A stretch of 64,000 nucleotides of DNA from a virus, in the IMG/VR virus record IMGVR_UViG_3300043409_002109, positions 86,206 through 150,205 of that record. One strand, written 5' to 3'. Position 1 is the stretch's first letter. The number at the start of each line of letters is the position of its first letter. Of the stretch, positions 1 through 64,000 are shown in pieces. The notes under the pieces are model-generated. The model had not been told where the DNA came from and made no database searches. It saw nothing but the letters and a program-made list of their open reading frames with translations. The position numbers and the translations under genes were made by a program.

Positions 1-1296
1 CTCTAAGCGCTCACGACGCTCTTGTTCCTTGCCATCACGTATAGCTGCTACGTCCTGAGTGATACTCTGATAGCTTATGCCCGTGAAGTCAGACAGTTGC
101 TTCGTTAGAAGCTCTCTCCGTATCGCGCTTGTTTCGGCTGCTATAAGAGGAACCATACTGGAGCATACTTCGTCAGCTGCAGCTTTGTCTGAGATGCGTC
201 CGAGGACCCATTCAAACGCTGGCACCTTTTGAAGATCGGTAAATGGTTTACCAGTCTTCTCATTAGCAATGAGTTCGCTGGGATCTTTGGCCTCTGTGTC
301 TCCAGGAATGACAACAGAGCAGCTTACTCCGGGGGCGAACTTAATTTCATTCATTAGAATGCGCTCAGTGGCCCCTGTGCCGGCTTCGTCCCAGTCTAGG
401 CAGAAGTATGCCTGACGGATTCCAAGCATCTTCAGTAGAGCCAGGTGCTCACCGGTGAAGGCAGTGCCACAGACAGCTGCTACGTTAAAGATCCCGACTC
501 TATGTAGTGCGGCCAAGTCTCCAGGGCCTTCTACAATATAGAGTCCATCTTTTTTCGCGCCAGCCTTAAGAGCAATATCGATACCTAATAGAATCTTCTT
601 CTTTTCATAGATAGCTGATTCATGGGAGTTGATGTATTTCGGGCCGCTGTTTCCCAGATTACGGCTAATGAAACCGACAGGGCGTCCTCTATAGTCTTTG
701 ACTACGAAAGTTAATAGCTCAGAGTCTATGAATTTAGTTGTACTCGTTCGAATCATCATACTACTGATGATATCTGTCTGAGACCAACCTTGCTCTTGTA
801 GTCTTGAGCTTAACTCTCCAGAGTCTATTGAGCCTATAGTAAGACGATCTCTAGACCATCCTCTTTCCTTGCAGTAAGCTGTACCCTCTTCTGAAGCGTG
901 AGCTTCTAAGATGTTGCTAATGTCATTAGCTAGTTTTAAGAGCTTAGCTTTCTCTTTCTCAGCGGGGCTTATAGCGCCCATCTGCACTTCGAGCCCCATC
1001 TGCTCAGCTAATGCGGGGAGTGTTTCTGTTATAAACTCTGGCCCGCTTATAGGCAGGTTCTCGATAACAGAAGCGGCGCGAAAGATATCGAAATCTCCGC
1101 AGCCGCTCCAGCATCTAAAAGTCTGATAACCACTCTTCGGATTATATGAGCAGCTTGGAGTTTTATCTTCATGAGAGATGCAATGAAACTTTGCTTTAAC
1201 ATTACCTGCCTCTGCACCTAAATGTTTTTCTAAATAATTGGTTAACCGTGGGCGTAGCTCCGCCACAAGTTCATTTACGTTACTGATATATGACAT
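1..1296 (-). CDS. dnaG: DnaG-type DNA primase (3' end cut by window edge)
   Basis: Primes lagging-strand synthesis at the phage replication fork. The 432 residues visible show a CHC2-like zinc-binding N-terminus (Cys39-x2-His42 and Cys62-x3-Cys66, preceded by the KFH context typical of DnaG), the catalytic-core N-domain with KYINSHES around residue 220, and a TOPRIM domain with VEGPGD at 255-260 (metal-binding Glu256) and CLDWDEAG at 299-306 (Asp301/Asp303). The final Cys spacing (x3 rather than x2) is unusual. The start ATG at 1296 follows a good SD (AAGGAAAACAC). The helicase-interaction C-terminus lies outside the window. It is the last gene seen in a leftward replication operon that also carries dnaE. 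Family call is firm. Confidence 0.9.
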   Translation of the reverse strand, partial: MSYISNVNELVAELRPRLTNYLEKHLGAEAGNVKAKFHCISHEDKTPSCSYNPKSGYQTFRCWSGCGDFDIFRAASVIENLPISGPEFITETLPALAEQMGLEVQMGAISPAEKEKAKLLKLANDISNILEAHASEEGTAYCKERGWSRDRLTIGSIDSGELSSRLQEQGWSQTDIISSMMIRTSTTKFIDSELLTFVVKDYRGRPVGFISRNLGNSGPKYINSHESAIYEKKKILLGIDIALKAGAKKDGLYIVEGPGDLAALHRVGIFNVAAVCGTAFTGEHLALLKMLGIRQAYFCLDWDEAGTGATERILMNEIKFAPGVSCSVVIPGDTEAKDPSELIANEKTGKPFTDLQKVPAFEWVLGRISDKAAADEVCSSMVPLIAAETSAIRRELLTKQLSDFTGISYQSITQDVAAIRDGKEQERRERLE

Positions 1297-1305
1297 GTGT
1301 TTTCC

Positions 1306-2400
1306 TTACTTTAGATTCATATGATCTAGACTTTCTCTTCGACCTGCTGATGTTATCCGAATAAAGGTAACATTGTCCGGGTGTAAATCTGCTAAAGTGA
1401 CGAGTCCTAGATATGAAATAGCACTCTGGACGCCCTCTCTATATCTCATTATAAGAGTTTCGACAGTCTCTCCATCCCAGTACATATCTTTTGAGCTGGC
1501 CCCTTCGGGGCACCAGCTCGCTTGGCCTTTATAGTCTTTCTGGAACTCGGCGCTAGCCTGACCTCTGTAGACCTTTTTGTAAACCTGAGGCATAGCCTCA
1601 GCCTGTGGACCGCATATAAGAAGGCCTCCTTGATAAGAGTTGTCAACTTCCCATCCTGGAGCTTCAAAGGTCTTTGAGAACTCATGGCCCATCATAATAC
1701 CCTTAGCCCCAGCGGCAAGATACTTTACAGCATCTCCAGAATTTTTAATGCCACCATCGGCAATCACAATAGCTTTTGGATTATGATTGGCTACATTATA
1801 TACAGCTTCAAGCTGTGGAACGCCAATACCAGTTACAATTCTAGTTGTGCAGGCGGCTCCAGAACCTATACCTACTCTAAGGTGAGTAGCTCCACTATCG
1901 AAACAGTGTCTACCTGCGCTAGAGCTAGCTATAGATCCAGACATTATGCTTTTTATGAATGTAAGTTCTTTTCGTAAAAATCTAATAGCATTTAAGCCCA
2001 GAACAGAATGTCCGTGGGCTATGTCTATTGCGACGTTTACGAAGAAGTCTTTTTCATTCGAAACAGGAACTTCTTCTAGCTCTTTTATGAAGTCTTGAAG
2101 ATGCTCAGGAGTCCCCCCGACTGCAAAGAAAGCTTCCGTAGAGTGAAAGTCTCGGAGACATCTTGCTCTTTCTTCCTTCGAGAGGAAGCGGCTTACAACA
2201 GGGATTTCGTTTAGTTCAAGCATTCGCTTTGTAAGCCAATAACCTGTCACTCTATCCATAGGAGCAGAGTAAATAAAAGGATTCAATGTTGCGTCTCGCC
2301 TTGATGCGAGTATCCCCTTCTGGGGTACAAGCAGTACGTCATCGGCTGATAAGAGTGTGTCTTCGTTTCTAAGTAAGCTCTTCATAGTATCTCGTTCCAT
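1306..2400 (-). CDS. guaB: IMP dehydrogenase / GMP reductase-like enzyme without CBS domains
   Basis: TIM-barrel enzyme of the IMPDH/GMPR family, 364 residues. Visible motifs: SADDVLLVP near the N-terminus, the catalytic Cys loop [11 protein letters not shown] with Cys184, the phosphate-binding [10 protein letters not shown] at 214-223, and a C-terminal ITSAGRRES as in IMPDH. The CBS pair normally inserted in bacterial IMPDH is absent, so the length is close to GMP reductase (about 346 aa). DGGIKxSGD and the C-terminus favour IMPDH, which makes XMP for GTP/dGTP supply. The first ATG overlaps the upstream gene by 32 bases. An internal ATG at 2385 (Met6) has a better SD (GGAACGAG) and may be the real start. 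Confidence 0.8.
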
Positions 2401-2644
2401 TTATATTTGGTATGTCTTTAGCTCTTATTCCAATGTCGATCCATCCTCCTTCGCGAGGAAGAACTTCCATAACACAGGCTTGATATGGTTTTGAACAGTA
2501 AATATTTTCAGTTTCTAAGAGTAGCTCTGTGTACTCTAGCATGACTGAACATGCTTCTGAAAAACTTAGATAAGGTCCATAGGTCTTCGTTATGGTATTT
2601 ACTTCAGTTGTTGCTTCAACGTAAATTAAGAAAAATGTATCCAT
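2369..2644 (-). CDS. hypothetical protein, 91 aa
   Basis: Not recognised. A small acidic protein with Tyr/Glu-rich central helices; no membrane segment or metal motif. It sits between the Cas4-like nuclease gene and the IMPDH-like gene and overlaps the latter by 32 bases, so the two are likely translationally coupled. Confidence 0.6.
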   Translation of the reverse strand: MDTFFLIYVEATTEVNTITKTYGPYLSFSEACSVMLEYTELLLETENIYCSKPYQACVMEVLPREGGWIDIGIRAKDIPNINGTRYYEELT

Positions 2645-3709
2645 TTAAATCTCGTTTGGTGTTCCGTCTTTGTTGTAGCAAGTGTTTCTATGAGGACACC
2701 ATCCACAGTTGAAATCACCTTTAACAGGCAATTTCAATTCTACTTTAGGCTTTAAGTCCATAGACTCTCTTTCAAGATTTTCTTGCTCTCTCTCTCTTAT
2801 TTTTTCTAATTGCGTTCGATCTGTTTTATTTAAGCTATCGAAAATTTCTGGCGAATCAAAATCTTCTCTTGTGTACTGAAGTTTAAAATCTCTATTCGGG
2901 ATTTCTTGTTTCATAACATAAGAAGCAATCACACTATATTGTTCCAAGATGCTGTTAATAGTAATTAGAGATTTAGTCCATTTAGTTTTAAGAGGACTAA
3001 CTCCTCTGTACCAAATATAGATTAAACCATCTTCATCTTCTTCAGTCCGAACCAAGTACTCTGCGTATTTGCCGCCACCACGATCTCCATAGACTAGTCT
3101 ACTTGGGCCGTAAGCCTCATCATTGGATGCTACCCACCAGTGGTAGAGCGCAATCTGCATAAGGTTCTTGTCTCTTGGAGAGCCAAGTTGTCCTTTTCGA
3201 TGGTCGGCGTCGGTTCCGATAACTTTGTCCGCTCCGTAGGAGTAGACTGATTTCGCCTCTACTATACTCAATTTGTTTGTTTCTATATCTATGATAACAA
3301 TGTCCTCTTTACCAGAGACATTATGGCTTTTAATATAGACAGGTACTTGAGTATAGACGAAGATTCCTGAATTCTTGCACTGTTCAATGAGGTACTCTTC
3401 ATAGAGTTCTCCCATTGCCCATATGAATCTCATATAATTCGAGACAGGAATTTCTTCCTCTTTTAAACGTTCAACTAATTCTTTTGATTTTTCAAATCTG
3501 ATTGGATCATATTTGTAGTTCTCTTTCAGAAGTCTGAAGAAAGCCTGTCTGCGACACTGCCCTACTACCTGTTCTTGACCATTCGTAGAAATAATAGCAG
3601 TGGCCTCCGAGGGCCACTGCGTTGGTTCCTTGCTGTCGCCAGGGCGAGGGCGAGAAATATTATTTAAGATATGATCAAGGACAGCGAAATTACTGTCCTT
3701 GTGTGTCAT
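2645..3709 (-). CDS. Cas4/RecB-like PD-(D/E)XK nuclease with Fe-S cysteines
   Basis: Predicted ssDNA exonuclease of the RecB/AddB/Cas4 group. Nuclease motifs are Asp136 in KEDIVIID, the Glu151-x-Lys153 pair in IVEAKS, and a QIALYHWW helix (motif with Gln185). Four cysteines are placed as in AddB/Cas4 4Fe-4S proteins: Cys52 near the N-terminus (GQCRRQAF) and Cys335, Cys338, Cys344 in a terminal CGWCPHRNTC. Length 354 aa, longer than Cas4, with an alpha-helical linker at 285-315. No Cas1/Cas2 or repeats are nearby, so a role in phage recombination or end processing is more likely than CRISPR adaptation. Confidence 0.8.
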   Translation of the reverse strand: MTHKDSNFAVLDHILNNISRPRPGDSKEPTQWPSEATAIISTNGQEQVVGQCRRQAFFRLLKENYKYDPIRFEKSKELVERLKEEEIPVSNYMRFIWAMGELYEEYLIEQCKNSGIFVYTQVPVYIKSHNVSGKEDIVIIDIETNKLSIVEAKSVYSYGADKVIGTDADHRKGQLGSPRDKNLMQIALYHWWVASNDEAYGPSRLVYGDRGGGKYAEYLVRTEEDEDGLIYIWYRGVSPLKTKWTKSLITINSILEQYSVIASYVMKQEIPNRDFKLQYTREDFDSPEIFDSLNKTDRTQLEKIREREQENLERESMDLKPKVELKLPVKGDFNCGWCPHRNTCYNKDGTPNEI

Positions 3710-3986
3710 CTAAATTTACGCCCTTATTTTCCATCGCACTGCGAATACGGGAAACCTCTTCATCAATTTCTGCGGATCGTCGTTCGGCGAATTCTAAGAA
3801 TTCATTTTCGAGATCTAAGACTATAAGAGGATTCCCCTCGGAATCTCTGGCGGCCTTAATTTTCTCAATTAAGTATTCCATATGAAGACCTAACTGGACT
3901 ACATTCTGTCCCATATAATTCAGGCGCTGATCTAGCTTACCGAATGCTCCGATAAGCTGCTGGTCTGTTAACATTCTTTCTGACAT
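3690..3986 (-). CDS. hypothetical coiled-coil protein, 98 aa
   Basis: Not recognised. Charged, helical throughout, with heptad-like Leu/Ile spacing at residues 15-45 and 55-85. It overlaps the start of the Cas4-like nuclease gene by 20 bases, suggesting coupled translation and perhaps a partner role. Confidence 0.6.
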   Translation of the reverse strand: MSERMLTDQQLIGAFGKLDQRLNYMGQNVVQLGLHMEYLIEKIKAARDSEGNPLIVLDLENEFLEFAERRSAEIDEEVSRIRSAMENKGVNLDDTQGQ

Positions 3987-4022
3987 CTATTCCTCTTTTA
4001 ATTTTAGCCTTTAGCGGCTTGT

Positions 4023-5123
4023 TTATATGACACTTTTCTTTGGCGGCATTACGTAGCCCAAGTACACAGGGCCGCTCTTATTGAAATCACAGTTGCCTTC
4101 TTCATCCTGGTAAACAACAGCATAACCATTAACGGCGCCACCGAAGAACTCCAGCTTTGGACTATGAGCATAAGTCATAAGTCCAGAAAGGCAACCCTGT
4201 TCGATAAGAAGCTGCTGGGCATGAATCCCCTTGTAGAACTTATGTACATGGCCTATTACTACACAGTCAATAGCACCATGCTGATAGCGGCTATTAAAAT
4301 AGTTAGCTACAGTCTGAACTGTAGCTCCCGGCTTTCCGCCACCACGACCATGAGGATGTGCGAAGATTGTTCTGCCTATCCGAAGGTACCAAGACTCCCT
4401 CTGGTCATAGAAGACGTTAGAGAAGTCTTTCCGATCTACTAAGAGTCCTGTTTCATCTAGCATCTCGCCATTGGCAAGTCTAGCTAATAGGTCCGGGCGG
4501 AATATCTGAGAGGCCTCTTGTTCAAAACCTTCTCTGGCAAGAGCTTTCGCTGAGCGTACATCGTGGTTACCTGCTATGAGATAAACCTTAGGGAATAGCT
4601 CGGCGCAAAGATTCACGAATTCAAAAGCTGCCTGGTACTCATGCAGGGCAGCAATTCTCTTGTGCTTCTCAAATGTACTGAACACATGGCCCTCAAAGAT
4701 ATCTCCATTGAGAACACAGATGTCAGCATCTTCATGAGCTTTAACAGCTTCCATTAGATAATCAACACGAGCATAAGGGAAATGAATATCACTTAAGGTG
4801 AGTATCTTTACGCCTGCACTAGTCGGGCGGCCTACGTTATAGTCTTCTGACTCGTCCTCATACTCTTTCTGAATAGCAGCTATCTTTCTAGCCCGCTCTG
4901 TTAGCGGGTTAATCGTTCTGTATTCTTTGAAAGTGACTGGATTTAAGGCTTCACGAGAAATCTTTTTGCGGATAGCCTCTTCTGTTCTTTCACAAGGAAA
5001 GCCAGGGAGGCCCTGATCGTGTCGTCGATTAATCTGCTCTGCGATCTCTCTTTGAGAATTTGTAGGAAGAAGTATTCTTAGGAGATGCTCTTCTTCAGGG
5101 CGCCATTTGAATGTTGTATTCAT
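4023..5123 (-). CDS. metallophosphoesterase with N-terminal DNA-binding-like domain
   Basis: Calcineurin-like phosphoesterase, 366 aa. Metal-ligand motifs are complete: SDIH (Asp112, His114), NGD (Asp141), GNHD at 185-188, an AHPHG segment and GHVH near residue 303. The first 60 residues (WRPEEEHLLRILL, then REIAEQIN and EEAIRKKIS) look like a Myb/SANT or HTH module, seen in phage enzymes that act on nucleic acid. Located between dnaE and the Cas4-like nuclease, so a DNA repair or end-processing role (Mre11/SbcD-like) is a reasonable inference, though no capping domain is recognisable. Confidence 0.75.
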   Translation of the reverse strand: MNTTFKWRPEEEHLLRILLPTNSQREIAEQINRRHDQGLPGFPCERTEEAIRKKISREALNPVTFKEYRTINPLTERARKIAAIQKEYEDESEDYNVGRPTSAGVKILTLSDIHFPYARVDYLMEAVKAHEDADICVLNGDIFEGHVFSTFEKHKRIAALHEYQAAFEFVNLCAELFPKVYLIAGNHDVRSAKALAREGFEQEASQIFRPDLLARLANGEMLDETGLLVDRKDFSNVFYDQRESWYLRIGRTIFAHPHGRGGGKPGATVQTVANYFNSRYQHGAIDCVVIGHVHKFYKGIHAQQLLIEQGCLSGLMTYAHSPKLEFFGGAVNGYAVVYQDEEGNCDFNKSGPVYLGYVMPPKKSVI

Positions 5124-5125
5124 TA

Positions 5126-7321
5126 TTAACCTTTATATATGTCTATAGTATCTGCAAATATTTCAATGATTGGAGCTTCTTGAGAAACTTTACCTGAGAC
5201 TTTTATTAAATCTTTTACCTCTGGTAGTGCTCGGTATTTAATAATTTGAGCATAACTTCTAGGGAATAGAATTATCTTTGCAGTTGCTGTGCCATCGCCT
5301 ATTTCTAGAATAGCCATAGGTTGGCCTTTTTTTGTTTTCATATCTCTTACTTCTATTACCATTCCGCAAACCACTGCGTTAACACCTTCAAAGACGTTAA
5401 CTAAAGCTTCTGCTTCGGAGTAGATCATTCGTGCAGGGTGTCTCCCTAAGAAGCACCCTATGTATTCTTGTTGAATCATCATTTGATGTAAGGTGATAGG
5501 TATTTTACTATGTCTCTCTAGGGTTGGCATAGTAGGAAACTCTTTTTCTTTTAAGCTAACTTTCTTTCGAAGGTTTGAAGTTGTTTCTAAGAACTCTAAC
5601 TCTTCTGCTGTAAGTTCTCTATCCTTCTTTCTTGCCTCTATCTTTTTAAGTTCAGTTCGGCGCGCGATCAAGGGCTCCAGTTCAAGATTCTCTTTTTCTC
5701 TGATTTTAATCTCTGCTTTTCTTTCATAAAATTCTTGGAGTTCTGTTTTGAAATCATAGAGTTTATGCATTTGAGCAAGTAGGTCTTGTCTGAGGTAGCC
5801 CATAGTATCGAAGGCTCCTGCATTCACTAGAGATTCAAAGACTTTGGTATTTATTTTCTGGGTATTTACTCTTTCAATGAAATCGTTAATATCTTTAAAA
5901 GGGAGTTTACCTCTAGCTGATATGATTGCTTGAGAAGCGGTCTTACCGCAAGAACGGATACCGTTCAACCCAAAATATATTTCTCCCTCGGCCACAATAT
6001 GAAAGCCAAGGTAAGATTTCTGTACTGAGGGCGGTGAGATTCTAATTCCTAATTCTCTTGCTTCAATAATATATTCAGGAGCTTTGGCGGCCCAATCTTT
6101 AGGCATCATATCTTCTGATCTTACGCTCATTAAAGAGCAAAAGAATTCAGTAGGATAGTTCGCTTTAAAGTAGGCACAGAGGTAGGAAACGTAACTGTAG
6201 GCTACGGCATGTGATTTGTTAAATAAATATTCTCCGCACCCAAGAATAATTGCCCAGAGATAATCTATCTGATGATCGTTGAGCCCATATCTTTGACAAC
6301 CTTTTTTAAAGGGCTCTGTTATAGTGGCGAGGTATTTGAGATCTTTCTTCCCTATCGCTCTTCTGGCTAAATCGGAATCAACTAGGTCTAGCCCTGCTAT
6401 TTCTACGAACAATAGCATGAGCTGTTCTTGGTAGACCAATACATTCCTTGTGTCTTTCCAAAGGGTTTGAATCGCTTCAGGTATTTCGGGATCAGGATCA
6501 TTGTTTAGATACCTATCTAGGAATCCTGCTGATGATGGCCCAGGCCGAACAAGTGATGTTATATCACTCAGCTCTCCTATACTTTTAGGCTGAGCTTGCA
6601 ATGAGGCGCGTTTGATAGAAGCTGATTCTTCGAACTGGAACACTCCAGTCAAGTGACCATCAGCAAATAATTTATAAGCTTTTGGATCTCCGTCAGGAAC
6701 AGTATAAATATCGTATACCTTATTGTGTCGCTCGCGTATAAGTTTCACACATCTCTTTAGGATATCTAAGTTCTTGATAACCAGGAAGTCGAATTTAATG
6801 AGACCTTGAGCTTCGGTATCTCCCATTTCAAACTGAGTTATTCTTTCATAGTCTTTATTTCTCCAGACAGGAACGTGATTCGCTATAGGAGTATTGTTTA
6901 TCACCATGCCAGCCGCGTGAACCCCATAGTTAGATACCATACCTTCTAACTGGTAACAGAAATCATGCCAATCTTTATATTTGCCGATAGTGAGTTCAGG
7001 TTGCTCTGGGTAATTTTTGTCTGGATTACCTTCTATGATTTCTTTGAATGTGGCTTCTTTCCCGAATAAGGGTGGCGGTATTTTTCCCAGGATTGTTTGC
7101 ATGAGACTATAATGGGTCTCTCTCTCAGCAGGGTTCTCTGGCTCGGTTAGTTTGAAGTAGCGGCGCGTTAAGCTCTTAGTCCCGAATGTTCCTTGAGTAC
7201 CTATGTTAGCTACATTGTCGCGGCCCCACTCTTCTACTATCCATTCTAGGACTTTCTCTCGACCTTCTCCATCAAAGTCCATGTCAATCGTTGTGTTTGG
7301 ATAGATCGTTATTCTATCACT
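5126..7321 (-). CDS. dnaE: DNA polymerase III alpha (DnaE), C-terminal exon
   Basis: Carries the catalytic core downstream of the PHP domain: the active-site motif IDMDFDGEGRE (counterpart of PDxDxDF), GTQGTFGTKS, KFDFLVIKNLDIL with the third catalytic Asp, the SLVRPGPS fingers motif, YQEQLM, and C-terminal helix-hairpin-helix and OB-fold segments. The first in-frame ATG lies inside the active-site motif (7282), so this part cannot be a sensible stand-alone protein. The frame is open upstream to 7321, where it abuts the 3' end of a group I intron. Joined to the piece at 12385-13602 it gives about 1,137 aa, a normal DnaE length. Splicing is inferred; the split itself is directly visible. Confidence 0.88.
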   Translation of the reverse strand, partial: SDRITIYPNTTIDMDFDGEGREKVLEWIVEEWGRDNVANIGTQGTFGTKSLTRRYFKLTEPENPAERETHYSLMQTILGKIPPPLFGKEATFKEIIEGNPDKNYPEQPELTIGKYKDWHDFCYQLEGMVSNYGVHAAGMVINNTPIANHVPVWRNKDYERITQFEMGDTEAQGLIKFDFLVIKNLDILKRCVKLIRERHNKVYDIYTVPDGDPKAYKLFADGHLTGVFQFEESASIKRASLQAQPKSIGELSDITSLVRPGPSSAGFLDRYLNNDPDPEIPEAIQTLWKDTRNVLVYQEQLMLLFVEIAGLDLVDSDLARRAIGKKDLKYLATITEPFKKGCQRYGLNDHQIDYLWAIILGCGEYLFNKSHAVAYSYVSYLCAYFKANYPTEFFCSLMSVRSEDMMPKDWAAKAPEYIIEARELGIRISPPSVQKSYLGFHIVAEGEIYFGLNGIRSCGKTASQAIISARGKLPFKDINDFIERVNTQKINTKVFESLVNAGAFDTMGYLRQDLLAQMHKLYDFKTELQEFYERKAEIKIREKENLELEPLIARRTELKKIEARKKDRELTAEELEFLETTSNLRKKVSLKEKEFPTMPTLERHSKIPITLHQMMIQQEYIGCFLGRHPARMIYSEAEALVNVFEGVNAVVCGMVIEVRDMKTKKGQPMAILEIGDGTATAKIILFPRSYAQIIKYRALPEVKDLIKVSGKVSQEAPIIEIFADTIDIYKG

Positions 7322-7528
7322 CTGTATATTTCTATACAGACCAGACTATATCATCACCCTTTTCAGGGTGTCACACACTTCGACCTCACTTAAGGCCTAC
7401 TCCCGCTCCCGGGATAGTCGTTGAACCTTCAAGAATATTTCTATTCAAGCTCGGCTGCTGATTGCCCAATCCTGAAGATTATTACTCGGTGAGTACTTCA
7501 GGCTCTAAGGGGTTTCCAGCAATTCGTG
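7322..7528 (-). ncRNA. group I intron catalytic core and 3' splice site (IA-like)
   Basis: Reading the minus strand, all four conserved elements occur in order: P (AATTGCTGGAAACCCC, 7524-7509), Q (GCAATCAGCAGCCGAGC, near 7465-7449), R (GTTCAACGACTATCCC, near 7427-7412) and S (GATATAGTCTGG, 7352-7341). P5 forms from CCTGAAG and CTTCAGG. After R comes a GGGAGCGGGAGTAGG region like the P7.1/P7.2 extension of phage T4 group IA introns. A terminal hairpin (7339-7322, CTGTAT/ATACAG) ends in the expected G at the 3' splice site, directly before in-frame dnaE codons. The 5' splice site and guide sequence were not pinned down. Confidence 0.85.
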
Positions 7529-7828
7529 TAATTTTTCGAATATCCTTTTCGGATATAAGGGACTGTGCATATCGCAATCCGGAGGACTTCCGCCAGTACT
7601 CTCTGATCGTTCCTTTTTTAGATCAATAGAATCTGTTAATCCGCTTGTATATAGCAATAAGCTATTGTAAGGATTAGCTTTAAAGAATTTATTTTCTTTA
7701 ATGCATTTAAGGATGAATTCTAGATCACTATCTTTTGCTTTCTCTAACTCGAAAGACAAGAAATCTAAATCTACTTCATCTATTCGCTCTGTATAAAGAC
7801 ACTCTTTAACCTGTTGTCTTAGGTTCAT
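7505..7828 (-). CDS. hypothetical intron-associated ORF, 107 aa
   Basis: Not recognised; no LAGLIDADG, GIY-YIG, HNH or PD-(D/E)XK motif is visible. Residues 1-70 look like a normal acidic helical protein. The last 35 codons run through the 5' part of the intron core, and the stop lies in the P element, so this end is RNA-constrained (an ATCC-GAAA-GGAT hairpin sits inside the coding region). This resembles ORFs that extend into group I intron cores. The start follows a GGAG-like SD. Confidence 0.5.
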   Translation of the reverse strand: MNLRQQVKECLYTERIDEVDLDFLSFELEKAKDSDLEFILKCIKENKFFKANPYNSLLLYTSGLTDSIDLKKERSESTGGSPPDCDMHSPLYPKRIFEKLHELLETP

Positions 7829-7931
7829 TTAATACTCCGTGACCGGGTTGTTAACTTGCAGAAACTGCAAATTTAATTGATAATTCTTTTAGAAGACCGG
7901 GCTTGATGCCCATTACCTTATGGATGAGAAC
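7829..7931. promoter_or_regulatory. divergent intergenic region
   Basis: Separates the minus-strand 107-aa ORF from the plus-strand virion genes. It contains two small hairpins (TTGCAGAAACTGCAA and GGGCTTGATGCCC). Promoters for both directions are expected here, but no convincing -35/-10 pair was seen. Confidence 0.3.
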
Positions 7932-8345
7932 ATGGCTACTTATACTTCTGTTGCAAAAGTGCACCCTAGTTCGGCGCGGGTACTTTCAATTGCTGATGTT
8001 AGCGACGGCGATCGAATTGACTTTATTGAGGCCTTAGGTCGCCCAGCCAGAAAGGTCCAGTTCTACATGACTGATGCCGCTGATGAGGTAGGGTACACTC
8101 TTAACTCATTAAAGAAACTACGCACTGGACGTGAACACGAGATAGTTCTGTCTCAAGCAGAGCGATTCTTTGGAACCTACAACACAGAAGTTGTTGAGGT
8201 ATGGTCAGGGGCAGCCTCCTTTCCGAGCCTTACTAGCACTGGCGCAACTACCTTAGAAACTGCTGATGGTATTTCTATTCACAGTATTCAGATTGATTCC
8301 TTGACTCTTTCTGTTGGAACTACAATTTCAATCGTGGTGTGGTAA
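7932..8345 (+). CDS. probable virion structural protein, 137 aa
   Basis: Not assigned to a family. Beta-rich, Ser/Thr-rich composition with few Cys and an N-terminal ATYTSVAKVHPSS suggests a structural or head/tail decoration protein. The ATG at 7932 is preferred over 7920 because GGATGAGA sits correctly before it. Its stop overlaps the next gene's ATG (TAATG). One of few plus-strand genes, with higher GC than its neighbours, as expected for late virion genes. Confidence 0.6.
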   Translation: MATYTSVAKVHPSSARVLSIADVSDGDRIDFIEALGRPARKVQFYMTDAADEVGYTLNSLKKLRTGREHEIVLSQAERFFGTYNTEVVEVWSGAASFPSLTSTGATTLETADGISIHSIQIDSLTLSVGTTISIVVW

Positions 8346-9301
8346 TGCCAGGGCCTATGTCTTTGAGTACGCTGCTTCGTAGTCAAATATCAACAGTATC
8401 TAATACTGTTGATACGTTAGCTGTTGATGCTGCTGAGATTATTGTAAATGACCCCTATGCTTGGGGGACCGGAGCAGATGGTAATATCTCATTAGATGGT
8501 ATAACTACTGTTACTATTGGTGGGGTAAGTCATGCACCGTCAGGAAGCACTTATACTTTGACTCGGCCTTTGAACGCTAGAGTGCTTACTATTAGCAATG
8601 GTGTAGCTTTAAATTCTTCAGGCTTCTTAGTCCATTGTTGGGAATTAGCAGGTACCGGTACTATAAAAGATCGAGGAGCTAATGCCTCTGGCGGTACAGC
8701 GGGGATGGGTCTTACTGCGAGTGGGACGACTCAAAGAACTTCTGGTAACGGTGGGGCTGGGGTATCTTCACCTGGCGCTGGTCAAGCGGGTTCAGCAATC
8801 ACTAGCGCCCTTGGTGGTGGAGGAATGTCTGGAGGCACCGCAGGTGCTAACCCTGGTGGTGGAGGGGGCTCTCCAACTGTGCCTACTGCAGCTGTAGGGT
8901 TTCCTTCTTCTTCGATCTCTACTTGGGCGTTTCTAAAAGGTGTCAATGGTACTGCTTACGCAGGTGGTTCCGGTGGTGGTTCAGGGGCTATCGCTGTTGG
9001 CGCCTCTGGAACTTCTGGTGGCGGTGGTGGCGGTGGTGGGGTGATAGGTGTATTCGCACGGAAATCAGTAAGTACCATTACGATTAACGTCGGTGGGGGT
9101 AACGGGGGGAATGGGACTTCCAGCAGTGGTCAGGTCGGTGGTGGCGGTGGTGGTGGCGGTGGGTATGTTCTTTGCGTATACAAGGATGGCGCAGCTCCCA
9201 CCATTACTGTGGGTGGCGGTACCGCTGGCTCTGCTGCTGGAGGCGCGAGCGCTGCTTCGAACGGTTCTTCTGGCAGCAGCACTGTAATACAGATGTCTTA
9301 G
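8345..9301 (+). CDS. glycine-rich tail-fibre adhesin-like protein
   Basis: About 318 aa. After a 100-residue beta-rich N-domain the protein becomes extremely Gly-rich with runs of five to nine Gly separated by short hydrophobic strands (VIGVFARKSV, TITINVGG, GYVLCVYKDG). That pattern is like the polyglycine-II bundles of distal tail-fibre adhesins (Gp38-type of T-even relatives), where loops between Gly runs contact the receptor. Start taken at the ATG coupled to the upstream stop (TAATG); the upstream GTG GTA is less likely. A 7-bp inverted repeat ends the gene. Receptor-binding role is inferred from composition only. Confidence 0.65.
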   Translation: MPGPMSLSTLLRSQISTVSNTVDTLAVDAAEIIVNDPYAWGTGADGNISLDGITTVTIGGVSHAPSGSTYTLTRPLNARVLTISNGVALNSSGFLVHCWELAGTGTIKDRGANASGGTAGMGLTASGTTQRTSGNGGAGVSSPGAGQAGSAITSALGGGGMSGGTAGANPGGGGGSPTVPTAAVGFPSSSISTWAFLKGVNGTAYAGGSGGGSGAIAVGASGTSGGGGGGGGVIGVFARKSVSTITINVGGGNGGNGTSSSGQVGGGGGGGGGYVLCVYKDGAAPTITVGGGTAGSAAGGASAASNGSSGSSTVIQMS

Positions 9302-9313
9302 GCTGGCAGCCTA
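9299..9313. terminator. hairpin between convergent genes
   Basis: Inverted repeat TAGGCTG/CAGCCTA between the convergent adhesin and tail genes; a likely bidirectional terminator although it lacks a long T run. Confidence 0.4.
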
Positions 9314-9330
9314 TCCCCCTTATTCAGTCG

Positions 9331-10341
9331 TTATGAGGCTGCTTTAAGCATTAGTCCGTCTGCTACTGCTGATGTATCCGTGCTTATGCAATGGTATAGA
9401 TCCGTAGCGCCGCTACGGATTGTCTTACCGCTCTGGAAGGACCCCGAGGGATAGATTCCGCGCAACATTCCCATCCGGGAACCGTTAGGCGATACAGATC
9501 CGGAGTTGCGGTGGAAGGCCATAAGGTCCCCTACGAACATCCCGGCTGGAGTCGTGGTAGCTGCCACTGCAGTGCCTGCCTGCATCGTGTGCTTCCGGCC
9601 ACCCGTGTATAGGGTGGAGGTCCCCGGTTGCCACACCATCCCGTGACAGGCTCCAGCTGTGGTGCCGTGGCCAAAAGGGGCTTGTGTAGCATTCGAATTG
9701 AGCCACGCATTAGTCATGATCCCGCTTCCACCCGTAGCCCACATTCCGTAGAGTCGATCGTCTGTCTCCGCGTCAAGCCCCCCGCTTGCAGCGTTCGTCT
9801 GATGAGGCTCCACAATCGCCCCAGAGGATAACCACGCTTGTTGGGTCACGGTTGTCCCGATAAGCTGGAGGAAGATCACCTCCTCCGAGATATAGGCTCG
9901 TACCTTGGCAGTGGTACTATTCCAAGTGGTGCCCGCAGCTCTCCAGTATCCGGAGTTGGTACCGCTCGTGAAGGGTTGAGCGTTTGCCCAGTCGTTCCAC
10001 GCCCCGCGATTCTTAACGATTCCCATCAGCAAGTTAGAAGCCGTGAAGGTATCCGGGGATGCCATAGTAGGAGCAGGCGCCCCACTGTCCCCAGCCCAAA
10101 TAAGACCGGGTGATAGACCCATGCCCGTTCCTCCTGGAGGAGTAGCATAAACAGCTTTAGTAACAGCTACGACCTGTCGATTCCAGGACCAGGTATGAGT
10201 GGCTGCAAGTGCCGTTGCCCGGTAATCGTTGGCCGCTGAACAGGCGGTGTATATAGCGTCCAGGAGACCTTGAATGTCTGAGGAAGCGGGAGAGACATCG
10301 GCCATTCTATAGAATGTAAGAGATGATAGAGGGAGTGCCAT
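9331..10341 (-). CDS. tail fibre / virion protein, 336 aa
   Basis: Not recognised beyond virion character: Ala/Gly/Ser/Thr-rich, many Trp (WSWNRQ, NRGAWNDW, AYISEEVIFLQL), no signal peptide. Begins MALPLSSLTFYRMADVS. It directly follows the repeat-containing fibre gene with start and stop touching, so the two probably form one assembly. GC content is clearly higher than in flanking replication genes, consistent with a module acquired or selected separately. Confidence 0.6.
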   Translation of the reverse strand: MALPLSSLTFYRMADVSPASSDIQGLLDAIYTACSAANDYRATALAATHTWSWNRQVVAVTKAVYATPPGGTGMGLSPGLIWAGDSGAPAPTMASPDTFTASNLLMGIVKNRGAWNDWANAQPFTSGTNSGYWRAAGTTWNSTTAKVRAYISEEVIFLQLIGTTVTQQAWLSSGAIVEPHQTNAASGGLDAETDDRLYGMWATGGSGIMTNAWLNSNATQAPFGHGTTAGACHGMVWQPGTSTLYTGGRKHTMQAGTAVAATTTPAGMFVGDLMAFHRNSGSVSPNGSRMGMLRGIYPSGSFQSGKTIRSGATDLYHCISTDTSAVADGLMLKAAS

Positions 10342-12005
10342 TAGACGAGAGCCCCTGTGGTAGCGGCCGATCCGTTAAATCCGGTGGCCAGTTCTGGTAT
10401 TAGGACGGCTGCGATTGCCATCATGAGGAATGTCCCGACGATTGTGCTTCCAACTCGTTTAAGCACCTGACCGTCCGAGACGGCACCCATTGTAAGGCTA
10501 GTAGGGCCTGAAGTTTCTCGGATTCCTCGCACATCAGGATTGGGATAGGTACCGCCCAATTGCCCACCGGCTGCGCCGGTAGGTGTCCGGCTGTCACTCA
10601 GACGTGAATCATCACCAGCAGCAACCGTTCCTGCAGTAGTTCCAACATTCAATATCGCCGCCCCACCAAGTCCAAGTGTAGTGCGGGCCGTTGATGCGTC
10701 AGCATCATCAATCAGTGAAAGTCCGTATGCTGTAGGGGTAGTACCATTAACCCGAGTCACCGTAGCAGCTGGCCAATCACCTGTAATATCACCTGTCGAT
10801 GTTTTGGATAAGGCTGCGATAGTCCCTAGTGTGGGAAGCCCAGAAAGATCTGAATAGGCTCCGGTTGCTGCGACTGTAGCGAGTCCAAGATTCGTACGAG
10901 CCCCTGCCGCTGTACTGCTTCCAGTGCCACCATCTGCTACTGCTACGTCGGTGCCGCCAGGCCGATAGCCGGCATCGGCGTAGGTCTTGGTCGCCTTCTG
11001 CGTGGCTAGCTTAGCGTCTGAGTCGGCAGCGAGAGTACCGTCCGTGTCTACAGTGACAGATACTCCACCGATCTTGGCTACCCCGGGATTTGGATAAGTT
11101 CCAGATAGGTCTCCAGCAGCAGCTCCTGTTGGTGCACGCGAATCAGTAAAGCGTGAATCATCGCCGGCCGCCACAGTGCCTACAGTGGTTCCAACATTTA
11201 GCACGGCTGCTCCTCCAAGCCCAAGATTGGTCCGTGCAGTGGATGCACTTGCGAGGTCGGAGAGGTTGGAGGCTTTCTGCGCTGCGCCTGTAATCCGGGA
11301 GTCATCTCCTGCTGCGACCGTACCAGCGGTTGTCCCTACGTTAAGGACGGAAGCCCCGCCAAGACCGAGATTCGTTCTTGCGTCAGCAGCGCTACTAGCC
11401 CCAGTACCGCCATCTGCTATGGCTACATCTGTTGAGCCTGGGGCGTAGTAGTCTGTACCGGCGGCGGCGGCCGATAGAATGCCAGCCGCAGCCTTAACAA
11501 CCGTAGCTGTAAGACTGGACCTCTTAATAAGTTTGCCAGTTGTCCCATCAAAGATGGAAACTTCAGAATCGACAGAAGAGGAGGGGCCGACAACATCTCC
11601 ACTTCCGCCCCCGCCCCCACCTGTGGCGTTTAAGGTTGTACCACTCATAGAGAGATTAGTCCCAAGAGTTATTTCTTGTGCTACTCCGCTACCTCCACCC
11701 GCCCCTCTTCCGAGAAGTCTCTCTGCAGTAAGAGAAGTTATGGCCCCTATAGAGTGAGTGTGAGAAGCTGGAGTCTGAGGATCTGCTAAAACCCCAGATA
11801 AGCCAGTTACATCAATTTCATCGGCTCCGCCGTTTTGATGTGACGTTTTATGAGCTGCAGCTGTTGCAGCAGTAGAGATGGCAGGGATGCCATCTGCGTC
11901 AAAATAAAGATAACCCTCTTCGTCAGACCCTATCTTTTTATATTCTATTAGAGAATTCTTATAGGGAGGCGAGGTCCGTGCAGTGCTAACTTTTTGGCGG
12001 CGCAT
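10341..12005 (-). CDS. repeat-containing tail fibre protein, 554 aa
   Basis: Side tail-fibre type protein. Residues about 200-500 contain at least three near-identical copies of a unit (TARTNLGLGGAAVLNVGTT, then GTVAAGDDSR), plus degenerate copies, and two PTGAAxGxLxGTYPNP units. Such repeats form trimeric beta-helical shafts in phage fibres. The N-terminal 120 residues (YKKIGSDEEGYLYFDADG) likely attach to the baseplate; the C-terminus has a hydrophobic segment (GTFLMMAIAAVLIPELA). It lies inside the dnaE interruption. Confidence 0.75.
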   Translation of the reverse strand: MRRQKVSTARTSPPYKNSLIEYKKIGSDEEGYLYFDADGIPAISTAATAAAHKTSHQNGGADEIDVTGLSGVLADPQTPASHTHSIGAITSLTAERLLGRGAGGGSGVAQEITLGTNLSMSGTTLNATGGGGGGSGDVVGPSSSVDSEVSIFDGTTGKLIKRSSLTATVVKAAAGILSAAAAGTDYYAPGSTDVAIADGGTGASSAADARTNLGLGGASVLNVGTTAGTVAAGDDSRITGAAQKASNLSDLASASTARTNLGLGGAAVLNVGTTVGTVAAGDDSRFTDSRAPTGAAAGDLSGTYPNPGVAKIGGVSVTVDTDGTLAADSDAKLATQKATKTYADAGYRPGGTDVAVADGGTGSSTAAGARTNLGLATVAATGAYSDLSGLPTLGTIAALSKTSTGDITGDWPAATVTRVNGTTPTAYGLSLIDDADASTARTTLGLGGAAILNVGTTAGTVAAGDDSRLSDSRTPTGAAGGQLGGTYPNPDVRGIRETSGPTSLTMGAVSDGQVLKRVGSTIVGTFLMMAIAAVLIPELATGFNGSAATTGALV

Positions 12006-12335
12006 TTAGGACTCGTACTCTATCTGAACTGTAGCTTGAGTGGCGACAGAGCCTTTAACGGCAACGTAAAAGGTACCACGCTTGGGATCTGAGCCCTTAG
12101 CTTCTGCGTAAATATTTTCTTCGCTGTCTAAGGGTGATGTAGTTAGGGCATATTCCAAAGGAATATCTAGATCTGATGAGGCCGAAGACGTTTCTCTGAA
12201 AGATACAGCTACGTTTCCAGGATCGTCTAAGATCGCACGTACTCGTTTTATTTGTATTTTTTTAGGTAGAATTATTTCCTCTACTGTCCAAGTAGCACCA
12301 TCTACAGATACTGTAAAGCGTTTACGTGCAATCAT
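12006..12335 (-). CDS. small virion-associated protein, 109 aa
   Basis: Beta-rich, begins IARKRFTVSVDGATW and ends with a typical strand QATVQIEYES; no family recognised. The gene starts 7 bases after the premature stop of the dnaE N-terminal piece (SD TTAGGAACAAG), so ribosomes could pass from dnaE-N into it. It abuts the tail-fibre gene downstream. Likely a fibre attachment or baseplate accessory protein by context. Confidence 0.55.
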   Translation of the reverse strand: MIARKRFTVSVDGATWTVEEIILPKKIQIKRVRAILDDPGNVAVSFRETSSASSDLDIPLEYALTTSPLDSEENIYAEAKGSDPKRGTFYVAVKGSVATQATVQIEYES

Positions 12336-12342
12336 CTTGTTC

Positions 12343-13602
12343 CTAACTTTGAAGCATTTCTTCTGTAAAGATTAGTGGTGTCGCAGCGCGACCTATATTT
12401 AGAAATCTACTAAATAACAAATTGTATTTTATAGGATCTACATGCGTTATGCCAAGTGCATAACATACGAGACTTCCTGCGGCTGAGCCTCGGCCTGGTC
12501 CACTTACTACATCTAATTCATCTTTAGCGTAATTAATAAACCTACTTACAATCAGGATATAATCTGAGAAACCCATTTTTTTAATTGCTTTTAATTCTAG
12601 TGTTAGTCTTTCTCGATATTCTAGAGGAGGTTTTTCTCCAAATCTTTCTGTAAGTTTTTGCTTAGAAAGTTTGGCTAAATATTCCCAGCTAGTACATTCT
12701 AAAGGCAATGGATATTTGGGGTAGTGGTTGGCTGTATCTTTGAAGTAGCTCTTATCATCTATCATATTGGCAATATGAATTGTATTTTGTAAAGCCTCCA
12801 TTGGAATTCCCTGCTCTTGGGCGCGCAACATCATCCACTCTGGAGAACCAACATGTACATCTATTTCTCCAAAAGTAAATCTCTTAGGATTATACATCGT
12901 ATCATTAGTTTGCATACACAATGCCTGTTCATGCAAGGACTTATGTTCTGGGTGAGTATAGTGCGCGTCGTTAGTAAGAATCAAGGGAAGATTTTTTTTA
13001 GCAGCAATTTCCATAAGACCTTTATTCAAAGCCTGCTGCTCCTCATCCCTATGGAGCTGTAGCTCAATAAAGAATCGATCCTTGAAGATATCGCAGTGAC
13101 CATCGATGAGGCGCTCCGCTTCATCTCTACGGTTAAGGAGAATGAGTTTACTGAATGCGCTTCCGAGACAGGCTGTAGTTGCGATGATGCCTTCGTTGTG
13201 CTCCTTGAGAAGAGCGTCATCGGCCCTTGGCTTGTAGAACATCCCTGAGGTATAGGCGTTGGAGCTGATGGCCATAAGGTTTTTCCAACCCACAGCATTT
13301 TGAGCTAATAGAACTAAATGATAGTACTTCTCCCCCATGGCATCTACTTCGCGGATAGAACGATCTTGGACGGTATAGTAAGCCTCTAAACCTAGGATAG
13401 GTTTTATACCAGTCTTCTTGCATTCTTTATAGAATTTGTATGAGCCTGCGAGGTTACCATGATCAGTGATGGCACAGCTTCTCATTCCCATTTCTTTAAT
13501 CTGAGAAGGGAGTTGGTGTATCCGATTAATCCCGTCTAATGTGGAGGTCTCGAAATGGCAATGAAGATGACAGAAAGAATCTGTATTATCTGAAGTAGTC
13601 AT
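12343..13602 (-). CDS. dnaE: DNA polymerase III alpha (DnaE), N-terminal exon
   Basis: Encodes the PHP domain and the start of the polymerase palm. Motifs: HLHCHFE at 12-18, ITDHGNLAG, GLEAYY, ANDAHY-type LTNDAHYTHPEH, and the palm GPGRGSAAGSLVCYALGIT followed by VDPIKYNLLFSRFLN, which in other DnaE proteins directly precedes the catalytic PDxDxDF. Instead the frame runs 13 unrelated codons past NIGRA to a stop at 12343. Exon 1 probably ends at 12385. The unspliced product (419 aa) has no catalytic aspartates. The PHP residues look intact, so a proofreading or pyrophosphatase activity is possible. Confidence 0.88.
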   Translation of the reverse strand: MTTSDNTDSFCHLHCHFETSTLDGINRIHQLPSQIKEMGMRSCAITDHGNLAGSYKFYKECKKTGIKPILGLEAYYTVQDRSIREVDAMGEKYYHLVLLAQNAVGWKNLMAISSNAYTSGMFYKPRADDALLKEHNEGIIATTACLGSAFSKLILLNRRDEAERLIDGHCDIFKDRFFIELQLHRDEEQQALNKGLMEIAAKKNLPLILTNDAHYTHPEHKSLHEQALCMQTNDTMYNPKRFTFGEIDVHVGSPEWMMLRAQEQGIPMEALQNTIHIANMIDDKSYFKDTANHYPKYPLPLECTSWEYLAKLSKQKLTERFGEKPPLEYRERLTLELKAIKKMGFSDYILIVSRFINYAKDELDVVSGPGRGSAAGSLVCYALGITHVDPIKYNLLFSRFLNIGRAATPLIFTEEMLQS

Positions 13603-13605
13603 GAT

Positions 13606-13872
13606 TTACCAACAAACCCATAAATTGAAGTCGCGAGGATATCCAGCATCAATGAGCCTCTGCGCTAGATCTATTTCTTCTTCACTAAAGATATTTTTAT
13701 TATCTAATGTGAATCCTGGAGAAACAGATGTCATTTCGCCGTTGCTATTCTCATCACTTACTAACAAAATTAATTCTTGTTCAGTCCAGCCACGGCCGCG
13801 AAGATCGTTTTGGAATTCACTCCAATTAAAGTAGGAAATTCTATGTATTTTAATAGGTGCTTTTGTTTTCAT
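13606..13872 (-). CDS. small protein, paralogue of the neighbouring gene (88 aa)
   Basis: Function unknown. Aligns by eye along its length with the 92-aa product at 13932-14210: shared ISYFN/LSYYN, GWTEQE/GWTELE, NGEMTS/NGTMTT, AGYPRDFNLW/GGYPSHFNIW. A tandem duplication placed directly upstream of the DnaE PHP exon (3-base gap), so a replisome-associated role is possible. Confidence 0.6.
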   Translation of the reverse strand: MKTKAPIKIHRISYFNWSEFQNDLRGRGWTEQELILLVSDENSNGEMTSVSPGFTLDNKNIFSEEEIDLAQRLIDAGYPRDFNLWVCW

Positions 13873-13931
13873 TTTGGTATTTACTCCTTACCAAGGGGTT
13901 TATGAAGAGGACTAGTCCTCCATATGATCCT

Positions 13932-14210
13932 TTAGAAAATCCAAATGTTGAAGTGACTAGGATATCCCCCAGCCATCAATTTTTGGTCTAACGGATCTTC
14001 GCTATTTGAGTCAAAACTATAAGTAGTCATAGTTCCATTAGGAATTTTGGGGTTGATTAAAGTATCAACTTCAAGTTCAGTCCATCCTGTATGCAGTAAG
14101 TGAATTTTTAGTTCAGTAGAATTATAATAAGATAAACTCCGTACAGGGACTGTTGGTATTGAATTGTACTCTGGGAATAAATTAAGTTGCTCTGGCATAG
14201 TTGTATCCAT
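13932..14210 (-). CDS. small protein with clamp-binding-like motif (92 aa)
   Basis: Paralogue of the 88-aa neighbour but with an N-terminal extension containing EQLNLF, matching the bacterial sliding-clamp-binding pentamer QL(S/D/N)LF. That would let it dock on a beta clamp next to DnaE; this is inference from one short motif. The start overlaps the preceding gene by 29 bases; an internal ATG (14198) just before the motif is an alternative. Confidence 0.6.
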   Translation of the reverse strand: MDTTMPEQLNLFPEYNSIPTVPVRSLSYYNSTELKIHLLHTGWTELEVDTLINPKIPNGTMTTYSFDSNSEDPLDQKLMAGGYPSHFNIWIF

Positions 14211-14619
14211 GTAGTTTCATTAATTGAGTACGTAGTACATCAGCACGCATCTCGCGCGCGTCGTAACACTCAAGCTCAGCCACCACCTGATTGATCCAAT
14301 CTTCTTGTATCTGGTGAAGATCTCTCTTTATCTCAGGGGCAGGAGGTGTTGGTGTCGAGACTGGTGCGGAGGAGAAGTCTCTGGCATCATAAAATAGCGG
14401 TGCATATTTTTTTATCCAACTCTCAGACATGTCTAGGGGATCAAGAAGAGATCCCGGATCCTTGCCCGTCTCACTGCTGAATGTTCCGACATGGAAATTG
14501 TTTATCTTTGGAAATTTTACTGTAATCATGTTATCTCTTTCTCTTTGGAAGGTTTTAAAGTCTTTCCCATATATTTCTTCGGCTATCATTTTGAGTGCTG
14601 CGTAATCATCGTTATGCAT
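14182..14619 (-). CDS. hypothetical protein, 145 aa
   Basis: Not recognised. Two charged helical halves joined by a Pro/Thr-rich linker near residues 85-95 (PVSTPTPPAPE). It lies between the zinc-ribbon protein and the clamp-motif protein and overlaps both. Confidence 0.6.
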   Translation of the reverse strand: MHNDDYAALKMIAEEIYGKDFKTFQRERDNMITVKFPKINNFHVGTFSSETGKDPGSLLDPLDMSESWIKKYAPLFYDARDFSSAPVSTPTPPAPEIKRDLHQIQEDWINQVVAELECYDAREMRADVLRTQLMKLHGYNYARAT

Positions 14620-14854
14620 TTGGATCCCAGACTGTTAGCACTTTAGTGCAGCCTTTGCAGAATGAACCTAGATGTTGGGTCGGAACTGTAGAACTAATCT
14701 TTGGAACGTCGTAGAAGAAACTTATACAATAATATCTTTCACATCTAATACATTTGCCATGATTGTTAAGAATAGTTCGCTTGTCATTACAGATTTCTAA
14801 AAGCAATTTACCTGTAATAGAACACTTTATGTGTCTAGCTATGCTGGAGGACAA
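14612..14854 (-). CDS. small zinc-finger protein, 80 aa
   Basis: Two CxxC pairs (GKCIRC and FCKGC), plus Cys residues at positions 11, 22 and 43, suggest one zinc ribbon. No other domain. It overlaps the end of recA by 20 bases, so it is translationally coupled to it; possibly a DNA-binding accessory protein. Confidence 0.6.
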   Translation of the reverse strand: MSSSIARHIKCSITGKLLLEICNDKRTILNNHGKCIRCERYYCISFFYDVPKISSTVPTQHLGSFCKGCTKVLTVWDPNA

Positions 14855-15866
14855 GATCTTTTAATACCTGAAGCTCGTCTGGATGGGTTCTATACCATGT
14901 AAAACAAGCTTCTTTGCCTTTCGGCATATCTAAAGAAGGGGCTATCCATTCTTCTTTTTCTAGGTCTAGTCGGATTTTGGATTGACCCGCACTATGGCGA
15001 ATGAATCCTAAGGTACGTGCCATCTCCAAAGCTTCAGCAACAGGATCTGTTCCTCGGCCATAGTAGAATGTGAACTCGACACCATCTTTTATACTGTGTG
15101 GTTTCCCACACTTATTCTTCTTTACCTTCACATGCATGATGAAGGCGCCGGGGTTATCAGTACAAGGTTTAGACTTAAGAACTTCTAGTCTTACTGAAGA
15201 AAAATATGGAAGAGCATTGCCACCCGGCGAGGTACGGGGGTCGCCATATGTGACTCCCGGCTTATAAGTTATATGATTAATAAATACATAAGTCGTATTT
15301 GTCTCTTCACTAATCTTTGAGATTTGCCTCATGGCCCAGTGCATCATCTTGGATACACCACCGACAAGGCTTTCTCCTGCCTCCTTCTGTATCTCGGCAG
15401 CCGCTTGCATTGCACCAACCGAGTCAAGCAAGACGAAGCCTATCTTTCCTGTCTTGGGCAAGTCTATTGCAATCTGAAGTGCCTCTTCAGCGCTTGTGGG
15501 ACGTACATGTAATACCTTCTCGGTATTAATACCAAAGCCCTGCATAAACTCTTCAGTGATCGTCTGCTCTAGATCGATGATAAGATCAATTAGATCTGAA
15601 TCACTTGGTCGAGATGCCTGATCGTTGGCTAGTATCTGTAAGGCCAGGGAGGTTTTTCCACTGCTGGGCTCTCCTAGGATTTCGGTTACACGCCTACTAG
15701 GTATGCCTCCTATGCCTAGAGCTGCATCTAATGCATCTGAGCCGGTAGGGATACCTGGTGGAGCAGAGAAAGCTTCTTCACTGAAGACACTCTTTTCAAA
15801 CTTCTTGTTTACTTGCGCGATCATGGCATCCACTTCTGGGATGCCAGTTATCTTTTTATTTGCCAT
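14835..15866 (-). CDS. recA: RecA-family recombinase
   Basis: Strand-exchange ATPase, 343 aa (typical RecA length 350). Walker A GEPSSGKTS at 65-73, catalytic-Glu region LIIDLEQ, Walker B GFVLLDSV, L2/DNA-binding segment SPGGNALPYFSSVRLEV, matching the GGNALKFY region of bacterial RecA. Closer to bacterial RecA than to T4 UvsX in the L2 region. It drives recombination-dependent replication with the ssDNA-binding and nuclease genes upstream. ATG with SD AGGATAAAACC. Confidence 0.92.
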   Translation of the reverse strand: MANKKITGIPEVDAMIAQVNKKFEKSVFSEEAFSAPPGIPTGSDALDAALGIGGIPSRRVTEILGEPSSGKTSLALQILANDQASRPSDSDLIDLIIDLEQTITEEFMQGFGINTEKVLHVRPTSAEEALQIAIDLPKTGKIGFVLLDSVGAMQAAAEIQKEAGESLVGGVSKMMHWAMRQISKISEETNTTYVFINHITYKPGVTYGDPRTSPGGNALPYFSSVRLEVLKSKPCTDNPGAFIMHVKVKKNKCGKPHSIKDGVEFTFYYGRGTDPVAEALEMARTLGFIRHSAGQSKIRLDLEKEEWIAPSLDMPKGKEACFTWYRTHPDELQVLKDLVLQHS

Positions 15867-15870
15867 GGTT

Positions 15871-16515
15871 TTATCCTAATTTACTTTCATCTAAGGTATA
15901 CGTGCCGTCCGCTGAGGTGTTGAGAGGTTGCTGAAGATTAGCGTAGGCAGTACCTATGTAATACCAGATCGTATTCCAACATGCATCAGTGGGTGCAGCT
16001 TGCACAAGGCGAGCTATAGCCATTTCTTGATTTGTGGGAACTCCACCATATAGATCTGCACAAGCTCCTTTACTTTTGTGGTCTAATAAATACATTTCAC
16101 ATACTAGTGCGCGAAGATCAATAAACTTTACCTCTTCAGAAGGTCTACTTTCAATAGGTAAATTCAGTTGTCTATGGACACTACGTTCAGCTTGGTCTTC
16201 TAGTCTGCAATAATCTGGAATATATTTTTTGAGACCTGCAGGGATATCAGCCATATAGATCTCGTGAAAATCATGCATAGAAGAATAGCCAGGTGTTAAC
16301 GGACTAGAGATTTTCTTAGTTTCCCAAAGGTGATGAAAAGCCAATCTACTGCACAGAGCAAGGTGTCGGACAAGAACCCAGTCTAGGTGCCCAACATACC
16401 TGCGGATATTACTTGAAGCTACCCTCACGTCCTCTATGGCAAAAGGGAGGCTATCCAGGTCATCATAAAATACATGTTGACCTGTAAAAGTTGTCATATC
16501 AGGGTGTCTGGTCAT
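15871..16515 (-). CDS. HD-domain (deoxy)nucleotide phosphohydrolase, YfbR/DatZ-like
   Basis: HD-superfamily metal-dependent hydrolase of about 214 aa. Hallmarks: HLALCSRLAFHHLWE helix with His ligands, then MHDFHEIYMADIPAGLK, the HDxxE...DIP..LK signature of YfbR/OxsA-type nucleotidases, and later FIDLRALVCE supplying the last Asp. The family includes 5'-deoxynucleotidases and the dATP triphosphohydrolase DatZ of diaminopurine phages. A MazZ-like gene lies nearby, so dNTP pool sanitation is likely. Start placed at Met12 of the longest ORF because GAGGAAGAAAACGGA precedes it and the overlap with the upstream gene shrinks. Substrate unproven. Confidence 0.75.
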   Translation of the reverse strand: MTRHPDMTTFTGQHVFYDDLDSLPFAIEDVRVASSNIRRYVGHLDWVLVRHLALCSRLAFHHLWETKKISSPLTPGYSSMHDFHEIYMADIPAGLKKYIPDYCRLEDQAERSVHRQLNLPIESRPSEEVKFIDLRALVCEMYLLDHKSKGACADLYGGVPTNQEMAIARLVQAAPTDACWNTIWYYIGTAYANLQQPLNTSADGTYTLDESKLG

Positions 16516-16777
16516 TCCGTTTTCTTCCTCGTCTACTCGGCGAATCAACTGGAAGGAGATTATCCAACCGTTGTTCTTGTGCGTTGAGTAGTAATTCTAA
16601 TGTTGTTATTCTTTCGGTCAGACTATTGTTTCTTGCTATGAGTTCTAATTGATCTGTGGCCTTCGGGGCCGCTAACTCTAGTCTGACTACATTAATCAGA
16701 TAATGCAGCTGAGCCGAAGGCAACATATCGTCTCTGATATATCTACATAGGTGATTAAATGCTTCTGTTCCTGTCAT
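16499..16777 (-). CDS. hypothetical helical protein, 92 aa
   Basis: Not recognised. Predicted helical bundle or coiled coil (residues 40-75, ARNNSLTERITTLELLLN) with a basic C-terminus. Overlaps the genes on both sides by a few bases. Confidence 0.55.
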   Translation of the reverse strand: MTGTEAFNHLCRYIRDDMLPSAQLHYLINVVRLELAAPKATDQLELIARNNSLTERITTLELLLNAQEQRLDNLLPVDSPSRRGRKRNDQTP

Positions 16778-17037
16778 AGTTTTCCTCTTAATAGTTCTGC
16801 TGCTTCTGTGTAGGGTGCTTTAGGAATCTCATCACATACAAGAAGAGTGTGAGGTGCTTTAGCAGAGGTCTCTATTTTAGAGCTATCAGTAATATGAAGA
16901 TCTGTGTATTTGATCTTCACTCGTTTTTCTGTTAAGCCTTCTACGATACCCATGATCCATTTGAATCCTCGGTATTTAGTTTGCACTGAGAGTACATAGC
17001 TACCAACCTGGATTTCATTACCAATCATATCTGTCAT
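16774..17037 (-). CDS. hypothetical SH3-like small protein, 87 aa
   Basis: Not recognised. Alternating beta pattern with GSYVLSVQ, FKWIMGIVEGL and KRVKIKYTDL resembles small phage SH3-fold proteins that read a barrel around a Gly turn. Four-base overlaps with both neighbours (ATGA type). Confidence 0.55.
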   Translation of the reverse strand: MTDMIGNEIQVGSYVLSVQTKYRGFKWIMGIVEGLTEKRVKIKYTDLHITDSSKIETSAKAPHTLLVCDEIPKAPYTEAAELLRGKL

Positions 17038-17414
17038 GGTTTCACCTTGAAGGGTCGGTCATCCCTTTCTTGATTTGTGCGTTCGTATTCCAATAAGAAG
17101 GTAAGGTTGCACATAGCATGAGCAAGGTGAGATAAGCCTGATTCAGGATCAGTATTTTCTCCTTGGTACCATGCCTGGATGTGTCTCATGGCAGATGCAT
17201 AGCATCTGCTCCAAGCCATTCCCCCGTCATTTCTCCAGTTCGAATCACCATATTTGGCGGCACCTCCGGATAGAACAGCAACAAGATCTTCTATTGCTTT
17301 AGGAGGTAGTAGGTCGTATCTAAGTTTTCCTTTATCTGCTCTTCCTGCTTTGCCAGTCGGATCAACTACCATAAGATCGCTTAGTTGAGCACGGTCTATA
17401 TTCCATTCTTTCAT
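17034..17414 (-). CDS. dATP/dGTP diphosphohydrolase-like protein (MazZ-type N-domain)
   Basis: 126 aa with the all-helical signature of the phage dATP/dGTP diphosphohydrolase N-terminal family: KGKLRYDLLPPKAIEDL, AAKYGDSNWR, AMRHIQAWYQGE, DPESGLSHLAHAMCNLTFLLEYE. In cyanophage S-2L the related MazZ hydrolyses dGTP/dATP to feed 2-aminoadenine synthesis, but the domain is also common in ordinary phages. Here it lies two small genes from an HD phosphohydrolase. No PurZ-like gene is in the window. Confidence 0.8.
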   Translation of the reverse strand: MKEWNIDRAQLSDLMVVDPTGKAGRADKGKLRYDLLPPKAIEDLVAVLSGGAAKYGDSNWRNDGGMAWSRCYASAMRHIQAWYQGENTDPESGLSHLAHAMCNLTFLLEYERTNQERDDRPFKVKP

Positions 17415-18022
17415 TTCTGATATCTCTTTAAGGTATTGGTATCTTGATTCCAGGTAGCGAAATTAACTCTACCTTCTACGATGGCGTCTCTGATGCGCCG
17501 CTGAGTCTTGTTCAGATCAGCTTCTCCAGTCTTAATATCGAGGAAAAGCACTTCATCTATATGGTCTTGGGTGCCATCCTTGATGGCAGTGCTACCTGCG
17601 AAGATTAAATAGTCTACTGGATTCCCTAGATGGTTATAATCCCTGGGATTAAATTCCATTTGAAAGGGAGCGAAATGCTCAGCAGTAAAACCTTTCTGTA
17701 CTTGTTTAGACTTTGCAATTGCCTCAGTCCGAATACGTTCTGATTCTTTGGCAATAAATAAGGAGGCGCTTGTATGAGCTTCCTGTGTTGCTGTAGCAAG
17801 CTGGAGTTGTAGTTCTCTCCTTTGTTTAAGGAGATCGTTTTTTGTTAATTCTATTTCTGTAAGAAGTGCTGTTTTAGAACTGAGAAGAGCTTGATCGGCT
17901 TTGAGTTTAGCTTCCAAAAGATCAATCCGCTCCTTTCTTTTTCGTAGATGATCAGAAGTTGCTGCTGCATGGAATAGAAGTAAAAGGACGAGCCCAGCTA
18001 GGATGCTACTTAAGATTATCAT
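17411..18022 (-). CDS. membrane-anchored Holliday-junction-resolvase-like endonuclease
   Basis: 203 aa. Residues 1-22 are a hydrophobic N-terminal anchor (ILSSILAGLVLLLLF), 25-105 a long coiled coil, and 115-200 a nuclease domain of the Holliday-junction-resolvase-related type: FNPRDYNHLGNPVDYLIF (Asp137), LFLDIKTGEADLNKTQ (Asp-x-Lys pair), RRIRDAIVEGRV. Family members with this TM plus coiled-coil arrangement occur in bacteria. In this operon it fits branched-DNA processing, although membrane tethering is odd. Confidence 0.75.
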   Translation of the reverse strand: MIILSSILAGLVLLLLFHAAATSDHLRKRKERIDLLEAKLKADQALLSSKTALLTEIELTKNDLLKQRRELQLQLATATQEAHTSASLFIAKESERIRTEAIAKSKQVQKGFTAEHFAPFQMEFNPRDYNHLGNPVDYLIFAGSTAIKDGTQDHIDEVLFLDIKTGEADLNKTQRRIRDAIVEGRVNFATWNQDTNTLKRYQK

Positions 18023-18641
18023 TTATAACTAATGTCTCATAGAGAAGCTCAGAGAATTCTTTGCGGGATTTTGCGGAGATCTTCATTTCAAGGAAGTCCC
18101 ATATGATATTAAGAATCGCTTCTACGAATTCTCTTTGACCTTGAGCTGTTTTTTTATTTACATAGATAACTCGTTCATCGAAATCTATTTGATGTCCATC
18201 TTTCTCTTGGTGTTCAGTGTACCAAGGAGTAGATTTTATTGTGATGATTGGTGGTATTTTAATCAAAATTTCCTTTTCCTCTGGTTTCCAATGTTCAAGA
18301 GAGGATTCCCTTAAGTATCTATGCAAGCCGGGGATATCTGTTCTGTCTCTGTCTGTAGCTATCTTTAAGAAGCCCTCCAGATCTACAGGTAGGTTATCAT
18401 CATCGACGAATTCACCAACGATATAGTCTGGATCAAAGAACATATCTGCTGAGTCCATAAAGGCCTCTAATAGATAGCGCCTATCCCTATGAGCTGGATG
18501 TTGAAGGCGCACATAATCGAGCATTGCTTGCCAAAGAACCTTTTCAGCTAGCAACTGGTAATCATCTCTTAGAGTTTCATCTAATTCTAAATCATTATCC
18601 TTCATCATCGTCATCATCTGATGGTTCATGAATGTTTTCAT
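18006..18641 (-). CDS. hypothetical protein, about 205-211 aa
   Basis: Not recognised. Acidic, helical, with no nuclease or ATP-binding motif. Several Met codons at the start (positions 1, 5, 9, 10, 12, 13) leave the true start unclear; overlap with the preceding gene argues for one of the later ones. It ends 16 bases inside the resolvase-like gene. Confidence 0.55.
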   Translation of the reverse strand: MKTFMNHQMMTMMKDNDLELDETLRDDYQLLAEKVLWQAMLDYVRLQHPAHRDRRYLLEAFMDSADMFFDPDYIVGEFVDDDNLPVDLEGFLKIATDRDRTDIPGLHRYLRESSLEHWKPEEKEILIKIPPIITIKSTPWYTEHQEKDGHQIDFDERVIYVNKKTAQGQREFVEAILNIIWDFLEMKISAKSRKEFSELLYETLVINDNLK

Positions 18642-18858
18642 CCAACCAAGCTTCAGTAGACATCCCTAGAAGAAGAGATAGGAATGCTTCTCCGTTGGGA
18701 GTCTCCTTTAGAGCGCAAAACAGATCCATCAGTTCATTCGCATCTTCTGGAATAAGGTCTAATTGATTTTGTACGTCATCGACAAAGAGCACTGCGAAAT
18801 CTGCTTCTCTGCCTCTGAACACTCTAAATATTTGTTCGTTACGTCTAGCGCTTCTCAT
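18595..18858 (-). CDS. hypothetical acidic protein, 87 aa
   Basis: Not recognised. Helical, with a strongly acidic C-terminus (PSDDDDDEG) of the kind found in DNA mimics or SSB-like tails. Starts inside the preceding 42-aa gene. Confidence 0.5.
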   Translation of the reverse strand: MRSARRNEQIFRVFRGREADFAVLFVDDVQNQLDLIPEDANELMDLFCALKETPNGEAFLSLLLGMSTEAWLDENIHEPSDDDDDEG

Positions 18859-18973
18859 TGATTCTCTCTATTAAGATCTTTATATTTTTCTTTATCTTAG
18901 ATTGCTTGGTTTTAGAATTCTTAAGTGCCAAAGCTCTTAGGAATATTTCTGTAATTTCTTTAGAAGAAGACAT
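18845..18973 (-). CDS. small basic protein, 42 aa
   Basis: A short ORF that fills the gap between two genes: begins MSSSKEITEIFLRALALKNS, Lys-rich C-terminal half, stop overlapping the next start by 14 bases. SD GAGAGTAACC precedes the ATG. One amphipathic helix is predicted; function unknown. Confidence 0.5.
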   Translation of the reverse strand: MSSSKEITEIFLRALALKNSKTKQSKIKKNIKILIERINEKR

Positions 18974-18975
18974 GG

Positions 18976-19539
18976 TTACTCTCTCAGTTTGAGTTCTAAG
19001 TGCATTAAGAACCCTAGTTGCTCTAATGTCTTACGTATTTCAATAAGTGTATCTTTTTGATCCTTGAAGAAATCTTTAGCAATTTTAGAAGCTGTTTTCA
19101 TATAGCCTATGTCTAAACAGGTGTCAGCCATTTGAGATATGACAGAACTTGCAGGACGACGAGCTTTATTTGTTTCGTATCTCTTTACAAGAGCTGTTGT
19201 AATATCAGCTTTTTTCACTTGGCTTCCCTCTGTCAGGGCAGTAAGCATAGAGTTGGCACGAGAATAAAGAACGTGAGCAGTTTGAAGTTTTCTTAGAAGT
19301 TCAATATATATTGAGCGTAAGTCGTCAGGGCTAGGGTCCTTCGGAATACGAATAGATAAATCAATTCCCCATTCTTGTAAAGTCTTATCGTAAAATTTAT
19401 AGCTCTCTATGAAATTTTGTGTTGCCGCTGAATGTTGTTCAGCAGAAGCTAATACCTCTGAGATCAAATCTTCTGGAGTATATCTGTCTGTTTCAATGGT
19501 TTCATTGTCATCTTCTTCTTCGTCTTGATCTAATCTCAT
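18976..19539 (-). CDS. hypothetical helical protein, 187 aa
   Basis: Not recognised. Acidic N-terminus (DQDEEEDDNETIETD) followed by an all-helical body with long charged helices. Size, acidity and position between the SpoVG-like protein and the nuclease cluster would fit a recombination mediator or helicase loader, but no motif proves it. Confidence 0.55.
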   Translation of the reverse strand: MRLDQDEEEDDNETIETDRYTPEDLISEVLASAEQHSAATQNFIESYKFYDKTLQEWGIDLSIRIPKDPSPDDLRSIYIELLRKLQTAHVLYSRANSMLTALTEGSQVKKADITTALVKRYETNKARRPASSVISQMADTCLDIGYMKTASKIAKDFFKDQKDTLIEIRKTLEQLGFLMHLELKLRE

Positions 19540-19562
19540 TTATTTTCCTATGATTGAAATGA

Positions 19563-19589
19563 AGAGGGGGAGGCTATGCCTCCCCCTCT
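19563..19589. terminator. 12-bp intergenic hairpin
   Basis: AGAGGGGGAGGC / GCCTCCCCCTCT with a TAT/ATA loop, just downstream of the SpoVG-like gene. Strong stem, no clear T run. Confidence 0.5.
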
Positions 19590-19606
19590 ATTAAGCTAGA
19601 AGTAGT

Positions 19607-20020
19607 TTACCACTCATCGCTTATTGGGTCTGTCTTCCGTGGAGCGCTTGGGCGGCCGCCAGAAGGGTTGCTACGACTGGCCTGGGCTGAGCCCCCTGCA
19701 CTAGTATTGGATGGCCGCTTGGCACCTATACCGCGCTTATACTCTTCGAGTATAGCGGCGCTAATCGCCTCCTCTACAGGACCGCGGCGATTATCATCGC
19801 CCTTGTCTTCTAGATAGTTCACGTCATTGAAGTACTTCTCAGCACCTTCCTTATCCACTCCCTTATGGGAGGGAGGAGTCACGAAGACGCCGTTGCGACC
19901 ATCAAAGATCTTATAGCCTTCTATGGCAATAACATCATTAATGATTAGAGTAGCAAAGGCCTTTAGGCTGTTGCTGGAGCTGATGGTCCGCACTTTGGCG
20001 GTGAAGTTTAAATTACTCAT
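19607..20020 (-). CDS. SpoVG-like DNA-binding protein with SSB-like acidic tail
   Basis: 137 aa. Residues 6-55 match the SpoVG fold: FTAKVRTISSSNSLKAFATL, then a strand pair and GRNGVFVTPPSHK, corresponding to the KAF and G(K/R)xGxFVxxPS signatures. The C-terminal 45 residues are disordered (Gly/Ser/Pro/Arg-rich) and end in DPISDEW, an acidic-aromatic tip like those of single-stranded DNA-binding proteins. SpoVG binds nucleic acid in bacteria; phage copies often sit among recombination genes, as here. Higher GC and clean codons suggest strong expression. Confidence 0.75.
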   Translation of the reverse strand: MSNLNFTAKVRTISSSNSLKAFATLIINDVIAIEGYKIFDGRNGVFVTPPSHKGVDKEGAEKYFNDVNYLEDKGDDNRRGPVEEAISAAILEEYKRGIGAKRPSNTSAGGSAQASRSNPSGGRPSAPRKTDPISDEW

Positions 20021-20192
20021 TATTTTCCTTACTTTGATTTTTCATATAATGATCCCTAGCTAGTCCCCAGGCTATATCATCTAGTGTATCGTTATATTTT
20101 TTTATGATTAAATTTGTGCCGCTTGTAGCGGCTTGATAAGTAACTCTACGTGTTGCCGGGAACCGTAGGGCTAACTCTAGGAGTCTTGCCAT
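20013..20192 (-). CDS. hypothetical protein, about 59 aa
   Basis: Not recognised. Fills the gap between the 103-aa gene and the SpoVG-like gene; start chosen at the third possible Met (MARLLELALR) to limit overlap, but 20198 or 20207 are possible. Ends overlapping the next start by 8 bases, with SD AAGGAAAATA for that next gene inside it. Confidence 0.45.
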   Translation of the reverse strand: MARLLELALRFPATRRVTYQAATSGTNLIIKKYNDTLDDIAWGLARDHYMKNQSKENNE

Positions 20193-20457
20193 GTTCATCA
20201 GTAGCATTTGTTGTAACCTTGTTCTGGGTTAAGAATATTTTATAGAAGTATCCTAGGTCTAAAGCCATTAAGGCTAATTCATAGGAACTGCATTTACTCA
20301 GTATTCTCTTCTCTTCTAGGTAGTCGATAAAAGTTCTAACGAGTTCCTCATGAGGAATGCGTTGATCTTTCATACTTCTTTCTACTAATTGTTTTACTAA
20401 CTCTGAAGAGTCAAGGGTTACGTTACCTTGAGAAGTTTCGACAACCCATTGGATCAT
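20146..20457 (-). CDS. hypothetical protein, 103 aa
   Basis: Not recognised. Mostly helical, no motif. Overlaps the Whirly-like gene's stop by four bases (ATGA), so it is coupled to it. Confidence 0.55.
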   Translation of the reverse strand: MIQWVVETSQGNVTLDSSELVKQLVERSMKDQRIPHEELVRTFIDYLEEKRILSKCSSYELALMALDLGYFYKIFLTQNKVTTNATDEHGKTPRVSPTVPGNT

Positions 20458-20960
20458 GACTTTAATCGCACCTGGAGCTTAAGGATAAGCTCTCGCAACT
20501 CGTCTATCTCTGCAAATAACTCTTCGTTGTCATCTTCCCATCCGACTAGGTAAGGAGCCATGCTCATTAAGGTCTGACGAAGGACACGCCACTCGCCATC
20601 TGTTAAAGAGACTTTTACCTCACGTCTGTTGTCGCCCTTACCTTCTCCAAGACTTAGAAAATAACCTGACTCTTGGCCTGGATTAACTCTAAGCTTCTTG
20701 GGGGTATCTTCAGACTGGTGAAAGATATCTACGGTATCGCCATTAAAGATATTTGTTATATCTGTGAATGATATTGCGAATGTAATCTTTTTGCTCCAGT
20801 CCCAGGAGAGGTCTCGGCCAGTGCCGGTACCGGGTGCTGCTTCTAAAAGAACTGCCCCCTCCTTCTCTAGAAAACCTTTCTCATTTAGCCGGGGTGGAAT
20901 CAGTCTAAGCTGTGCAGCTCCACCCTTTTTGTAGAATTTTAATGTACCTTTTCTTGACAT
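20454..20960 (-). CDS. Whirly-type single-stranded DNA-binding protein (predicted)
   Basis: About 168 aa from the ATG at 20960 (MSRKGTLKFYKKGG). The pattern fits the Whirly/MRP-type ssDNA-binding fold: four strands ending in GAVLLEAAP, a WDWSKKITFAISFTDITNIF helix-strand segment comparable to YDWxRKxxFSLSVTEIG in plant Whirly proteins, an IFHQSE turn (FFHDP in Whirly), GYFLSL, then LTDGEWRVLRQTL and PYLVGWEDD, comparable to FAVLxSxxxxxxPHLIGW. The acidic tip DDNEELFAEIDE follows. It sits among recA, phoH and SpoVG-like genes and may be the phage's SSB. Confidence 0.65.
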   Translation of the reverse strand: MSRKGTLKFYKKGGAAQLRLIPPRLNEKGFLEKEGAVLLEAAPGTGTGRDLSWDWSKKITFAISFTDITNIFNGDTVDIFHQSEDTPKKLRVNPGQESGYFLSLGEGKGDNRREVKVSLTDGEWRVLRQTLMSMAPYLVGWEDDNEELFAEIDELRELILKLQVRLKS

Positions 20961-20962
20961 TC

Positions 20963-21220
20963 TTACTCTTTTAGTTGTGCAATCCAATCTAGCATTATTA
21001 GTCCTTGTAAGGCCATGCTGTTTCCAATTGTTTCGCCGTTAGTTGTTCGGTCTTTCATAACAATATGAAAGACATTGTGTTTATCCACCGATCTAGTGTC
21101 AGGAGGAACTCCGATTTCCTCGAAGCCCTCAAGCACTAGAAGGTTGGCTATTAAAGATATTTTATCAGAAATAGAGAGACCATACAACTGTTCTCTCATA
21201 ATTTCTATTTTATTTGTCAT
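20963..21220 (-). CDS. hypothetical protein, 85 aa
   Basis: Not recognised. Helical N-half, beta C-half; no Cys or metal motif. Lies between phoH (11-base overlap) and the Whirly-like gene. Confidence 0.55.
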   Translation of the reverse strand: MTNKIEIMREQLYGLSISDKISLIANLLVLEGFEEIGVPPDTRSVDKHNVFHIVMKDRTTNGETIGNSMALQGLIMLDWIAQLKE

Positions 21221-22076
21221 ACTCTTTGCGCGTCCATAAATGTATCTCAGTTGCTAGTTGACAGATAGCAGACCTGTACTGAGTCTTTAATTCTACTATA
21301 GAAGAGATAGGGGACTCCAAGAATGGGGTGCTATCAGCTATGGTGTATAGTCCAGTCTGGTTCAGGGGTACTTTGATATCTATCTGGTTCAGATCACCTA
21401 GCGCAATGAATTTTGAGTTCTCACCCATTCTGGATAGTAGGGTATTCATCTCTGGCCAAGTAGTGTTTTGAGCTTCATCTATTAGGAAGGTGCAGTTCTC
21501 ATAAGTGCATCCTCGGGTCAACTCTAATGGGATGAACTCAAGGTCTTTGTTATCTATCATTTGTTTAAGGTAGTTATCTGCTTTATTTCCTAGGATCTTT
21601 TTAAGAACAATTTCGAAGGAAGCGAGGTATGGCGCATACTTCTCTTCGAACGACCCTGGCACAGCACCGAATGCTTTGCCTTGGCCCACCATTATGGCGG
21701 GCTTACATAGAATAATCTTCTTCTTCTGGCTAAGGTATTGATCAAATGCATAAGATAAAGCTAATGAAGACTTGCCGGTGCCTGCAGCGCCAAGCGCTAT
21801 ATTCACTAAGATGGTTTCGTTGAGAAGGGCCTCAGCAAAAGCAGATTGATGAGCGTCCCGCGTAGTGATGCTCCCTAGCTTATACGTCCCGCCAGCGAGA
21901 ACAAACTCGCCGTTACCAAGATGACGAGCAAAAGCTGTATGTTTTTCATTCATTTCAGAGCGAAAAATTACACAAGAGTTTACTGGTATATAAACTGTCT
22001 CTATGCAGATGCGACGTTTGTCGTACAAGCTTTCAACGAAATAGGAAGGAACAAGAATTTCTTTTACGCAATGCAT
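21210..22076 (-). CDS. phoH: PhoH-family ATPase
   Basis: 288 aa, normal for phage PhoH with an extended N-domain. Walker A GAAGTGKSS at 96-104, LCKPAIMVG sensor-like segment, PLELTRGCTYENCTFLIDEAQNTT holding the RG(R/C)T and DEAQN signatures, GDLNQID and a QYRS arginine region. PhoH is a predicted RNA helicase/ATPase widespread in phages. The gene heads the recombination block: a non-coding gap with hairpins lies upstream and the SD AGGAAAG is well placed. Confidence 0.88.
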   Translation of the reverse strand: MHCVKEILVPSYFVESLYDKRRICIETVYIPVNSCVIFRSEMNEKHTAFARHLGNGEFVLAGGTYKLGSITTRDAHQSAFAEALLNETILVNIALGAAGTGKSSLALSYAFDQYLSQKKKIILCKPAIMVGQGKAFGAVPGSFEEKYAPYLASFEIVLKKILGNKADNYLKQMIDNKDLEFIPLELTRGCTYENCTFLIDEAQNTTWPEMNTLLSRMGENSKFIALGDLNQIDIKVPLNQTGLYTIADSTPFLESPISSIVELKTQYRSAICQLATEIHLWTRKEYDK

Positions 22077-22221
22077 TTAATAACTTTCCTATAGTTAATG
22101 GAAGCAATCATTACTTTCCATAGCTATAGAGTAACAGAAGGAACTTTTATTTGTCATCGTTTTTAGATTAAAACACTTGACTCGGCACAGCGACATCAAA
22201 ATGTTAATAAAAAAGAATATT
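22077..22221. promoter_or_regulatory. leader region upstream of phoH
   Basis: About 145 bases before phoH with an imperfect inverted repeat (CTATAG...ATGGAA...TTCCAT...CTATAG, 22090-22128) in the presumed leader and AT-rich sequence. A promoter for the phoH-recA block is expected here but no consensus pair is convincing. Confidence 0.35.
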
Positions 22222-22246
22222 AATAGAGAAGCGAAGCTTCTCTATT
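22222..22246 (-). terminator. intrinsic terminator-like hairpin
   Basis: AATAGAGAAGC/GCTTCTCTATT 11-bp stem with a 3-base loop, followed on the minus strand by TAATATTCTTTTTT. The best terminator candidate in the window; ends the Ub-like operon. Confidence 0.65.
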
Positions 22247-22478
22247 CCGGACTCTGGCAATCTAAATTTTCATAATCAGGTATTAATATATCTCCATAAG
22301 ATTCTATATTTTCTAATTTTATTAATGGAGAAATTGCTATTCCATTTTCGTAATTGTTTTCTACGAAACTGTCAACATCAAAAATTCCTGGGGGGACGTA
22401 AAGGATTCTACAACCTTTTAATTCTGTATAAGTTTCTCCGTCACTTAAAACTACTACTAACATACTATTAGTTTCCAT
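22242..22478 (-). CDS. hypothetical protein, 78 aa
   Basis: Not recognised. Acidic, beta-rich; last gene of the Ub-like operon, separated from the Ub-like gene by a hairpin. Membership of the system is unproven. Confidence 0.5.
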   Translation of the reverse strand: METNSMLVVVLSDGETYTELKGCRILYVPPGIFDVDSFVENNYENGIAISPLIKLENIESYGDILIPDYENLDCQSPE

Positions 22479-22500
22479 TCTTTAATCCTTCGTTATTTAA

Positions 22501-22526
22501 ATGATGACGCCCAAAGGCGTCATCAT
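22501..22526. terminator. 11-bp intergenic hairpin
   Basis: ATGATGACGCC / GGCGTCATCAT with a four-base loop directly after the Ub-like gene stop. Possible terminator or transcript stabiliser. Confidence 0.5.
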
Positions 22527-22537
22527 CTTGTTCTATT

Positions 22538-22798
22538 TTAGAACTTGGTACAGTAATGCAGTGCGCCTTTGACCACGCCTGTGGCGCTTACGAGGTCTCC
22601 TGCGTAAACCTGCTCACTATCCCAACGATTCTTATCTACGGTCTGGCCGTTGACAGCAATCTCGTTGTTAATGGAGCAGTCGGCATTATAAACTTCACGC
22701 GCACGGTCAAGCACACGACGAAGGGTTACTACGCTTTCACCCGGGAAATCTAGCTGCTTCTGGCCGTTGCCAGGAAGACGAAGAAATTCTACTTTCAT
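22538..22798 (-). CDS. ubiquitin/MoaD-like beta-grasp protein (Ub-like modifier)
   Basis: 86 aa from the ATG at 22798 (right after the E1 stop). The strand-helix-strand pattern fits a beta-grasp fold: KVEFLRLPG, an acidic strand, VTLRRVLDRAREVYN helix, EIAVNGQTV, then VYAGDLVSATGVVKGA. The AGDLVSxTG turn before the C-terminus resembles the (D/G)GD.V.(I/L)....GG end of MoaD/ThiS. The protein ends with seven residues (ALHYCTKF region) after VVKG, so the tail may need trimming, plausibly by the JAMM peptidase of the same operon. The gene is tightly coupled to the E1-like gene. Confidence 0.68.
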   Translation of the reverse strand: MKVEFLRLPGNGQKQLDFPGESVVTLRRVLDRAREVYNADCSINNEIAVNGQTVDKNRWDSEQVYAGDLVSATGVVKGALHYCTKF

Positions 22799-22800
22799 TT

Positions 22801-23550
22801 TTAATTCTCTGATTGTTCTGTTGTTGAAGCACGACACAAAGATCGTACAGTAAGATTGGGAGCAAAGTGGAACATAGTCCTACGACGGTCTAGCATGTTC
22901 CAAGGTTCACCAGTAGAGTCTTGAATCATTCGATCACACATCTGATGGACCAGGAAAGATACTGTGTTGAATACTAGGGTACTACATATCTTACGATTGC
23001 ATGGACCTTCTGGTGTTTCAGCATCATTCCCTAAGCTGTTAAGCCAAACGTCTACTTGCTCACTATCTAGATTATCTAGAAGATTTACTTGGCCGAAGTC
23101 AAATCCAAGCCTTGTCTCGAAAACTCCAAGAATCTGAGGATTCATCCGGAAGACTTCAGCGACTGCTCGTCTAGAGTCAAAAGAATCTGTAGCCAGAACT
23201 AAAGGTCCGCCTTCTGCAATAGTCGATTCTTTCGAAAAGAATTCTGCATGAGTAGTTACATCTATTTCTGGATTGAATCTGCGGAGTACATGTGCAAGTG
23301 CATCTACCTTTTGCAGGCCTATGTGTTCAACATCATAGGCCTGATTGGGAAGATTGTGTGGCTCGACCTGATCACGATCCCAAAGATCGAAACGAGTAAA
23401 GCCCATTCGAGCTGCTAAGAGAGCAGCATTGCTGCCAACAGCCCCACAGCCTACAACAATAACTCTGCATTCAGCTAAAGCAGGATTAAACCAAGAAGAA
23501 TGTCTTTGAAAACTAACCTTCTTCTCAAATTCAACGGGCGCTTGCGTCAT
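22801..23550 (-). CDS. ThiF/E1-like adenylyltransferase
   Basis: 249 aa, single-domain E1 size (ThiF/MoeB). Rossmann motif IVVGCGAVGSN at 31-41, LWDRDQVEPHNLPNQ with the conserved Asp and the Asn-Leu...Gln region, GLQKVDAL with Lys81, and ATDSFDSR at 120-127. Conserved ATP-contact residues look intact, so it should adenylate a Ub-like C-terminus. Cys184 and Cys189 (GPCNRKICST) are candidates for thioester formation; no CxxC zinc pairs as in MoeB. Flanked by a beta-grasp protein and a JAMM protein, as in bacterial Ub-like operons (for example the PRTRC and Bil types). SD AGGAAAGAAA lies within the end of the JAMM gene. Confidence 0.85.
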   Translation of the reverse strand: MTQAPVEFEKKVSFQRHSSWFNPALAECRVIVVGCGAVGSNAALLAARMGFTRFDLWDRDQVEPHNLPNQAYDVEHIGLQKVDALAHVLRRFNPEIDVTTHAEFFSKESTIAEGGPLVLATDSFDSRRAVAEVFRMNPQILGVFETRLGFDFGQVNLLDNLDSEQVDVWLNSLGNDAETPEGPCNRKICSTLVFNTVSFLVHQMCDRMIQDSTGEPWNMLDRRRTMFHFAPNLTVRSLCRASTTEQSEN

Positions 23551-24847
23551 TTTCTTTCCTGGACTTTTTATTCTTATTCTTATTCTTATTCTCGTAAGCG
23601 TTAACGTTCTTGAGGAAAAGCTTCATCCATTCATTGTCTAGCTCTTTAGCAATTCCTGGCATTCTCTCAGAAAGTTTATAACCAAAAGCAATTTCAGCAG
23701 CAGCAACAAAGAGATCTGCACCAAAGGTGTCTTGCCCTATAGCAAGCTGTCTAAAATCTTCTCTAGCATCTTTATAAGGAGCCATAGAATCAGCGTTCAC
23801 CTTAAAAGCATAGAGAGTTGGAACATCATTCTTGTCTTCTTCGAATAGAAGAGCACTCATAATTTTCCAACAGTACTTAGCTTCTAACGAGTCTGGATCC
23901 CCAAAATACTGATCCATTTCTTTCATGAACCTCGCAGTAGGAACTTCACTAGCTTGAAGTGTCTTAGCGTTTGTAATAGCTTCTGCACATTCAGAAAGAG
24001 TTGGGTAACTTGGTGCGACCCAAGAAAGAATAAATCCATCTTTAATCGAAGTGTTCTGGCCAGTCTGTTTCGTCGTAGAGTCCTGGGACTTTCCACCAGT
24101 GTGGGTTTGCCCCTGCACAGGAAAATTTTTAGTGCCATTACTATTATTGCTACCTCCTGTATAAGCAGTAGAGGTATGAACTCTTGTCTTAATTCTTTCT
24201 TTCAGGAGGGTGTCAATTTTCGCAAAGTCGAATCCATCGGAGATATGAAAGGTGGCATTTTGTACCTCGGCCCCCAAAACCGGATCGTAAAGACGACAAA
24301 AGTATTCATCTTTCTGATTAAGGATTACCATCATAACAGGCTGAGAAGGATTATCTTCTGTGATTTTACGAGCAATCCAATCTTTCCACTGCTCATTATC
24401 AGTACCGCTTGGATTACAAGCCATCTGGACGTGAGAGTGACACCAGACTGCCATACGAGAACAGTCTAGGTTGAATGCTTCTAGAGCTTCATCTCTGGGG
24501 GGGATTCTATTGCCCTCTTCATCCACTGGAGGAACCAAAGTCCCTTCAGTGTTACGAACCATCAGGCCATGACGCTCGCGAAGCTCGAATGCAAGCTTCA
24601 AAAGCATGTTCCCGTCAGTCTCGACTGTTTGTCCAGTAACAGTTTGTTCTGGAATTAGAATATCAGAAATGAAATAGTGAATCATCTTATTCTTATGATC
24701 GACTTCTCTATCTATCATATGAAACCACTGACATTCTTGTGCGTTACACTTAGCAGTTAGATACCTTGCCTGCTCTAGTGCAAATCGATCCCAGGTTATC
24801 TGGTATCGATACCGTGTACTAAGCAGTTCCGGTGTTGTTGCTTTCAT
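23531..24847 (-). CDS. JAMM/MPN-domain metallopeptidase, 438 aa
   Basis: Predicted zinc isopeptidase that would mature the Ub-like protein or remove it from targets. JAMM ligands are visible: Glu38 (AQECQWF), His137-Ser-His139 (WCHSHVQM), then Ser147 and Asp150 in NPSGTD, the HxHx7Sx2D signature. Residues 1-215 form the MPN domain; 225-268 a Ser/Thr/Gly/Gln-rich linker; 270-410 an unknown helical domain; and 420-438 a Lys/Asn repeat tail (NKNKNKNKK) encoded by a TTATTC microsatellite. Overlaps the genes on both sides; SD AGGAAAATA. Confidence 0.85.
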   Translation of the reverse strand: MKATTPELLSTRYRYQITWDRFALEQARYLTAKCNAQECQWFHMIDREVDHKNKMIHYFISDILIPEQTVTGQTVETDGNMLLKLAFELRERHGLMVRNTEGTLVPPVDEEGNRIPPRDEALEAFNLDCSRMAVWCHSHVQMACNPSGTDNEQWKDWIARKITEDNPSQPVMMVILNQKDEYFCRLYDPVLGAEVQNATFHISDGFDFAKIDTLLKERIKTRVHTSTAYTGGSNNSNGTKNFPVQGQTHTGGKSQDSTTKQTGQNTSIKDGFILSWVAPSYPTLSECAEAITNAKTLQASEVPTARFMKEMDQYFGDPDSLEAKYCWKIMSALLFEEDKNDVPTLYAFKVNADSMAPYKDAREDFRQLAIGQDTFGADLFVAAAEIAFGYKLSERMPGIAKELDNEWMKLFLKNVNAYENKNKNKNKKSRKENDASAR

Positions 24848-27308
24848 TATTTTCCTGTTGTTCGTTTAGAACTTTTTCAATTTTTGCAGTTTGATTCACA
24901 AGAATACCTTCGTATTTTGTATAGCCTTTTCGAAGAATACTACCCATTCTTTTCTCTACTTCTGCATTTGCATTTTCTGGAGTTGAAACTACAGTTATAG
25001 TTTTTCCACCTGAAGAAGGAATGATCCAATTAAAGCCTTGCTTTATCATTGATCCGAATCGAATGACTACATCAGGCAAACCATCAGTATATTTTATCTG
25101 ATAGTAAAGATGATTGGTATCATTTGTACTATTAACATAATTGAAAGTTTTTTCTTCAAAAGAATAACTATGAATTAATGTTGGGATTTCAGATACTTCT
25201 GGAAAGTAAGTGTATTCTTTTCCCCAATGATCGGCTGGATCTGCATTACTTACCCAGCTATTCAATGTTAAGAGAATCAAGTTCAAGTCTTCATTCTGAA
25301 AGCATTGCCATAATGCAGTAGTAGCTTCTCCTGCACAAACTCTAGCTGAATGAGTAAACATAGAACTAATACTTGAATAATCTATTGGATTAATTATTAA
25401 TGCAGCTGTATGTGGATGCAATTTAATTGTTCTTAATGCATTCTTATCAACATTTCTCTCTTCTGGACGAACGCCAAAGATTGTATATTTTTCCGCAGGA
25501 AATAATTCAATAGTTGGGCTATCTCCTGGAACAACCATAGAGACTTTGAAAAGGTATGGACCTCCGACTCTAGAGCCCCACTTAGTTTCCCACTCTGGGT
25601 CTCTTGCTCCTACTCTAATCTTATTAGGCCGAATTGTCCTAGCAATAACTTGATGAAGGAACCAGTTGCTGTTCAAAGAGCATTCTTTATTTTTAGAAAC
25701 ACTTTCAATTGCACCAGAGACTTTATTCTTATAAAGAACATCAAGAACTATCCAGTTCTGGCGTAACCAAATCTGTTGAATATTAGGTAAGGTTTCAATA
25801 CCCAATTCTTTAAGAATATCATCTTGTGAAACTGCAGATTTTAGAGCTAATTCATTCAGAATATCAAAATCTTTTTTAACTTGATCTAATTTTTTCTGCT
25901 GAGCATCTAAAGTATTATTCCAATTTTTAATTTCTTGTTCTTTAGCTAAGAGTATTCTTTTTAGCTCCTTTAATTGATCTACGTTAGCCTGTCTAATCGC
26001 AAGTATTTGATTGCGTTTAGACTGATGCTGCTTGTATATAGATTCAAATTCAAGAACATTTTTCTCTTTATTCTGGGCAGCATTTAAATTTCTTTTAAAA
26101 TTTCTACCAGATTCTGTTCTTACTAGAAGTTTAGAAAAATTCATATTTTGCCAAGATTCACTTGGTAATATTTTTTTTTCTAAAAGAATATTCTCATATT
26201 TTGACTGTATTTTTAGAGTGGAATTAATTTTTTCTAAGGTAGTATACCAAGATTTACCTAAGGTATTTATTTGATTAGGAAAAAATCTTTTAACTTCTTT
26301 ATATCTCTCAACCAAAATAGGATGATTTTCTAAAGATGTTCTTTGTCTAGCTAAATCTTTGACTAAGATATCTAGAGCCTCGGTTAAAATAAGATTTTCT
26401 TTCTTATCGAGGTCTGAATAAGAAGTATTAAAATGGATTAGCTGAGTTATAGAGACTTCTTCATAGGTCCCTGAAGAAGGATTTATTACTAAAACGTTTC
26501 TTCGTATTGGGATGAACATACCAGGCTGATAATTTCCTAACGCTATCTTCTCGTTTGAAAATTCAACTTCATTTTTAGAATTAGACTTTACAAGTAAGAC
26601 ATTAGTTCTATGTGACGGGCCACAATTGTTTATTAGTTCTTTGAGATATTCTTTAGGAAGTAAACTGATAGGTCCATCTTCGTCTACCCAGCCTTGATAT
26701 AACCCTATTTTTAACCTACGATTTTCAGCATTAAGATTTAAATTTTTATTATTAACTCTTTTTGTTGTCCAAGTATTAGGAAGTATGAAGCTCATATCTA
26801 TTTGAGGTTCAACTAGATCGGGATATATCTCTTTAATAGAAGGTGGAATAAGATTATATTCATCGAATACTAAAGGAGTCACATATATTGTATCAGGATA
26901 TGGCTGATAAGCAGATAGCTTTTGATCTGGATCCTTAGTATAAGATGAAATAGGATCATCTTCTTCTGACTGTTGTACTATCCAAAAGATACTTGAAGAA
27001 CTTGAATTCTGCTTTAATTTTATATTCGACAACGAATATCTTGATCTTAAATATTCGAGATTATCTACTTTTGGGCTGCCACTAGGCTTTAGTAATATAT
27101 CTTCACTTAAAGATATAAATTTATTTTCACTTAGATTAAGTGTATATCTGGCAAGACTTTTAATTATTGGATCAAAGTCTTCATTAAAAGGATGTCCAGA
27201 TCTTGTAGCGTTTGCCTGCAGTAAAGAAGGGAAAGCTAAAACAAATCGAGAAGAATGGAGCGGGCGGGATCCAAGACTAGGAAGCGCATGACGAGAAGTA
27301 GAATACAT
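24819..27308 (-). CDS. large operon protein with E2-like C-terminal signature, 829 aa
   Basis: No full-length family recognised. Residues 1-400 are beta-rich; 405-485 a coiled coil (KELKRILLAKEQEIKNW); 550-700 shows an arrangement reminiscent of UBC/RWD (E2-like) folds: a strand pair, IELFPAEKYTIFG, HPH at 631-633, ARVCAGE with Cys658, a Trp-containing helix, then a LLTLNSWVSNADPADHW helix like the region after the E2 active site. If correct, Cys658 would carry the Ub-like thioester. Position between the JAMM gene and two unknown partners supports a conjugation role. The E2 reading is inference and should be tested by structure prediction. Confidence 0.55.
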   Translation of the reverse strand: MYSTSRHALPSLGSRPLHSSRFVLAFPSLLQANATRSGHPFNEDFDPIIKSLARYTLNLSENKFISLSEDILLKPSGSPKVDNLEYLRSRYSLSNIKLKQNSSSSSIFWIVQQSEEDDPISSYTKDPDQKLSAYQPYPDTIYVTPLVFDEYNLIPPSIKEIYPDLVEPQIDMSFILPNTWTTKRVNNKNLNLNAENRRLKIGLYQGWVDEDGPISLLPKEYLKELINNCGPSHRTNVLLVKSNSKNEVEFSNEKIALGNYQPGMFIPIRRNVLVINPSSGTYEEVSITQLIHFNTSYSDLDKKENLILTEALDILVKDLARQRTSLENHPILVERYKEVKRFFPNQINTLGKSWYTTLEKINSTLKIQSKYENILLEKKILPSESWQNMNFSKLLVRTESGRNFKRNLNAAQNKEKNVLEFESIYKQHQSKRNQILAIRQANVDQLKELKRILLAKEQEIKNWNNTLDAQQKKLDQVKKDFDILNELALKSAVSQDDILKELGIETLPNIQQIWLRQNWIVLDVLYKNKVSGAIESVSKNKECSLNSNWFLHQVIARTIRPNKIRVGARDPEWETKWGSRVGGPYLFKVSMVVPGDSPTIELFPAEKYTIFGVRPEERNVDKNALRTIKLHPHTAALIINPIDYSSISSMFTHSARVCAGEATTALWQCFQNEDLNLILLTLNSWVSNADPADHWGKEYTYFPEVSEIPTLIHSYSFEEKTFNYVNSTNDTNHLYYQIKYTDGLPDVVIRFGSMIKQGFNWIIPSSGGKTITVVSTPENANAEVEKRMGSILRKGYTKYEGILVNQTAKIEKVLNEQQENNESNNTGTA

Positions 27309-27823
27309 TATATTTCAAATCCTTTTAATATTATTTGTTCATCTATATTTTCGTCGATAGCATTAACTAAGAATTTGAATTGATTTTCACTGATCTTTAC
27401 GTCAGGTAGAATCTCATAATTTTTTAGTAATAGCTGGATATTAGGTTCAAGTTCGCCTTGAGCTTTATATTTTAGTATCAATAGTGTTGGGTGAGGCCGA
27501 AGAGAGCTTAACTCTATTAAGAATTTCTTTCTTAGAGTTTCACGATGCGAAGGAGTTATATTATTTTGAAATAATATTTTAATTCTTTGATAAAAATTCT
27601 TAGTTAATCCAGCCATAGCTTTTTTTCTTTGAGTTTCGTTCCACGTCTTTGTGGCTCTTGTGCTAGGATAATTTTTAGGTATAGAGAGAGAAAACTTCTC
27701 CCTCTTTCCATATTTAAATTCTGGTAAAGTTTTATCTGGTATTAAATAAAAATTCTTGTAATCGTCATCCGTATTTTCAGTCGGTGTTATTGGAACAAAC
27801 TGAATCAATTGATTAAGACGCAT
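27308..27823 (-). CDS. unknown protein of the Ub-like operon, 171 aa
   Basis: Not recognised. Basic N-half, helical C-half, no Cys. Its stop overlaps the start of the 829-aa gene by one base and its start overlaps the 211-aa gene by 11 bases, so all three are co-translated and probably form one complex. Confidence 0.6.
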   Translation of the reverse strand: MRLNQLIQFVPITPTENTDDDYKNFYLIPDKTLPEFKYGKREKFSLSIPKNYPSTRATKTWNETQRKKAMAGLTKNFYQRIKILFQNNITPSHRETLRKKFLIELSSLRPHPTLLILKYKAQGELEPNIQLLLKNYEILPDVKISENQFKFLVNAIDENIDEQIILKGFEI

Positions 27824-28418
27824 CTTTTTCCACGGCTATAAGGGCGATGACATACAATCCAACATTGGGCGCTATGTCATCAATAAATATTTGAGGATGT
27901 TTAATCATAGGTAGTAGCTCTTTGGGTAAAACTAGACATCCTATTTCAGTTAGGATTCTTTTAGTATCTAAGAGAATATCTATGATTTTTTCAATCTCTT
28001 CATTTTTAGATTGAAGAGTTATTTCTAACTTGTAACGAATCTTATGATATTCGATCCAGAGTTTATTAAAAGTAGATACAAGATTATATTCGTAATCAGA
28101 GAGTAATCGAAGTACTTCTGATTGAATATGAATCTTTAGCGAGTTAAGATTAGGGATTCGATTTGTATTACGTAAACGTACTTGTACTAATCCATTAATA
28201 TAATAATTTGCTTCTATTTCAATTCCGCAACTTTTTAAGTTTATTATCTCACTAGGAGATAATCGATTATATTCATTTCTTTCTAGGAATGTTGCAGGAG
28301 ATCCAGCGAATGCTAAACTTAAGCATTCTTGTGGATCCAACCTCAAAGAAATGTTGTTACTCTGGCCCTTTGTTATCAGAAGATTCGTATTTCTCACTAT
28401 CCAAGGGATAGAGTTCAT
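27813..28418 (-). CDS. unknown protein of the Ub-like operon, about 201 aa
   Basis: Not recognised. Start placed at Met11 of the longest ORF (28418), which has a GGAG SD seven bases upstream. Beta-rich N-domain (LDPQECLSLAF, YYINGLVQVRLRN), helical middle, hydrophobic C-terminus (NVGLYVIALIAVE). Coupled to the 171-aa gene. Confidence 0.6.
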   Translation of the reverse strand: MNSIPWIVRNTNLLITKGQSNNISLRLDPQECLSLAFAGSPATFLERNEYNRLSPSEIINLKSCGIEIEANYYINGLVQVRLRNTNRIPNLNSLKIHIQSEVLRLLSDYEYNLVSTFNKLWIEYHKIRYKLEITLQSKNEEIEKIIDILLDTKRILTEIGCLVLPKELLPMIKHPQIFIDDIAPNVGLYVIALIAVEKDAS

Positions 28419-28572
28419 TTTGAATCTCCATGATAAAAGATGGAGCATCTTTTATGTCATAGACTAATAAAGGAAAGCCACACTCTTCACACAATAGTCT
28501 TTCTGGTAGAATTTCTAATGCTTGAGCATAACCGCAGTTATCTAGATCTATACAATAAACTTGATATAACAT
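28357..28572 (-). CDS. small CxxC protein, 71 aa
   Basis: Start at 28572 (MLYQVYCIDLDN), because the longer ORF would begin inside the hairpin at 28591-28607 and AGGTCAAAAG is a usable SD. Has LLCEECGFPLL, half of a zinc ribbon, and Cys7/Cys13. Overlaps the downstream gene; probably the first cistron of the Ub-like operon. Function unknown. Confidence 0.5.
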   Translation of the reverse strand: MLYQVYCIDLDNCGYAQALEILPERLLCEECGFPLLVYDIKDAPSFIMEIQNELYPLDSEKYESSDNKGPE

Positions 28573-28590
28573 CTTTTGACCTAACCAGCA

Positions 28591-28607
28591 GGGCGGCATA
28601 GCCGCCC
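28591..28607. terminator. GC-rich hairpin upstream of the Ub-like operon
   Basis: GGGCGGC / GCCGCCC with an ATA loop; member of the window-wide hairpin family with CATAG-type loops. It separates the Lon-like gene group from the Ub-like operon. Confidence 0.5.
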
Positions 28608-28623
28608 AACAGAGACAAAATCT

Positions 28624-28818
28624 TTAATCTTCATAACGGGTAGGAGTATCCATCCGAAGGATGGCGCGAGTAAGATAAGTATTATTTACTCCCTCTGCTC
28701 GAAGAGCGCGTCTAGCGTTGCGTGCTTCATCACGAGTAGACCAACGGCTATGCACCTTGGTGGTACTGGTCCAGACTGTGTATATGTAGAGCGGAATAGT
28801 GTTCATTTCGATAATCAT
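28624..28818 (-). CDS. hypothetical basic protein, about 60-64 aa
   Basis: Not recognised. Arg-rich helix (RDEARNARRALRAEG). The start could be the first Met or Met5. Lies between the Lon-like gene and the hairpin before the Ub-like operon. Confidence 0.5.
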   Translation of the reverse strand: MIIEMNTIPLYIYTVWTSTTKVHSRWSTRDEARNARRALRAEGVNNTYLTRAILRMDTPTRYED

Positions 28819-28826
28819 TTGTTCCT

Positions 28827-30563
28827 TTATCTACAGAAACCTATAGAAGGTTTATGTAGAATATTTTGTTTGAAAACTGTATCAATAAATTCTTTATTGA
28901 TAGTTTGATTTGTTTTTTCATAAGCGTAGATGTTTGTAGCAGCTACTCTTAAGAGTCTTCGGACGCGCTGTTCGATCTGTCGAACTTGTTTTATTTTGGC
29001 AAGCTCAGAGAAAGCTTCGTCGGTCCATTCAATTGGTAATGTTTTAATATTGTAGTCAAGAACTATCTTGGGCAGAAGATAATCATTTAAGATTTTATGA
29101 CGTTCTTCATATTCATATTCTCTAAATCGAATGAACTCTAATCTGTCTTTAAGAGCTTCAGGTATTCTATCTTCATAGTTTACTGTAGCAACGAATAGAA
29201 TCTTGCTAAGATCTACCTCTAACTCTATATAGCGATCGATAAATTCTTTATTTTGAGAGTTATCTAATGCGCTTAAAAGAGCTGATGCGGCTGAACCTCT
29301 ATGAGTATCAAGTTTATCTAGTTCATCCAAGAGTATACAAGGATTCATTGATCCAGCATTGCAAAGAGCATTGATAATTCTTCCGCATTTACTACTGATG
29401 TATGTTCTTCTGTGACCTACTATATCGGCTTCATCACCGATACCTCCTAAGCTGACGGTCTGGAAGGACCGTCCAGAAGCTTCTGCTAAGGTCCTAGCTA
29501 TACTGGATTTACCTGTTCCTGGAGGTCCAGATAAGCAGATAATAGCTCCTGAACTATTACCTTTAATCTTTTCTATGCACATATGTTCAATCAGATAATC
29601 TTTTACATCATCTAGACCATAGTGGCTTCTGTTAAGATCTTCTCTTAATGCTTTTAGAGAGAAATCTCTTTCTGAACTTTTGCCCCATGGGATTTTGAAT
29701 ACCCAGCTAAGATAATCTTTTAGCATAGATGCTTCGGTTGAATTTCCTGGCATCGAATCTAATCTACTTATTTCCTCAGAAATTTTTGGGCGATGCATCT
29801 CTGGGAAAGCTGTTATATCCAATCTTTCTTTATAAGAAAGATTCTTAGAAGAAGATGTATTACGCTCTTGTTTCTCTATCTTAGAATTAGTAGCAGGTGA
29901 TTTCTTTTTGTGTTTTCTTTCCATAACAAGATCACTAATTTGAGTAGTGGTCATAAGCCATCTTTCTAAATTAGATTCTTCTTGAAGATACTTAATTCTA
30001 GATTCTTTTTCAGAGAAAACATAATCTGCCATATAATCCATACGACGGAATAAGTTTACTTCTTCTGTTAAGAGATTACATAAAGTCTGTTCAAATATAT
30101 CAGAGTTTTTAGAGATGACTTTAGATAGAGCTTCAATATCTGCATAGATACCATGTTCATCATCTTCTAACTCTTCTATATAAAATTGAGTAGTACAATA
30201 GATTCTAGAGAGTCCATCAGTATCTATATCTAAAATAACATCTTCAGTAACGAATGCGCGTCCTTCAATTTTAATTGTATATAAAGACATCTCATCATTG
30301 ATATCTTCAGGCTCTGTTATAGAGCCTAATAATCCTATGTCATATACATTATCTAGATACTCTCCAAGATCTTCCATCATTAGAGATGTGTCTCTAGTTT
30401 TGGGTATAGCAAAGAGAATGCGACGTTTAATTTGATCTCTTCCTAAAGAAAATTCTACAGGAGAAAAATACTTTAGACGTTCATTCGAAATTAATAAGTG
30501 AATTACTTGTCCAGGGATAGGTATGTCATCATTTAATTCTAATACGTAAACGGGATAGTTCAT
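28827..30563 (-). CDS. Lon-like AAA+ protein lacking the protease domain, 578 aa
   Basis: Lon N-domain (residues 1-200, starting PVYVLELNDDIPIPG with the IPGQVIHLLI pattern), linker, then a complete Lon-type AAA+ module: Walker A SGPPGTGKSS at 345-353, SLGGIGDEADIVGHRRTY, Walker B ILLDELDK near 410-417, VATVNYEDRIPEALKDRLE with Arg finger, and RQIEQRVRRLLR. True Lon continues for about 200 residues with a Ser-Lys protease; here the protein stops after the ATPase. It may unfold or remodel substrates, or act as a decoy of host Lon. It sits next to the Ub-like operon. Confidence 0.85.
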   Translation of the reverse strand: MNYPVYVLELNDDIPIPGQVIHLLISNERLKYFSPVEFSLGRDQIKRRILFAIPKTRDTSLMMEDLGEYLDNVYDIGLLGSITEPEDINDEMSLYTIKIEGRAFVTEDVILDIDTDGLSRIYCTTQFYIEELEDDEHGIYADIEALSKVISKNSDIFEQTLCNLLTEEVNLFRRMDYMADYVFSEKESRIKYLQEESNLERWLMTTTQISDLVMERKHKKKSPATNSKIEKQERNTSSSKNLSYKERLDITAFPEMHRPKISEEISRLDSMPGNSTEASMLKDYLSWVFKIPWGKSSERDFSLKALREDLNRSHYGLDDVKDYLIEHMCIEKIKGNSSGAIICLSGPPGTGKSSIARTLAEASGRSFQTVSLGGIGDEADIVGHRRTYISSKCGRIINALCNAGSMNPCILLDELDKLDTHRGSAASALLSALDNSQNKEFIDRYIELEVDLSKILFVATVNYEDRIPEALKDRLEFIRFREYEYEERHKILNDYLLPKIVLDYNIKTLPIEWTDEAFSELAKIKQVRQIEQRVRRLLRVAATNIYAYEKTNQTINKEFIDTVFKQNILHKPSIGFCR

Positions 30564-30576
30564 TGTTTTCCTAATA

Positions 30577-30601
30577 CAAGAGGCGCCTTAGGCGCCTCTT
30601 G
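30577..30601. terminator. 11-bp hairpin upstream of the Lon-like gene
   Basis: CAAGAGGCGCC / GGCGCCTCTTG with a TTA/TAA loop between two minus-strand genes. Confidence 0.5.
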
Positions 30602-30613
30602 CTATCTCTGAAA

Positions 30614-30892
30614 TTATTTTTCAGGAAGTCTATTTAAAGTTTTTGACCATATAGTTTGAAGATCATTTTCTAATTCAGTTATTTTTTCTTCTAAGTATTC
30701 AATTCTAGAATCTTTTTCAGCAAGAATGTATTTAGTTATTGCTTTTTCTTGTTGTAATAGTAATTCGGCAGGATGAAGTGGCCAAGCTTTATTTCTAATA
30801 TAGAAAGATATTGTTTGTACTAGAAAATATACTACGAATCCAAGCTGATAAAGACCTAGACAACAAAGAAAATTAATTGCTATTGTCTGCAT
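30614..30892 (-). CDS. membrane-anchored coiled-coil protein, 92 aa
   Basis: One N-terminal membrane segment (residues 3-30, hydrophobic, with a paired Cys) followed by a charged coiled coil (KDSRIEYLEEKITELEND). A KxSRIxYLxE motif also appears in the Lon-like protein linker (KESRIKYLQEES), perhaps an oligomerisation element. Function unknown. Confidence 0.5.
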   Translation of the reverse strand: MQTIAINFLCCLGLYQLGFVVYFLVQTISFYIRNKAWPLHPAELLLQQEKAITKYILAEKDSRIEYLEEKITELENDLQTIWSKTLNRLPEK

Positions 30893-31106
30893 TAATAATC
30901 TCTGAGTCTATTGATTCTACTTCTATTTTCTTTAAAGTAGTTTCTCTGTTTTTCTTTTCTTTAATTAGTTGTTTAGGTGTTTTAAGATTTAGTAATTCAT
31001 TTTCTAAATCTTGTAAGCGCCTAATTAAAATAGAGCGTTCATTTTCTAGGGCATAAATCTTAGCATTAGCTGTTTTTACTTTACGCTCTAATTCTATTAT
31101 GGTCGT
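30873..31106 (-). CDS. coiled-coil protein, 77 aa
   Basis: Start at 31106 (MTTIIELERKVKT), preceded by GGATCC as SD; the longer ORF would overlap the upstream gene by 125 bases. Continuous heptads (Leu/Ile) over residues 4-45. Unknown function. Confidence 0.5.
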   Translation of the reverse strand, partial: TTIIELERKVKTANAKIYALENERSILIRRLQDLENELLNLKTPKQLIKEKKNRETTLKKIEVESIDSEIINADNSN

Positions 31107-31353
31107 CATTATGGATCCAAATGATGTTGTTTTGTAAGCCATAAGATTCCATTTCTTTTTGGGAAACTTTATAAGCTTGTAGAGGAAGTCCACTATAATA
31201 TTCACATCTTTCTCCTAGCAGGATACCTTGTGAATTAATTATTGGAGTCATGATTGGGTAATAAAATCCTTTAGCACCTTTTAACGAGGTATAAAAGGAT
31301 TCAATTGAAAAAAAGGTATAGAAAGATTGAGCTAAAGCGAATTCCAAAGGCAT
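31081..31353 (-). CDS. hypothetical protein, 90 aa
   Basis: Not recognised. Aromatic-rich N-terminus (SFYTFFSIESFYTS), no clear membrane span. Overlaps the coiled-coil gene downstream. Confidence 0.45.
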   Translation of the reverse strand: MPLEFALAQSFYTFFSIESFYTSLKGAKGFYYPIMTPIINSQGILLGERCEYYSGLPLQAYKVSQKEMESYGLQNNIIWIHNDDHNRIRA

Positions 31354-31360
31354 GTTATTC

Positions 31361-31720
31361 CTATGTTAACAAATGGATAAAATATAACAAGAAGATTAAA
31401 TGTAAAGTTTGATCAAGAGCTTGTATTAAAATTACTTTATTAAAATTCTGATCTATTCTGGCACGTTGAATTTCCCAAGAGGAAAGTGAATCTGAAAGTA
31501 TGTGAAACATAGTTATAAGTATAGTATAGTCAATGATATTAAGAAAATTAAAATTGACTACAGGATACAAAGTTAAACCTGTAACAAGAGTCAATGTATA
31601 AATCATATGATGTTTAAACATTTCAGAATGTTTCCACCATTTATCTTTAAGCATTATGTTTGTTTGGAATAAAAAGTCTCCAATTAAATGAAGAATTAGA
31701 AGGTATGATATCAGCTGCAT
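31361..31720 (-). CDS. DUF3307-type membrane protein, 119 aa
   Basis: Three to four hydrophobic segments and the pattern LHLIGDFLFQTN, KHHMIYTL, FHILSDSLSS characteristic of small DUF3307 proteins with conserved His/Asp in membranes. A second copy lies at 58461-58859. Function in phages unknown; possibly membrane-bound hydrolase-like or superinfection related. Confidence 0.6.
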   Translation of the reverse strand: MQLISYLLILHLIGDFLFQTNIMLKDKWWKHSEMFKHHMIYTLTLVTGLTLYPVVNFNFLNIIDYTILITMFHILSDSLSSWEIQRARIDQNFNKVILIQALDQTLHLIFLLYFIHLLT

Positions 31721-31773
31721 ATGGTGATCTTTAAAGAATATTATTATTTAGAGATTAAATAAGATTCGTATAT

Positions 31774-31804
31774 TATAGAGATACTCCTAAGGAGTATCTC
31801 TATA
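31774..31804. terminator. long AT-rich hairpin
   Basis: TATAGAGATACTCC / GGAGTATCTCTATA near-perfect stem between two minus-strand genes. Confidence 0.5.
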
Positions 31805-31807
31805 TAT

Positions 31808-32134
31808 TTAATAACTAGCTGATTCGGTAAGTATTGGAAAATCTTCGAAGATGTTTTTAACTAAATTTCTAATACTTTCATTTGTAGAGTCGCTTCTATC
31901 GATTTCTAAGTAAATTCTTTGTAGAGAATTTAGAGAAACCTGTAAGATACCCGCTAGTCGGCTGTCAGTAGCGCCATGGCCGTCTGCGATATAACCAAGT
32001 CTATTCATTAGGATTCCAAGAATATCACATGGTTGGTAATTATAATCCCATACTCTAAACTTCAGACTTGATTTGGCTTTGACATCGAACTCATCGAAAA
32101 GACCGAGAAAGGTAATACGTGCTAGATTGCTCAT
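31808..32134 (-). CDS. hypothetical protein, 108 aa, paralogue of 55466-55924
   Basis: Unknown function. Shares with the 152-aa product: FLGLFDEFDVKAK/FLSLLDEYDVKGK, RLGYIADGH/RLGYSLRKH, ILQVSLNSL/TLQVACFAL, EIDRSDSTNESIR/EIDRQGSTNESIR. Clear intragenomic family. Confidence 0.6.
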   Translation of the reverse strand: MSNLARITFLGLFDEFDVKAKSSLKFRVWDYNYQPCDILGILMNRLGYIADGHGATDSRLAGILQVSLNSLQRIYLEIDRSDSTNESIRNLVKNIFEDFPILTESASY

Positions 32135-32167
32135 TAAATTTTCCTATTAATTGTTATATGTATAGTA

Positions 32168-32195
32168 AGGAGTATGCCGGTAAGGGCATACTCCT
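32168..32195. terminator. 11-bp intergenic hairpin
   Basis: AGGAGTATGCC / GGCATACTCCT. Followed on the minus strand by TACTATACAT; no T run. Confidence 0.45.
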
Positions 32196-32205
32196 AAATA
32201 TCTTT

Positions 32206-32292
32206 CTATTTTTTCCATAAGATGAAACTTATAGTATGCGATAGTTTTGATACTGCCAACAAATTAGGCTGATCTTTATTGCATAGAAACAT
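32206..32292 (-). CDS. possible 28-aa peptide
   Basis: Short ORF beginning MFLCNKDQPNLLAVSKL and ending before the hairpin at 32168-32195. No SD of note; weakly supported. Confidence 0.2.
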   Translation of the reverse strand: MFLCNKDQPNLLAVSKLSHTISFILWKK

Positions 32293-32489
32293 ATTATATT
32301 TTGCTGATTGGTTTCACGCCTTAGCTCGCAAAGAATCTAAGTGAGTACGTTCTTTTCACGTATGCTAGTAGTTAATGTCTAGACTGACAGACTTTTTATC
32401 GAGTAATCTATTATCTTTTAAGTTTTTGTCTTTATATTTATATTTAAATTGATGTTTATTGATATTGTTTTCGATTCAGACAGATATTA

Positions 32490-32624
32490 CTATCCTCTAT
32501 ATCTACTATCGCACGTATAACAACTTTTTAGATTTTTTCTATTGATTACTAACTTATATTTTCGAAGACAACCTCTATCTAGCAATTTTTTGGATTCAAT
32601 TTCATCTCTTAATCTTTGACTCAT
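32490..32624 (-). CDS. possible small Cys-containing protein, 44 aa
   Basis: ORF MSQRLRDEIESKKLLDRGC..., with a C-terminal CYTC pair; protein-like composition (Lys/Arg-rich helix then CxxC). SD is weak, so only moderately supported. Confidence 0.35.
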   Translation of the reverse strand: MSQRLRDEIESKKLLDRGCLRKYKLVINRKNLKSCYTCDSRYRG

Positions 32625-32764
32625 TTATTTATTACGTAGAAAATCATTTCTATAGGCAACAAATCATTATTGGCAGATCCCTTTAATGCAATTGTTGTTT
32701 GATCCTATAGTCTACATAACAAATTTATTTATCTCGGAGAGGTTTACTTTCTCTTCTTCGGGTG

Positions 32765-32801
32765 CCAGCTCGCCAAAGCGAAAGGGCGCCATAGGCGCCC
32801 C
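32765..32801. repeat. 37-bp hairpin module, copy 1
   Basis: Identical over 37 bases to 50067-50103. Contains GGGCGCC/GGCGCCC and a smaller TCGC/GCGA hairpin; on the minus strand the first stem is followed by TTTCGCTTT, terminator-like. Confidence 0.7.
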
Positions 32802-32811
32802 CCACAAAGAC

Positions 32812-33093
32812 TTATAGTGTACGATTAGAGTCAGGTTTAAAACCTTTAAAATTCCCCCAAGGCCATAGAACTTGTAAGAGTTTAACTCTATGTTCGTGGT
32901 TACCTTTACTCGCTACAAATGCTAAGGCAGTTACATCAAAAGGAGTTTCAAATTTTGTAACATACCAATTTATAACTTGTTTCTCTGTATCAGTCATAAC
33001 TATTTTGATATCTCTTGCCTGCATAGAGAAATCAATTTTTATTCCTGAAGAGATTATTTGATGAGGAGAAGGAAAGTCGAAGATATCAAGCAT
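32812..33093 (-). CDS. hypothetical protein, 93 aa
   Basis: Not recognised. Contains a HRVKLLQVLWPWGNFKGF C-terminus. Start overlaps the upstream gene's end by 8 bases; followed by the hairpin module. Confidence 0.5.
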   Translation of the reverse strand: MLDIFDFPSPHQIISSGIKIDFSMQARDIKIVMTDTEKQVINWYVTKFETPFDVTALAFVASKGNHEHRVKLLQVLWPWGNFKGFKPDSNRTL

Positions 33094-33394
33094 GAGAATT
33101 CCTTTCAGGAATTATTAAATAAGAATTTTTATCTTCTGCTGGGTGTGGATCTAACAGATGATATCTGCTGTTACTTTCAGTTACGAGAACTCTCCCCTCT
33201 CTATATCTAATAGGTGAGGTAGTCGTAATTCTAATGTGACTTAAAAGTTGTCCATATTCTGTTAAGACTTGGCCGCTTAAATAGAATTCATCTTTATTAA
33301 ATTTCACTAAACGCCATGTGGTGATAGTTCTATCTCGACTACCTGTTTCATGAGTAACAATAGTGTTGAAGTGTGGTTCCATTATGTTATTCAT
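33086..33394 (-). CDS. hypothetical protein, 102 aa
   Basis: Not recognised. Beta-rich (TITTWRLVKF, YREGRVLVTE). Four-base ATGA overlap with the NUDIX gene upstream. Confidence 0.5.
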   Translation of the reverse strand: MNNIMEPHFNTIVTHETGSRDRTITTWRLVKFNKDEFYLSGQVLTEYGQLLSHIRITTTSPIRYREGRVLVTESNSRYHLLDPHPAEDKNSYLIIPERNSHA

Positions 33395-33816
33395 GATATT
33401 AGCTCTAAGATTTTAGTTTTTAAGTTAGGGAAAAGATTTTCTGGCAAGTCATCGGCATTAAACCATTCCCATCTTTCACATTTATGTGGCTCCATTAGCT
33501 TAACATTTTGTTTTAGTTTAGGATCTAAATCCATAAAATAATAACAAGTTATACAAGCAATGTTTAAGTCTGAGTGTTGTTCAATTGTAGCTTCTAAACT
33601 ATATAGCTCTGATTGAGATACTTTTAATCCAACTTCTTCAAGAAGTTCTCGCTGACAAGTTTCTTTTAAATCAGTGTCTGTACGATCGACCCAACCACCT
33701 GGGGCTGACCAAAGCCCAGCTGCATGGGCTCCTTTACGGAGTCCTAAGAGGACCTGATCTTCGTCGTCTATCACTATTATAGCGACACCAACACCAACGT
33801 CATTTGGTCTGGGCAT
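33391..33816 (-). CDS. NUDIX hydrolase (MutT/NUDT15-like)
   Basis: 141 aa. Complete Nudix box: GGWVDRTDTDLKETCQRELL followed by EEVGL (Gx5Ex7REUxEExGU). Begins with VGVGVAIIVIDDEDQVLLGLRKG, as in nucleotide-sanitising MutT or ADP-ribose pyrophosphatases. The C-terminal KCERWEWFNADDLPENLFP matches NUDT15/NtpA-like enzymes. It probably cleans nucleotides near the ribonucleotide reductase. Confidence 0.85.
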   Translation of the reverse strand: MPRPNDVGVGVAIIVIDDEDQVLLGLRKGAHAAGLWSAPGGWVDRTDTDLKETCQRELLEEVGLKVSQSELYSLEATIEQHSDLNIACITCYYFMDLDPKLKQNVKLMEPHKCERWEWFNADDLPENLFPNLKTKILELIS

Positions 33817-33849
33817 AATATATTCCTTGGAGTTTCATAATCCGGACCA

Positions 33850-33870
33850 ACAGGGGGCCATAGGCCCCCT
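33850..33870. terminator. hairpin after ribonucleotide reductase
   Basis: CAGGGGGCC / GGCCCCCTG with an ATA loop, followed on the minus strand by TTGGTCC, a word shared with the hairpin at 55439. Confidence 0.5.
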
Positions 33871-33891
33871 GACTAACAAAGCATTGTTAGG

Positions 33892-35742
33892 TTAAATCAG
33901 GCAGGCTCCGCCTGCACATGAAGCTTCGCCAACTAAAGAGGTATCATCATCTAATTCTATGATTCTAGTAAAGTCTAGGTTGTCGGGGAGTCGCGCATTC
34001 ATTTCTGAGTATTGTTCTTCAGTAATACTTTCGAAAGGAGCTTGTCTATAAGTTCCTCCATCAAAAGGTAATACTGAGATACCAGCATAGTTATTACGAT
34101 TATCCCACATCCAAGAGCCTACTTCTTCCCATTCATTATCACGAACAGATACAGTTACTGAGATACTATGAGTGTTGTCTCCTCTATTATGTCCTGGATA
34201 TACCCATTCATTATAGAATTTCTTTACTCGCTCTAAGAGATCAAGAGCTGATTCAGTATCTCTGGTAATAGCATTATCAGGTGCTTCACAAGGTATAGTT
34301 AAGATAGCTTGGAGGTCGGGTTTTTCCAGATCATCTTCAAGGAATTCACCAAGATACTTTTGAAAGAACTTATAGATTGCTTCGTGTTTACCAACACGAA
34401 TGCGACGAATCCACCAGAAATCATGCCAAGAATGAATGCCAGAGCTAGAACCTAACACTACCGAAGTGGTACCGTCAGGCTTTTGAAGAGTGCATCGAGC
34501 AGCTTGGTTAATACCGAGAAGTTCTGCGAAATATTTATTGGTCTCAACAACTTTTTCAGCAGCCTCTCTATGATTTAGGGCCAAGAATTCATCTGTGGCT
34601 ACGCCAGTGCTTCCTACTCCAATTAGTGCATCTTTTTCAGTAGCTTCTTTCCAGCAAGGACGAAGATAATGAAAATCAGTATAGGTGGCTTGTAATGTGC
34701 CTATGAAGGCTGCGGCCCAAGCAGCCTTGTTATACTGTTCTTGAGTAGTAATAACACTAGCATTAATAGTAGTAAGATTGCAGAAGGAGAATGGTTCCAA
34801 TCTGGCTTCAACACAGGGATTTGATCTGGATCTACCCGGATTAGTCCAGAACAGTCCTGGTTCGCCAGACTTGCTATCCTTTAGCCATTGAAAATATTTC
34901 TTGAAATCTGCTTCAGTAAATGAATCTCTGAAGGCGACCATGCTGTTGTTTGCGCGCCCAAGATAAGGACGCTCAACCCACCACTCGCCATGTTTGCAAG
35001 TAGCCATGAGTTCGTCATCTTTATCAAAGAAGGCAATCATGGCAGCTCGGCGGATGCCACCAGATAGTACGGCATCTGCCATAAGGCACATGATTGAATG
35101 CACTTCCAGAGAGTTTAGCTGACGGCCTATAGCAGCATTGAGAATGCGTTTGATGAAATTCAATGCAGCCCGCAAGGGGGCTGCACCGGGGGCTCTACCA
35201 CCAGAAGTGATTAAGCGTTCACCTTTATGGCGGATACCACTATAATCATACTGAGGGAGCGCATTCCCGAAGAAGAATGCTTTAAATAGCATACGAACTG
35301 ACTCTGCCCAGCCCATAATAGAATCTTCTATTACATATTTCTGAGAGAGTGCAGGCTTAACTACTGAAGGTAGTTGACTAATGTTTTCATGTTCAACTGA
35401 ATAACCTACTCCTGTTCCGCCTAAAAGCATGAACATGGTTTCAGAGAAACATCTGTAGTTATCACAAGGTAGATAGCTGCAGTTATTGATTCTGCTATTG
35501 TTAGCAGCGATAGCAGCACCAGCAAATTGAGCACTTCTCATACTGGGAAGTACTTTCTTTTGGTAAACTAATTCATATGCTTCGTTGATTGTGTCTTCTA
35601 AATGAGGAAATTTATCTAGATGCATCTGTTTATTGCGATCTATAATTTCTGAATAGACTTCACGTCGCTTTAAATTATCTAAATACCGGGCATATTTTGA
35701 ATGCACCGTAGCCTCACTAAGTATAGCCATACCTTTATTCAT
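33892..35742 (-). CDS. nrdJ: class II (adenosylcobalamin-dependent) ribonucleotide reductase
   Basis: 616 aa, monomeric NrdJ type. The active site is in SNPCVEARLEPFSFCNL: Asn308, radical Cys310, Glu312. The redox pair partner Cys88 is in NNCSYLPC and Cys321 follows the loop; C-terminal shuttle cysteines are in SCAGGACLI (609 and 614), as in the Lactobacillus triphosphate reductase. No NrdB-type subunit or NrdG activase is nearby, supporting class II, which needs host or environmental B12 and works with or without oxygen. Provides dNTPs for replication; the dUTPase gene is next upstream. Confidence 0.88.
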   Translation of the reverse strand: MNKGMAILSEATVHSKYARYLDNLKRREVYSEIIDRNKQMHLDKFPHLEDTINEAYELVYQKKVLPSMRSAQFAGAAIAANNSRINNCSYLPCDNYRCFSETMFMLLGGTGVGYSVEHENISQLPSVVKPALSQKYVIEDSIMGWAESVRMLFKAFFFGNALPQYDYSGIRHKGERLITSGGRAPGAAPLRAALNFIKRILNAAIGRQLNSLEVHSIMCLMADAVLSGGIRRAAMIAFFDKDDELMATCKHGEWWVERPYLGRANNSMVAFRDSFTEADFKKYFQWLKDSKSGEPGLFWTNPGRSRSNPCVEARLEPFSFCNLTTINASVITTQEQYNKAAWAAAFIGTLQATYTDFHYLRPCWKEATEKDALIGVGSTGVATDEFLALNHREAAEKVVETNKYFAELLGINQAARCTLQKPDGTTSVVLGSSSGIHSWHDFWWIRRIRVGKHEAIYKFFQKYLGEFLEDDLEKPDLQAILTIPCEAPDNAITRDTESALDLLERVKKFYNEWVYPGHNRGDNTHSISVTVSVRDNEWEEVGSWMWDNRNNYAGISVLPFDGGTYRQAPFESITEEQYSEMNARLPDNLDFTRIIELDDDTSLVGEASCAGGACLI

Positions 35743-35775
35743 TTGCTCACCTCTATCTGGGGGTAGCTTTTGATT

Positions 35776-36288
35776 CTACTTCTTAGCATCTGAACTGCCA
35801 ACACAACCGTCTTGTCGTGCGCTTGACACTAAATATCTTTCCCATTCATCTGGACTAAGCTGCTGAAACTGATTGAATGTAGTTGTGATTAGTAACTGAA
35901 AGGGAAGCTTATCACCAAAAGTAAAGTAGTGTGGAGCAGCTTCATCATTAAGATGTACGCAATTAACGAAGATCATACCTGTGTAACCTGCGTCAATGCA
36001 TCCCGCTCTTACCTTTAAGTTAGTTTTAGTAATGGAACTACGTTCTATAACTAATCCAACACGATCTTTTTGTAAGGCTATATGTAATCCTGTAGGAAGT
36101 AATATTCTTCCTCTGCCACTATCTGGATCTCTTATGGGCCAAACTTCTTGATTAGGCCCGGTATAATATAAATCAAGACAAGCACTCTCTCCACCATAAG
36201 CGGGACCATAGGAGTCAGGATTTATCTTGTTGATTCTAAGTGCTTCTTTTAATTGTTCTGTTACGAATATGAGTGTTGGACTTGACAT
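35776..36288 (-). CDS. dut: dUTPase / dCTP-deaminase family protein
   Basis: About 170 aa from the ATG at 36288 (MSSPTLIFVTEQL); the longer ORF start is less likely. Five dUTPase motifs can be followed: ESACLDLYY (I), ERSSITKTN (II), AGCIDAGYTGMIFV (III), FGDKLPFQLL (IV) and a short C-terminal ARQDGCVGSS in place of the Gly-rich motif V. Hydrolyses dUTP to keep uracil out of phage DNA. Adjacent to nrdJ. Confidence 0.8.
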   Translation of the reverse strand: MSSPTLIFVTEQLKEALRINKINPDSYGPAYGGESACLDLYYTGPNQEVWPIRDPDSGRGRILLPTGLHIALQKDRVGLVIERSSITKTNLKVRAGCIDAGYTGMIFVNCVHLNDEAAPHYFTFGDKLPFQLLITTTFNQFQQLSPDEWERYLVSSARQDGCVGSSDAKK

Positions 36289-36388
36289 TGTTCTTCTTTG
36301 TTTGTAGATTGATGTTGGTCGCGCGATCTCTAGGGTATAGAGCAACATACTGTTGAGCGCGAATAGTATAATTACTATGGAGTTTAAT

Positions 36389-37054
36389 ATGAGTGAATAT
36401 GCAGGCGTAGCTGAAGGTTGGATTAAAGAACGGTTTCTTCGTCAGCGTCGATTTATCCCTGACTTAACTGTTGGAGCAGAATCTTCAGACACAATTTCTG
36501 TTGCTGTACAGCTTCGTACATTCGAAGCTTCTGGTAATGAGTATGTAGATGCAGACTCTTCTATCGCATGTCTTTGTACCCTTATCAATAGCAAGGGCGA
36601 GGATGTCGGGGCTGGTAAACTTCGTACTGCTGTTGTAGCAGGCGGAGCCGCTGGTAACATAACAGTAACTGGTATTGCTACATTAGATGAGCTTGTCAGT
36701 GTAATCCACTGTACTGCTGGTGGTGCTGTTGATGGTGATTTCGCTGATTTAACTTCTCAGTTTACAATTTCAGCTGCTAACACTATCAATAACACTGCTG
36801 GTACCAACACGACTGGTAACAAACTTATTGTTATTTACCGTGATCGTGCCGAGTTCCATCTCGCTGAGAGTGGTGCAGGAACTGCCGTAACTGGTACAAC
36901 CCGTGGGTCCTTACTCGTTACTTCTAGTGCTGCAGGTGCCTTCACAATTGACGTGAAGGATGTTGTAGGTGCTTCTGGGGCTACCCTCTATCTTAAGATA
37001 GAGCCCCTTAACGTACCTGGTTATCCAGCTTATACAGCAGTAACTTTTAACTAA
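36389..37054 (+). CDS. probable virion protein, 221 aa
   Basis: Start chosen at 36389 (MSEYAGVAEGW) because GGAG lies six bases upstream; 36353 is the longer alternative. Beta-rich, Ala/Thr/Gly-rich with repeated Ig-like strands (DTISVAVQLRTF, NKLIVIYRD, GATLYLKIEPL). Highest codon regularity in this region. An isolated plus-strand gene among minus-strand metabolic genes, ended by a 12-bp UUCG hairpin. Likely an abundant head or decoration protein, though no family is recognised. Confidence 0.55.
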   Translation: MSEYAGVAEGWIKERFLRQRRFIPDLTVGAESSDTISVAVQLRTFEASGNEYVDADSSIACLCTLINSKGEDVGAGKLRTAVVAGGAAGNITVTGIATLDELVSVIHCTAGGAVDGDFADLTSQFTISAANTINNTAGTNTTGNKLIVIYRDRAEFHLAESGAGTAVTGTTRGSLLVTSSAAGAFTIDVKDVVGASGATLYLKIEPLNVPGYPAYTAVTFN

Positions 37055-37072
37055 TACTTAGTTAAGTTATTC

Positions 37073-37100
37073 CAATGGGCGGCCTTCGGGCCGCCCATTG
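37073..37100. terminator. 12-bp TTCG-loop hairpin
   Basis: CAATGGGCGGCC / GGCCGCCCATTG capped by TTCG, between convergent genes; followed on the plus strand by TCGTTTAG. Strong terminator for the virion-type gene. Confidence 0.65.
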
Positions 37101-37104
37101 TCGT

Positions 37105-37338
37105 TTAGTCTTCAAGATTAATAATAGACAAGAATTCATCTGGAAAATATTCTTCGAGAAGGTTAGAAATACTATGCTTGAGGGTGAAGCTCGAAGAGGC
37201 ACATCCTTTACAAGCTCCTAGCATTCGAATGTAAACGAAACCATTGCTCGTTTCTACGAGTTCTATGTAGCCGCCATCTTGTTCGACCATAGGATTTATT
37301 TCTTCTAAGAAGATTTCTTGGAGTACGAGGAGGGTCAT
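37105..37338 (-). CDS. NifU C-terminal-domain-like Fe-S scaffold, 77 aa
   Basis: Small Nfu-type protein: EEINPMVEQDGGYIEL followed by VYIRMLGACKGCASSSFTLK, with the CxxC that binds a 4Fe-4S cluster between two subunits. It may deliver clusters to the Cas4-like nuclease or protect host Fe-S enzymes; unusual but known in phages. Confidence 0.85.
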   Translation of the reverse strand: MTLLVLQEIFLEEINPMVEQDGGYIELVETSNGFVYIRMLGACKGCASSSFTLKHSISNLLEEYFPDEFLSIINLED

Positions 37339-37548
37339 TTAGCTCTCACGAGGGTTAAGTTCGAGTACTTCACCAATGCAAATGATATAGCCTAAGCAAT
37401 CACAGGCCTGACAATCTTCTTTTTGGTGCTCATTTCGATTGCAGAATAGCGTTCTTGAAAGACCGCTATAGCAAGAGTTTGTATGATAGTGGGTTTTGTA
37501 TCCTCTATGCATACAAGCACCACATGGTACTTTAATTTTAGCTATCAT
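37339..37548 (-). CDS. Cys-rich small protein, 69 aa
   Basis: Eight or more cysteines in CGAC, SCYSG, FC, CQACDC contexts suggest zinc or Fe-S binding. Directly coupled to the NifU-like gene. Function unknown. Confidence 0.55.
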   Translation of the reverse strand: MIAKIKVPCGACMHRGYKTHYHTNSCYSGLSRTLFCNRNEHQKEDCQACDCLGYIICIGEVLELNPRES

Positions 37549-37647
37549 TTATATTCCTTGAGAACCTAAATCCCAAATAAGACATGTATAGAGAATTAGG
37601 AATAATATTCCTAAACCTATTTCTCCTGTGTAATCATGATTATCCAT
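37549..37647 (-). CDS. small single-span membrane protein, 32 aa
   Basis: ORF between the macrodomain gene and the Cys-rich gene: MDNHDYTGEIGLGILFLILY with one membrane helix. Stop directly abuts the next ATG and the start lies within the end of the previous gene. Too short for most gene callers. Confidence 0.5.
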   Translation of the reverse strand: MDNHDYTGEIGLGILFLILYTCLIWDLGSQGI

Positions 37648-37649
37648 AG

Positions 37650-38105
37650 TTATAAGTCGTAGATATGGATAGCACGATTATTGAAAACATTTTCTATAAT
37701 TTCTTCAATAAGCTTCCAATCACCACCTGCTCTTCCGGCACCAATTCTTCCACTTGCTACTATTTCTTCATCAAGTATTTTCCAAATGCTTAAACGATCT
37801 TTAAGCGCTTGAAGACTTGTATCTAAAGCATAGTAATCGAGATGACATTTATCTAATCCATATCGATATTGAGTATAGAGATTAACAAGAATCCGATTGT
37901 CTTTTAAAGCATGAGTATAGGAAGTAGTACCTAATTTTCCTAAGTCTCCTTTTGGAGTCTGAAGATCTGCTCGATAAGCTTCCGGATATCGCTCGCGCAT
38001 TTCTTTGGCTAAGCCTGAATTCATGGTGCAAAAACAATTAGCACCATGGAAGATTACTTTAGCTTGAGAGTCAAAGACATTACCTCTGACATATTTAATT
38101 GGCAT
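37650..38105 (-). CDS. macrodomain (ADP-ribose-binding) protein, 151 aa
   Basis: Matches Poa1p/TARG-like macrodomains: YVRGNVFDSQAKVIFHGANC, then MNSGLAKEMRERYPEAYRAD and SGRIGAGRAGGDWKLIEEII, the loops that hold ADP-ribose. It may remove ADP-ribose-1''-phosphate, O-acetyl-ADP-ribose or protein-bound ADP-ribose. Near NAD+ salvage genes, so it could help recycle ADP-ribose made by host defences. The catalytic subclass is uncertain. Confidence 0.8.
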   Translation of the reverse strand: MPIKYVRGNVFDSQAKVIFHGANCFCTMNSGLAKEMRERYPEAYRADLQTPKGDLGKLGTTSYTHALKDNRILVNLYTQYRYGLDKCHLDYYALDTSLQALKDRLSIWKILDEEIVASGRIGAGRAGGDWKLIEEIIENVFNNRAIHIYDL

Positions 38106-38197
38106 TTTAGAATCTCATTTTTCAGTTTTTGGAATTAATAGGAAGTGCTTTTGTCGAAAATTGAAATTTATAAAATTCTAATTCCTTAATTCGCGAA

Positions 38198-38980
38198 TCA
38201 TATAGGAAACTTGTGAGGACTAAAGATAGAGGGGCAATAAGAAACAGGATTCTTCACAGAGAGACTTCTTATAGGCGCCCCCTCTTCTAGAATCAAAGCA
38301 GTTAAGGCCCCACCATGAACACAACCAGTATCCAAGCCAATAGCATAAGGAAAGATACGAGGTCCCATAGAATTCAGAAAAGGCTGATGACCAAAGATTA
38401 CTGTACCATATCTACCTTCGTATATCTCCGCCCAGTAAGTATCATATTGAGTAATACTATGTATATCTTTAACAGATTTTCCTGTTGGAGTAATGTATCT
38501 GGTACGTAAAATTTTCTCTAAAGATTTTCTAGGAGTGCTCGAAAGTTGGAAAAGATCTTTAATTAGGAGTTCGTCCTTTAGATCTATATGTTCAGGCGCG
38601 ATACCTCCATGAACACACATGTATTTTTGATCATTTATTATAAATGAATAATAAAGGTATCCTTCTAATAACCAATCTATGTCTTCTCGGGTTAAGCCTT
38701 CCTTTTCGAAGTCTTCTACCCATGTCATGAGTCTACGCTCTTCTTCGGTCTTTATGTACCACCTGTAATGCTTATCTTCATGATTAGCAAATATGAATTT
38801 AACATTACAGTTCAGGTTTTTTAAGATCTGAATAATTTGATGGCCGTATCCATTCCTCTTATGGAATAAATCACCGAGACTAATAAAAGTATCTTCTTGA
38901 GTTAATTCTAATGTCTTAAGAAGGATCTGTAATGTTTCTATACATCCATGAATATCACCTATACAAATTGTTCTTCCCAT
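38198..38980 (-). CDS. PPP-family Ser/Thr phosphatase-like / ApaH-like enzyme
   Basis: 260 aa with the full PPP signature: GDIHG at 8-12, GDLFHKRNGYG, NHEDK, HGGIAPEH, FGHQPF. ApaH-like and lambda-phosphatase-like enzymes share these. Substrate could be phosphoprotein or dinucleoside polyphosphate. It lies between the 172-aa unknown and the macrodomain gene. Confidence 0.8.
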   Translation of the reverse strand: MGRTICIGDIHGCIETLQILLKTLELTQEDTFISLGDLFHKRNGYGHQIIQILKNLNCNVKFIFANHEDKHYRWYIKTEEERRLMTWVEDFEKEGLTREDIDWLLEGYLYYSFIINDQKYMCVHGGIAPEHIDLKDELLIKDLFQLSSTPRKSLEKILRTRYITPTGKSVKDIHSITQYDTYWAEIYEGRYGTVIFGHQPFLNSMGPRIFPYAIGLDTGCVHGGALTALILEEGAPIRSLSVKNPVSYCPSIFSPHKFPI

Positions 38981-38982
38981 AA

Positions 38983-39501
38983 TTATTCCTCTATAGTATG
39001 AGAAATAATACCGTATTTACTTAGTTCTCTTTCATTATTCTCTTGAAGAGTCTTATGTTCTATAACAATGTCATTAACTAAATGTATTACTTTTAGTTCT
39101 ATTAATTCAATAAGATCATTAAAGTAACCTTGGCTAGCATTTTGGAATTGAATCCATTCTTCAGGAGATAAATAATTGGTTTTACGATGAATCCCTCTTA
39201 CATTAAGAAGAAATGTTAACATCATTTCTTTACCAATATCTTGACAAGCTCCGGGGATATATTCTTCAAGAACAATTAAACATTTTGGCATACCATCTTG
39301 TTCAATAATCTTCCAGATATCTGTTTTATGCTCTTCTAACAATTGTAGATCATTAATTATATGAGCAACTCTATTAGTTTCTTGATGAAGGATTTCTGCT
39401 AGCTCTTTTAGAGAGTATTTTTTCTCTTTGATTATTAGGAATCCTAATAAATGAAAGAAGTTTGATAGTAGTTGTCGAATATTCATTGGTTTATTCCTCA
39501 C
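38983..39501 (-). CDS. hypothetical protein, about 167-172 aa
   Basis: Not recognised. The N-terminal 60 residues suggest a winged-helix (YSLKELAEILHQETNRVAHIIN); the rest is helical. Met6 (39486) is an alternative start with less overlap with the hairpin upstream. Could be a regulator of the following phosphatase gene; no direct evidence. Confidence 0.5.
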   Translation of the reverse strand: MRNKPMNIRQLLSNFFHLLGFLIIKEKKYSLKELAEILHQETNRVAHIINDLQLLEEHKTDIWKIIEQDGMPKCLIVLEEYIPGACQDIGKEMMLTFLLNVRGIHRKTNYLSPEEWIQFQNASQGYFNDLIELIELKVIHLVNDIVIEHKTLQENNERELSKYGIISHTIEE

Positions 39502-39504
39502 AGC

Positions 39505-39529
39505 GAAGGGGAGCCATAGGCTCCCCTTC
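39505..39529. terminator. 11-bp hairpin after the NAMPT gene
   Basis: GAAGGGGAGCC / GGCTCCCCTTC with an ATA loop; separates the NAD+ salvage genes from the next group. Confidence 0.5.
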
Positions 39530-39545
39530 TTGTGGTACTGATAGT

Positions 39546-41042
39546 TTACTTATTTAAAGTTTCTTGAACAGTCATTAGTTTTTCTTTCATTTCTGGAGAA
39601 AGAACTTCGTTGAACCGACTACATTCTTTCCAACTCATGCGTGCATGAGTACGTACTAGGTTGAAGTAGTCAAACTGATAGTCTACTGGACCTTGATCCC
39701 AGATGACTTCAAGAAGATCATCTAGTGTTTCAAGGTAAGGGAAAACCATCAAGTTAGCTTTATTAAGATCATGGCTTTCATAACAAACAGAGAAATTGCC
39801 AGGCAGACTGATTTTAGTTACGTCACTTGATGGACGCTTCATAATGGGTTTTACAGTACCATCTTGAAGTTCTATTTCACATGCCTTGATAGCAGCCTTT
39901 AAGGTGTCCCTATTCTGTTTCTGAAGTAGTCCGCCACCCATACCATAGGCAACACACTGAGCGCTATAGCCAGCTCTGTAAACAGCATCTGCGATGGTTC
40001 CTATATCTTGCAATTCAAGACCATCACCTTGGATAAGACCAGCGCCATTGATAACTCGGTAACCCAAAGAGTTTTTGGTGCTGCCAAATGCCTTTTCAAG
40101 ATAGAATAATCCATCTAGCACTGCCTGCTGGGGGTCTCCCGAATCAGGTCGTACTACAAAGAACTGGTTCTTTGCGCGGCAAGGCTCAACAATAAGAGGA
40201 AGAATTTCTTTAAGAAATCTATGATAATCATAAGAATCAGCAACCACAGAAAGGATAGCACCCTCAGGAGACTTCTCAATAAGATTGAGAATAGCTTTGA
40301 GTTCGGAATCCCAAGTGGTCATAACAGAATGCTCTGTGGCAATGACAGACTGACCGATAGGAACCCCAGCATTCCACTTGGTAGCAAGCCAGCCTGCAGT
40401 CATGGTATCTGTGCCTTCAAAGAACAATAAATGGCCAATACCTGTAACCATAGCAGTCTCAGCGGAACTCGTGCCGCGACTGCCGAAGTCATGGAACCTA
40501 CTATCAAGTAGAAAGTGAGAGTCAGGATCTACAGTCTTTTCAAAGTAGAACTCAAGACAATCACGGACTAAGGCACTCTTAGTAGCAGTACATGAAGGCG
40601 ACCATAGCCGCATTAGACGAGATTCCAAGAATGTAACTAATCCCTGATAGGGCGCTTTGGCAGAAATGACAAAGCAAGGTATGCCTGGGTGTACGCACTG
40701 TCCTTCTCGAAGAGATCGGATTGTGACAGGCCAATACCCATTGTTCTCTTCAATTACCTTAATAAACAGATCACGAGGATATTGATACTGTGTACCAGCC
40801 ACACCATGATGGGCCAAGTATTCATCAGCTTCGTAAATATCTTCCATTGTAATGGGGACACTCAAGAAGGATTCGTACATCCATCTCATACCGAAGAAGA
40901 CAATTCTACTATCTTCTATGGGGAGTGTATTACCTCTGAACGTGAAATAAGCATTAATTCTTTGAATATCTGGAGAATATTCTTCAGGATGACCCATTTT
41001 GTAAGAATCAGCATCTAATAGTGTTGGAATATGTATATTCAT
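39546..41042 (-). CDS. nadV: nicotinamide phosphoribosyltransferase (NAMPT)
   Basis: Converts nicotinamide and PRPP to NMN. 498 aa, normal length. Signatures: LLDADSYKMGHPEEY, HDFGSRGTSSAETA, EGTDTMTAGW, ATEHSVMTTW (catalytic His), VADSYDYHRF, VVRPDSGDP, INGAGLIQGDGLEL, YGMGGGLLQKQNRDT. These cover the phosphoribosyl pocket and the Asp that selects nicotinamide. Preceded by the 23-base leader repeat. The next upstream gene is the NMN adenylyltransferase, giving a complete two-step NAD+ pathway. Confidence 0.92.
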   Translation of the reverse strand: MNIHIPTLLDADSYKMGHPEEYSPDIQRINAYFTFRGNTLPIEDSRIVFFGMRWMYESFLSVPITMEDIYEADEYLAHHGVAGTQYQYPRDLFIKVIEENNGYWPVTIRSLREGQCVHPGIPCFVISAKAPYQGLVTFLESRLMRLWSPSCTATKSALVRDCLEFYFEKTVDPDSHFLLDSRFHDFGSRGTSSAETAMVTGIGHLLFFEGTDTMTAGWLATKWNAGVPIGQSVIATEHSVMTTWDSELKAILNLIEKSPEGAILSVVADSYDYHRFLKEILPLIVEPCRAKNQFFVVRPDSGDPQQAVLDGLFYLEKAFGSTKNSLGYRVINGAGLIQGDGLELQDIGTIADAVYRAGYSAQCVAYGMGGGLLQKQNRDTLKAAIKACEIELQDGTVKPIMKRPSSDVTKISLPGNFSVCYESHDLNKANLMVFPYLETLDDLLEVIWDQGPVDYQFDYFNLVRTHARMSWKECSRFNEVLSPEMKEKLMTVQETLNK

Positions 41043-41047
41043 TTTAA

Positions 41048-41070
41048 CCTCTTTATGAGTTTTGTTACGA
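41048..41070. repeat. 23-bp leader repeat, copy 1 (before NAMPT)
   Basis: Minus-strand sequence TCGTAACAAAACTCATAAAG plus AGG just upstream of the NAMPT ATG; identical to 42177-42199. It includes the SD (AGAGG). Probably a shared regulatory leader. Confidence 0.7.
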
Positions 41071-41084
41071 TTGCGAGCTTATGC

Positions 41085-42170
41085 TCAGGTTCGAAGACAC
41101 ATTTCAGCTATAATTGAACTGTGATCTTCGAAGATTATCTCAGACATATTGCCTAAGATTTCGTTTAGCGGAATGAATTTGCTCTTAGCAGCATCATCAT
41201 CAGCACGATGAGTAACTTCTAGAACATCAGGGATGCGCCACAAGTAACCTTCTGTGATTGTACGACCTCGTTGACTCCGCAAAGGATGATCAAAAGATCG
41301 TACTTGCTGGATCCATGCTGAATCCATTGGTACTCGGGTTGTTCCATTCTTTGTATGTCTGAAGATCTCAATATGAGTCTCTTCTTGAAGTTCACGTTCA
41401 GCTGCTGCTCTTTTGGTTTCATTAACATTCAAGAACCCACCTGGTAGCGCCCAGAGGCCCATACCAGGACGATGGCGGCGCTGAATCATAAGTACCATTC
41501 CACGCCATAGCACTATGTTATCTACCGTTTGAAAAATAGGAGGATAGGGCAAAACCCGATATGGCTCTTGATAGTTCTGTTCAAATTTATACTCTTTGCG
41601 TAGCCAATCAGCTTTAGTATCTAGAATCCAGAAATTGAGATAATTATTAACCCCAGGAGAACAATCTGGATAGGTCTGATTAAGAGGGCCAGTAAGAAGT
41701 TCTTTGCGTACATCAGTGGCGTTATAGATTTTAGTCCCTAGTTCAACGGGACTAATCTCTATACGATTCCATTGAGGGAATATCTTAAGATAATAACTAG
41801 TATCATCTTTATTAAAACCATAGAGAGTGATTTCGAAGTTATTTTCTTCACCGCTTTTAGACCATAGTCTAAGATTTTTCTTATTGTTTTCTATGGCATC
41901 TTGGATAGCATATTGCCATCGAGTATCTGAGTAAGGATAATCTCGGATACCTTGAAAGAACATTCTTTCGAACTCTTCTTTTGTAAACGCTTGGTGAAAC
42001 ATTTCAATACGTTCATGAACATTGAATGGACATCTAGTATTAGGTGCCTGATAGGCAGAACCTAATAAGATTATGACAGCATCTTGTTCTGCAAGTATCT
42101 GGCGAACAACTGCTTCATGGCCCTTATGAAGGGGAGAAAATCGGCCTATGAAGACCCCGACACGCATCAT
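41085..42170 (-). CDS. nadM: bifunctional NMN adenylyltransferase / NUDIX hydrolase (NadM-Nudix)
   Basis: 361 aa. N-terminal nucleotidyltransferase (residues 1-180): VGVFIGRFSPLHKGHEAVV with the HxGH motif, and NATDVRKEL near the end of the fold replacing ISSTxxR. C-terminal NUDIX domain (205-355) with GGFLNVNETKRAAAERELQE then ETH. Same fusion as cyanobacterial and phage KVP40 NadM. Makes NAD+ from NMN and hydrolyses ADP-ribose or similar. Together with NAMPT this forms a salvage route like the reported NARP2 counter-defence pathway. Confidence 0.9.
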   Translation of the reverse strand: MMRVGVFIGRFSPLHKGHEAVVRQILAEQDAVIILLGSAYQAPNTRCPFNVHERIEMFHQAFTKEEFERMFFQGIRDYPYSDTRWQYAIQDAIENNKKNLRLWSKSGEENNFEITLYGFNKDDTSYYLKIFPQWNRIEISPVELGTKIYNATDVRKELLTGPLNQTYPDCSPGVNNYLNFWILDTKADWLRKEYKFEQNYQEPYRVLPYPPIFQTVDNIVLWRGMVLMIQRRHRPGMGLWALPGGFLNVNETKRAAAERELQEETHIEIFRHTKNGTTRVPMDSAWIQQVRSFDHPLRSQRGRTITEGYLWRIPDVLEVTHRADDDAAKSKFIPLNEILGNMSEIIFEDHSSIIAEMCLRT

Positions 42171-42176
42171 TTTTAG

Positions 42177-42199
42177 CCTCTTTATGAGTTTTGTTACGA
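42177..42199. repeat. 23-bp leader repeat, copy 2 (before NadM-Nudix)
   Basis: Identical to 41048-41070 and in the same place relative to the start codon. The conserved part contains the SD and upstream AT-rich bases. Confidence 0.7.
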
Positions 42200-42229
42200 A
42201 TTAGTCCTTATGGACTTTTCAATCATAGC

Positions 42230-42257
42230 ATAAGGGGTGCCTTTCGGCACCCCTTAT
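42230..42257. terminator. 12-bp hairpin with GAAA loop (minus strand)
   Basis: ATAAGGGGTGCC / GGCACCCCTTAT; on the minus strand the loop reads GAAA, a GNRA tetraloop. Lies before the NAD+ pair, isolating it from upstream transcription. Confidence 0.55.
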
Positions 42258-42263
42258 CTTTAG

Positions 42264-42596
42264 TTACTTCATTACTATTTCACGGAACTTTCGTTCGATT
42301 TTACCAGTTACGCCTTCGTATCGAAGCTCAAGGCGCTCCTTCACATCAGGATTATCATCCATGTATTCTGTCATTATGAATCCAAGATCGATGAGCAACC
42401 CGGCTACAGTAGCACCAAAGATTGCAACAATGCTTTTAGATACAGAACTTAGAGTGATGAAGACAATTGTAAAAACAACAACATCTGTAAAAAGCCTATT
42501 GGCTTTAAAGAAGTTTTGAACTATTACAGGCATTTTATGGAAAGAGATTATTGCAGAAAGGAACGTGAGAAATCCGAGAATGAATCCAGCTATCAT
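42264..42596 (-). CDS. three-span membrane protein, 110 aa
   Basis: Hydrophobic segments at about 3-20, 35-50 and 57-75, then a charged cytoplasmic tail (MDDNPDVKERLELRYEG). Holin-like topology is possible but no lysis genes are adjacent. Coupled to the AAA+ gene by a four-base overlap. Confidence 0.5.
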   Translation of the reverse strand: MIAGFILGFLTFLSAIISFHKMPVIVQNFFKANRLFTDVVVFTIVFITLSSVSKSIVAIFGATVAGLLIDLGFIMTEYMDDNPDVKERLELRYEGVTGKIERKFREIVMK

Positions 42597-43513
42597 TTTT
42601 TCATTCCTATGATTAGGCTAGTTAAGGGAGGGCACACCTCTGAATCTTCTTCTTCTTCTTCTTCTTCTTCAATCGTTACAGGAACTTTTGCCATTAGCTT
42701 TAGACGATTTGCTTCTGCCTGTAATGGCTTATTATAAACCAATATAGAAAGAATAAGTTCTTTACAAAAGTCTAAAACCAATCCGTCACTGGCTTCGACC
42801 ATAGGTTCTAGCCATCGTTCTTTATCTTCTGGATGAAGTTTTGCATTGAAGAATGAGCGTCGCATTTGAACAGATGGAGTTTTTACTTCTATGATTCTGT
42901 TGAACCTGCTGGGTCTAGCCTTTAATCTGTCTGGAATTTTATCTATATAGTTAGTAGTTCCTATGTAGATAATATTTTCAACAGTAGAACGGCCGTCTAG
43001 AAGTTCTAGAATTCTATTCTCGTAATTTATAAGATAACTATCTATTTCTTCCCATATCACTAGAATTGGATATGTAGGATTTTTAGTAACTACACGAATA
43101 TTTTCTATGAACTTAGAAACTAGATCGGGAGGAGGATCTATTAGAACAATATATCCAGCTGATATAGCAGCTTCTTTAACTCGATGGATTACATAAGTTT
43201 TTCCAGTACCAGGAGAACCATGAAGAAGTAACCCACTTCTATATAGAATATTATATCTTTGGTATCTCTCTTTAGTCTCTACTGTAAAGAATTCATTAAT
43301 AAAATCTAGAGTTTCCACAGAAGCTTCATCTTCTAAAGGAATAAGATTCTCAGTTACTATTGAAGTAGGGACTAACCACTGCTTGCCTGTAAATTGATTA
43401 ATTCCTACTTTGTATACTCCAGGAGGAATAATTTCTATAAGATTCGATATATCTGGAAGTGTGCTAAATACAATCCATTTGTCTTCGTCTATATATACTT
43501 TATCAAATGCCAT
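42593..43513 (-). CDS. AAA+ ATPase, 306 aa
   Basis: Walker A LHGSPGTGKT at 97-106, Walker B ILVIWEEID, sensor 1 YIGTTNY, Arg finger region RLKARPSRFNR. Of the classical BCS1/FtsH-like clade by its PSRFNR motif. N-terminal domain 1-60 is beta-rich; the C-terminus has an eight-Glu run encoded by a CTT microsatellite at 42641-42667, then a hydrophobic tip. Substrate unknown; paired with a membrane protein. Confidence 0.8.
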   Translation of the reverse strand: MAFDKVYIDEDKWIVFSTLPDISNLIEIIPPGVYKVGINQFTGKQWLVPTSIVTENLIPLEDEASVETLDFINEFFTVETKERYQRYNILYRSGLLLHGSPGTGKTYVIHRVKEAAISAGYIVLIDPPPDLVSKFIENIRVVTKNPTYPILVIWEEIDSYLINYENRILELLDGRSTVENIIYIGTTNYIDKIPDRLKARPSRFNRIIEVKTPSVQMRRSFFNAKLHPEDKERWLEPMVEASDGLVLDFCKELILSILVYNKPLQAEANRLKLMAKVPVTIEEEEEEEEDSEVCPPLTSLIIGMKK

Positions 43514-43772
43514 CTAATACTCCATTAATAATTAGAACCCAAGGTTTTCCGGTAAACATACAAATAGTAACTTGATTACCATATCGAACTAGTTGCCCAG
43601 CTCTACCAGGCGTATTCGAAGAAGCTCTCTCATATCTACCTGATTCATATTCGAGATAGGGTCTATCGGGAAGATCTCTATTTATTTCTATCCATTCAGA
43701 TTGGTCTGTCAATCTTATTTTTAGAAAATCTGTATGAAGCCAGAAATGAAATGTTTTGTATAAGTTTTGCAT
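43503..43772 (-). CDS. hypothetical protein, 89 aa
   Basis: Start at 43772 (MQNLYKTFHFWL) because the longer ORF begins inside the hairpin 43782-43812; GAGG precedes this ATG. Not recognised; beta-rich. Overlaps the AAA+ start by 11 bases. Confidence 0.45.
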   Translation of the reverse strand: MQNLYKTFHFWLHTDFLKIRLTDQSEWIEINRDLPDRPYLEYESGRYERASSNTPGRAGQLVRYGNQVTICMFTGKPWVLIINGVLDGI

Positions 43773-43781
43773 GTACCTCAA

Positions 43782-43812
43782 ATACACAGGGCGCCATAGG
43801 CGCCCTGTGTAT
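43782..43812. terminator. 14-bp GC-rich hairpin
   Basis: ATACACAGGGCGCC / GGCGCCCTGTGTAT with an ATA loop. One of the longest stems of the hairpin family. Confidence 0.55.
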
Positions 43813-43820
43813 AGCAATTA

Positions 43821-44162
43821 TTAGGTCTGTAGTTCTATTGGAGCGCTAAATAGTAATTGAGTTAAGAATAATTCAAAGTCTTCTCTATAACCTTCAGGCA
43901 ACCAAGATAGAGGAATATTAATAATCTCTTTGTCTTTAATCGATCTTTTATGATCGTATTGACTTACCCTCAGCCAAACTTTTTCTACGCTTTCCGCTCT
44001 TAGAATATATGCTATCTGTCCATATTTTTCATGTTTAACATAAGTTCTGACTATAATAGCATCTTTAGTTTTATGAATGTTCCAATTAGCTTGTTTAAGA
44101 ACTTTAGGTTCATAGAGGAGTTCATCAAAAACTTTTTCTATATTCTCTGGCCTAGGCATCAA
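43821..44162 (-). CDS. hypothetical protein, 112-113 aa
   Basis: Not recognised. Mixed alpha/beta. Coupled to the RNA ligase gene by a four-base overlap, so it may be an accessory to it. Confidence 0.5.
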   Translation of the reverse strand: MMPRPENIEKVFDELLYEPKVLKQANWNIHKTKDAIIVRTYVKHEKYGQIAYILRAESVEKVWLRVSQYDHKRSIKDKEIINIPLSWLPEGYREDFELFLTQLLFSAPIELQT

Positions 44163-45565
44163 GATACCTCTTCTATATCGATGTAGTTATCATCTTCTTT
44201 GGTCAAACCTTCGAGATATAAGAATTTAAAAGCTTTATTCTTAAAAGTTCTCATCAATTCGGGGTGAGTAACTTCAATGCAAACTCCTTCAGAAATATGT
44301 TCTGGGAATTGCTTTGAAGGCTGTTCTGCAAGATTATTAACTATTTCTAGGAAGTCTATTTTGCCACCTAGAGTCAATTCATCTACAGTTCCGTAAAACA
44401 GGCGGGGAACATGATACAGACCTAATACAGAGCATCTAGCAAGACGCTGGGGGTAGCTGAGATCTATTTGGTGTCCATCTGGATTAGTATGAGTAATCCG
44501 ATAAATCCAAATTTGATGTTCACCAAGTTCTGCGTCACAGTTATAAGAATATTCCATTTTAGAACCATTCATATAGCTTTTATACTGTTTAAGAATCTCT
44601 GCTCCAATACCATCTTTTTTTACATTATGATGAAATAGAGGAGAATTGGGCGCCTGATATCCTACGATTTCATAGTAAAGAGTTTCTCCTTTATGGAGAA
44701 CGCCTGTTAAAGATTCATGAATCCTTTCTCGGAATCCATTGCCCTTGTGGTATCCATCTACGATTTTATCAATGAAGGCCACGCGACGACTGCCGCTAAT
44801 AGTTTCATATTCTTCAGTAGTAAGATCTAAAGCTTGGAAAATCTTATCAAAAGGATTAATTCCAAAAGCTATATTGTTACATATCTGTCCTAATCGGATA
44901 GCTAAAGTTTGGTACCAATTGATTTCACGCTCTCTTCGAACTAAGACGTTACCAGTTCGACCTGAAGTTCCATGAAGCTTTGCAGTTATAAGTATCTGAG
45001 CATCCTTAGGGATTCTCTTATAATTGTATTTAAAGTTTTCAGTATCAAAATGCTCAATAAATGTTGGCGCCCAAGCAAGCTTACGTTTGATTTTCTTTTC
45101 TTTATTATCTTTGTTTTCGTTTAGTCTCTGCTGGGCAGGGCTAACATATCTTTCGCAGATCGGTCTGCCATTCAATTCAGTGAATAGATAACCAGGGTGA
45201 ACTGTAGAAAAATCAAAGCCTGTATACTCTAGGCTAGATAAGGGCGCGATGTATCCTTCTGATACCTGTCCACGAAGTTTAATGCATCGAATACGACCGC
45301 TTTCTTCGAAGAATCCAAATTTATTTGCTTCTTTATTAGGACGAACTGAAGCCTCTGTTGTACTAGAATATCTATATTCACTATTTTCATATAGAAATTC
45401 ATTAGAGAATTTACCTCCTTCTGGGAAGAAGCAAGCCATATCTCCAACTTTATAATCAACGGTACTAATAACTTGTGAACCTGCGATATGAACAATTTTT
45501 AGTCCGTTATCACTATTGGGATGAGGCTCTACAGCAGTTATAACTGTAAAAATTCCGCTATACAT
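44159..45565 (-). CDS. RNA ligase (Rnl5/DRB0094-like), 468 aa
   Basis: ATP-dependent nucleotidyltransferase-fold ligase. Motif I ITAKLHGTSGR with Lys196 as the AMP acceptor, motif III YYEIVGY, motif IV SEGVCIEV, motif V FKNKAFKFL. The N-terminal 130 residues (VEPHPNSDNGLKIVHIAG, VGDMACFFPEGGK) form the OB-like domain found before the catalytic domain in the Deinococcus RNA ligase DRB0094. It would seal RNA breaks, for instance tRNAs cut by host anticodon nucleases. A 2H phosphoesterase gene lies 1 kb upstream. Confidence 0.82.
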   Translation of the reverse strand: MYSGIFTVITAVEPHPNSDNGLKIVHIAGSQVISTVDYKVGDMACFFPEGGKFSNEFLYENSEYRYSSTTEASVRPNKEANKFGFFEESGRIRCIKLRGQVSEGYIAPLSSLEYTGFDFSTVHPGYLFTELNGRPICERYVSPAQQRLNENKDNKEKKIKRKLAWAPTFIEHFDTENFKYNYKRIPKDAQILITAKLHGTSGRTGNVLVRREREINWYQTLAIRLGQICNNIAFGINPFDKIFQALDLTTEEYETISGSRRVAFIDKIVDGYHKGNGFRERIHESLTGVLHKGETLYYEIVGYQAPNSPLFHHNVKKDGIGAEILKQYKSYMNGSKMEYSYNCDAELGEHQIWIYRITHTNPDGHQIDLSYPQRLARCSVLGLYHVPRLFYGTVDELTLGGKIDFLEIVNNLAEQPSKQFPEHISEGVCIEVTHPELMRTFKNKAFKFLYLEGLTKEDDNYIDIEEVS

Positions 45566-45578
45566 TTTATATCCTTGT

Positions 45579-46091
45579 TTAATCTTCTATAGGACTATGT
45601 TTATTCAATATTCTGTGAGCAAATGATTTGGCTATTTGAATAGTTAAATCTAATTGTAAGTTTGGTATTATCTTACCAAATTGTTTTGCTGTTCGAAGTA
45701 ATTTGGGTTTGCTGCTTCCTTTAGTAGGTAACAGCAGCAAACCCCAATATGGAGGTACTCCTAATTCCGTCAGCCTTTTAATTGCTATCTCTTTAGTGGT
45801 TTGTTTATCAAGTCCAAAAGCTTCTTTTGTGCCTGCAAGATAGCAATGAGTTGAGCCCTGTTCATATTTTAATAACTTGCCTTTAGTTACATCAGCTATT
45901 AAATCTGATCTTGTTCTTTTAACTTCAATACTTGTTATTCTAGGATTAGGCTTAAGAGGGCTAGTCAAAGCTATTACGTCAACGAAACCTCCATTCCATT
46001 GGAGTTCCCAAGAACAGATATCATATATATTTTGTTTTAGTGTCCATTTGGCTACTAATTCACATAATCTACGATGGCTGTTCTCAGGCAT
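45579..46091 (-). CDS. MmcB-like PD-(D/E)XK nuclease, 170 aa
   Basis: Catalytic strand and helix: GGFVDVIAL (Asp), ITSIEVKRTRSDLIADVTKG with Glu-x-Lys, then KYEQGSTHCYLAG, as in the MmcB DNA-repair family of alphaproteobacteria. Likely acts on DNA; target unknown. Upstream of the RNA ligase gene. Confidence 0.75.
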   Translation of the reverse strand: MPENSHRRLCELVAKWTLKQNIYDICSWELQWNGGFVDVIALTSPLKPNPRITSIEVKRTRSDLIADVTKGKLLKYEQGSTHCYLAGTKEAFGLDKQTTKEIAIKRLTELGVPPYWGLLLLPTKGSSKPKLLRTAKQFGKIIPNLQLDLTIQIAKSFAHRILNKHSPIED

Positions 46092-46586
46092 TTACTCTGA
46101 AACTGGAGATCTATTAATAGTTCTAGGAACCTCTTGTTCTTTCTTTTGAACATAAGATTCAGGTAAAGAAATATCTAGTTCAGAGAGAAAATCTTCTGCT
46201 GAATTTCCAGTAATACCTTTATTGAATTGCTTATCCATTAGAAGTTCATTAACAATGTTATCTCTACGTTCTACTAACCATTCACCTTTTAGAAGGATTT
46301 TGCTGTTAAGATCAATCTCTTGAGCAGGAATGGGATTTTCTGTGGCACAACACGGGCATAGCCACCAGATAGATATGTTTTGACCTCCAGGCACGTCTTG
46401 CACTTTCTTGTAGAAGTCTTTTCTACTTAGAATAATTTCGGCGTTACACCCTGTTAATTTAGCCCCTTCATATTTTGAATCTAAAGTTCCACATATAACT
46501 TCTTTTTTCCATATTGTTTGCAATGGAGGCGGAGTCTGAGAAGAAAGATTCCGCCACATTTTTGTAGGAAATTTCTTAATATGCAT
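46092..46586 (-). CDS. hypothetical Cys-containing protein, 164 aa
   Basis: Not recognised. WWLCPCCATENP looks like half of a zinc ribbon, with Cys32 and Cys47 possibly completing it. Coupled to the MmcB-like gene (stop adjacent to its ATG). Confidence 0.5.
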   Translation of the reverse strand: MHIKKFPTKMWRNLSSQTPPPLQTIWKKEVICGTLDSKYEGAKLTGCNAEIILSRKDFYKKVQDVPGGQNISIWWLCPCCATENPIPAQEIDLNSKILLKGEWLVERRDNIVNELLMDKQFNKGITGNSAEDFLSELDISLPESYVQKKEQEVPRTINRSPVSE

Positions 46587-46588
46587 AA

Positions 46589-47239
46589 TTATCCCTGAGT
46601 TATACAGCCAATGGTAAGATGAAAATCTGGCTTAGGATTAGGATTAAGATTTTGAAACTTTCTGATATCTTCAAGCTCTTCTGAAACTACATCAAAGAAG
46701 AAATAATTCTTTTTGCCTTTTTTGATTTCAGTATTGTATGAGATCTCTATAGTTTCTCCATCTCTATATCGGGGGATTGAATAAAATTCTTCTCTTATAA
46801 ATGTAACATGAGGACCCCAAGAAGATATAGCTGGTTTTTGGCCATAGTCTTTTAGAATGGTTTCTCGTGCCTCTTTAATTACATCAAAACCAACATGAAC
46901 AATAGCCCAGTTTTTCTTTTGTGTAGTTATAATTAAAGCTTTTCTAATATTTTCTAACAATAAATTTAGTTCAGGAGTTTTATTCTCAATGAGAAAAGCT
47001 TCATTATAGATATTATTGACTATAATTGGATGACAAGCTTGAGGGCCTAAACGTGTTAATAGTTCAGTGTCTTTTTTAAGGAGATTTTTAATATAATATA
47101 TATATTTAGAAGGATAGGTTTCATTCAAGATATTAAAAAGCTGAACAAGAAAAGGTCTAATTTTAGATATTTTTCTTGAACCTATGGCATATGCAACTGG
47201 ATCATATTTTATGATTCCAGTTATTGTTTTTAGTTCCAT
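46589..47239 (-). CDS. 2H phosphoesterase-like protein, about 216 aa
   Basis: Start at 47239 (MELKTITGIIKYD) with SD AAGGAAAAT; the longer ORF begins in a hairpin. Two HxT motifs typical of the 2H superfamily: WGPHVTFI (His144) and DFHLTIGCI (His207), each ending a strand. Family members open 2',3'-cyclic phosphates in RNA repair or cleave cyclic oligonucleotides (T4 Acb1, anti-CBASS). With an RNA ligase nearby, RNA end healing is the simpler reading; cyclic-nucleotide degradation is an alternative. Confidence 0.65.
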   Translation of the reverse strand: MELKTITGIIKYDPVAYAIGSRKISKIRPFLVQLFNILNETYPSKYIYYIKNLLKKDTELLTRLGPQACHPIIVNNIYNEAFLIENKTPELNLLLENIRKALIITTQKKNWAIVHVGFDVIKEARETILKDYGQKPAISSWGPHVTFIREEFYSIPRYRDGETIEISYNTEIKKGKKNYFFFDVVSEELEDIRKFQNLNPNPKPDFHLTIGCITQG

Positions 47240-47260
47240 ATTTTCCTTATGTTTTATAGT

Positions 47261-47287
47261 TTGTCGGGGTGCAAAGCACCCCGACAA
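47261..47287. terminator. 12-bp intergenic hairpin
   Basis: TTGTCGGGGTGC / GCACCCCGACAA with an AAA/TTT loop upstream of the 2H gene. Confidence 0.5.
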
Positions 47288-47366
47288 TGCTCTTTGAAGT
47301 CGAGCTTTCCTTTTACTCTTTATTGCTTCAAGTAGTCATTCTACGGGTGCAATCGGAAGAGTATCC

Positions 47367-47765
47367 TTACCCTAACAGTTCCTGAATCATATGATTGTAA
47401 ACTTCAATACATTGTTCTCTTGGGTATTTACGAGATAGCAAAGGTATCGTAATTTCACCTAATATTTTGATTGCATTAACAAAGAATGCTTGATCAAAAA
47501 TTAAGCTATTGGCTATATCTTCATCAACGTAAGCCTTGGCGTCTAGTTTTTCCAACATTTGATCGCTAAGAACCATGGGAACAGGCTTTGGGTACCAGTC
47601 TTTATTATTTGTATCTTTAAGAGTCCAGATGTAATTTCTGTTACTCAAAACAGGATCATTATTTAAATAGATACTAAGATAAAGTGGATCATTCATCACT
47701 TTAAATCTTTTCAAGACTAGGAAGTTTACTTCTTTTATTTCAACTATTTTACCAAGATGGGACAT
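47367..47765 (-). CDS. hypothetical protein, 132 aa
   Basis: Not recognised. Mixed alpha/beta, no motif. Overlaps the 381-aa gene's end by 17 bases. Confidence 0.5.
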   Translation of the reverse strand: MSHLGKIVEIKEVNFLVLKRFKVMNDPLYLSIYLNNDPVLSNRNYIWTLKDTNNKDWYPKPVPMVLSDQMLEKLDAKAYVDEDIANSLIFDQAFFVNAIKILGEITIPLLSRKYPREQCIEVYNHMIQELLG

Positions 47766-48894
47766 CCACGCCTAAGACTCTTGTCCAGTCTTCTAGAGTG
47801 CAGACAGGAATCCAAGTGATATTGGTCCTAGAAGCAACAATTGCTGTCCCGACCGGCCATCGACGAAGAGCTTGCTTGTGAAGAGCATGTGGATCCTCTT
47901 TCACTGTGCCTTTTAGGAATGTAGCAGTAGCTCTATTCTCTTTATAGTATTTACGGATGCTAGTATCAATTTCAGCTTGAGTATGACAAAGATTTCCTTC
48001 TACATCTTTAATAGAAGTAAAACCATTATTCTTTATCCCTGCTAATTTAGCATCTACATAGGCTGTTGGAGTTGGAGTTGGAGTTGGTCTATGGCTAGGT
48101 GCAGTCGTCGTCTGTACGGGAGCTATCTCTTTGGGAACGTATGTGAGAACGCCGTTACTTGTCAACGGGTAATACGTAGGATCAACTATAACTACTCCAT
48201 TATAGGTATAGGTATATCTACTTGGATTTGGTATATAATTAAATAAAAATTGTTTAAGTGTTGTCCCAGAAGTTAGTCGAAAAAGTCTTCCATCACAAGT
48301 AACTACAATTTCTTGGACGGCTGCCGACGTAGGTGCTGGTATAGCTTTTTCAGCAGCTTTTATGACTAAGGTATAAGAGGATTTTTCATCGAATTCATAG
48401 TTTAATGCATCTCTATAAGGACCTTCATAAACTGTAAATCCATTTTTTTCAATACGAATAGAGTATGTTGATGCGCTTGAGAGTGCTATCCCACTTTTTC
48501 CTAGTGCGTCTAGAGTATTTATTGCATTAGGAATATATACACTAGTGGTACCATAGAGTATAGTGATGCTACGATTTGTAATTTCATTGCCTTCAAGATT
48601 TACTTTTCGGATTCTCTTGGCCAAAGTCCCTACGTATCGAGCATCACTGACTGGTTTTGTGCTATTCTGTTTATCAACGACACTTGTTACTGCGACTGTA
48701 GCCCCATTCATATTCTCCCATTCTTCATAGAAGTTATTCTTGTCTGCATCGCTTTGACTGAACCAACCATGATATAGGGTAAAAGAGATATTGATTTTGC
48801 TAGCCTGAAGGTCGGCCTTTTCTTTATCAATACGCTCTTGATCTTTATCAGTTCTAAAAAGTTTTGCGGTAAGGAATGGATTATCGTTATTCAT
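47749..48894 (-). CDS. multi-domain protein, 381 aa, with possible beta-grasp segment
   Basis: Not assigned. Residues 35-185 are beta-rich. 195-262 (EIVVTCDGRLFRL, TTLKQFLFNY, YTYNGVVIV, NGVLTYVPKE) has the order of a small beta-grasp domain, but this is speculative. Then a PTPTPTPT linker and a helical C-domain (LCHTQAEIDTSIRKYY). It could be virion-associated or linked to the Ub-like system; no direct evidence. Confidence 0.4.
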   Translation of the reverse strand: MNNDNPFLTAKLFRTDKDQERIDKEKADLQASKINISFTLYHGWFSQSDADKNNFYEEWENMNGATVAVTSVVDKQNSTKPVSDARYVGTLAKRIRKVNLEGNEITNRSITILYGTTSVYIPNAINTLDALGKSGIALSSASTYSIRIEKNGFTVYEGPYRDALNYEFDEKSSYTLVIKAAEKAIPAPTSAAVQEIVVTCDGRLFRLTSGTTLKQFLFNYIPNPSRYTYTYNGVVIVDPTYYPLTSNGVLTYVPKEIAPVQTTTAPSHRPTPTPTPTAYVDAKLAGIKNNGFTSIKDVEGNLCHTQAEIDTSIRKYYKENRATATFLKGTVKEDPHALHKQALRRWPVGTAIVASRTNITWIPVCTLEDWTRVLGVDVPSW

Positions 48895-48915
48895 TTTTAT
48901 CCTATGGTTGAGTGA

Positions 48916-48942
48916 GAAGAATGGAGCAAAGCTCCATTCTTC
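48916..48942. terminator. 12-bp intergenic hairpin
   Basis: GAAGAATGGAGC / GCTCCATTCTTC with an AAA/TTT loop after the GC-rich 144-aa gene. Confidence 0.5.
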
Positions 48943-48967
48943 AGGGTTACCTTACGGTAATTGCGCT

Positions 48968-49402
48968 TTAGGAAGCTGCAGGAGCAGGAGCTGACCAACC
49001 CTCAGGGATGGTAAGAAGCTCTTCCCACTCTGCACGAGTTAGACCGGAGGTGTGGTAATCACTTACCCCAACAAGGTCTAGCACGCTAAGGAGAGGGAGG
49101 TAGTTATCCGTGCTCTCGCCATAGACGAAAGCGGTACGGATAGCAGTGGTAGCCTCGTCAGCCTGGTCGGCCTGACGACGTAGAGCTACAGCGGTCTGCG
49201 CAAGCTGGAGCTGACGCTCCCCCATGCGGTCTGCGACCATTGCAAGCTCACCAACAATTACCTTCTTTGCATTCTCTGCGGCCTTAGCCTGGCCTTCCTT
49301 GAACATCGCACCGAACTTAGCGTTCGAAGTGAAGACATTCTCAGAGGTGGGGGCGGCGAGAGAAGCAAATGCCTGTAGAACGCGCGAACTAAAATCTGAC
49401 AT
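48968..49402 (-). CDS. small helical protein with optimised codons, 144 aa
   Basis: Not recognised. All-helical, Ala-rich (QAKAAENAKKVIVGELAMVADRM), C-terminal APAPAAS. Codon use and GC content are clearly higher than in neighbours, like the virion-type and SpoVG-like genes, suggesting high expression. Stands between a structured 700-base non-coding region and a hairpin, so is probably its own transcription unit. Confidence 0.55.
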   Translation of the reverse strand: MSDFSSRVLQAFASLAAPTSENVFTSNAKFGAMFKEGQAKAAENAKKVIVGELAMVADRMGERQLQLAQTAVALRRQADQADEATTAIRTAFVYGESTDNYLPLLSVLDLVGVSDYHTSGLTRAEWEELLTIPEGWSAPAPAAS

Positions 49403-50066
49403 ATATTTTCCTCGTATTTTTTATTTGATACTTAGAAAATTCAACCTGTTTGTGTAACGTGCCAACGACATCAAATACATAGATTGACTCTAAAGTTGGC
49501 GAATCTCTCGCCATGAATGATTACAGTACAAAGAATTGCTCTGAATCATATATAAATTTGGGGCTTAGGTTAGCTTAACGCTTAGTCACCCTGTTAGCTT
49601 TACGCTAAAGATCTTCCCGATATTGCTATTGAAGACTTTGATGTTTTAAATGCTCCCGCATTCTTGCAAGGTTCCCCTGTTAGCAAGATAATTAAGGTAT
49701 CTTCCCTGTTGAGGCTTATTACTCCTCAATGGGCCCGGTCCATGCCCATCCACACTTCCCTCTACACCTTAATCCGAAGGGACCTTTCTCCCAACCACAA
49801 GGCGCCATAGGCGCCAAAGAACAAAACCTGGAGTATGTGCTTCATTGAAATGGATATTCATGGGCCATTTCTGACCCATGAATTGAAGCAGAAAGGATTT
49901 TCAAGTTGATAGCTTCATTAACCAACTGTTTGTTATAGAGGAAACCCTTTTTCCCCTCACTTGGCTTAGGTGCACCATCTAATTATCCTTCATCTTAAAT
50001 ATTTATCATAATAGCTAGGTGTGCTATAGTTTTTATTAAATATGATTTAGTCTAATAGATTTAGAA
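49403..50066. ncRNA. candidate structured RNA region (about 0.65 kb without genes)
   Basis: No ORF of note. Contains hairpins TTGAGG...CCTCAA (about 49708-49729), CCTTAATCCGAAGG, GGCGCC/GGCGCC (49801-49815) and an 8-bp stem TTCATGGG/CCCATGAA (49857-49882) extended by GCTTCA/TGAAGC. A near repeat GTTAGCTTAACGCTTA / GTTAGCTTTACGCTAA lies around 49571-49609. May be one RNA or a long leader of the 144-aa gene's transcript. Confidence 0.4.
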
Positions 50067-50103
50067 CCAGCTCGCCAAAGCGAAAGGGCGCCATAGGCGC
50101 CCC
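50067..50103. repeat. 37-bp hairpin module, copy 2
   Basis: Identical to 32765-32801 and also placed at the end of a long non-coding stretch, just downstream of minus-strand genes. Confidence 0.7.
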
Positions 50104-50116
50104 CGCACACAGATTC

Positions 50117-50419
50117 TCAGGTCGCTCTTTGTGAGTCTAACAATAGTTTAGCCCATCCAAGCCCTATCTGTTTATCAAGCATAGAGTCTATTTCGTGCAT
50201 AGCTTTAGGGAATTGAATATATTTTATTTTATATTCTTTGTTCTTCCATTCTAAAGCTATTCCTCCTAATTCAGGATCACAATAGAAAGATATATTTTTA
50301 TTCTGTTTTAAATAATCATACGCGATCTTTATAGAATGATCTCTCTTTATTTTTTCTAGAATCCTAATATCTATCTTTTTTAGATTCTCTTCAGAAAAAT
50401 CTTTAATGGATGGATACAT
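50117..50419 (-). CDS. hypothetical protein, 100 aa
   Basis: Not recognised. Lys/Ile-rich, with ISFYCDPELGGIALEWK central strands. Ends just before the hairpin module; overlaps the upstream gene by 17 bases. Confidence 0.5.
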   Translation of the reverse strand: MYPSIKDFSEENLKKIDIRILEKIKRDHSIKIAYDYLKQNKNISFYCDPELGGIALEWKNKEYKIKYIQFPKAMHEIDSMLDKQIGLGWAKLLLDSQRAT

Positions 50420-50714
50420 TCTTTGAATCTTTATTATTTTTTAGAATGTCATCTAAATCTTTTTCTATAGCTCTACAGAAATATAGAAGCTTTGCTTCTA
50501 AAGGAGCAATTTCATGAAGGGTGGCATTCGTCTTCCAATTCAGAATTGCATAATGCAATTGAATTTGTAAGACATAATTCCAAAAACCTGTATGGATTGC
50601 TTTTAGTAATTCACTTTTTTGAGAATTCGTTAAAGTGCTATATTTTAAAACAATACGAGAAAATTCTTCTCTAATACTTAGAGGCCAATTCTTATCTACT
50701 TTGTGCAGGGACAT
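50403..50714 (-). CDS. hypothetical helical protein, 103 aa
   Basis: Not recognised. Helical, aromatic-rich; no motif. Part of a run of small low-GC genes (50.1-52.6 kb). Confidence 0.5.
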   Translation of the reverse strand: MSLHKVDKNWPLSIREEFSRIVLKYSTLTNSQKSELLKAIHTGFWNYVLQIQLHYAILNWKTNATLHEIAPLEAKLLYFCRAIEKDLDDILKNNKDSKNVSIH

Positions 50715-51058
50715 GCGTTTTGTTCTCTAGTCAAGATATTTATTATTTCACCTGTCCCTTTGCATTCGAGACAATTTGTTTTTGCTGCTGCTTTACGACG
50801 AGCACGAAGAGCTGCGCGAAAATCCATAGTAGGTAATACTTTTTGGACTTTATTAACTGTTGATTTTAAATCTGGTAACAAACATGTTTCTGCATCATGA
50901 TTGATTAAACAGATTAAAGAATTATCAAAAATAGAGTTTTTTAAAGTATCTGTCTTCATAGCAAATTCGCAATTGATGCATCTCTCAGCATGAGGGAAAT
51001 TATTCAAAGAAATTTGTTTCATAAGGCAAGATATCCAGCAGCAAGAATAATTATCCAA
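50696..51058 (-). CDS. Cys-rich protein with DnaJ-type CxxC motif, 120 aa
   Basis: Contains CLECKGTGEI followed by ACPC, like half of a DnaJ zinc repeat (CxxCxGxG), and ERCINCEF near the N-terminus. The first methionine lies inside the preceding gene's end; later starts are possible. Function unknown. Confidence 0.5.
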   Translation of the reverse strand: MDNYSCCWISCLMKQISLNNFPHAERCINCEFAMKTDTLKNSIFDNSLICLINHDAETCLLPDLKSTVNKVQKVLPTMDFRAALRARRKAAAKTNCLECKGTGEIINILTREQNACPCTK

Positions 51059-51390
51059 ATTAAGAAAAAGAATATTTCGTTATTGTTGGGATCTTTTGTT
51101 TTTCCCATATCAGTAGAAGAAGTGCTGGAAGGATCTGAAAAGAATTTGATCTTAATAGATTGATATGGCAAACCATTATTTTGGGATATGTTATTCCCCA
51201 ACGGTCCCCATTCAACGATTTCAAACTGATTGTTGACTTTTAATCTCTTGTTTATTTCTTGACGAAAAGATGGATGAATAAAAGTTATCATATAATCAGT
51301 TTCATGTTCTGAATTGTTTTTAACAATATGTTCAATAACTTTTACATAATCATTAATCTTTTTTGATTCACGTACAGTATATCGAACCAT
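51019..51390 (-). CDS. tail-anchored membrane protein, 123 aa
   Basis: Soluble N-domain and a single C-terminal hydrophobic segment (EIFFFLIWIIILAAGYLAL). Not recognised. Overlaps the downstream gene by 40 bases. Confidence 0.5.
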   Translation of the reverse strand: MVRYTVRESKKINDYVKVIEHIVKNNSEHETDYMITFIHPSFRQEINKRLKVNNQFEIVEWGPLGNNISQNNGLPYQSIKIKFFSDPSSTSSTDMGKTKDPNNNEIFFFLIWIIILAAGYLAL

Positions 51391-51403
51391 ATCAACCTCG
51401 TTA

Positions 51404-51712
51404 TTAAGACCTGGGAAGTGGGGATGTATTCTCTAAAAGATTTTCTATTATTTCAAGAGCATGTTTCAGTTTCTTTATTTTTTTACGAGAATTTTCTATC
51501 TCGTTAATGTCTTCGCTAAAGCTTAAAGTTATTGTTTTTGTACAATCAGCTATCTTTAAATTGATAGGATTTGAAAACATATTTACTGTTATTCTATCAA
51601 TAATGATATAAGCGCCACTATCAAATCCGATTTCATTTAAGAAGGATCTCATTTGAAGATGATTAGACTTTAACGAAGATTCGAAATCAGGATATTTTTT
51701 AAAATCTATCAT
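51404..51712 (-). CDS. hypothetical protein, 102 aa
   Basis: Not recognised; alpha/beta with a C-terminal helix (RKKIKKLKHALEIIENLLE). Four-base overlap with the upstream gene. Confidence 0.5.
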   Translation of the reverse strand: MIDFKKYPDFESSLKSNHLQMRSFLNEIGFDSGAYIIIDRITVNMFSNPINLKIADCTKTITLSFSEDINEIENSRKKIKKLKHALEIIENLLENTSPLPRS

Positions 51713-52029
51713 ATAACTTCGTAGATTGTAAGTATTTCTTCAATAGAACAATTTAGTTTATTAAGCCTAACATTTTCTAGTAACTGTTTATGAAACAGAG
51801 GATCTTCTTCTGAAGGCGCAATATAAATCACTTTATTAGTTCGCCACTTATATTTTAATTCATAAAATTCAAGAGGAGTAAGACTCTGAACATAATGTTC
51901 ACAGATAATCTCTTCTCCATCAAAGTTATCTTGTTGCCAAATATATTTAACTGTTTTACTTTTAGTATGTTTTTTAATAACTTCTAAAAGATCTTCTTGT
52001 CGCATTCTACTCAGATATTGATCAATCAT
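51709..52029 (-). CDS. hypothetical protein, 106 aa
   Basis: Not recognised; charged, with EEIICEHYVQSLTPLEFYEL in the middle. Follows the hairpin at 52046. Confidence 0.5.
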   Translation of the reverse strand: MIDQYLSRMRQEDLLEVIKKHTKSKTVKYIWQQDNFDGEEIICEHYVQSLTPLEFYELKYKWRTNKVIYIAPSEEDPLFHKQLLENVRLNKLNCSIEEILTIYEVI

Positions 52030-52045
52030 TGATGCCTCTTTAAGG

Positions 52046-52072
52046 TTAGGGGAGCGCTTAGCGCTCCCCTAA
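52046..52072. terminator. 12-bp intergenic hairpin
   Basis: TTAGGGGAGCGC / GCGCTCCCCTAA with a TTA/TAA loop between small genes. Confidence 0.5.
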
Positions 52073-52077
52073 GTTTT

Positions 52078-52323
52078 TCAAGAATGAATTACTTCAACTT
52101 TATTTTCTAGAGTTGCGAATCGAAGCTTTTCATATCCAATTTCAGTTAGATACCAATCTTCAGTTTTTTCATTTTGTAAACAATAACCAGCTTCAATCAA
52201 GTTCGGAAAGGGACGATCTCCGTTCAGAACACAATTCTTAAGAGAGTCTCGTTCAGCTACTGTTAGCCTTCCAAAATGGGCAGGAACATTGCGTTCACGA
52301 GCTGGCTTTTTATGGAAACTCAT
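52078..52323 (-). CDS. possible winged-helix protein, 81 aa
   Basis: Predicted helix-turn-helix-wing (LTVAERDSLKNCV, FPNLIEAGYCLQ, WYLTEIGYEKLR) resembling phage winged-helix regulators. DNA binding is inference. Coupled to the 52320 gene by a four-base overlap. Confidence 0.45.
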   Translation of the reverse strand: MSFHKKPARERNVPAHFGRLTVAERDSLKNCVLNGDRPFPNLIEAGYCLQNEKTEDWYLTEIGYEKLRFATLENKVEVIHS

Positions 52324-52562
52324 CCTGCGCTCCTGATATCAAAGGAGCGGAGACCACTGAATGGATTCTCAATATGAACAGGAATTACAGCGGACACCTT
52401 CTTATCTTTCATATAGCGGCGCCATTCCGAACGACGAAGACTCACAGGCTCTAGTGGCTCTGTTTCCTGATTAAAATAATGAACGAAACCCATAGGACCC
52501 ATAGAAATGGTCTTGGGACGAGCCTTGAAAGAACGAATAGCAAGAGTATTTGGACTAGCCAT
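52320..52562 (-). CDS. hypothetical basic protein, about 80 aa
   Basis: Start at 52562 (MASPNTLAIRSFKARP) chosen over the upstream ATG at 52580. Arg/Lys-rich, no family recognised. Confidence 0.45.
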   Translation of the reverse strand: MASPNTLAIRSFKARPKTISMGPMGFVHYFNQETEPLEPVSLRRSEWRRYMKDKKVSAVIPVHIENPFSGLRSFDIRSAG

Positions 52563-52614
52563 ATAATACAGATTCCTCAAGAACTATAAGTTCTTGATTT
52601 TAAAACAATTTGAT

Positions 52615-53142
52615 TTAGAGTTTAGGCAAAGAAATATGAATTCTTTCTTTATCTTTAGCGAGATTCCAGGTGTGTCTTGTTCCACCAGGAGGAGGTTGAG
52701 TATCACCAAAAGTGAATGCGATTATCACATCACTTTGAGATACTGGAACGTTTCTTTTTAGGAAACCTTCGTGAACAGTACTAATGATACTACCTGAAGA
52801 TAGTAATTCACTTAAAGTACTTAGTGTGTGTCTTGGTTTAAAGCCACAATCTTTTGAAAATTTACAATGCCAATAGTTAGCTGTCGATCCATCTTTTGAA
52901 TTGGAATCATATGCATGTTCTTTGTATGAGAACTTAGCGGGTAGATGAAGATGAAGAGGCAGCTTAGTCTCTTTGTATAAGCTAACCGCTAGATGATCGG
53001 CGCCGGCGGCGCCACCAGATACAAGATGAATATCTTCATAAGCAGTTAAATAAGTTTTAAGAACTTTATATGCCTTTTGATAAAGACTAAAGCTAAATGC
53101 CTCATTCCGTCCTGCGCTACCAATAATACTAATTGTAGTCAT
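52615..53142 (-). CDS. SLOG-superfamily (DprA/LOG-like) nucleotide-binding protein, 175 aa
   Basis: Rossmann-like start ISIIGSAGRNEAF, then HLVSGGAAGADHLAV, the GGAxGxD turn of SLOG proteins, and SQSDVIIAFTFGDTQPPPGGTRHTW near the end with the GGT nucleotide loop. SLOG proteins bind nucleotides or NAD-derived signals and some take part in defence signalling. In a phage with an NAD+ salvage pair, ligand sequestering is one possibility; DprA-like DNA handling is another. Confidence 0.65.
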   Translation of the reverse strand: MTTISIIGSAGRNEAFSFSLYQKAYKVLKTYLTAYEDIHLVSGGAAGADHLAVSLYKETKLPLHLHLPAKFSYKEHAYDSNSKDGSTANYWHCKFSKDCGFKPRHTLSTLSELLSSGSIISTVHEGFLKRNVPVSQSDVIIAFTFGDTQPPPGGTRHTWNLAKDKERIHISLPKL

Positions 53143-53774
53143 TAGATATCTATCACATGTGGAGGGTTAGTTATTTGGTAGTTTTCATTTAGCTGAGAAG
53201 CATTTAGTATCAAGGTGTTATCTATTTCTTGGCGCCCATAACTCTCATGTATGTGACCATGACAATGGATTTTGGGTTTAATTCTTTCAAGAACTTGTTC
53301 TTTTAAGAAATCGCATCCAGCAAAATCACCATTCTTACATTTATCTAAAATTTTATATGAAGGACTATGGGTGATAAGAATATCTATATCATCTGGGATA
53401 AGCATCCAGGCTTGATAGCGCTCAGCTGAATTTGCACAGAAAGCCCAATTACCACACCAGCTAACCCAGGGGGTGCCCCAGAACTTTAGACCCATGACCT
53501 CGACACCACTATCCTCTAGATAAACGATAGAAGGATGTTCCTTAAGAAGCATATTAAACATGTCAGGATCTTGTTCAAACATGAGATCATGGTTACCAGC
53601 AATGAAGATCTTATGAGAATGAGGTTGTGCTTCAAACCAAGTCAAGAATGAACTTATCTCTGGAAGGGTACCTCGACCTGTAGCATCTCCAGCATGAATG
53701 AGAATATCTCCATCTGGGAGAACAAGAGATGCATGTTTATTATGGGTGTCGCTAATGAAGACTAGTTTGGGCAT
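53142..53774 (-). CDS. calcineurin-like metallophosphoesterase, 210 aa
   Basis: All metal motifs present: SDTHNKH at 8-14, HAGD, GNHD, THSP and HCHGHIHE. Similar in size to MPPED-type or phage cyclic-nucleotide/phosphate diesterases. Third phosphoesterase fold in the window. Ends one base into the SLOG gene start. Confidence 0.75.
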   Translation of the reverse strand: MPKLVFISDTHNKHASLVLPDGDILIHAGDATGRGTLPEISSFLTWFEAQPHSHKIFIAGNHDLMFEQDPDMFNMLLKEHPSIVYLEDSGVEVMGLKFWGTPWVSWCGNWAFCANSAERYQAWMLIPDDIDILITHSPSYKILDKCKNGDFAGCDFLKEQVLERIKPKIHCHGHIHESYGRQEIDNTLILNASQLNENYQITNPPHVIDI

Positions 53775-53821
53775 TTATGACTCTGATATCTATTCGTGCT
53801 TTAAAGCTAATAGAAGGTAAT

Positions 53822-53898
53822 TGGTCGGGCGGGGTGGACTTGAACCACCGACATCGGCTTTATAAGAATCGCGCTCTAACCAACTGAGCTACCACCCG
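53822..53898 (-). tRNA. tRNA-Ile (UAU)
   Basis: Complete cloverleaf with encoded CCA: acceptor CGGGTGG/CCGCCCG, D-arm GCTC...GAGC, T-arm GGTGG TTCAAGT CCACC. Anticodon loop CTTATAA gives UAU, reading AUA. One mismatch in the anticodon stem (A-C). Confidence 0.8.
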
Positions 53899-54164
53899 TT
53901 AGGGGACAGTTGTAGCGGGCGCATTTTGATATTCATGAGCTGATGACTAGCTATGGGAACTAAGTGTGATACTTCTAGAGTTTACTAGAATCTTCCCTCC
54001 AGAATATTTTTATTCCTGACTATGAGGGGCTTTAATTAAGCTAAATATCACATAGTAGTTTGTATTAGTGCGCCAATATTATAGGCATCAATACATGATA
54101 AGTACAATGTTATCTCACTGGCTTCTAATAAATTAGTTGTTACTATTTATAAGGAGGTGTTTGA

Positions 54165-54800
54165 TTGTCTTATCTTAAGATTTTATTTGTTCTTTCTTTA
54201 TTTATCTTTGGTTGCGGCTTTTCAAAATACAACTCAATAGTTCGTCCTATGGTTTCTCATGGGGTCACTATAGAAGCTGATATTGGACGTTGGCAACCTA
54301 TAGGGGCTGGTGTAGCTTTTACTAAAGATCATAAGAAATATATATTAACTGCGCGTCATGTTATAGAATTTGCTGAAGGTATTACCCTTCGTGCTTGTTC
54401 TATAGAGTTAGCCACTGAATGTACTATACTTGATAGTAATCAGTTTGAGGGAATCTTGGCGCCGAAGCACTCTGTAGATGATTGGGCTGCAATGCCAATT
54501 CAAAAGTTTCCTAAAGGAACTTCTGGAGCAACTATCGGTCCTACGCCTCAGGTCGGAGATTCTATTTGGGTAATAGGTTCACCGTTAGGTATTCCAGGAG
54601 AAGTTACTCAAGGAATTATCTCTAATAAGAGTCCATTTGGTTATAGTATTGATGCTAGGGCTCTTCCTGGTAATAGCGGTGGAGGTTGCTATAACATTGA
54701 TGGCCAATTAATTGGTATTCTAATTGGCATAGCGAATACTAATGTTGGGGTAATAGAAACTGCTGGTTTAGTTATTCCAGTACCTTTACGATATCTTTAG
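54165..54800 (+). CDS. exported trypsin/HtrA-like serine protease lipoprotein, 211 aa
   Basis: Starts with TTG preceded by a near-perfect SD (AAGGAGGT, seven bases upstream). Signal peptide LKILFVLSLFIFGC ends in a lipobox-like Cys, so it would be a lipoprotein in a Gram-negative envelope. Catalytic triad: His in ILTARHV, Asp in SVDDWA, Ser in LPGNSGGG. No PDZ domain. A phage-encoded envelope protease may cut receptors, block superinfection or interfere with a host envelope stress response. Plus-strand, in the tRNA region. Confidence 0.8.
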   Translation: MSYLKILFVLSLFIFGCGFSKYNSIVRPMVSHGVTIEADIGRWQPIGAGVAFTKDHKKYILTARHVIEFAEGITLRACSIELATECTILDSNQFEGILAPKHSVDDWAAMPIQKFPKGTSGATIGPTPQVGDSIWVIGSPLGIPGEVTQGIISNKSPFGYSIDARALPGNSGGGCYNIDGQLIGILIGIANTNVGVIETAGLVIPVPLRYL

Positions 54801-54842
54801 ATCGCGTATCCCTTCTTGCAAGGACTCTTCTGATAAATCAGC

Positions 54843-54938
54843 GTGCGTAATACACTTAGCGAAATCTATGGGCCTTCTATTTATATTGCAATAGCAACAA
54901 TGGCTTTTGTATCAAGCGTCTTCTATCTCTATGGTTAA
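54843..54938 (+). CDS. possible small membrane protein, 31 aa
   Basis: GTG-start ORF after the protease gene, with a central hydrophobic stretch IYIAIATMAFVSSVFYLYG. No good SD; listed as a possible lysis or membrane micropeptide. Confidence 0.25.
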   Translation: MRNTLSEIYGPSIYIAIATMAFVSSVFYLYG

Positions 54939-54943
54939 ACCAT

Positions 54944-55015
54944 ATGTATAAGATTGCTTATCGAGCGGGTGCGACCCTTGCTCTTTCTTGTTCATCTATT
55001 TATGCAGTAACTTAG
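54944..55015 (+). CDS. possible 23-aa exported peptide
   Basis: ORF MYKIAYRAGATLALSCSSIY..., a hydrophobic stretch followed by Cys in a lipobox-like LALSC. Next to the 31-aa ORF. Weak support. Confidence 0.2.
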   Translation: MYKIAYRAGATLALSCSSIYAVT

Positions 55016-55040
55016 GTGAACTCTAAGTTACTAATTAAAA

Positions 55041-55115
55041 TGGTCGGCAATGGTGGACTCGAACCACCATCTGATGAGTCAGAGTCATCCGTTCTGCCAA
55101 TTGAACTAATCGCCA
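55041..55115 (-). tRNA. tRNA-Gln (CUG)
   Basis: Encoded CCA, acceptor TGGCGAT/ATTGCCG with the weak first pair typical of tRNA-Gln, anticodon stem GATGA/TCATC with loop CTCTGAC (CUG), T-arm GGTGG TTCGAGT CCACC. Its 5' end overlaps the last codons of the 70-aa gene upstream. Confidence 0.85.
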
Positions 55116-55318
55116 GCAATAAGCTTGTTGAGACTCTCAACATCGATTTCAGGAGCCGGGGCGGCGCGACGGGTGAACTTAGGAAGATTCACACCAGCCT
55201 TTCGTAGAAGGGTGGCCCGAGTAGAACAAGCAGCGAGGGTAATCTCTAGCTCTGCAGCGACGCTAGCAAGATTAGGCTTTTCTAGCCAAGTGCGAACAAA
55301 AGTTTCATCAGTGATCAT
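55106..55318 (-). CDS. small HTH-like protein, 70 aa
   Basis: Helical; FVRTWLEKPNLASVAAELEITLAACSTRATLLRKAG resembles a DNA-binding HTH of the kind in phage small regulators (shown in two windows of less than 20: NLASVAAELEITLAACSTR and TRATLLRKAGVNLP). Its stop codon is inside the first bases of tRNA-Gln, so mRNA and tRNA processing overlap. Not otherwise recognised. Confidence 0.5.
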   Translation of the reverse strand: MITDETFVRTWLEKPNLASVAAELEITLAACSTRATLLRKAGVNLPKFTRRAAPAPEIDVESLNKLIAGD

Positions 55319-55339
55319 TCATTTTACCTTTAAGATTAA

Positions 55340-55415
55340 TGGCGGGAAGACCTGGGGTTGAACCAGGGGCCTTTTGATTAACAGTCAAATACTCTACCAA
55401 CTGAGTTATCTTCCC
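55340..55415 (-). tRNA. tRNA-Asn (GUU)
   Basis: Canonical cloverleaf: acceptor GGGAAGA/TCTTCCC, G73, encoded CCA, anticodon stem TTTGA/TCAAA with loop CTGTTAA (GUU), T-arm CCTGG TTCAACC CCAGG. Confidence 0.92.
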
Positions 55416-55438
55416 TCACCAACACAGCTGGACCAACA

Positions 55439-55455
55439 GCGCCTCATAGAGGCGC
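55439..55455. terminator. 7-bp hairpin
   Basis: GCGCCTC / GAGGCGC with an ATA loop, followed on the minus strand by TGTTGGTCC as at 33850. Confidence 0.45.
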
Positions 55456-55465
55456 GAAAGAAAGT

Positions 55466-55924
55466 CTATTCTGGATGAAGGGTGAGATCATACTTCCAAC
55501 TCATTGGTCCATGATAACTTCTAGAATACCAATTGAAGATATATTCAACTCGTGGTGTTAAAGGAGCTTCCAAAAAGATCTTTCGAGTCACATCTCGAAT
55601 TGATTCGTTAGTAGATCCTTGACGATCAATTTCATAAATAATATGAGTAGTTTTAACATTCAAAGCAAAACAAGCTACCTGAAGAGTACATTCTTGGTAT
55701 CCATGGAATTCGCAAAGATCCCAATGTTTACGTAAAGAATAACCAAGACGTTGAATGAAATATCCTATGATATCTATTGGTTGATTATCTTTAGAAGTCA
55801 TACCTTTGCCACTAAGCTTGCCTTTAACATCGTATTCGTCTAGTAAAGACAAGAAGAGAATTCGATTATAAGCGGCGTTGTCATTTAGAGCGTGGAGAAA
55901 TGGGAGAGTTACGGGAGGGTACAT
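55466..55924 (-). CDS. hypothetical protein, 152 aa, paralogue of 31808-32134
   Basis: Unknown function; shares DEYDVKGK, RLGY, TLQVA, EIDRQGSTNESIR with the 108-aa product and has N- and C-terminal extensions. Followed by a family hairpin and tRNA-Asn. Confidence 0.6.
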   Translation of the reverse strand: MYPPVTLPFLHALNDNAAYNRILFLSLLDEYDVKGKLSGKGMTSKDNQPIDIIGYFIQRLGYSLRKHWDLCEFHGYQECTLQVACFALNVKTTHIIYEIDRQGSTNESIRDVTRKIFLEAPLTPRVEYIFNWYSRSYHGPMSWKYDLTLHPE

Positions 55925-55928
55925 TTAT

Positions 55929-56435
55929 TTATCCTAATCTAGGAAGTTCGAAACATCCTAAGGTTGAAAGCAATAACTTGGTATACCAACAATGATAAGC
56001 TTCATCAACTAGTAATGCATTTGCTAATGCTCTTTCTTCAAGACATGATGAATGAATTAGAATTGTCGAGAAGCGCATCAATGATCGATGTTCATTGAGA
56101 TCGAGTTCAGTTAATGTTTTTTCGTGGTCAACTGGAGCAAGCTCAGCAAATGGAATAGCAAAGGTTTTAGCAACTAATTTCGAATGATATAGCTCTTGAT
56201 TTGAGATGATTTTAGCATGATGAATGAAGGGTTCTAGGTCTAGATCTCTCCATCGTTTTAATGGATTCTGTAGCGCCAAAACCACTGCTTTGTAAGTATA
56301 GAATCCAGTAATCTCAGCAATAGCAAGACTCTTTTTCCAGATCTCATAATAAACAGCATCTGTATTCAATCTTGTTTTATACCAAATCTCTCCATCGCGC
56401 TCTGAAGTTAAAGGTTGTTGTGATAGAAGAGACAT
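55929..56435 (-). CDS. hypothetical helical protein, 168 aa
   Basis: Not recognised. All-helical with His/Glu-rich helices (FIHHAKIISNQELYHSK). No motif that proves metal binding. Between the nucleotidyltransferase and the paralogue gene. Confidence 0.5.
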   Translation of the reverse strand: MSLLSQQPLTSERDGEIWYKTRLNTDAVYYEIWKKSLAIAEITGFYTYKAVVLALQNPLKRWRDLDLEPFIHHAKIISNQELYHSKLVAKTFAIPFAELAPVDHEKTLTELDLNEHRSLMRFSTILIHSSCLEERALANALLVDEAYHCWYTKLLLSTLGCFELPRLG

Positions 56436-56443
56436 GGTTATCC

Positions 56444-57598
56444 TTAGTGGAGATTATTCTGATAGTCAATTAAGTTTCTACAAAGACTATCTAGGTATTC
56501 TCTATCTGGTTTAGTCTGTAGAACTTCTAGGTATTGTGGATCTCTATACAGGATATTCAAAAGCTGATCTTGCTCTTCAGCCCAAGATGTTAATTGATCA
56601 TATGACCAAATACCTTGGTTTCGAATGGCTAAGAGTTCTTCTCTATCCATATCTCCTCGCCAGACATTTACTTTACCAGTCGTTAAGATCTCTTTGCCCA
56701 TTCGAAGCAATCGAACTAGATGCATTCCATGTTTAGTATCATATCCATGTTTTTCTTCTAATTGAGCACGCGCTTCATTCCTATTGGTTTTCCATGTCAG
56801 GTATGATTTCCATTCACGTATACCTGCATCATATTCACGTTCCTTCTGTAGAATGTAAATGAGGTTGTCATTAAGACCAACAGCACGGGCGGCAGCTAAC
56901 CATTTCCCATCATCGATTGAAGGAAAGCCCAGGTAGGAGCAAACCTCTTCCATGTATTTAGTCATGCGCTCTTGGATATGAATAACCTTATCTGCAGACA
57001 TATCTCCAAAATCTAGTTCCCATGTATCCATTTGTGAACGAATAGCGGCTTGAGCCGCAGCTAATTGATCGCTGGGGATTAATGTACATTCTGGCAGGTC
57101 GTAATCTTTGCGAGTAGGGGGAGTCTTAGGGCTATTCACAAGCCATCGTCTATGGGTTTTAATGCGCTTCAGCTGACTGATAGCATAACCGGAGAAGGTA
57201 AATTTAGCTTTGCGACTTAAGAACTTGTGGGCCTCAGCACGCAATTGTTCACCCAGTTCGTTCATGATTCGAACTTCTTGGTCTCGACAGAACAGAACAT
57301 CAAGAATATTGGGGTTGGATTCGGCGGCCAAGCACATGAACTTACTCAGTTCATAAATTGTGCCTTCTACTTTCTCTTGAGTAATAGCTTGTTTCTCTTC
57401 TGGACTCATAAGCTCAATGAAGGCTTCCATGTGAGGAGTACCTTCAGCTTGTTCAAATTTGTTCAAGAACCCAATATAGTATTTGAGTTCTGGGATGTAG
57501 ATACCTTTAAGATCTACATCACTGGTATCTGTGTGGAGACCATAGGCGCGACTACCACCAACGATAAGGATAGGGATTCTATGGATTTCAAGTTTCAT
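56444..57598 (-). CDS. RlaP-like pol-beta-fold nucleotidyltransferase, 384 aa
   Basis: Nucleotidyltransferase motif IVGGSRAYGLHTDTSDVDLK at residues 12-31 (GSxAxG...DxD), then GIYIPELKYYIGF, as in the RNA-repair-associated RlaP family. Additional helical domain with THRRWL and YLGFPSIDDGKWL. Such enzymes may add nucleotides to RNA (tRNA ends) or to proteins. Its place near odd tRNAs and the RNA ligase group suggests RNA repair, but no metal-site test is possible here. Confidence 0.7.
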   Translation of the reverse strand: MKLEIHRIPILIVGGSRAYGLHTDTSDVDLKGIYIPELKYYIGFLNKFEQAEGTPHMEAFIELMSPEEKQAITQEKVEGTIYELSKFMCLAAESNPNILDVLFCRDQEVRIMNELGEQLRAEAHKFLSRKAKFTFSGYAISQLKRIKTHRRWLVNSPKTPPTRKDYDLPECTLIPSDQLAAAQAAIRSQMDTWELDFGDMSADKVIHIQERMTKYMEEVCSYLGFPSIDDGKWLAAARAVGLNDNLIYILQKEREYDAGIREWKSYLTWKTNRNEARAQLEEKHGYDTKHGMHLVRLLRMGKEILTTGKVNVWRGDMDREELLAIRNQGIWSYDQLTSWAEEQDQLLNILYRDPQYLEVLQTKPDREYLDSLCRNLIDYQNNLH

Positions 57599-57703
57599 GA
57601 TGGTAGTCTCTTTTGTTTTAGCGGTGGATCCCCTATTAGGATTAAACTATCGAAGAAAAGAATAACTTGTTATAGTTCTAGTTCGATGTTATATTAGTTT
57701 AAG

Positions 57704-57784
57704 TGGTCCGAGGGGCAGGATTCGAACCTGCGTACTAGTCCAACTACGGTACCTCGTCTTAGAAGGGCGGGCCGCTACACTCGG
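57704..57784 (-). tRNA. aberrant tRNA (isotype undetermined)
   Basis: Has CCA, A73, five-plus-one acceptor pairs CCGAG/CTCGG (T-C mismatch at position 6) and a perfect T-arm GCAGG TTCGAAT CCTGC. The D-arm is shrunken (GCGG-C-CCGC) and the variable region is long with its own hairpin (TAGT TGG ACTA). The anticodon could be read as UCU (Arg) in CTTCTAA, or AAG (Leu) in CTAAGAC. Either a degenerate tRNA or a non-standard one. Confidence 0.5.
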
Positions 57785-57797
57785 AAAAGGAGTCTAT

Positions 57798-58451
57798 GTG
57801 CATCATACAAAAGATAAAGGCGACTTAGCAGTTGCTAAAACTATATTAGATTTAACAGAAAGAGGACATATTGTTTTTAGTCCTACGATTACTGAACATT
57901 GTCGCTATGATCTTATAGCAGATATAAATGGAAAATTGAAACGAATCCAAGTAAAATACTTGGGAGATGGTCATTTATCAGGAAAAACAAGTTGGAATGA
58001 TAAGCATGGTGCTCATTCTATTCAATATACTTCAGGAGAATTCGAGCTTTTTGCACTTTATTTAGCTCCTAAAAACACTTTACTCTATTGTCCTTTTATA
58101 CAAAGTTTTACTTCTATGAAATTTACTTATGAAATTCCAAATTCTTATACACATTTTTATTGGTGGGAAGATTTTAAAGATATTTCATATTCTTTACCAA
58201 AGAAAAGATCTTGTAAAGATTTTGGTGTTGAAGCTACAACACTTCATAACCTCACTGGAGCAACATACAAGATCGATTGGCCTTCCGATCAAGATCTTAA
58301 AGATATGGTTTGGAATGAACCTACTTGTGTGGTGGCTCAGAAATTAGGAGTTACAGATTCTGGTATCGGTAAATATTGTAAAACTCATAATATTCCAAAG
58401 CCACCACGAGGCTATTGGGCTAAAAAGAAATCTGTGGGTTCAATTAACTAA
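57798..58451 (+). CDS. I-Ssp6803I-like PD-(D/E)XK homing endonuclease, 217 aa
   Basis: Matches the group I intron endonuclease I-Ssp6803I family: DKGDLAVAKTILDLTERG (motif Glu), YDLIADINGKLKRIQVKYLG with Asp and the QVK active site. The C-terminal 60 residues (VVAQKLGVTDSGIGKYCKTH) form an HTH likely to bind the target. Related enzymes sit in tRNA-fMet introns; here the ORF is free-standing, 14 bases from the aberrant tRNA's 5' end and on the opposite strand. It could home into tRNA genes. Confidence 0.8.
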   Translation: MHHTKDKGDLAVAKTILDLTERGHIVFSPTITEHCRYDLIADINGKLKRIQVKYLGDGHLSGKTSWNDKHGAHSIQYTSGEFELFALYLAPKNTLLYCPFIQSFTSMKFTYEIPNSYTHFYWWEDFKDISYSLPKKRSCKDFGVEATTLHNLTGATYKIDWPSDQDLKDMVWNEPTCVVAQKLGVTDSGIGKYCKTHNIPKPPRGYWAKKKSVGSIN

Positions 58452-58460
58452 GCTTTGAAT

Positions 58461-58859
58461 TCATAGAGAACTCATCAACCAGATCCAAGTGCTTATTAGA
58501 CATAAGGTGTGGGCCAACTGGTCTAGGCCAATTATTACGAAGAAGTTATGTACTTCACCTTGCGCCCAGAGCTTACCAGTAATTCTACTTGTAATAGCAT
58601 CTATCACAAAATGGAATGAGCCATTAACCCATAGCCACCATGGAAACATAAAGGTGTTTCTTTGGATCTCTATATACATTGAAGGTATAAACAAACAGGT
58701 AGCCAATACTAAAGTGTAAGTAAAAACATGGCTTAGCAATAGATACCAGTCTTTGCTTTTGCCTTTAGCTTGAATATCACTTTGCATGATGAAGTCTGCT
58801 ACCCAATGAGAAATTAGAATACAACACAGAATTGGAAAACTAATCATAGTAGATTCCAC
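58461..58859 (-). CDS. DUF3307-type membrane protein, 132 aa (second copy)
   Basis: Paralogue of 31361-31720: ISHWVADFIMQSD, LLSHVFTYTLV, NGSFHFVIDAITS, IGLDQLAHTLCL in the same order, with four hydrophobic segments. Retained His/Asp residues in membrane helices suggest a real activity. Unknown function. Confidence 0.6.
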   Translation of the reverse strand: MESTMISFPILCCILISHWVADFIMQSDIQAKGKSKDWYLLLSHVFTYTLVLATCLFIPSMYIEIQRNTFMFPWWLWVNGSFHFVIDAITSRITGKLWAQGEVHNFFVIIGLDQLAHTLCLISTWIWLMSSL

Positions 58860-58898
58860 CTTTTTGGTATTAGGTTATGTTAGATTAGATATCTAAAA

Positions 58899-59198
58899 TT
58901 ATGTTTCTTCTGGTGATGTAGACATCTTCAGAAGATTTTCTAGTTCTGGTCCGTAATCCACTGTGAAGCTTAGATATTCATGCTCTTCATTACCGTACCT
59001 CGCGCCCAAAGAATGCCAACCATTATTTGACGGAATAATATAAGCATCTAAATGAGGATATTGTAAGCACATACTCTTCAGTAAGAATAATCTAGCTTCA
59101 GAGTCAGAACAATTATAATATTTACTAGCAAGCTCTAGAATAGAATCTAAAGGTAAATCTCTAGCTTCTTTCCAAGGATTTATCCAATGTCTCTTCAT
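58899..59198 (-). CDS. hypothetical protein, 99 aa
   Basis: Not recognised. Starts MKRHWINPWKEARDLP; start overlaps the stop of the 42-aa gene upstream (ATGA). Mixed alpha/beta. Confidence 0.5.
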   Translation of the reverse strand: MKRHWINPWKEARDLPLDSILELASKYYNCSDSEARLFLLKSMCLQYPHLDAYIIPSNNGWHSLGARYGNEEHEYLSFTVDYGPELENLLKMSTSPEET

Positions 59199-59323
59199 TT
59201 TGTTTCTAGTTTAGCGAGGATGGTTCCTACACCGATACAAATTGTTGCACTAGATGCATCTTTGCTCAACACATGGAATATGCCCATTATGTACCATATG
59301 CAAACAACAATAGTATTAAACAT
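59195..59323 (-). CDS. small two-segment membrane protein, 42 aa
   Basis: MFNTIVVCIWYIMGIFHVLS then a second hydrophobic part (SSATICIGVGTILAKLE). SD AGAAGAAGAAAT; ATGA overlap with the next gene. Missed by usual length cut-offs. Confidence 0.5.
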   Translation of the reverse strand: MFNTIVVCIWYIMGIFHVLSKDASSATICIGVGTILAKLETK

Positions 59324-59435
59324 ATTTCTTCTTCTCTTTGGTATTCAGTTGGTTAATGGAGATCAAGTATGGTGCTCCATCAGGAAATTCTTTAGCTGCC
59401 AACACGCGATAGAGCTTATCTTGGTTATAGCACAT
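59316..59435 (-). CDS. small protein, 39 aa
   Basis: MCYNQDKLYRVLAAKEFPDG..., ends overlapping the 42-aa gene's start by 8 bases. Charged Lys-rich C-terminus. SD weak; composition protein-like. Confidence 0.4.
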   Translation of the reverse strand: MCYNQDKLYRVLAAKEFPDGAPYLISINQLNTKEKKKYV

Positions 59436-59569
59436 TAGATAGATCAGGAGATGCCGGACTACCTCCGTTCAGATTGACTCCTAGTCCTGCTATGGACTAC
59501 CCCGATATGACAAGATCCTTCCTCGTAAAACGTACGCTGTCGCCGGATCAGGGGTTTTTCTTATTATGA

Positions 59570-59938
59570 TTATCCTGTATAGCTCATCCCATGTAGTTCT
59601 TTCATTCTGATGTGATCAACAATAGCTTTTGGATCATCAATCGAGATGAAAGATACCGGGCATAGTTTCGGGCTTAATTTTACTCTAATAATATTAAGCC
59701 ATTCACCTTCAGAATTGATAACAATTACTGGAGTATTGCAAGGAATATATTCGAATTCAATTAGCTCAAAGATTTCTTTCTGATCATGATTTATTAAGAT
59801 CAGATTAATCTTTTGATTCTCTAAATAGAATTTAGCTTGTGGAACTGAATTGGCTAAGAAGATATCTTTGTAATGAAGATGGGCGCGCCATAGTTCATAA
59901 ATATCACTGTATTTAATTCCAAAATAAAGAATCTTCAT
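59570..59938 (-). CDS. receiver-like small protein, 122 aa
   Basis: Alternating strand/helix pattern (KILYFGIKYSD, KINLILINHD, TPVIVINSEG, CPVSFISIDDP) of a CheY-like fold without the phospho-acceptor Asp context. Function unknown. Downstream of the tRNA-like cluster. Confidence 0.45.
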   Translation of the reverse strand: MKILYFGIKYSDIYELWRAHLHYKDIFLANSVPQAKFYLENQKINLILINHDQKEIFELIEFEYIPCNTPVIVINSEGEWLNIIRVKLSPKLCPVSFISIDDPKAIVDHIRMKELHGMSYTG

Positions 59939-59957
59939 TTATTATTATTCCTAAAAG

Positions 59958-60032
59958 GGGTGTAGCTACTAGGATTTGATACCTAGAACTCGGGAGTTAT
60001 GCCTCCTGCCTCTACTTTTGGGCCATAGCTAC
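59958..60032 (-). tRNA. tRNA-like structure, CAU-type anticodon, non-canonical
   Basis: Seven-bp acceptor GTAGCTA/TAGCTAC, D-arm GCC...GGC, T-arm CTAGG/CCTAG but with an 8-base loop TATCAAAT. The anticodon arm GGAG/CTCC closes a six-base loop GCATAA with CAU but no U33. 3' end reads ACCC rather than CCA. Could be a decayed tRNA-Met or a structure built to escape anticodon nucleases. Confidence 0.45.
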
Positions 60033-60044
60033 ATGAAAGAGTGG

Positions 60045-60125
60045 TGGGGCTTGAGGTAGGATTTGCACCCACTGAGACTAGTATTGCCGGATCAACCGGT
60101 GCTCTACTATACGAGCATCTCAAGC
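60045..60125 (-). tRNA. tRNA-Ser-like (UGA), non-canonical
   Basis: Perfect acceptor GCTTGAG/CTCAAGC with encoded CCA, D-arm GCTC/GAGC, anticodon loop GTTGATC (UGA) on a short CCG/CGG stem, 14-base variable region, T-arm GTGGG TGCAAAT CCTAC with G replacing the invariant second U. Plausible class II tRNA-Ser but degenerate. Confidence 0.5.
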
Positions 60126-60134
60126 TATAACTGA

Positions 60135-60238
60135 GGAAGTTGTTGGGAATCGAACCCAAATCAATCGCCGCTAAACCAAGCACCTACTCGTCTGATCTAT
60201 CTGATCATAAGGCGATTCCGTGAGGTGCATTAACTTCC
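60135..60238 (-). tRNA. oversized tRNA-like structure (104 nt)
   Basis: Acceptor GGAAGTT/AACTTCC and T-arm TTGGG TTCGATT CCCAA are clear, but the interior is about 30 nt too long. It contains GCACCT/AGGTGC and ATCGCC/GGCGAT pairs that cross (pseudoknot), plus a TGATC/GATCA hairpin. No CCA. Could hold a small insertion or be a tRNA mimic. Confidence 0.4.
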
Positions 60239-60249
60239 ATAGAAAAGAG

Positions 60250-60337
60250 TGATACCTGTTCAGATTCGAACTGAAATTGCCTATTAGGGAGTCGAACCCC
60301 TCGCCATATCTAGCGGCGTCCACACGCCCAGGTATCA
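60250..60337 (-). tRNA. tRNA-like structure with long acceptor (88 nt)
   Basis: Nine-bp acceptor TGATACCTG/CAGGTATCA, T-arm TTCAG TTCGAAT CTGAA, D-arm-like GGCG...CGCC and an extra AGGGG TTCGACT CCCT hairpin in the variable position. No CCA. The long acceptor and large variable arm recall tRNA-Sec topology, but no UCA anticodon loop was found. Confidence 0.4.
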
Positions 60338-60344
60338 TGTAGAG

Positions 60345-60900
60345 AGGTCACCGCAACCCTCTCAATGGTAGGTAAAGTTTTATGCCCATTTAAGGGGTGC
60401 CGGATTCCTACTTTGTCTTTAACCGGTACGGTGGTTTCGGGACTATGTTCCTCACCCGAATGTGTGTCCTACAGCAATCCGACACTTTGAGTAGTCCATT
60501 AATAATCTTATTGGGTCTTCTCCTTTCGGATATTACTACTAAAATCAGCCAATAAGATAAGATCTTACATGTCTCCGGTCAAGATCTTGTGACTTAAACA
60601 CGACATGCTATGTCTCCCTACTCGTACATGGTCTATCCGGGAGCAGATAGTATATGATGCAACTACAAAGGATCTACGAGTAATACCTATTGTAAAGGGG
60701 CTCTAGGGCCAACAAGGTGCTGAGAAGTAGTTGCATAACTCCATGTTTAAGCTTAGGAATTTTATTCAGTGACCCTGTTCTTGACGCCGCTTAAGACCGA
60801 TTTTGGTTCTTCGTGTCTACTTCATTATTCATTGAGGGAGCCGCGGGATCACTCTTAAACCTTATTTGTGTTTGATTAAAACACTTTCAGGACAATTAAG
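60345..60900 (-). ncRNA. candidate large structured RNA A
   Basis: About 550 bases without an ORF. Many helices: ATGCAACTAC/GTAGTTGCAT (60657-60666 with 60727-60736), CTTATTGG/CCAATAAG (60507-60514 with 60549-60556) enclosing TCC-GAAA-GGA read on the minus strand, TTCGGG/CCCGAA (60436-60460), GTGCCGG/CCGGTAC, GACAT/ATGTC, AAGACC/GGTTCTT. Helix density and a GNRA loop on the minus strand argue for a folded RNA next to tRNAs, as with GOLLD- and ROOL-type phage RNAs; identity not established. Confidence 0.5.
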
Positions 60901-60912
60901 TTCATCCGTTGG

Positions 60913-61296
60913 CTATAGATTTTTTAGTAATGGGCAAACATATTCAAGTTGAAAATGTTTGATATGTTCTTTGGTAGTAAAGGTCTCGCAATAGTTTTCT
61001 AGAAACTCTTGATGTAGATTCATTTGATATAGATAATATACAAATGCCTCGAATACATCAGCTTTAGGTTTGAGCCCTTCAATTTCAGAGATATATCTAC
61101 AAATGTATAGGTTCATCCACTCATTAGAATTTAGTTTATCTTCTAAGTGGTTGAGTGAACTTCTGCCTTTAAATCGCGCGCGCAAGAACAGTCTACAATG
61201 CAATCGAACGATAGCATCACCAGCCCAAGCCATACGAAGACGTTCACCTTGATTGGAGAAACCTTTAGTGGCTTTAAAGTTCTGTAGATGTTTCAT
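60913..61296 (-). CDS. RNase III-like (Mini-III-type) protein, 127 aa
   Basis: Single RNase III catalytic-domain size, no dsRBD. RLRMAWAGDAIVRLHCRLFL matches the LxxxGDAxxxLxxxxxL signature, and KADVFEAFVYYLYQ matches the DxFEA(x)xGALY signature with the second acidic pair. Mini-III enzymes mature structured RNAs. Placed between two candidate structured RNAs and next to tRNA-like elements, it may process them. Catalytic competence is uncertain because the first Glu is replaced by Ala/Trp context. Confidence 0.7.
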   Translation of the reverse strand: MKHLQNFKATKGFSNQGERLRMAWAGDAIVRLHCRLFLRARFKGRSSLNHLEDKLNSNEWMNLYICRYISEIEGLKPKADVFEAFVYYLYQMNLHQEFLENYCETFTTKEHIKHFQLEYVCPLLKNL

Positions 61297-61309
61297 AATA
61301 ATTCCGAAT

Positions 61310-61915
61310 AGAGTTAAAGGACAATAAGAATTATTATAATGAGCATGAAATCACTTTAGAATGGATGGCGTAGGAATTGGCACGTCACCTACTATGAGCA
61401 GCATTGCCCTCGCGCTCTTTATCGATTTTCTTTTGAGTATAACATAGGTAATCGAAAAGACCTTGTTACACTATGCCTTTAATAGCCATTAGGCATTTGA
61501 ACGGTATGCTACCGGATTTCTCCGTTGTTCTTTCACTAGTCTCTTACTATATAGTTATCGTTCTACCCGGAATACTAGTGGAACCCAGTAGGCACATGAG
61601 GTAACTATATAGCTCAATTTGTTATACTCTTGTTGATTGAGTTTAAATAAGTATGTCTTAGAACATAGTTCTCTGAGAAACATTTTAAGTGGCTCCCAGG
61701 CATCCGCACTTATCTAAAAGGGTGAGTACTTGTATACACGCTTAACATGCGCTTTGTCGTAATACCCACTCAGGGGCATAGAATAGACTTCTGGTGGGAG
61801 CAACCCCATTGTGTTGTATATCTATTCATACCCGTTTCAAGTATTGGCTAGCTTCCCTTGAAGTTTGGATCTTACTCATTGCCGGGCTCTAAACCGGTCA
61901 ATATCGTACTCAGAA
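61310..61915 (-). ncRNA. candidate large structured RNA B
   Basis: About 600 bases without an ORF. An 11-bp helix CTATATAGTTA/TAACTATATAG (61547-61557 with 61602-61612) encloses a 44-base tRNA-like loop. Other stems: ATGCCT/AGGCAT (61473-61496), AACGG/CCGTT, GGTA/TACC, ACTAGT/ACTAGT, AAGTG/CACTT, CTTC/GAAG. Similar size and helix style to region A. Confidence 0.45.
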
Positions 61916-61916
61916 A

Positions 61917-62105
61917 TTATTTGTTGTTACTAGGCGGTTGAGTGTCCCAATAGTTAGGATCATTAATCCGTTCTTCTTCAATTGCTTCTTCAACTGCTTC
62001 GGCAATTAGCTGTTGAACAATCTCGTTATCACGAATCTGTTCACGAGTTGCTTCGGAGTGTGTTTCTCCATAAGCGACATATTCTCTTAGTACATAAAGT
62101 TTCAT
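61917..62105 (-). CDS. hypothetical acidic protein, 62 aa
   Basis: Not recognised. Helical, Glu-rich (LIAEAVEEAIEEERIND). Four-base ATGA overlap with the 60-aa gene upstream. Confidence 0.5.
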   Translation of the reverse strand: MKLYVLREYVAYGETHSEATREQIRDNEIVQQLIAEAVEEAIEEERINDPNYWDTQPPSNNK

Positions 62106-62284
62106 GAGATCATTACCACAAAGGTAGTTTTAGTGTTAGGGTAATCAGTAAATTCTGAAATAGAACTTTCATAAACTTCATCTATTTCTTGATCATCCGG
62201 TACATTCCCATCAAAAAATCGTTTGTGCACAACTTTTTCGGGATCTAGCTTTTGAAGTTTATCTATTAGTTCTCGTACTTTCAC
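62102..62284 (-). CDS. hypothetical protein, 60 aa
   Basis: Not recognised as a family. MKVRELIDKLQKLDPEKVV is a common start of small phage proteins with an N-terminal helix followed by strands (TTFVVMIS). Confidence 0.55.
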   Translation of the reverse strand: MKVRELIDKLQKLDPEKVVHKRFFDGNVPDDQEIDEVYESSISEFTDYPNTKTTFVVMIS

Positions 62285-62430
62285 TTTATTTCCTTTATGG
62301 GTGTGAGGCTTAGGTCGATTCTCCTCACTTGCGGCATATCACTCCTCAATCCTAGACCGTTAGGTATTAGGCTTAGCCGTTACATTAAGCTGTACACACT
62401 TAACTTATTTGTATGGAGTACCATCTCCAT

Positions 62431-62502
62431 TGGTGCAGGGATAGGATTTGAACCTATATAGAGAGTGCTTGCTCTTGCCGTACCTTTTGGACTACTACCT
62501 GC
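62431..62502 (-). tRNA. short tRNA-like gene (72 nt), isotype uncertain
   Basis: Encoded CCA with A73, acceptor GCAGGTA/TCCCTGC (T-C mismatch at position 6), D-arm GTC...GGC, T-arm (A)TAGG TTCAAAT CCTA(T). The anticodon arm AGAG/CTCT closes a six-base loop CAAGCA without U33; GCA (Cys) or AGC (Ala) are possible readings. Probably expressed but non-standard. Confidence 0.5.
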
Positions 62503-62511
62503 ATAGAATAT

Positions 62512-62742
62512 TCAATCGGGACACACTAAGCGCAATTCGTTAGTGTTGCCGAATCCTGGAGATCTTGGGACATCACCATAGTAATTACCGCCTCCATGGA
62601 GAGAACAGCGTGAGCTACTAAAGCTATACCAGTATGTTGTTGTCTCATGAGCGAACTTAAGGGATGAAACAGTAGGCGTGATACTGTTTATAATGCCGAG
62701 TAATGACCATTTACCAGTGAATCTGTTTTTAGCAAATAGCAT
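62512..62742 (-). CDS. hypothetical protein, 76 aa
   Basis: Not recognised. Aromatic and Ser/Gly-rich, beta-type. SD AAGGATTACC before the ATG. Ends just upstream of the short tRNA-like gene. Confidence 0.45.
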   Translation of the reverse strand: MLFAKNRFTGKWSLLGIINSITPTVSSLKFAHETTTYWYSFSSSRCSLHGGGNYYGDVPRSPGFGNTNELRLVCPD

Positions 62743-62750
62743 GGTAATCC

Positions 62751-63155
62751 TTAAGATGATTTTAGAAGAAATTTTTGAGCAGCTTCGCGCGCAAAACCTC
62801 TATTCACATAGACAATACGTCCATTACTATTTCTAGGACTATAGAATCCTACATAGAGAATATGAGAAGTTGTGATTGCGCAACGAGTATCAGAATAATC
62901 TTGTCCTGAAAGAATATGTCCACATAGTTCTTTCATTTCGGGCAAAGATCCTTCAACACAAGTATATGGATCTAGGCGCGCACTATCACGAAGATAGATA
63001 CAAGAATAAGGTTTATCTTTAGTGGGTTTTTCTTCTTCTTCCCATCTAATATTTCTATGTTCTAGCCATTCAACTCTATACCAATTAGATAGTGATGTAG
63101 ATTTTATTGTGATAGTTCTATTTGGTTCGTAAATAGCTTTGCTGATTTTGTACAT
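62751..63155 (-). CDS. hypothetical protein, 134 aa
   Basis: Not recognised. Beta-rich N-half (TITIKSTSLSNWYRVEWLEH), C-terminal helix with REAAQKFLLKSS. Last protein gene before a long non-coding region. Confidence 0.5.
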   Translation of the reverse strand: MYKISKAIYEPNRTITIKSTSLSNWYRVEWLEHRNIRWEEEEKPTKDKPYSCIYLRDSARLDPYTCVEGSLPEMKELCGHILSGQDYSDTRCAITTSHILYVGFYSPRNSNGRIVYVNRGFAREAAQKFLLKSS

Positions 63156-63159
63156 GGAT

Positions 63160-64000
63160 CACTCTTTAAAAGGGTGTAGACCTAGCCTTGGCTTTCTGAT
63201 TTCCAAGAATCATTCTACGTGGAGACTGCTCGTTGTGACGATTGGTGTCTCTTAATACTAATCCCTGCCTTATCAGTTATGTGAGATACCTGATGTTGGG
63301 ATGGCGAACTTTCTCTGGCTCACATCAGCACTGTTCGGTAGTACCTCGGGCATAGCTCATCACCCGTATTGATTAGTCGCGATGGTTTTTAAGGCCATGT
63401 AATCTTTGGATTTGTATTAAAAGGTAAGTACCTAAATCCCAAGGCCCCTGATTTTAACTTACAGGTAGTAATAGAACTTTAGTGGAAATCCACTCACAGG
63501 TGAGATACTCAACACTGTTTCCAACTTACTTGCGATCTCGGACCTATTCTATTTGATGAGCATTGTTAGTCTTTCCTAACAGCCAATTGGTTTGTTTCTG
63601 TCCAATAACATTTTAGTTCTTGTAACTAACAAGCAAGTAGAACATTAGCTATTGTTTCCCGCGAATTGCTGGTTGACTCTATTATTCAGTCGGTGCGGAG
63701 CCTATAAATAGGACGCAGCTGATATCTAAGAGTTTATATTCTGAATTAGAATATCCGGCGCATTTCTACCTGATTCGCATTAAACAATGTATTGATACCC
63801 AAAGGGAAATTTCAAAATACATTGTATGTGTGTTCTAGCCTTTTCAGTGCACTAAGATCTATTCGACTTTAACAAGACTATAGGAACACCACTATAGAAT
63901 GCGTAGAATCATTAGCATGACCCGTCTTTAACTTGAGATCAAAATTTACAGGAGATTATACAGGTTCGTCCGGGCGCCCTTGATACCTGAATCAAATTTT
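63160..64000 (-). ncRNA. candidate large structured RNA C (runs to window edge)
   Basis: More than 800 bases with no ORF over 60 codons. Stems include ACAATGTAT/ATACATTGT (63784-63792 with 63817-63825), TATATTC/GAATAT, TGACT/AGTC, CCTA/TAGG, CTTGT/ACAAG inside GTTC/GAAC, and GTTAG/CTAAC whose minus-strand loop is GAAAGA. May contain more than one RNA; the strand is inferred from neighbours. Confidence 0.4.

What the first reader, a model, noticed from the sequence alone, without database searches (positions are those of the whole stretch)
22538..28418. Phage operon for a ubiquitin-like conjugation system
Seen: six tightly overlapping minus-strand genes encode a beta-grasp Ub/MoaD-like protein, a ThiF/E1-like adenylyltransferase (GCGAVGS, DxDSR), a JAMM peptidase (HSH...SGTD), an 829-aa protein with an E2-like Cys region, and two unknown partners. 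Known: bacteria carry Ub-like operons with E1, E2 and JAMM genes (Bil, PRTRC types), some antiviral. Inference: this phage has its own protein-modification machine. It may tag host or virion proteins, or counter a host Ub-like defence. The two unknown partners and the 829-aa protein make the composition look undescribed.
Basis: partly seen in the sequence, partly recalled or inferred. Interest (0 to 1): 0.95.

Follow-up and report, generated by a model that had tools for sequence, protein, structure and literature searches.

The report
Phage ubiquitin-like protein tagging operon
A large bacterial virus carries a compact gene set that looks like a complete ubiquitin-style protein-tagging machine (tag, activator, conjugator and tag-remover), and more than 100 distinct relatives of this set, some with 'polyubiquitin-like' repeats, occur across environmental and gut phages, where the activator gene is often labelled 'thiamine biosynthesis'.

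Summary
On the minus strand at 22538-28418 the phage encodes, in order: a 201-aa protein, a 171-aa protein, an 829-aa protein, a JAMM protease, an E1 (ThiF) and a ubiquitin-like protein (Ubl). E1: Pfam 8e-25, Cys184 invariant. JAMM: all catalytic residues present. Ubl: full-length hit at 4e-7 to a profile built without the window, and an AF2 model with the ThiS/MoaD/ubiquitin fold. The 829-aa protein has an E2-like domain at residues ~516-743 (3.6e-11 to a window-free phage profile, HPH...C motif). Homology of that profile to true E2s is supported only weakly, and Foldseek found no solved-structure match.

The cassette is widespread: 111 distinct E1 clusters, 80 with all four parts, mostly in viral contigs; one scan found it nearly absent from bacterial genomes. 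In the window's clade a Lon-type AAA+ ATPase without a protease domain and a small four-Cys protein lie upstream. Ubls there are often tandem (up to four repeats), each ending KG-N, which implies JAMM maturation after the Gly.

Best reading: a phage Ubl conjugation system, a new variant of a known kind. Targets are unknown. Passing the tag to the AAA+ ATPase, or to a phage ClpP, is a speculative but testable extension.

The parts
28827..30563 (-). Lon-type AAA+ ATPase without protease domain (578 aa), Walker A GPPGTGKSS, ends ..PSIGFCR; upstream member of the conserved block
   Evidence: Lon AAA region 2.4e-100; no Lon_C anywhere in the virus record; syntenic homologues, 33-48% identical, upstream of the cassette in the window's clade
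28624..28818 (-). 64-aa protein, small syntenic gene between the AAA+ gene and the cassette
   Evidence: resembles the 62-aa gene of L161 and lies in the position of the 62-aa gene of L194 (by eye)
28357..28572 (-). 71-aa four-Cys (CxxxxxxC...CxxC) probable zinc-binding protein; conserved upstream of the E2-like gene
   Evidence: profile from relatives (window not used) E 6e-4, 19.6 bits vs best of 5000 shuffles 12.9; blastp to L189 1.7e-8
27813..28418 (-). 201-aa partner of unknown function
   Evidence: homologue in the same place in L194 (171 aa, 30% over 142 aa, 3e-15); no family match
27308..27823 (-). 171-aa partner, orphan
   Evidence: no homologue found in any fetched locus; no convincing match in the family libraries
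24819..27308 (-). 829-aa protein with N-terminal region of unknown function, probable coiled coil, and C-terminal E2-like domain
25080..25763 (-). E2-like domain (residues ~516-743): GGPY strand, HPH (631-633), predicted catalytic Cys658, helix with conserved D
   Evidence: window-free phage E2-like HMM E 3.6e-11; hhalign to clade prob 99.2, E 2.9e-19; Cys invariant 48/48
23531..24847 (-). JAMM metalloprotease (438 aa): E38, H137-S-H139, S147, D150
22801..23550 (-). E1-like adenylyltransferase (249 aa), one adenylation domain, invariant Cys184, no CxxC zinc pair
   Evidence: Pfam ThiF 8.1e-25; 27/27 conserved C184
22538..22798 (-). Ubl (86 aa), beta-grasp, ..SATGVVKG|ALHYCTKF
   Evidence: window-free Ubl profile 3.9e-7; AF2 pLDDT 86, Foldseek ThiS/MoaD/SAMP1/ubiquitin
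22501..22526 (-). terminator-like hairpin ending the operon
   Evidence: read directly from the sequence
21210..22076 (-). PhoH-like ATPase, conserved downstream neighbour
   Evidence: Pfam PhoH 1.6e-38; syntenic in the clade

Best explanation
This is a phage-encoded Ubl conjugation and deconjugation operon. The Ubl is made as a precursor (single with a short tail here; tandem repeats in relatives). The JAMM enzyme trims it after the Gly of the VKG motif. The E1 adenylates the exposed Gly and captures the Ubl on Cys184; the thioester passes to Cys658 of the E2-like domain of the 829-aa protein, which puts it on target amines. The JAMM can remove it again. The long N-terminal part of the 829-aa protein and the small four-Cys and 201-aa proteins probably choose substrates (E3/adaptor-like), and the neighbouring AAA+ ATPase may act on tagged proteins. 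Shown in silico: homologies, active-site residues, Ubl fold, operon order, wide linkage. Inferred: all chemistry, the maturation site, substrates and purpose (most likely reprogramming host or phage proteins during infection).
For: E1: ThiF 8.1e-25, C184/D122/R127 27/27. JAMM: E38, H137, H139, S147, D150 25/25. E2-like: a profile built without the window hits residues 558-743 at 3.6e-11; the HPH..C.G motif occurs in a same-strand neighbour in 69/116 loci but in only 2/551 other large ORFs; hhalign 2.9e-19 to clade members. The family profile's best PDB matches are ubiquitin-conjugating enzymes with the catalytic Cys aligned (4 of 5 hits, each only E 0.6-1.5), including UBE2N through its NPDDPLG motif; UQ_con is the only Pfam family hit by two members. 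Ubl: 3.9e-7 full length, 30.4 bits vs 11.7 best of 5000 shuffles; PDB profile hits TtuB, ThiS, SAMP2; AF2 + Foldseek beta-grasp. Linkage: E1 and JAMM together in 180/184 loci; 80 of 111 distinct E1 clusters have all four parts within 6 kb. Tandem Ubls with KGN between repeats, and a near-universal one-residue or longer cap after KG, imply a processing protease.
Against: No experiment. The E2 assignment rests on profiles and motif: the AF2 model of the window domain (pLDDT 77, core about 90) had no significant PDB match by Foldseek (best E 0.7), only uncharacterised viral proteins, so the UBC fold is not confirmed. No recognised E3. The Ubl scores below Pfam's ThiS cut-off. No substrate or phenotype is known.
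Confidence: 0.75

Rival explanations
1. Sulfur carrier: the Ubl is a ThiS/MoaD-like carrier activated by E1 to a thiocarboxylate for thiolation of tRNA, nucleotides or a cofactor, and the JAMM only matures the carrier.
For: Nearest solved relatives are ThiS, MoaD, TtuB and SAMP; E1 resembles ThiF; public phage records call it thiamine biosynthesis.
Against: No sulfurtransferase, rhodanese, thiamine, Moco or tRNA-thiolation gene seen in the conserved block; E1 has no CxxC zinc pair (by reading); a conserved E2-like partner with invariant Cys has no known role in sulfur transfer.
Confidence: 0.12
2. Counter-defence: the phage set sequesters, competes with or reverses host Ubl-based immunity (Bil-like, CBASS Cap2/Cap3).
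For: Ubl-type conjugation serves anti-phage defence in bacteria (CBASS, PMC10097602; other bacterial Ubl operons reviewed in PMC11354881); E1 and JAMM match PADLOC E1-E2 and JAB models.
Against: A complete set with its own Ubl and E2-like protein is more than a decoy needs; it tends to sit with phage core genes (primase/UDG in crAss-like phages, PhoH/AAA+ here) rather than with known anti-defence genes.
Confidence: 0.15
3. Phage-carried defence against superinfecting phages.
For: Ubl operons defend bacteria; mobile elements carry defence cargo.
Against: Operon set conserved over a large phage clade and in crAss-like phages next to replication genes; almost absent from bacterial genomes (10 hits, all MAG contigs, of 84,980).
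Confidence: 0.08
4. Tail-tip (TAPI/TAPK) type Ubl-JAB pair for virion assembly.
For: Known phage Ubl-JAB association (PMC1779556).
Against: JAMM not fused to NlpC/P60, no TAPJ neighbour, E1 and E2-like present.
Confidence: 0.02

Closest known systems
Bacterial operon type 6d (Ub-like, JAB, E1, E2, alpha-helical protein; Iyer et al. 2006, PMC1779556); I take the PRTRC cassette to be this type (own knowledge)
   Same: Stand-alone Ubl, single-domain E1, separate E2-like and JAB genes; weak matches to PRTRC_ThiF (3e-4) and, for the crAss JAMM, PRTRC_A (0.024)
   Different: All far below curated cut-offs; no PRTRC_B or PRTRC_C match; phage-borne; E2-like with HPH motif fused to a large N-terminal region; KG-N Ubl tails; AAA+ and PhoH neighbours
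BilABCD (PMC11354881)
   Same: Ubl + E1 + E2 + JAMM with Ubl C-terminal processing
   Different: Bil E1 has two adenylation domains, BilA has two fused Ubls, BilB has a CEHH motif; here single-domain E1, single Ubl, different Cys surroundings
Bacterial PolyUbl operons (PMC11354881)
   Same: Tandem Ubl repeats (relatives of the window) with JAB and E1
   Different: There the E2 domain is described as inactive and JAB fused to E1; here separate genes and a conserved Cys
ThiS-ThiF / MoaD-MoeB sulfur carriers
   Same: Ubl fold and E1 adenylation domain
   Different: JAMM and E2-like partners; no sulfur-transfer genes
CBASS Cap2/Cap3
   Same: E1-, E2- and JAB-type chemistry; E1 sequence match
   Different: No CD-NTase seen; E1 and E2 not fused; own Ubl present

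Membership tests
Ubl conjugation system (general) | E1 adenylation domain with transfer Cys | tested here: met
   ThiF 8.1e-25; C184 27/27; chemistry not tested
Ubl conjugation system (general) | Beta-grasp Ubl with C-terminal Gly (direct or after processing) | tested here: met
   Gly followed by 8 residues
Ubl conjugation system (general) | E2 with UBC fold and catalytic Cys | tested here: inconclusive
   motif and profile support; Foldseek negative against PDB
Ubl conjugation system (general) | Ubl-specific isopeptidase with intact JAMM motif | tested here: met
   (motif only)
Ubl conjugation system (general) | Covalent Ubl-protein conjugates | not testable with these tools
   needs biochemistry
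PRTRC system | Members pass curated PRTRC models (ThiF, A, B, C) | tested here: not met
   PRTRC_ThiF 20.2 vs cut-off 144.75 bits; PRTRC_A not found in window, 14.2 vs 101.8 in crAss; no B or C match
BilABCD | E1 with inactive + active adenylation domains | tested here: not met
   249-aa single-domain E1
BilABCD | E2 CEHH motif | tested here: not met
   by reading: no Glu/His/His at the required spacing after Cys658
Phage TAPI/TAPK tail-tip pair | JAB fused to NlpC/P60 beside TAPI and TAPJ | tested here: not met
   only a JAB-type match in the JAMM protein; E1 and E2-like neighbours
Thiamine/Moco sulfur carrier | Sulfurtransferase and biosynthesis partners, ThiF/MoeB zinc site | tested here: not met
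   no such genes among neighbours scanned; no CxxC in E1
CBASS type II | CD-NTase with Cap2/Cap3 | tested here: not met
   no CD-NTase among the 10 proteins scanned against PADLOC; rest of the record not scanned with PADLOC

The most novel reading that the evidence does not exclude
A phage-owned counterpart of the ubiquitin-Cdc48/proteasome route: polyUbl precursors are processed by JAMM, conjugated by E1 and E2-like to host or phage proteins, and tagged proteins are unfolded by the co-encoded protease-less Lon-type AAA+ ATPase, possibly feeding the phage ClpP-like protease that most members of this clade also encode.
Probability: 0.12. Interest if true: 0.95.

Novelty: new variant of a known kind. 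Interest (0 to 1): 0.82.

Why it matters
Ubl conjugation in prokaryotes is known mainly from bacteria and archaea, in part as anti-phage defence. A full, widely conserved set owned by phages, with tandem Ubl precursors, would show that viruses of bacteria run their own reversible protein tagging. It would also change the reading of a gene annotated as thiamine biosynthesis in well-studied phages such as crAss001, whose neighbourhood has a metalloprotease-domain gene. Cultured phages carry relatives (crAss001, Flavobacterium FpV4, Xanthomonas PhiXhv-12), so the question is testable now.

Tried and rejected
Single-protein scans of IMG/VR with the window E1 or JAMM found nothing; only two-sequence or clade alignments reached relatives. 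A seven-sequence E1 alignment had no usable pattern. The first E2 alignment mixed in crAss proteins and misaligned. PDB search with the long E2 alignment was swamped by coiled coils. Foldseek of the E2-like model gave no PDB match. The idea that the 171- and 201-aa proteins are split-off parts of the large E2-like proteins of relatives was not supported. The C-terminal [IV]GF of the AAA+ proteins was considered as a ClpP-docking IGF motif; it may equally be the remnant of the Lon AAA/protease junction, so it is not used as evidence. ClpP occurs in 12/17 clade contigs versus 1-2/17 other large Ubl phages, but the clade is one lineage and several ClpP carriers lack the AAA+ gene.

Full report
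WHAT IS THERE. The window is bases 86206-150205 of a 150,205-base virus record. It carries a DNA polymerase, ribonucleotide reductase, UvsX, RNA ligase and tail-fibre-like genes, so it is a large tailed phage. The Ubl most likely starts at the ATG at 22798, two bases after the E1 stop, and is followed by a terminator-like hairpin.

E1. Pfam ThiF, 8.1e-25. Aligned with 26 phage relatives, Cys184, Asp122 and Arg127 are invariant (27/27), and the glycine-rich loop, D58, D60, N66, Q70 and K81 are 26/27. There is no CxxC pair (read directly).

JAMM. Only a weak Pfam Prok-JAB match (0.0059). In a phage family of 25 aligned members, Glu38, His137, Ser138, His139, Ser147 and Asp150 are all invariant. 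The fetch patterns included part of the HSHV motif and of the E38 region, but not Ser147 or Asp150.

UBL. Alone it matches ThiS at only 0.013. A profile of phage Ubls with the window removed finds it end to end at 3.9e-7 (30.4 bits in isolation; best of 5000 shuffles 11.7). A PDB sequence search with the small Ubl alignment gives TtuB, ThiS and SAMP2 as its first four hits (E 0.006-0.03). AF2 gives pLDDT 86 and a beta-grasp; Foldseek returns ThiS (2.5e-4), MoaD, SAMP1, NEDD8 and ubiquitin.

E2-LIKE. The 829-aa protein matched nothing at first. In relatives, an ORF beside JAMM/E1 carries [HNQ]PH..C-x-G: 69 of 116 loci, against 2 of 551 other ORFs above 200 aa. An HMM built from those cores without the window finds window residues 558-743 at 3.6e-11, and hhalign to the close clade gives 99.2%, E 2.9e-19. 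The predicted catalytic Cys is invariant in 48/48. The core-family profile's best PDB matches are ubiquitin-conjugating enzymes with the active Cys aligned (4 of 5 hits, individually E 0.6-1.5), and the UBE2N alignment runs through its NPDDPLG motif; UQ_con is the only Pfam family hit by two members (0.0045). Against this, the AF2 model of the window domain (mean pLDDT 77) has no significant PDB match, only uncharacterised viral proteins, best 2e-13. So 'E2-like with a conserved catalytic-type Cys' is well supported; 'UBC fold' is not proven.

HOW COMMON. E1 and JAMM co-occur in 180 of 184 loci. Nearly every locus was fetched by one of the two, so the other is independent evidence. After clustering E1 at 95%, 80 of 111 clusters have E1, E2-like, JAMM and Ubl within 6 kb, in orders such as U-E2-J-E1, E2-J-E1-U and U-E1-J-E2. 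The single JAMM scan of 84,980 bacterial and archaeal genomes gave 10 loci, all on metagenome-assembled contigs, so this family looks largely viral; that scan used two short motifs and is not exhaustive. Cultured phages include crAss001 (ThiF beside a 'metalloprotease domain' protein), Flavobacterium FpV4 and Xanthomonas PhiXhv-12; for crAss001 and FpV4 only the E1 was matched by search and the neighbours come from annotation.

THE WINDOW'S OWN CLADE. Large-phage contigs up to 162 kb (L151, L160, L161, L164, L166, L169, L174, L187-L204, L219) share four-Cys protein, 700-1115-aa E2-like protein, JAMM, E1, Ubl(s) and, where seen, PhoH. The Lon-type AAA+ gene is found in 10 of 16 clade contigs tested at E below 1e-69 and lies shortly upstream of the cassette in these; none of the full-length copies carries the protease domain. 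L194 is the closest in layout: AAA+ 567 aa, 62 aa, a 171-aa homologue of the window's 201-aa protein (3e-15), E2-like 702 aa, JAMM, E1, Ubl ending SKGNA, PhoH.

UBL PRECURSORS. Clade Ubls mostly end ..ATGSVKGN; the window's ends ..ATGVVKG-ALHYCTKF. Many phages carry tandem Ubls: two to three repeats in about 18 distinct proteins and four in L195, with KGN at most junctions. Almost every phage Ubl of this type has at least one residue after the Gly. This pattern is what a maturation protease would require, and the operon's JAMM is the obvious candidate. The cleavage itself is inferred.

MECHANISM AND FUNCTION. Precursor trimming, adenylation, thioester on C184, transfer to C658, target modification and JAMM reversal follow from established chemistry of these families; none is shown here. 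Purpose is the weak point. I favour reprogramming of host or phage proteins during infection, because the set tends to sit with phage core genes. A route through the AAA+ ATPase and the phage ClpP (record position 74342-74839; ClpP in 12/17 clade contigs vs 1-2/17 other large Ubl phages) is possible but not supported beyond co-occurrence in one lineage.

PRIOR ART. Bacterial sets with separate Ubl, JAB, E1 and E2 were predicted in 2006 (PMC1779556, type 6d); the passages of that paper read here describe only the TAPI/TAPK pair for phages. PolyUbl and BilABCD are reviewed in PMC11354881. A jumbo-phage overview (PMC7824862) does not describe a ubiquitin-like or JAB system. Eight full-text searches found no description of this phage cassette, but the library lacks most subscription papers and bioRxiv preprints, so novelty is provisional.

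Noticed in passing
window 5126-13602 (-): The DNA polymerase (phrog_405) is split at its catalytic motif: 5' part at 12343-13602, 3' part at 5126-7282, with an Rfam group I intron (86.8 bits) at 7322-7647 just before the 3' part. About 5 kb, including a tail-fibre-like gene (10341-12005) and plus-strand ORFs, lies between: gene-bearing intron, trans-splicing or mis-assembly.
   Followed up: partly
L002, L008, L015, L017-L019, L021, L022, L026, L027: In one group of these phages a long ORF (375-456 aa) lies shortly downstream of the E1 gene; the L002 copy is a reverse transcriptase by Pfam (RVT_1 2.3e-15), the others look alike by eye.
   Followed up: partly
L004 2350-3276: In a crAss-like phage the Ubl-like N-terminal region is followed in the same protein by a ribosomal protein L7/L12 C-terminal domain (5e-12).
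   Followed up: no
L028 8235-8648; L151 7239-7913; L195 (383-aa ORF); L047 2264-2896: Tandem Ubl (polyubiquitin-like) proteins with two to four repeats in phages.
   Followed up: yes
window 39546-42170 (-): Nicotinamide phosphoribosyltransferase plus nicotinamide-nucleotide adenylyltransferase/NUDIX-like pair: a probable NAD+ rebuilding pathway, possibly counter-defence.
   Followed up: no
G000:C1:74342-74839 (outside the window; L225 1462-2115): ClpP-like protein (3.4e-32) not beside obvious head genes; Ser and His present, the usual Asp region looks altered.
   Followed up: partly
L083, L129, L135, L139, L141 and others: Some phage cassettes carry two E2-like genes (order E2-E2-J-E1-U in nine clusters).
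   Followed up: no

Follow-up and report, generated by a model that had tools for sequence, protein, structure and literature searches.

In the few phages for which RNA-seq has been done, long noncoding RNAs rank among the most abundant transcripts, and only a handful of them have been assigned to families. One of these, ROOL RNA, forms a homo-octameric RNA nanocage. Both ROOL and GOLLD are of phage origin and are found in the neighbourhood of tRNA islands (PMC12286853). Staphylococcus phage K has two further long RNAs, lnc001 and lnc002, which are encoded in gene-free stretches of 0.6-1.2 kb beside same-strand tRNA genes and for which there is RNA-seq evidence (PMC9241854), while in Vibrio phage ICP1 an ORF-less space of ~1 kb gives rise to a noncoding transcript of ~800 nt, which is the most abundant of all the phage transcripts (PMC7567579). 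Using ORF, codon and fold analysis we examined a gene-free stretch with the phage K layout, that is, an ORF-less stretch of 0.5-1 kb on the same strand as adjacent tRNA-like genes. This stretch, termed region A (60345..60912, 568 nt, minus strand), is a candidate noncoding RNA of ~0.5 kb. Our tentative reading, held with slightly less than even confidence, is that its minus strand encodes a long noncoding RNA of roughly 500-570 nt that belongs with the orphan phage RNAs found beside tRNAs, a grouping that is descriptive and not a homology family.

The window analysed comprises the rightmost 64 kb of an IMG/VR virus contig of 150,205 bp (G000), and positions refer to the window unless stated otherwise. 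This contig encodes a large terminase, portal, major head protein and tail sheath and therefore derives from a myovirus, with a structural module on the plus strand (about 2.7-72 kb of the contig) and an early/metabolic arm on the minus strand, which reaches the contig end and holds region A. Relatives were gathered using the terminase (n=20) and a nucleotidyltransferase (n=52) as baits, while the DNA polymerase used as bait gave no match in IMG/VR. The terminases of the nearest relatives found are about 48-58% identical to that of G000, with none >30% identical in the phage-record collection. We also observed that DNA polymerase III alpha is encoded in two halves, as separate genes ~5 kb apart (5126-7282, 7322-7647 and 12343-13602), and that the DNA between them carries a group I intron (86.8 bits in Rfam) and tail-fibre-like ORFs. 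Metabolic and RNA genes at 1306-2400, 39546-41042 and 44159-45565 comprise homologues of IMP dehydrogenase, nicotinamide phosphoribosyltransferase and RNA ligase, and three ordinary tRNAs lie at 53.8-55.4 kb.

The initial annotation had described a gene-free stretch in an otherwise packed genome, and this was borne out, as the longest ATG/GTG/TTG ORFs within region A are of 41 and 52 aa, both on the plus strand, in a contig that is ~91% coding. Region A ends 2 nt from the ARAGORN boundary of a tRNA-Ser and on its other side abuts the stop codon of a 127-aa ORF. Its best-frame codon score is -0.04, compared with 0.18 ± 0.05 (minimum 0.084) in 200 coding windows from the same genome, and together with the short frames this indicates that region A is genuinely non-coding, being neither a missed nor a recently broken gene. 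Frames with recoded stops were also considered and rejected, since reading TAG as Q or TGA as W opens no long frame, and a decayed protein gene as the origin of region A was ruled out by the codon signal.

While the position of region A and its absence of coding signal are direct observations, its helices are predictions from an energy model. On the minus strand the predicted fold contains about 20 helices and includes a closed domain (60352..60845), in which a closing set of 8+7+6 bp pairs 60845-60819 with 60378-60352. The two outer closing helices (60845-60838/60359-60352 and 60836-60830/60367-60361) have mean pair probabilities of 0.95-1.00, and the third, inner helix is formed by 60824-60819/60378-60373. 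Inside this domain there is a perfect 10-bp helix, ATGCAACTAC/GTAGTTGCAT, which spans a 60-nt loop (60736-60727 with 60666-60657; P 0.97), a second perfect 10-bp helix, ATCTTATTGG/CCAATAAGAT (60558-60549 with 60514-60505), which encloses (60505..60558) the GAAA loop CCGAAAGG at 60530-60523, and a 10-bp helix with one G-U pair, GTGTCGGATT/AATCCGGCAC, which contains inner stem-loops (60485-60476 with 60406-60397; P 0.99). The helices named in the initial annotation, including a 10-bp pairing over 60 bases and a GAAA loop, were thus recovered on the minus strand.

Region A is one of several gene-free stretches in this arm of the phage genome, and regions B, C and D likewise show no codon signal. 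Region B (61297..61916, minus strand) has an MFE z of -2.0 and is closed end to end by a predicted 9-bp helix (61915-61907/61310-61302). Region C (63156..64000, minus strand) runs to the contig end and with a z of -0.7 folds no better than shuffles. Region D lies outside the window (contig 507-1420, L002, minus strand, 914 nt), has a z of -4.9 to -6.0, matched by 0/60 shuffles, and gave no Rfam match; a gtatac/catgta-rich repetitive stretch at L002:1900-2100 yielded spurious microRNA and HCV-CRE Rfam hits, which are a low-complexity artefact. In two relatives, the arm adjoining the structural module contains gene-free stretches of ~1-1.35 kb (G011, L073:5220-6400, 7860-9190 and 10350-11700; G020, 103045-104078), whose gene-strand z values lie between about -4 and -6.7, with no Rfam family and no similarity to each other. 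Region A is among the weaker members by energy, region D and the G011 and G020 stretches being far more strongly structured, and region D appears to be the better candidate for a giant RNA. The arm of the relatives that holds gene-free stretches also encodes a large protein with a DxDGD motif of the two-barrel RNA polymerase type (G011:2437-4707, G020:98565-101477, G004:18831-23000, G003:52763-57055 and G006:16977-19931), the G011 copy matching the RdRP family PF05183 with an E of 0.003; a separate DxDGD protein is found in the structural module of G000 (contig 36472-41688).

We assessed the folding energy of region A using dinucleotide shuffles, of which 13/250 fold as well as the minus strand (z -1.8), while the plus strand has a z of -0.6. 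The folding energy of region A is thus only marginally better than that of shuffles, and it lies inside the range of coding segments of the same genome, which gave z values of -0.75 ± 1.5, down to -3.4. The number of confident helices was 10, compared with 4.2 ± 2.4 in shuffles (1/120 reaching 10) and a mean of 6.0 and maximum of 12 in coding segments, and closure over nearly the full length was seen in 5/120 shuffles and 4/60 coding segments, both of these statistics having been picked after the fold was seen. For calibration we determined the minus-strand z of transcribed phage RNAs, which was -1.35 for lnc001 and -4.9 for lnc002 of phage K and -2.6 for the ICP1 RNA, and given this spread a z of -1.8 is compatible with a real RNA but no proof of one. 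The description of region A as a large ornate RNA in the initial annotation is upheld as regards an RNA-like gene-free stretch directly upstream of tRNA-like genes, but the term 'ornate' goes further than the marginal folding energy and the negative homologue searches below allow.

Searches for homologues of region A by blastn against phage and plasmid records, by DNA search of 20 related phage contigs, and by blastn and nhmmer against all loci collected found none, and single-sequence covariance models of two internal subdomains had no match in the relatives. Exact DNA patterns gave four 17-base matches, one extending to 19, none of which is a homologous stretch. The near-identical relative L136 gives no covariation because it differs from L137 by only 3 bases in 12.4 kb.

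Several lines of evidence favour an orphan long noncoding RNA. There is no coding signature in any of the four regions of this largely coding genome, the confident helices outnumber those of shuffles, and both region A and region B close almost end to end. Furthermore, in regions A, B and D folding is better for the minus strand, on which the genes lie, than for the plus strand, a tRNA-like array adjoins region A, and transcribed phage long RNAs share both this layout and this range of folding z. The reading is weakened by a folding energy within the coding-sequence background, by promoter and terminator signals not above chance and by the lack of homologues in the searches above. The same folding energy, together with the failure of any relative searched to carry region A, is also what would be expected of a non-functional or decaying spacer left in the variable right arm after loss of genes or tRNAs, with helices arising by chance pairing. 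Hardly any of the genes located beyond about 120 kb in this arm are conserved in relatives, and the tRNA-like neighbours look degenerate. However, this compact genome retains three or four stretches of comparable size, devoid even of residual coding periodicity, and the helix number and end-to-end closure of region A exceed those of shuffles, and we therefore regard such a spacer as somewhat unlikely, with roughly a one in four standing among the explanations considered.

Downstream of region A, and also on the minus strand, lie four tRNA-like elements. The nearest, a tRNA-Ser-like gene (aga; 60251..60342), was called by ARAGORN, scores below the Rfam tRNA threshold, has an acceptor that pairs better as GAUACCU/AGGUAUC and possesses a 4-nt anticodon-arm loop. 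It is followed by an element (60126..60238) with a GGAAGUU/AACUUCC acceptor, a canonical T arm, TTGGGTTCGATTCCCAA, and a non-canonical middle, by another (60045..60125) detected by relaxed ARAGORN as Ser tga with a 5-nt loop at the anticodon position, and by a fourth (59961..60032) with a 6-nt anticodon-arm loop and an Rfam tRNA score of 28.6 bits (cut-off 29). All four have paired acceptor and T arms but an odd anticodon-arm loop (4-6 nt) or middle, and they score below the Rfam threshold, unlike the three ordinary tRNAs noted above. A further tRNA-like element at 62435-62501 has good acceptor and T arms and a non-canonical anticodon-arm loop, and the elements at 59961-60342 and 62435-62501 are possibly degenerate tRNAs or decoys. 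The bordering of region A by tRNA-like genes, as first proposed, was confirmed, with the qualification that these neighbours are non-canonical.

This arrangement would also suit a 5' leader or precursor of the tRNA-like array, which guides its folding or processing and is then discarded, with no function of its own. Consistent with this, region A ends just 2 nt before the first tRNA-like gene as delimited by ARAGORN, is on the same strand, and has no terminator-like site between. Nevertheless, at 568 nt it is far longer than ordinary tRNA leaders, and region B is similar in size yet leads a protein gene, which makes a leader unlikely.

Alternatively, region A, being gene-free and situated close to the contig end in a variable arm, could function at the DNA level, for example in replication initiation as an origin, in regulation or in recombination. 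However, it has no repeat arrays and no notable inverted repeats besides the helices, and no promoter-like or terminator-like sites above chance level, so we consider a DNA element highly improbable.

We finally compared region A with known RNA families. There was no match among 4227 Rfam families, including group I introns, even at E 5, and across regions A, B, C and D and the relatives both gathering and permissive thresholds returned only tRNAs, tRNA-like elements and chance matches. The suggestion that region A is of ROOL or GOLLD type did not survive, as covariance-model searches of region A and of the contig matched neither (gathering cut-offs of 99.1 bits for ROOL, RF03087, and 150 bits for GOLLD, RF02032, the latter for the conserved 3' half). 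ROOL had no match at E<=10 in G000, G004, G011 or G020, with control genomes that held no positive, GOLLD had none in G000 at E<=10, and a permissive scan of 59900-62000 revealed neither at E<=5. A strongly diverged ROOL or GOLLD RNA, despite the similar size (the ROOL model has 574 positions) and tRNA-side position, is therefore barely credible.

Between regions A and B lies the 127-aa ORF (60913..61296, minus strand), a candidate RNase III/Mini-III-like protein with the motifs AWAGDAI and KADVFEAFVYYLY. Pfam matches were to PF20614 (E 0.006) and PF00636 (E 0.009), both below curated cut-offs, and a BLASTP match covered 104 aa at 22% (E 0.15). A Mini-III HMM ranked this ORF first of 562, yet with an E of 0.27, and the GDA and FEA motifs are colinear; the B. 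subtilis Mini-III sequence that served as bait had been checked against PDB 4oun. No match was found in ncbifam or PHROGs, no homologue in IMG/VR, phage records or the 20 related contigs, and an AlphaFold model of low confidence (pLDDT 54) had no significant fold match; likewise, no homologue was found for a neighbouring 134-aa protein. The 127-aa protein may possibly be RNase III/Mini-III-like, and a processing enzyme of this type between two structured RNAs would be attractive if true.

For an orphan long noncoding RNA in region A, we infer that it would be transcribed, processed, stable and functional. A right-arm transcript would cover, in order, region B, the 127-aa gene, region A and the tRNA-like cluster, and RNase P, by cutting the first tRNA-like gene at its 5' end, would free the 3' end of the region A RNA. 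A double-strand-specific RNase III, either that of the host or possibly the 127-aa neighbour, may trim this RNA at its long helices. The body of the RNA would fold into a single closed domain, with 60845-60830/60367-60352 as the helix that holds it, and the RNA would be stable and accumulate, as do those of phage K and ICP1. A broader conjecture, which we consider quite improbable, is that this large-myovirus clade carries several fast-evolving giant RNAs per genome (regions A-D here, three of ~1.2 kb in G011 and one in G020), which differ in sequence from one member to the next and are located in the arm beside the structural module. In this conjecture, one pair here would lie on either side of a phage-encoded RNase III-like enzyme, by which both the pair and tRNA-like decoys would be processed. 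If regions A, B and D are real RNAs, the clade would carry several per genome with no Rfam counterpart, and their function could be approached by comparison rather than from single examples.

In comparison with described systems, region A is of the same size class as ROOL and GOLLD and shares their phage origin and tRNA-side position, although it has no covariance-model match to either and these families are distinguished by a conserved pseudoknotted architecture. The three transcribed RNAs of phage K and ICP1 had no ROOL or GOLLD match at E 0.01 or better, which shows that absence from Rfam is normal for such RNAs. The ICP1 RNA resembles region A in being ORF-less, in lacking an Rfam match and in its modest z; however, ICP1 has no tRNAs, whereas region A adjoins tRNA-like genes, and transcription has been shown for the ICP1 RNA while region A is a candidate predicted from sequence. 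The phage K RNAs, known from RNA-seq where region A is known from its DNA, showed no sequence similarity to it, and the fold of lnc002 is much stronger (z -4.9 versus -1.8), but like region A they match neither ROOL nor GOLLD. The arrangement matches that of lnc002, which lies just upstream of three same-strand tRNAs, as region A likewise lies upstream of its tRNA-like cluster.
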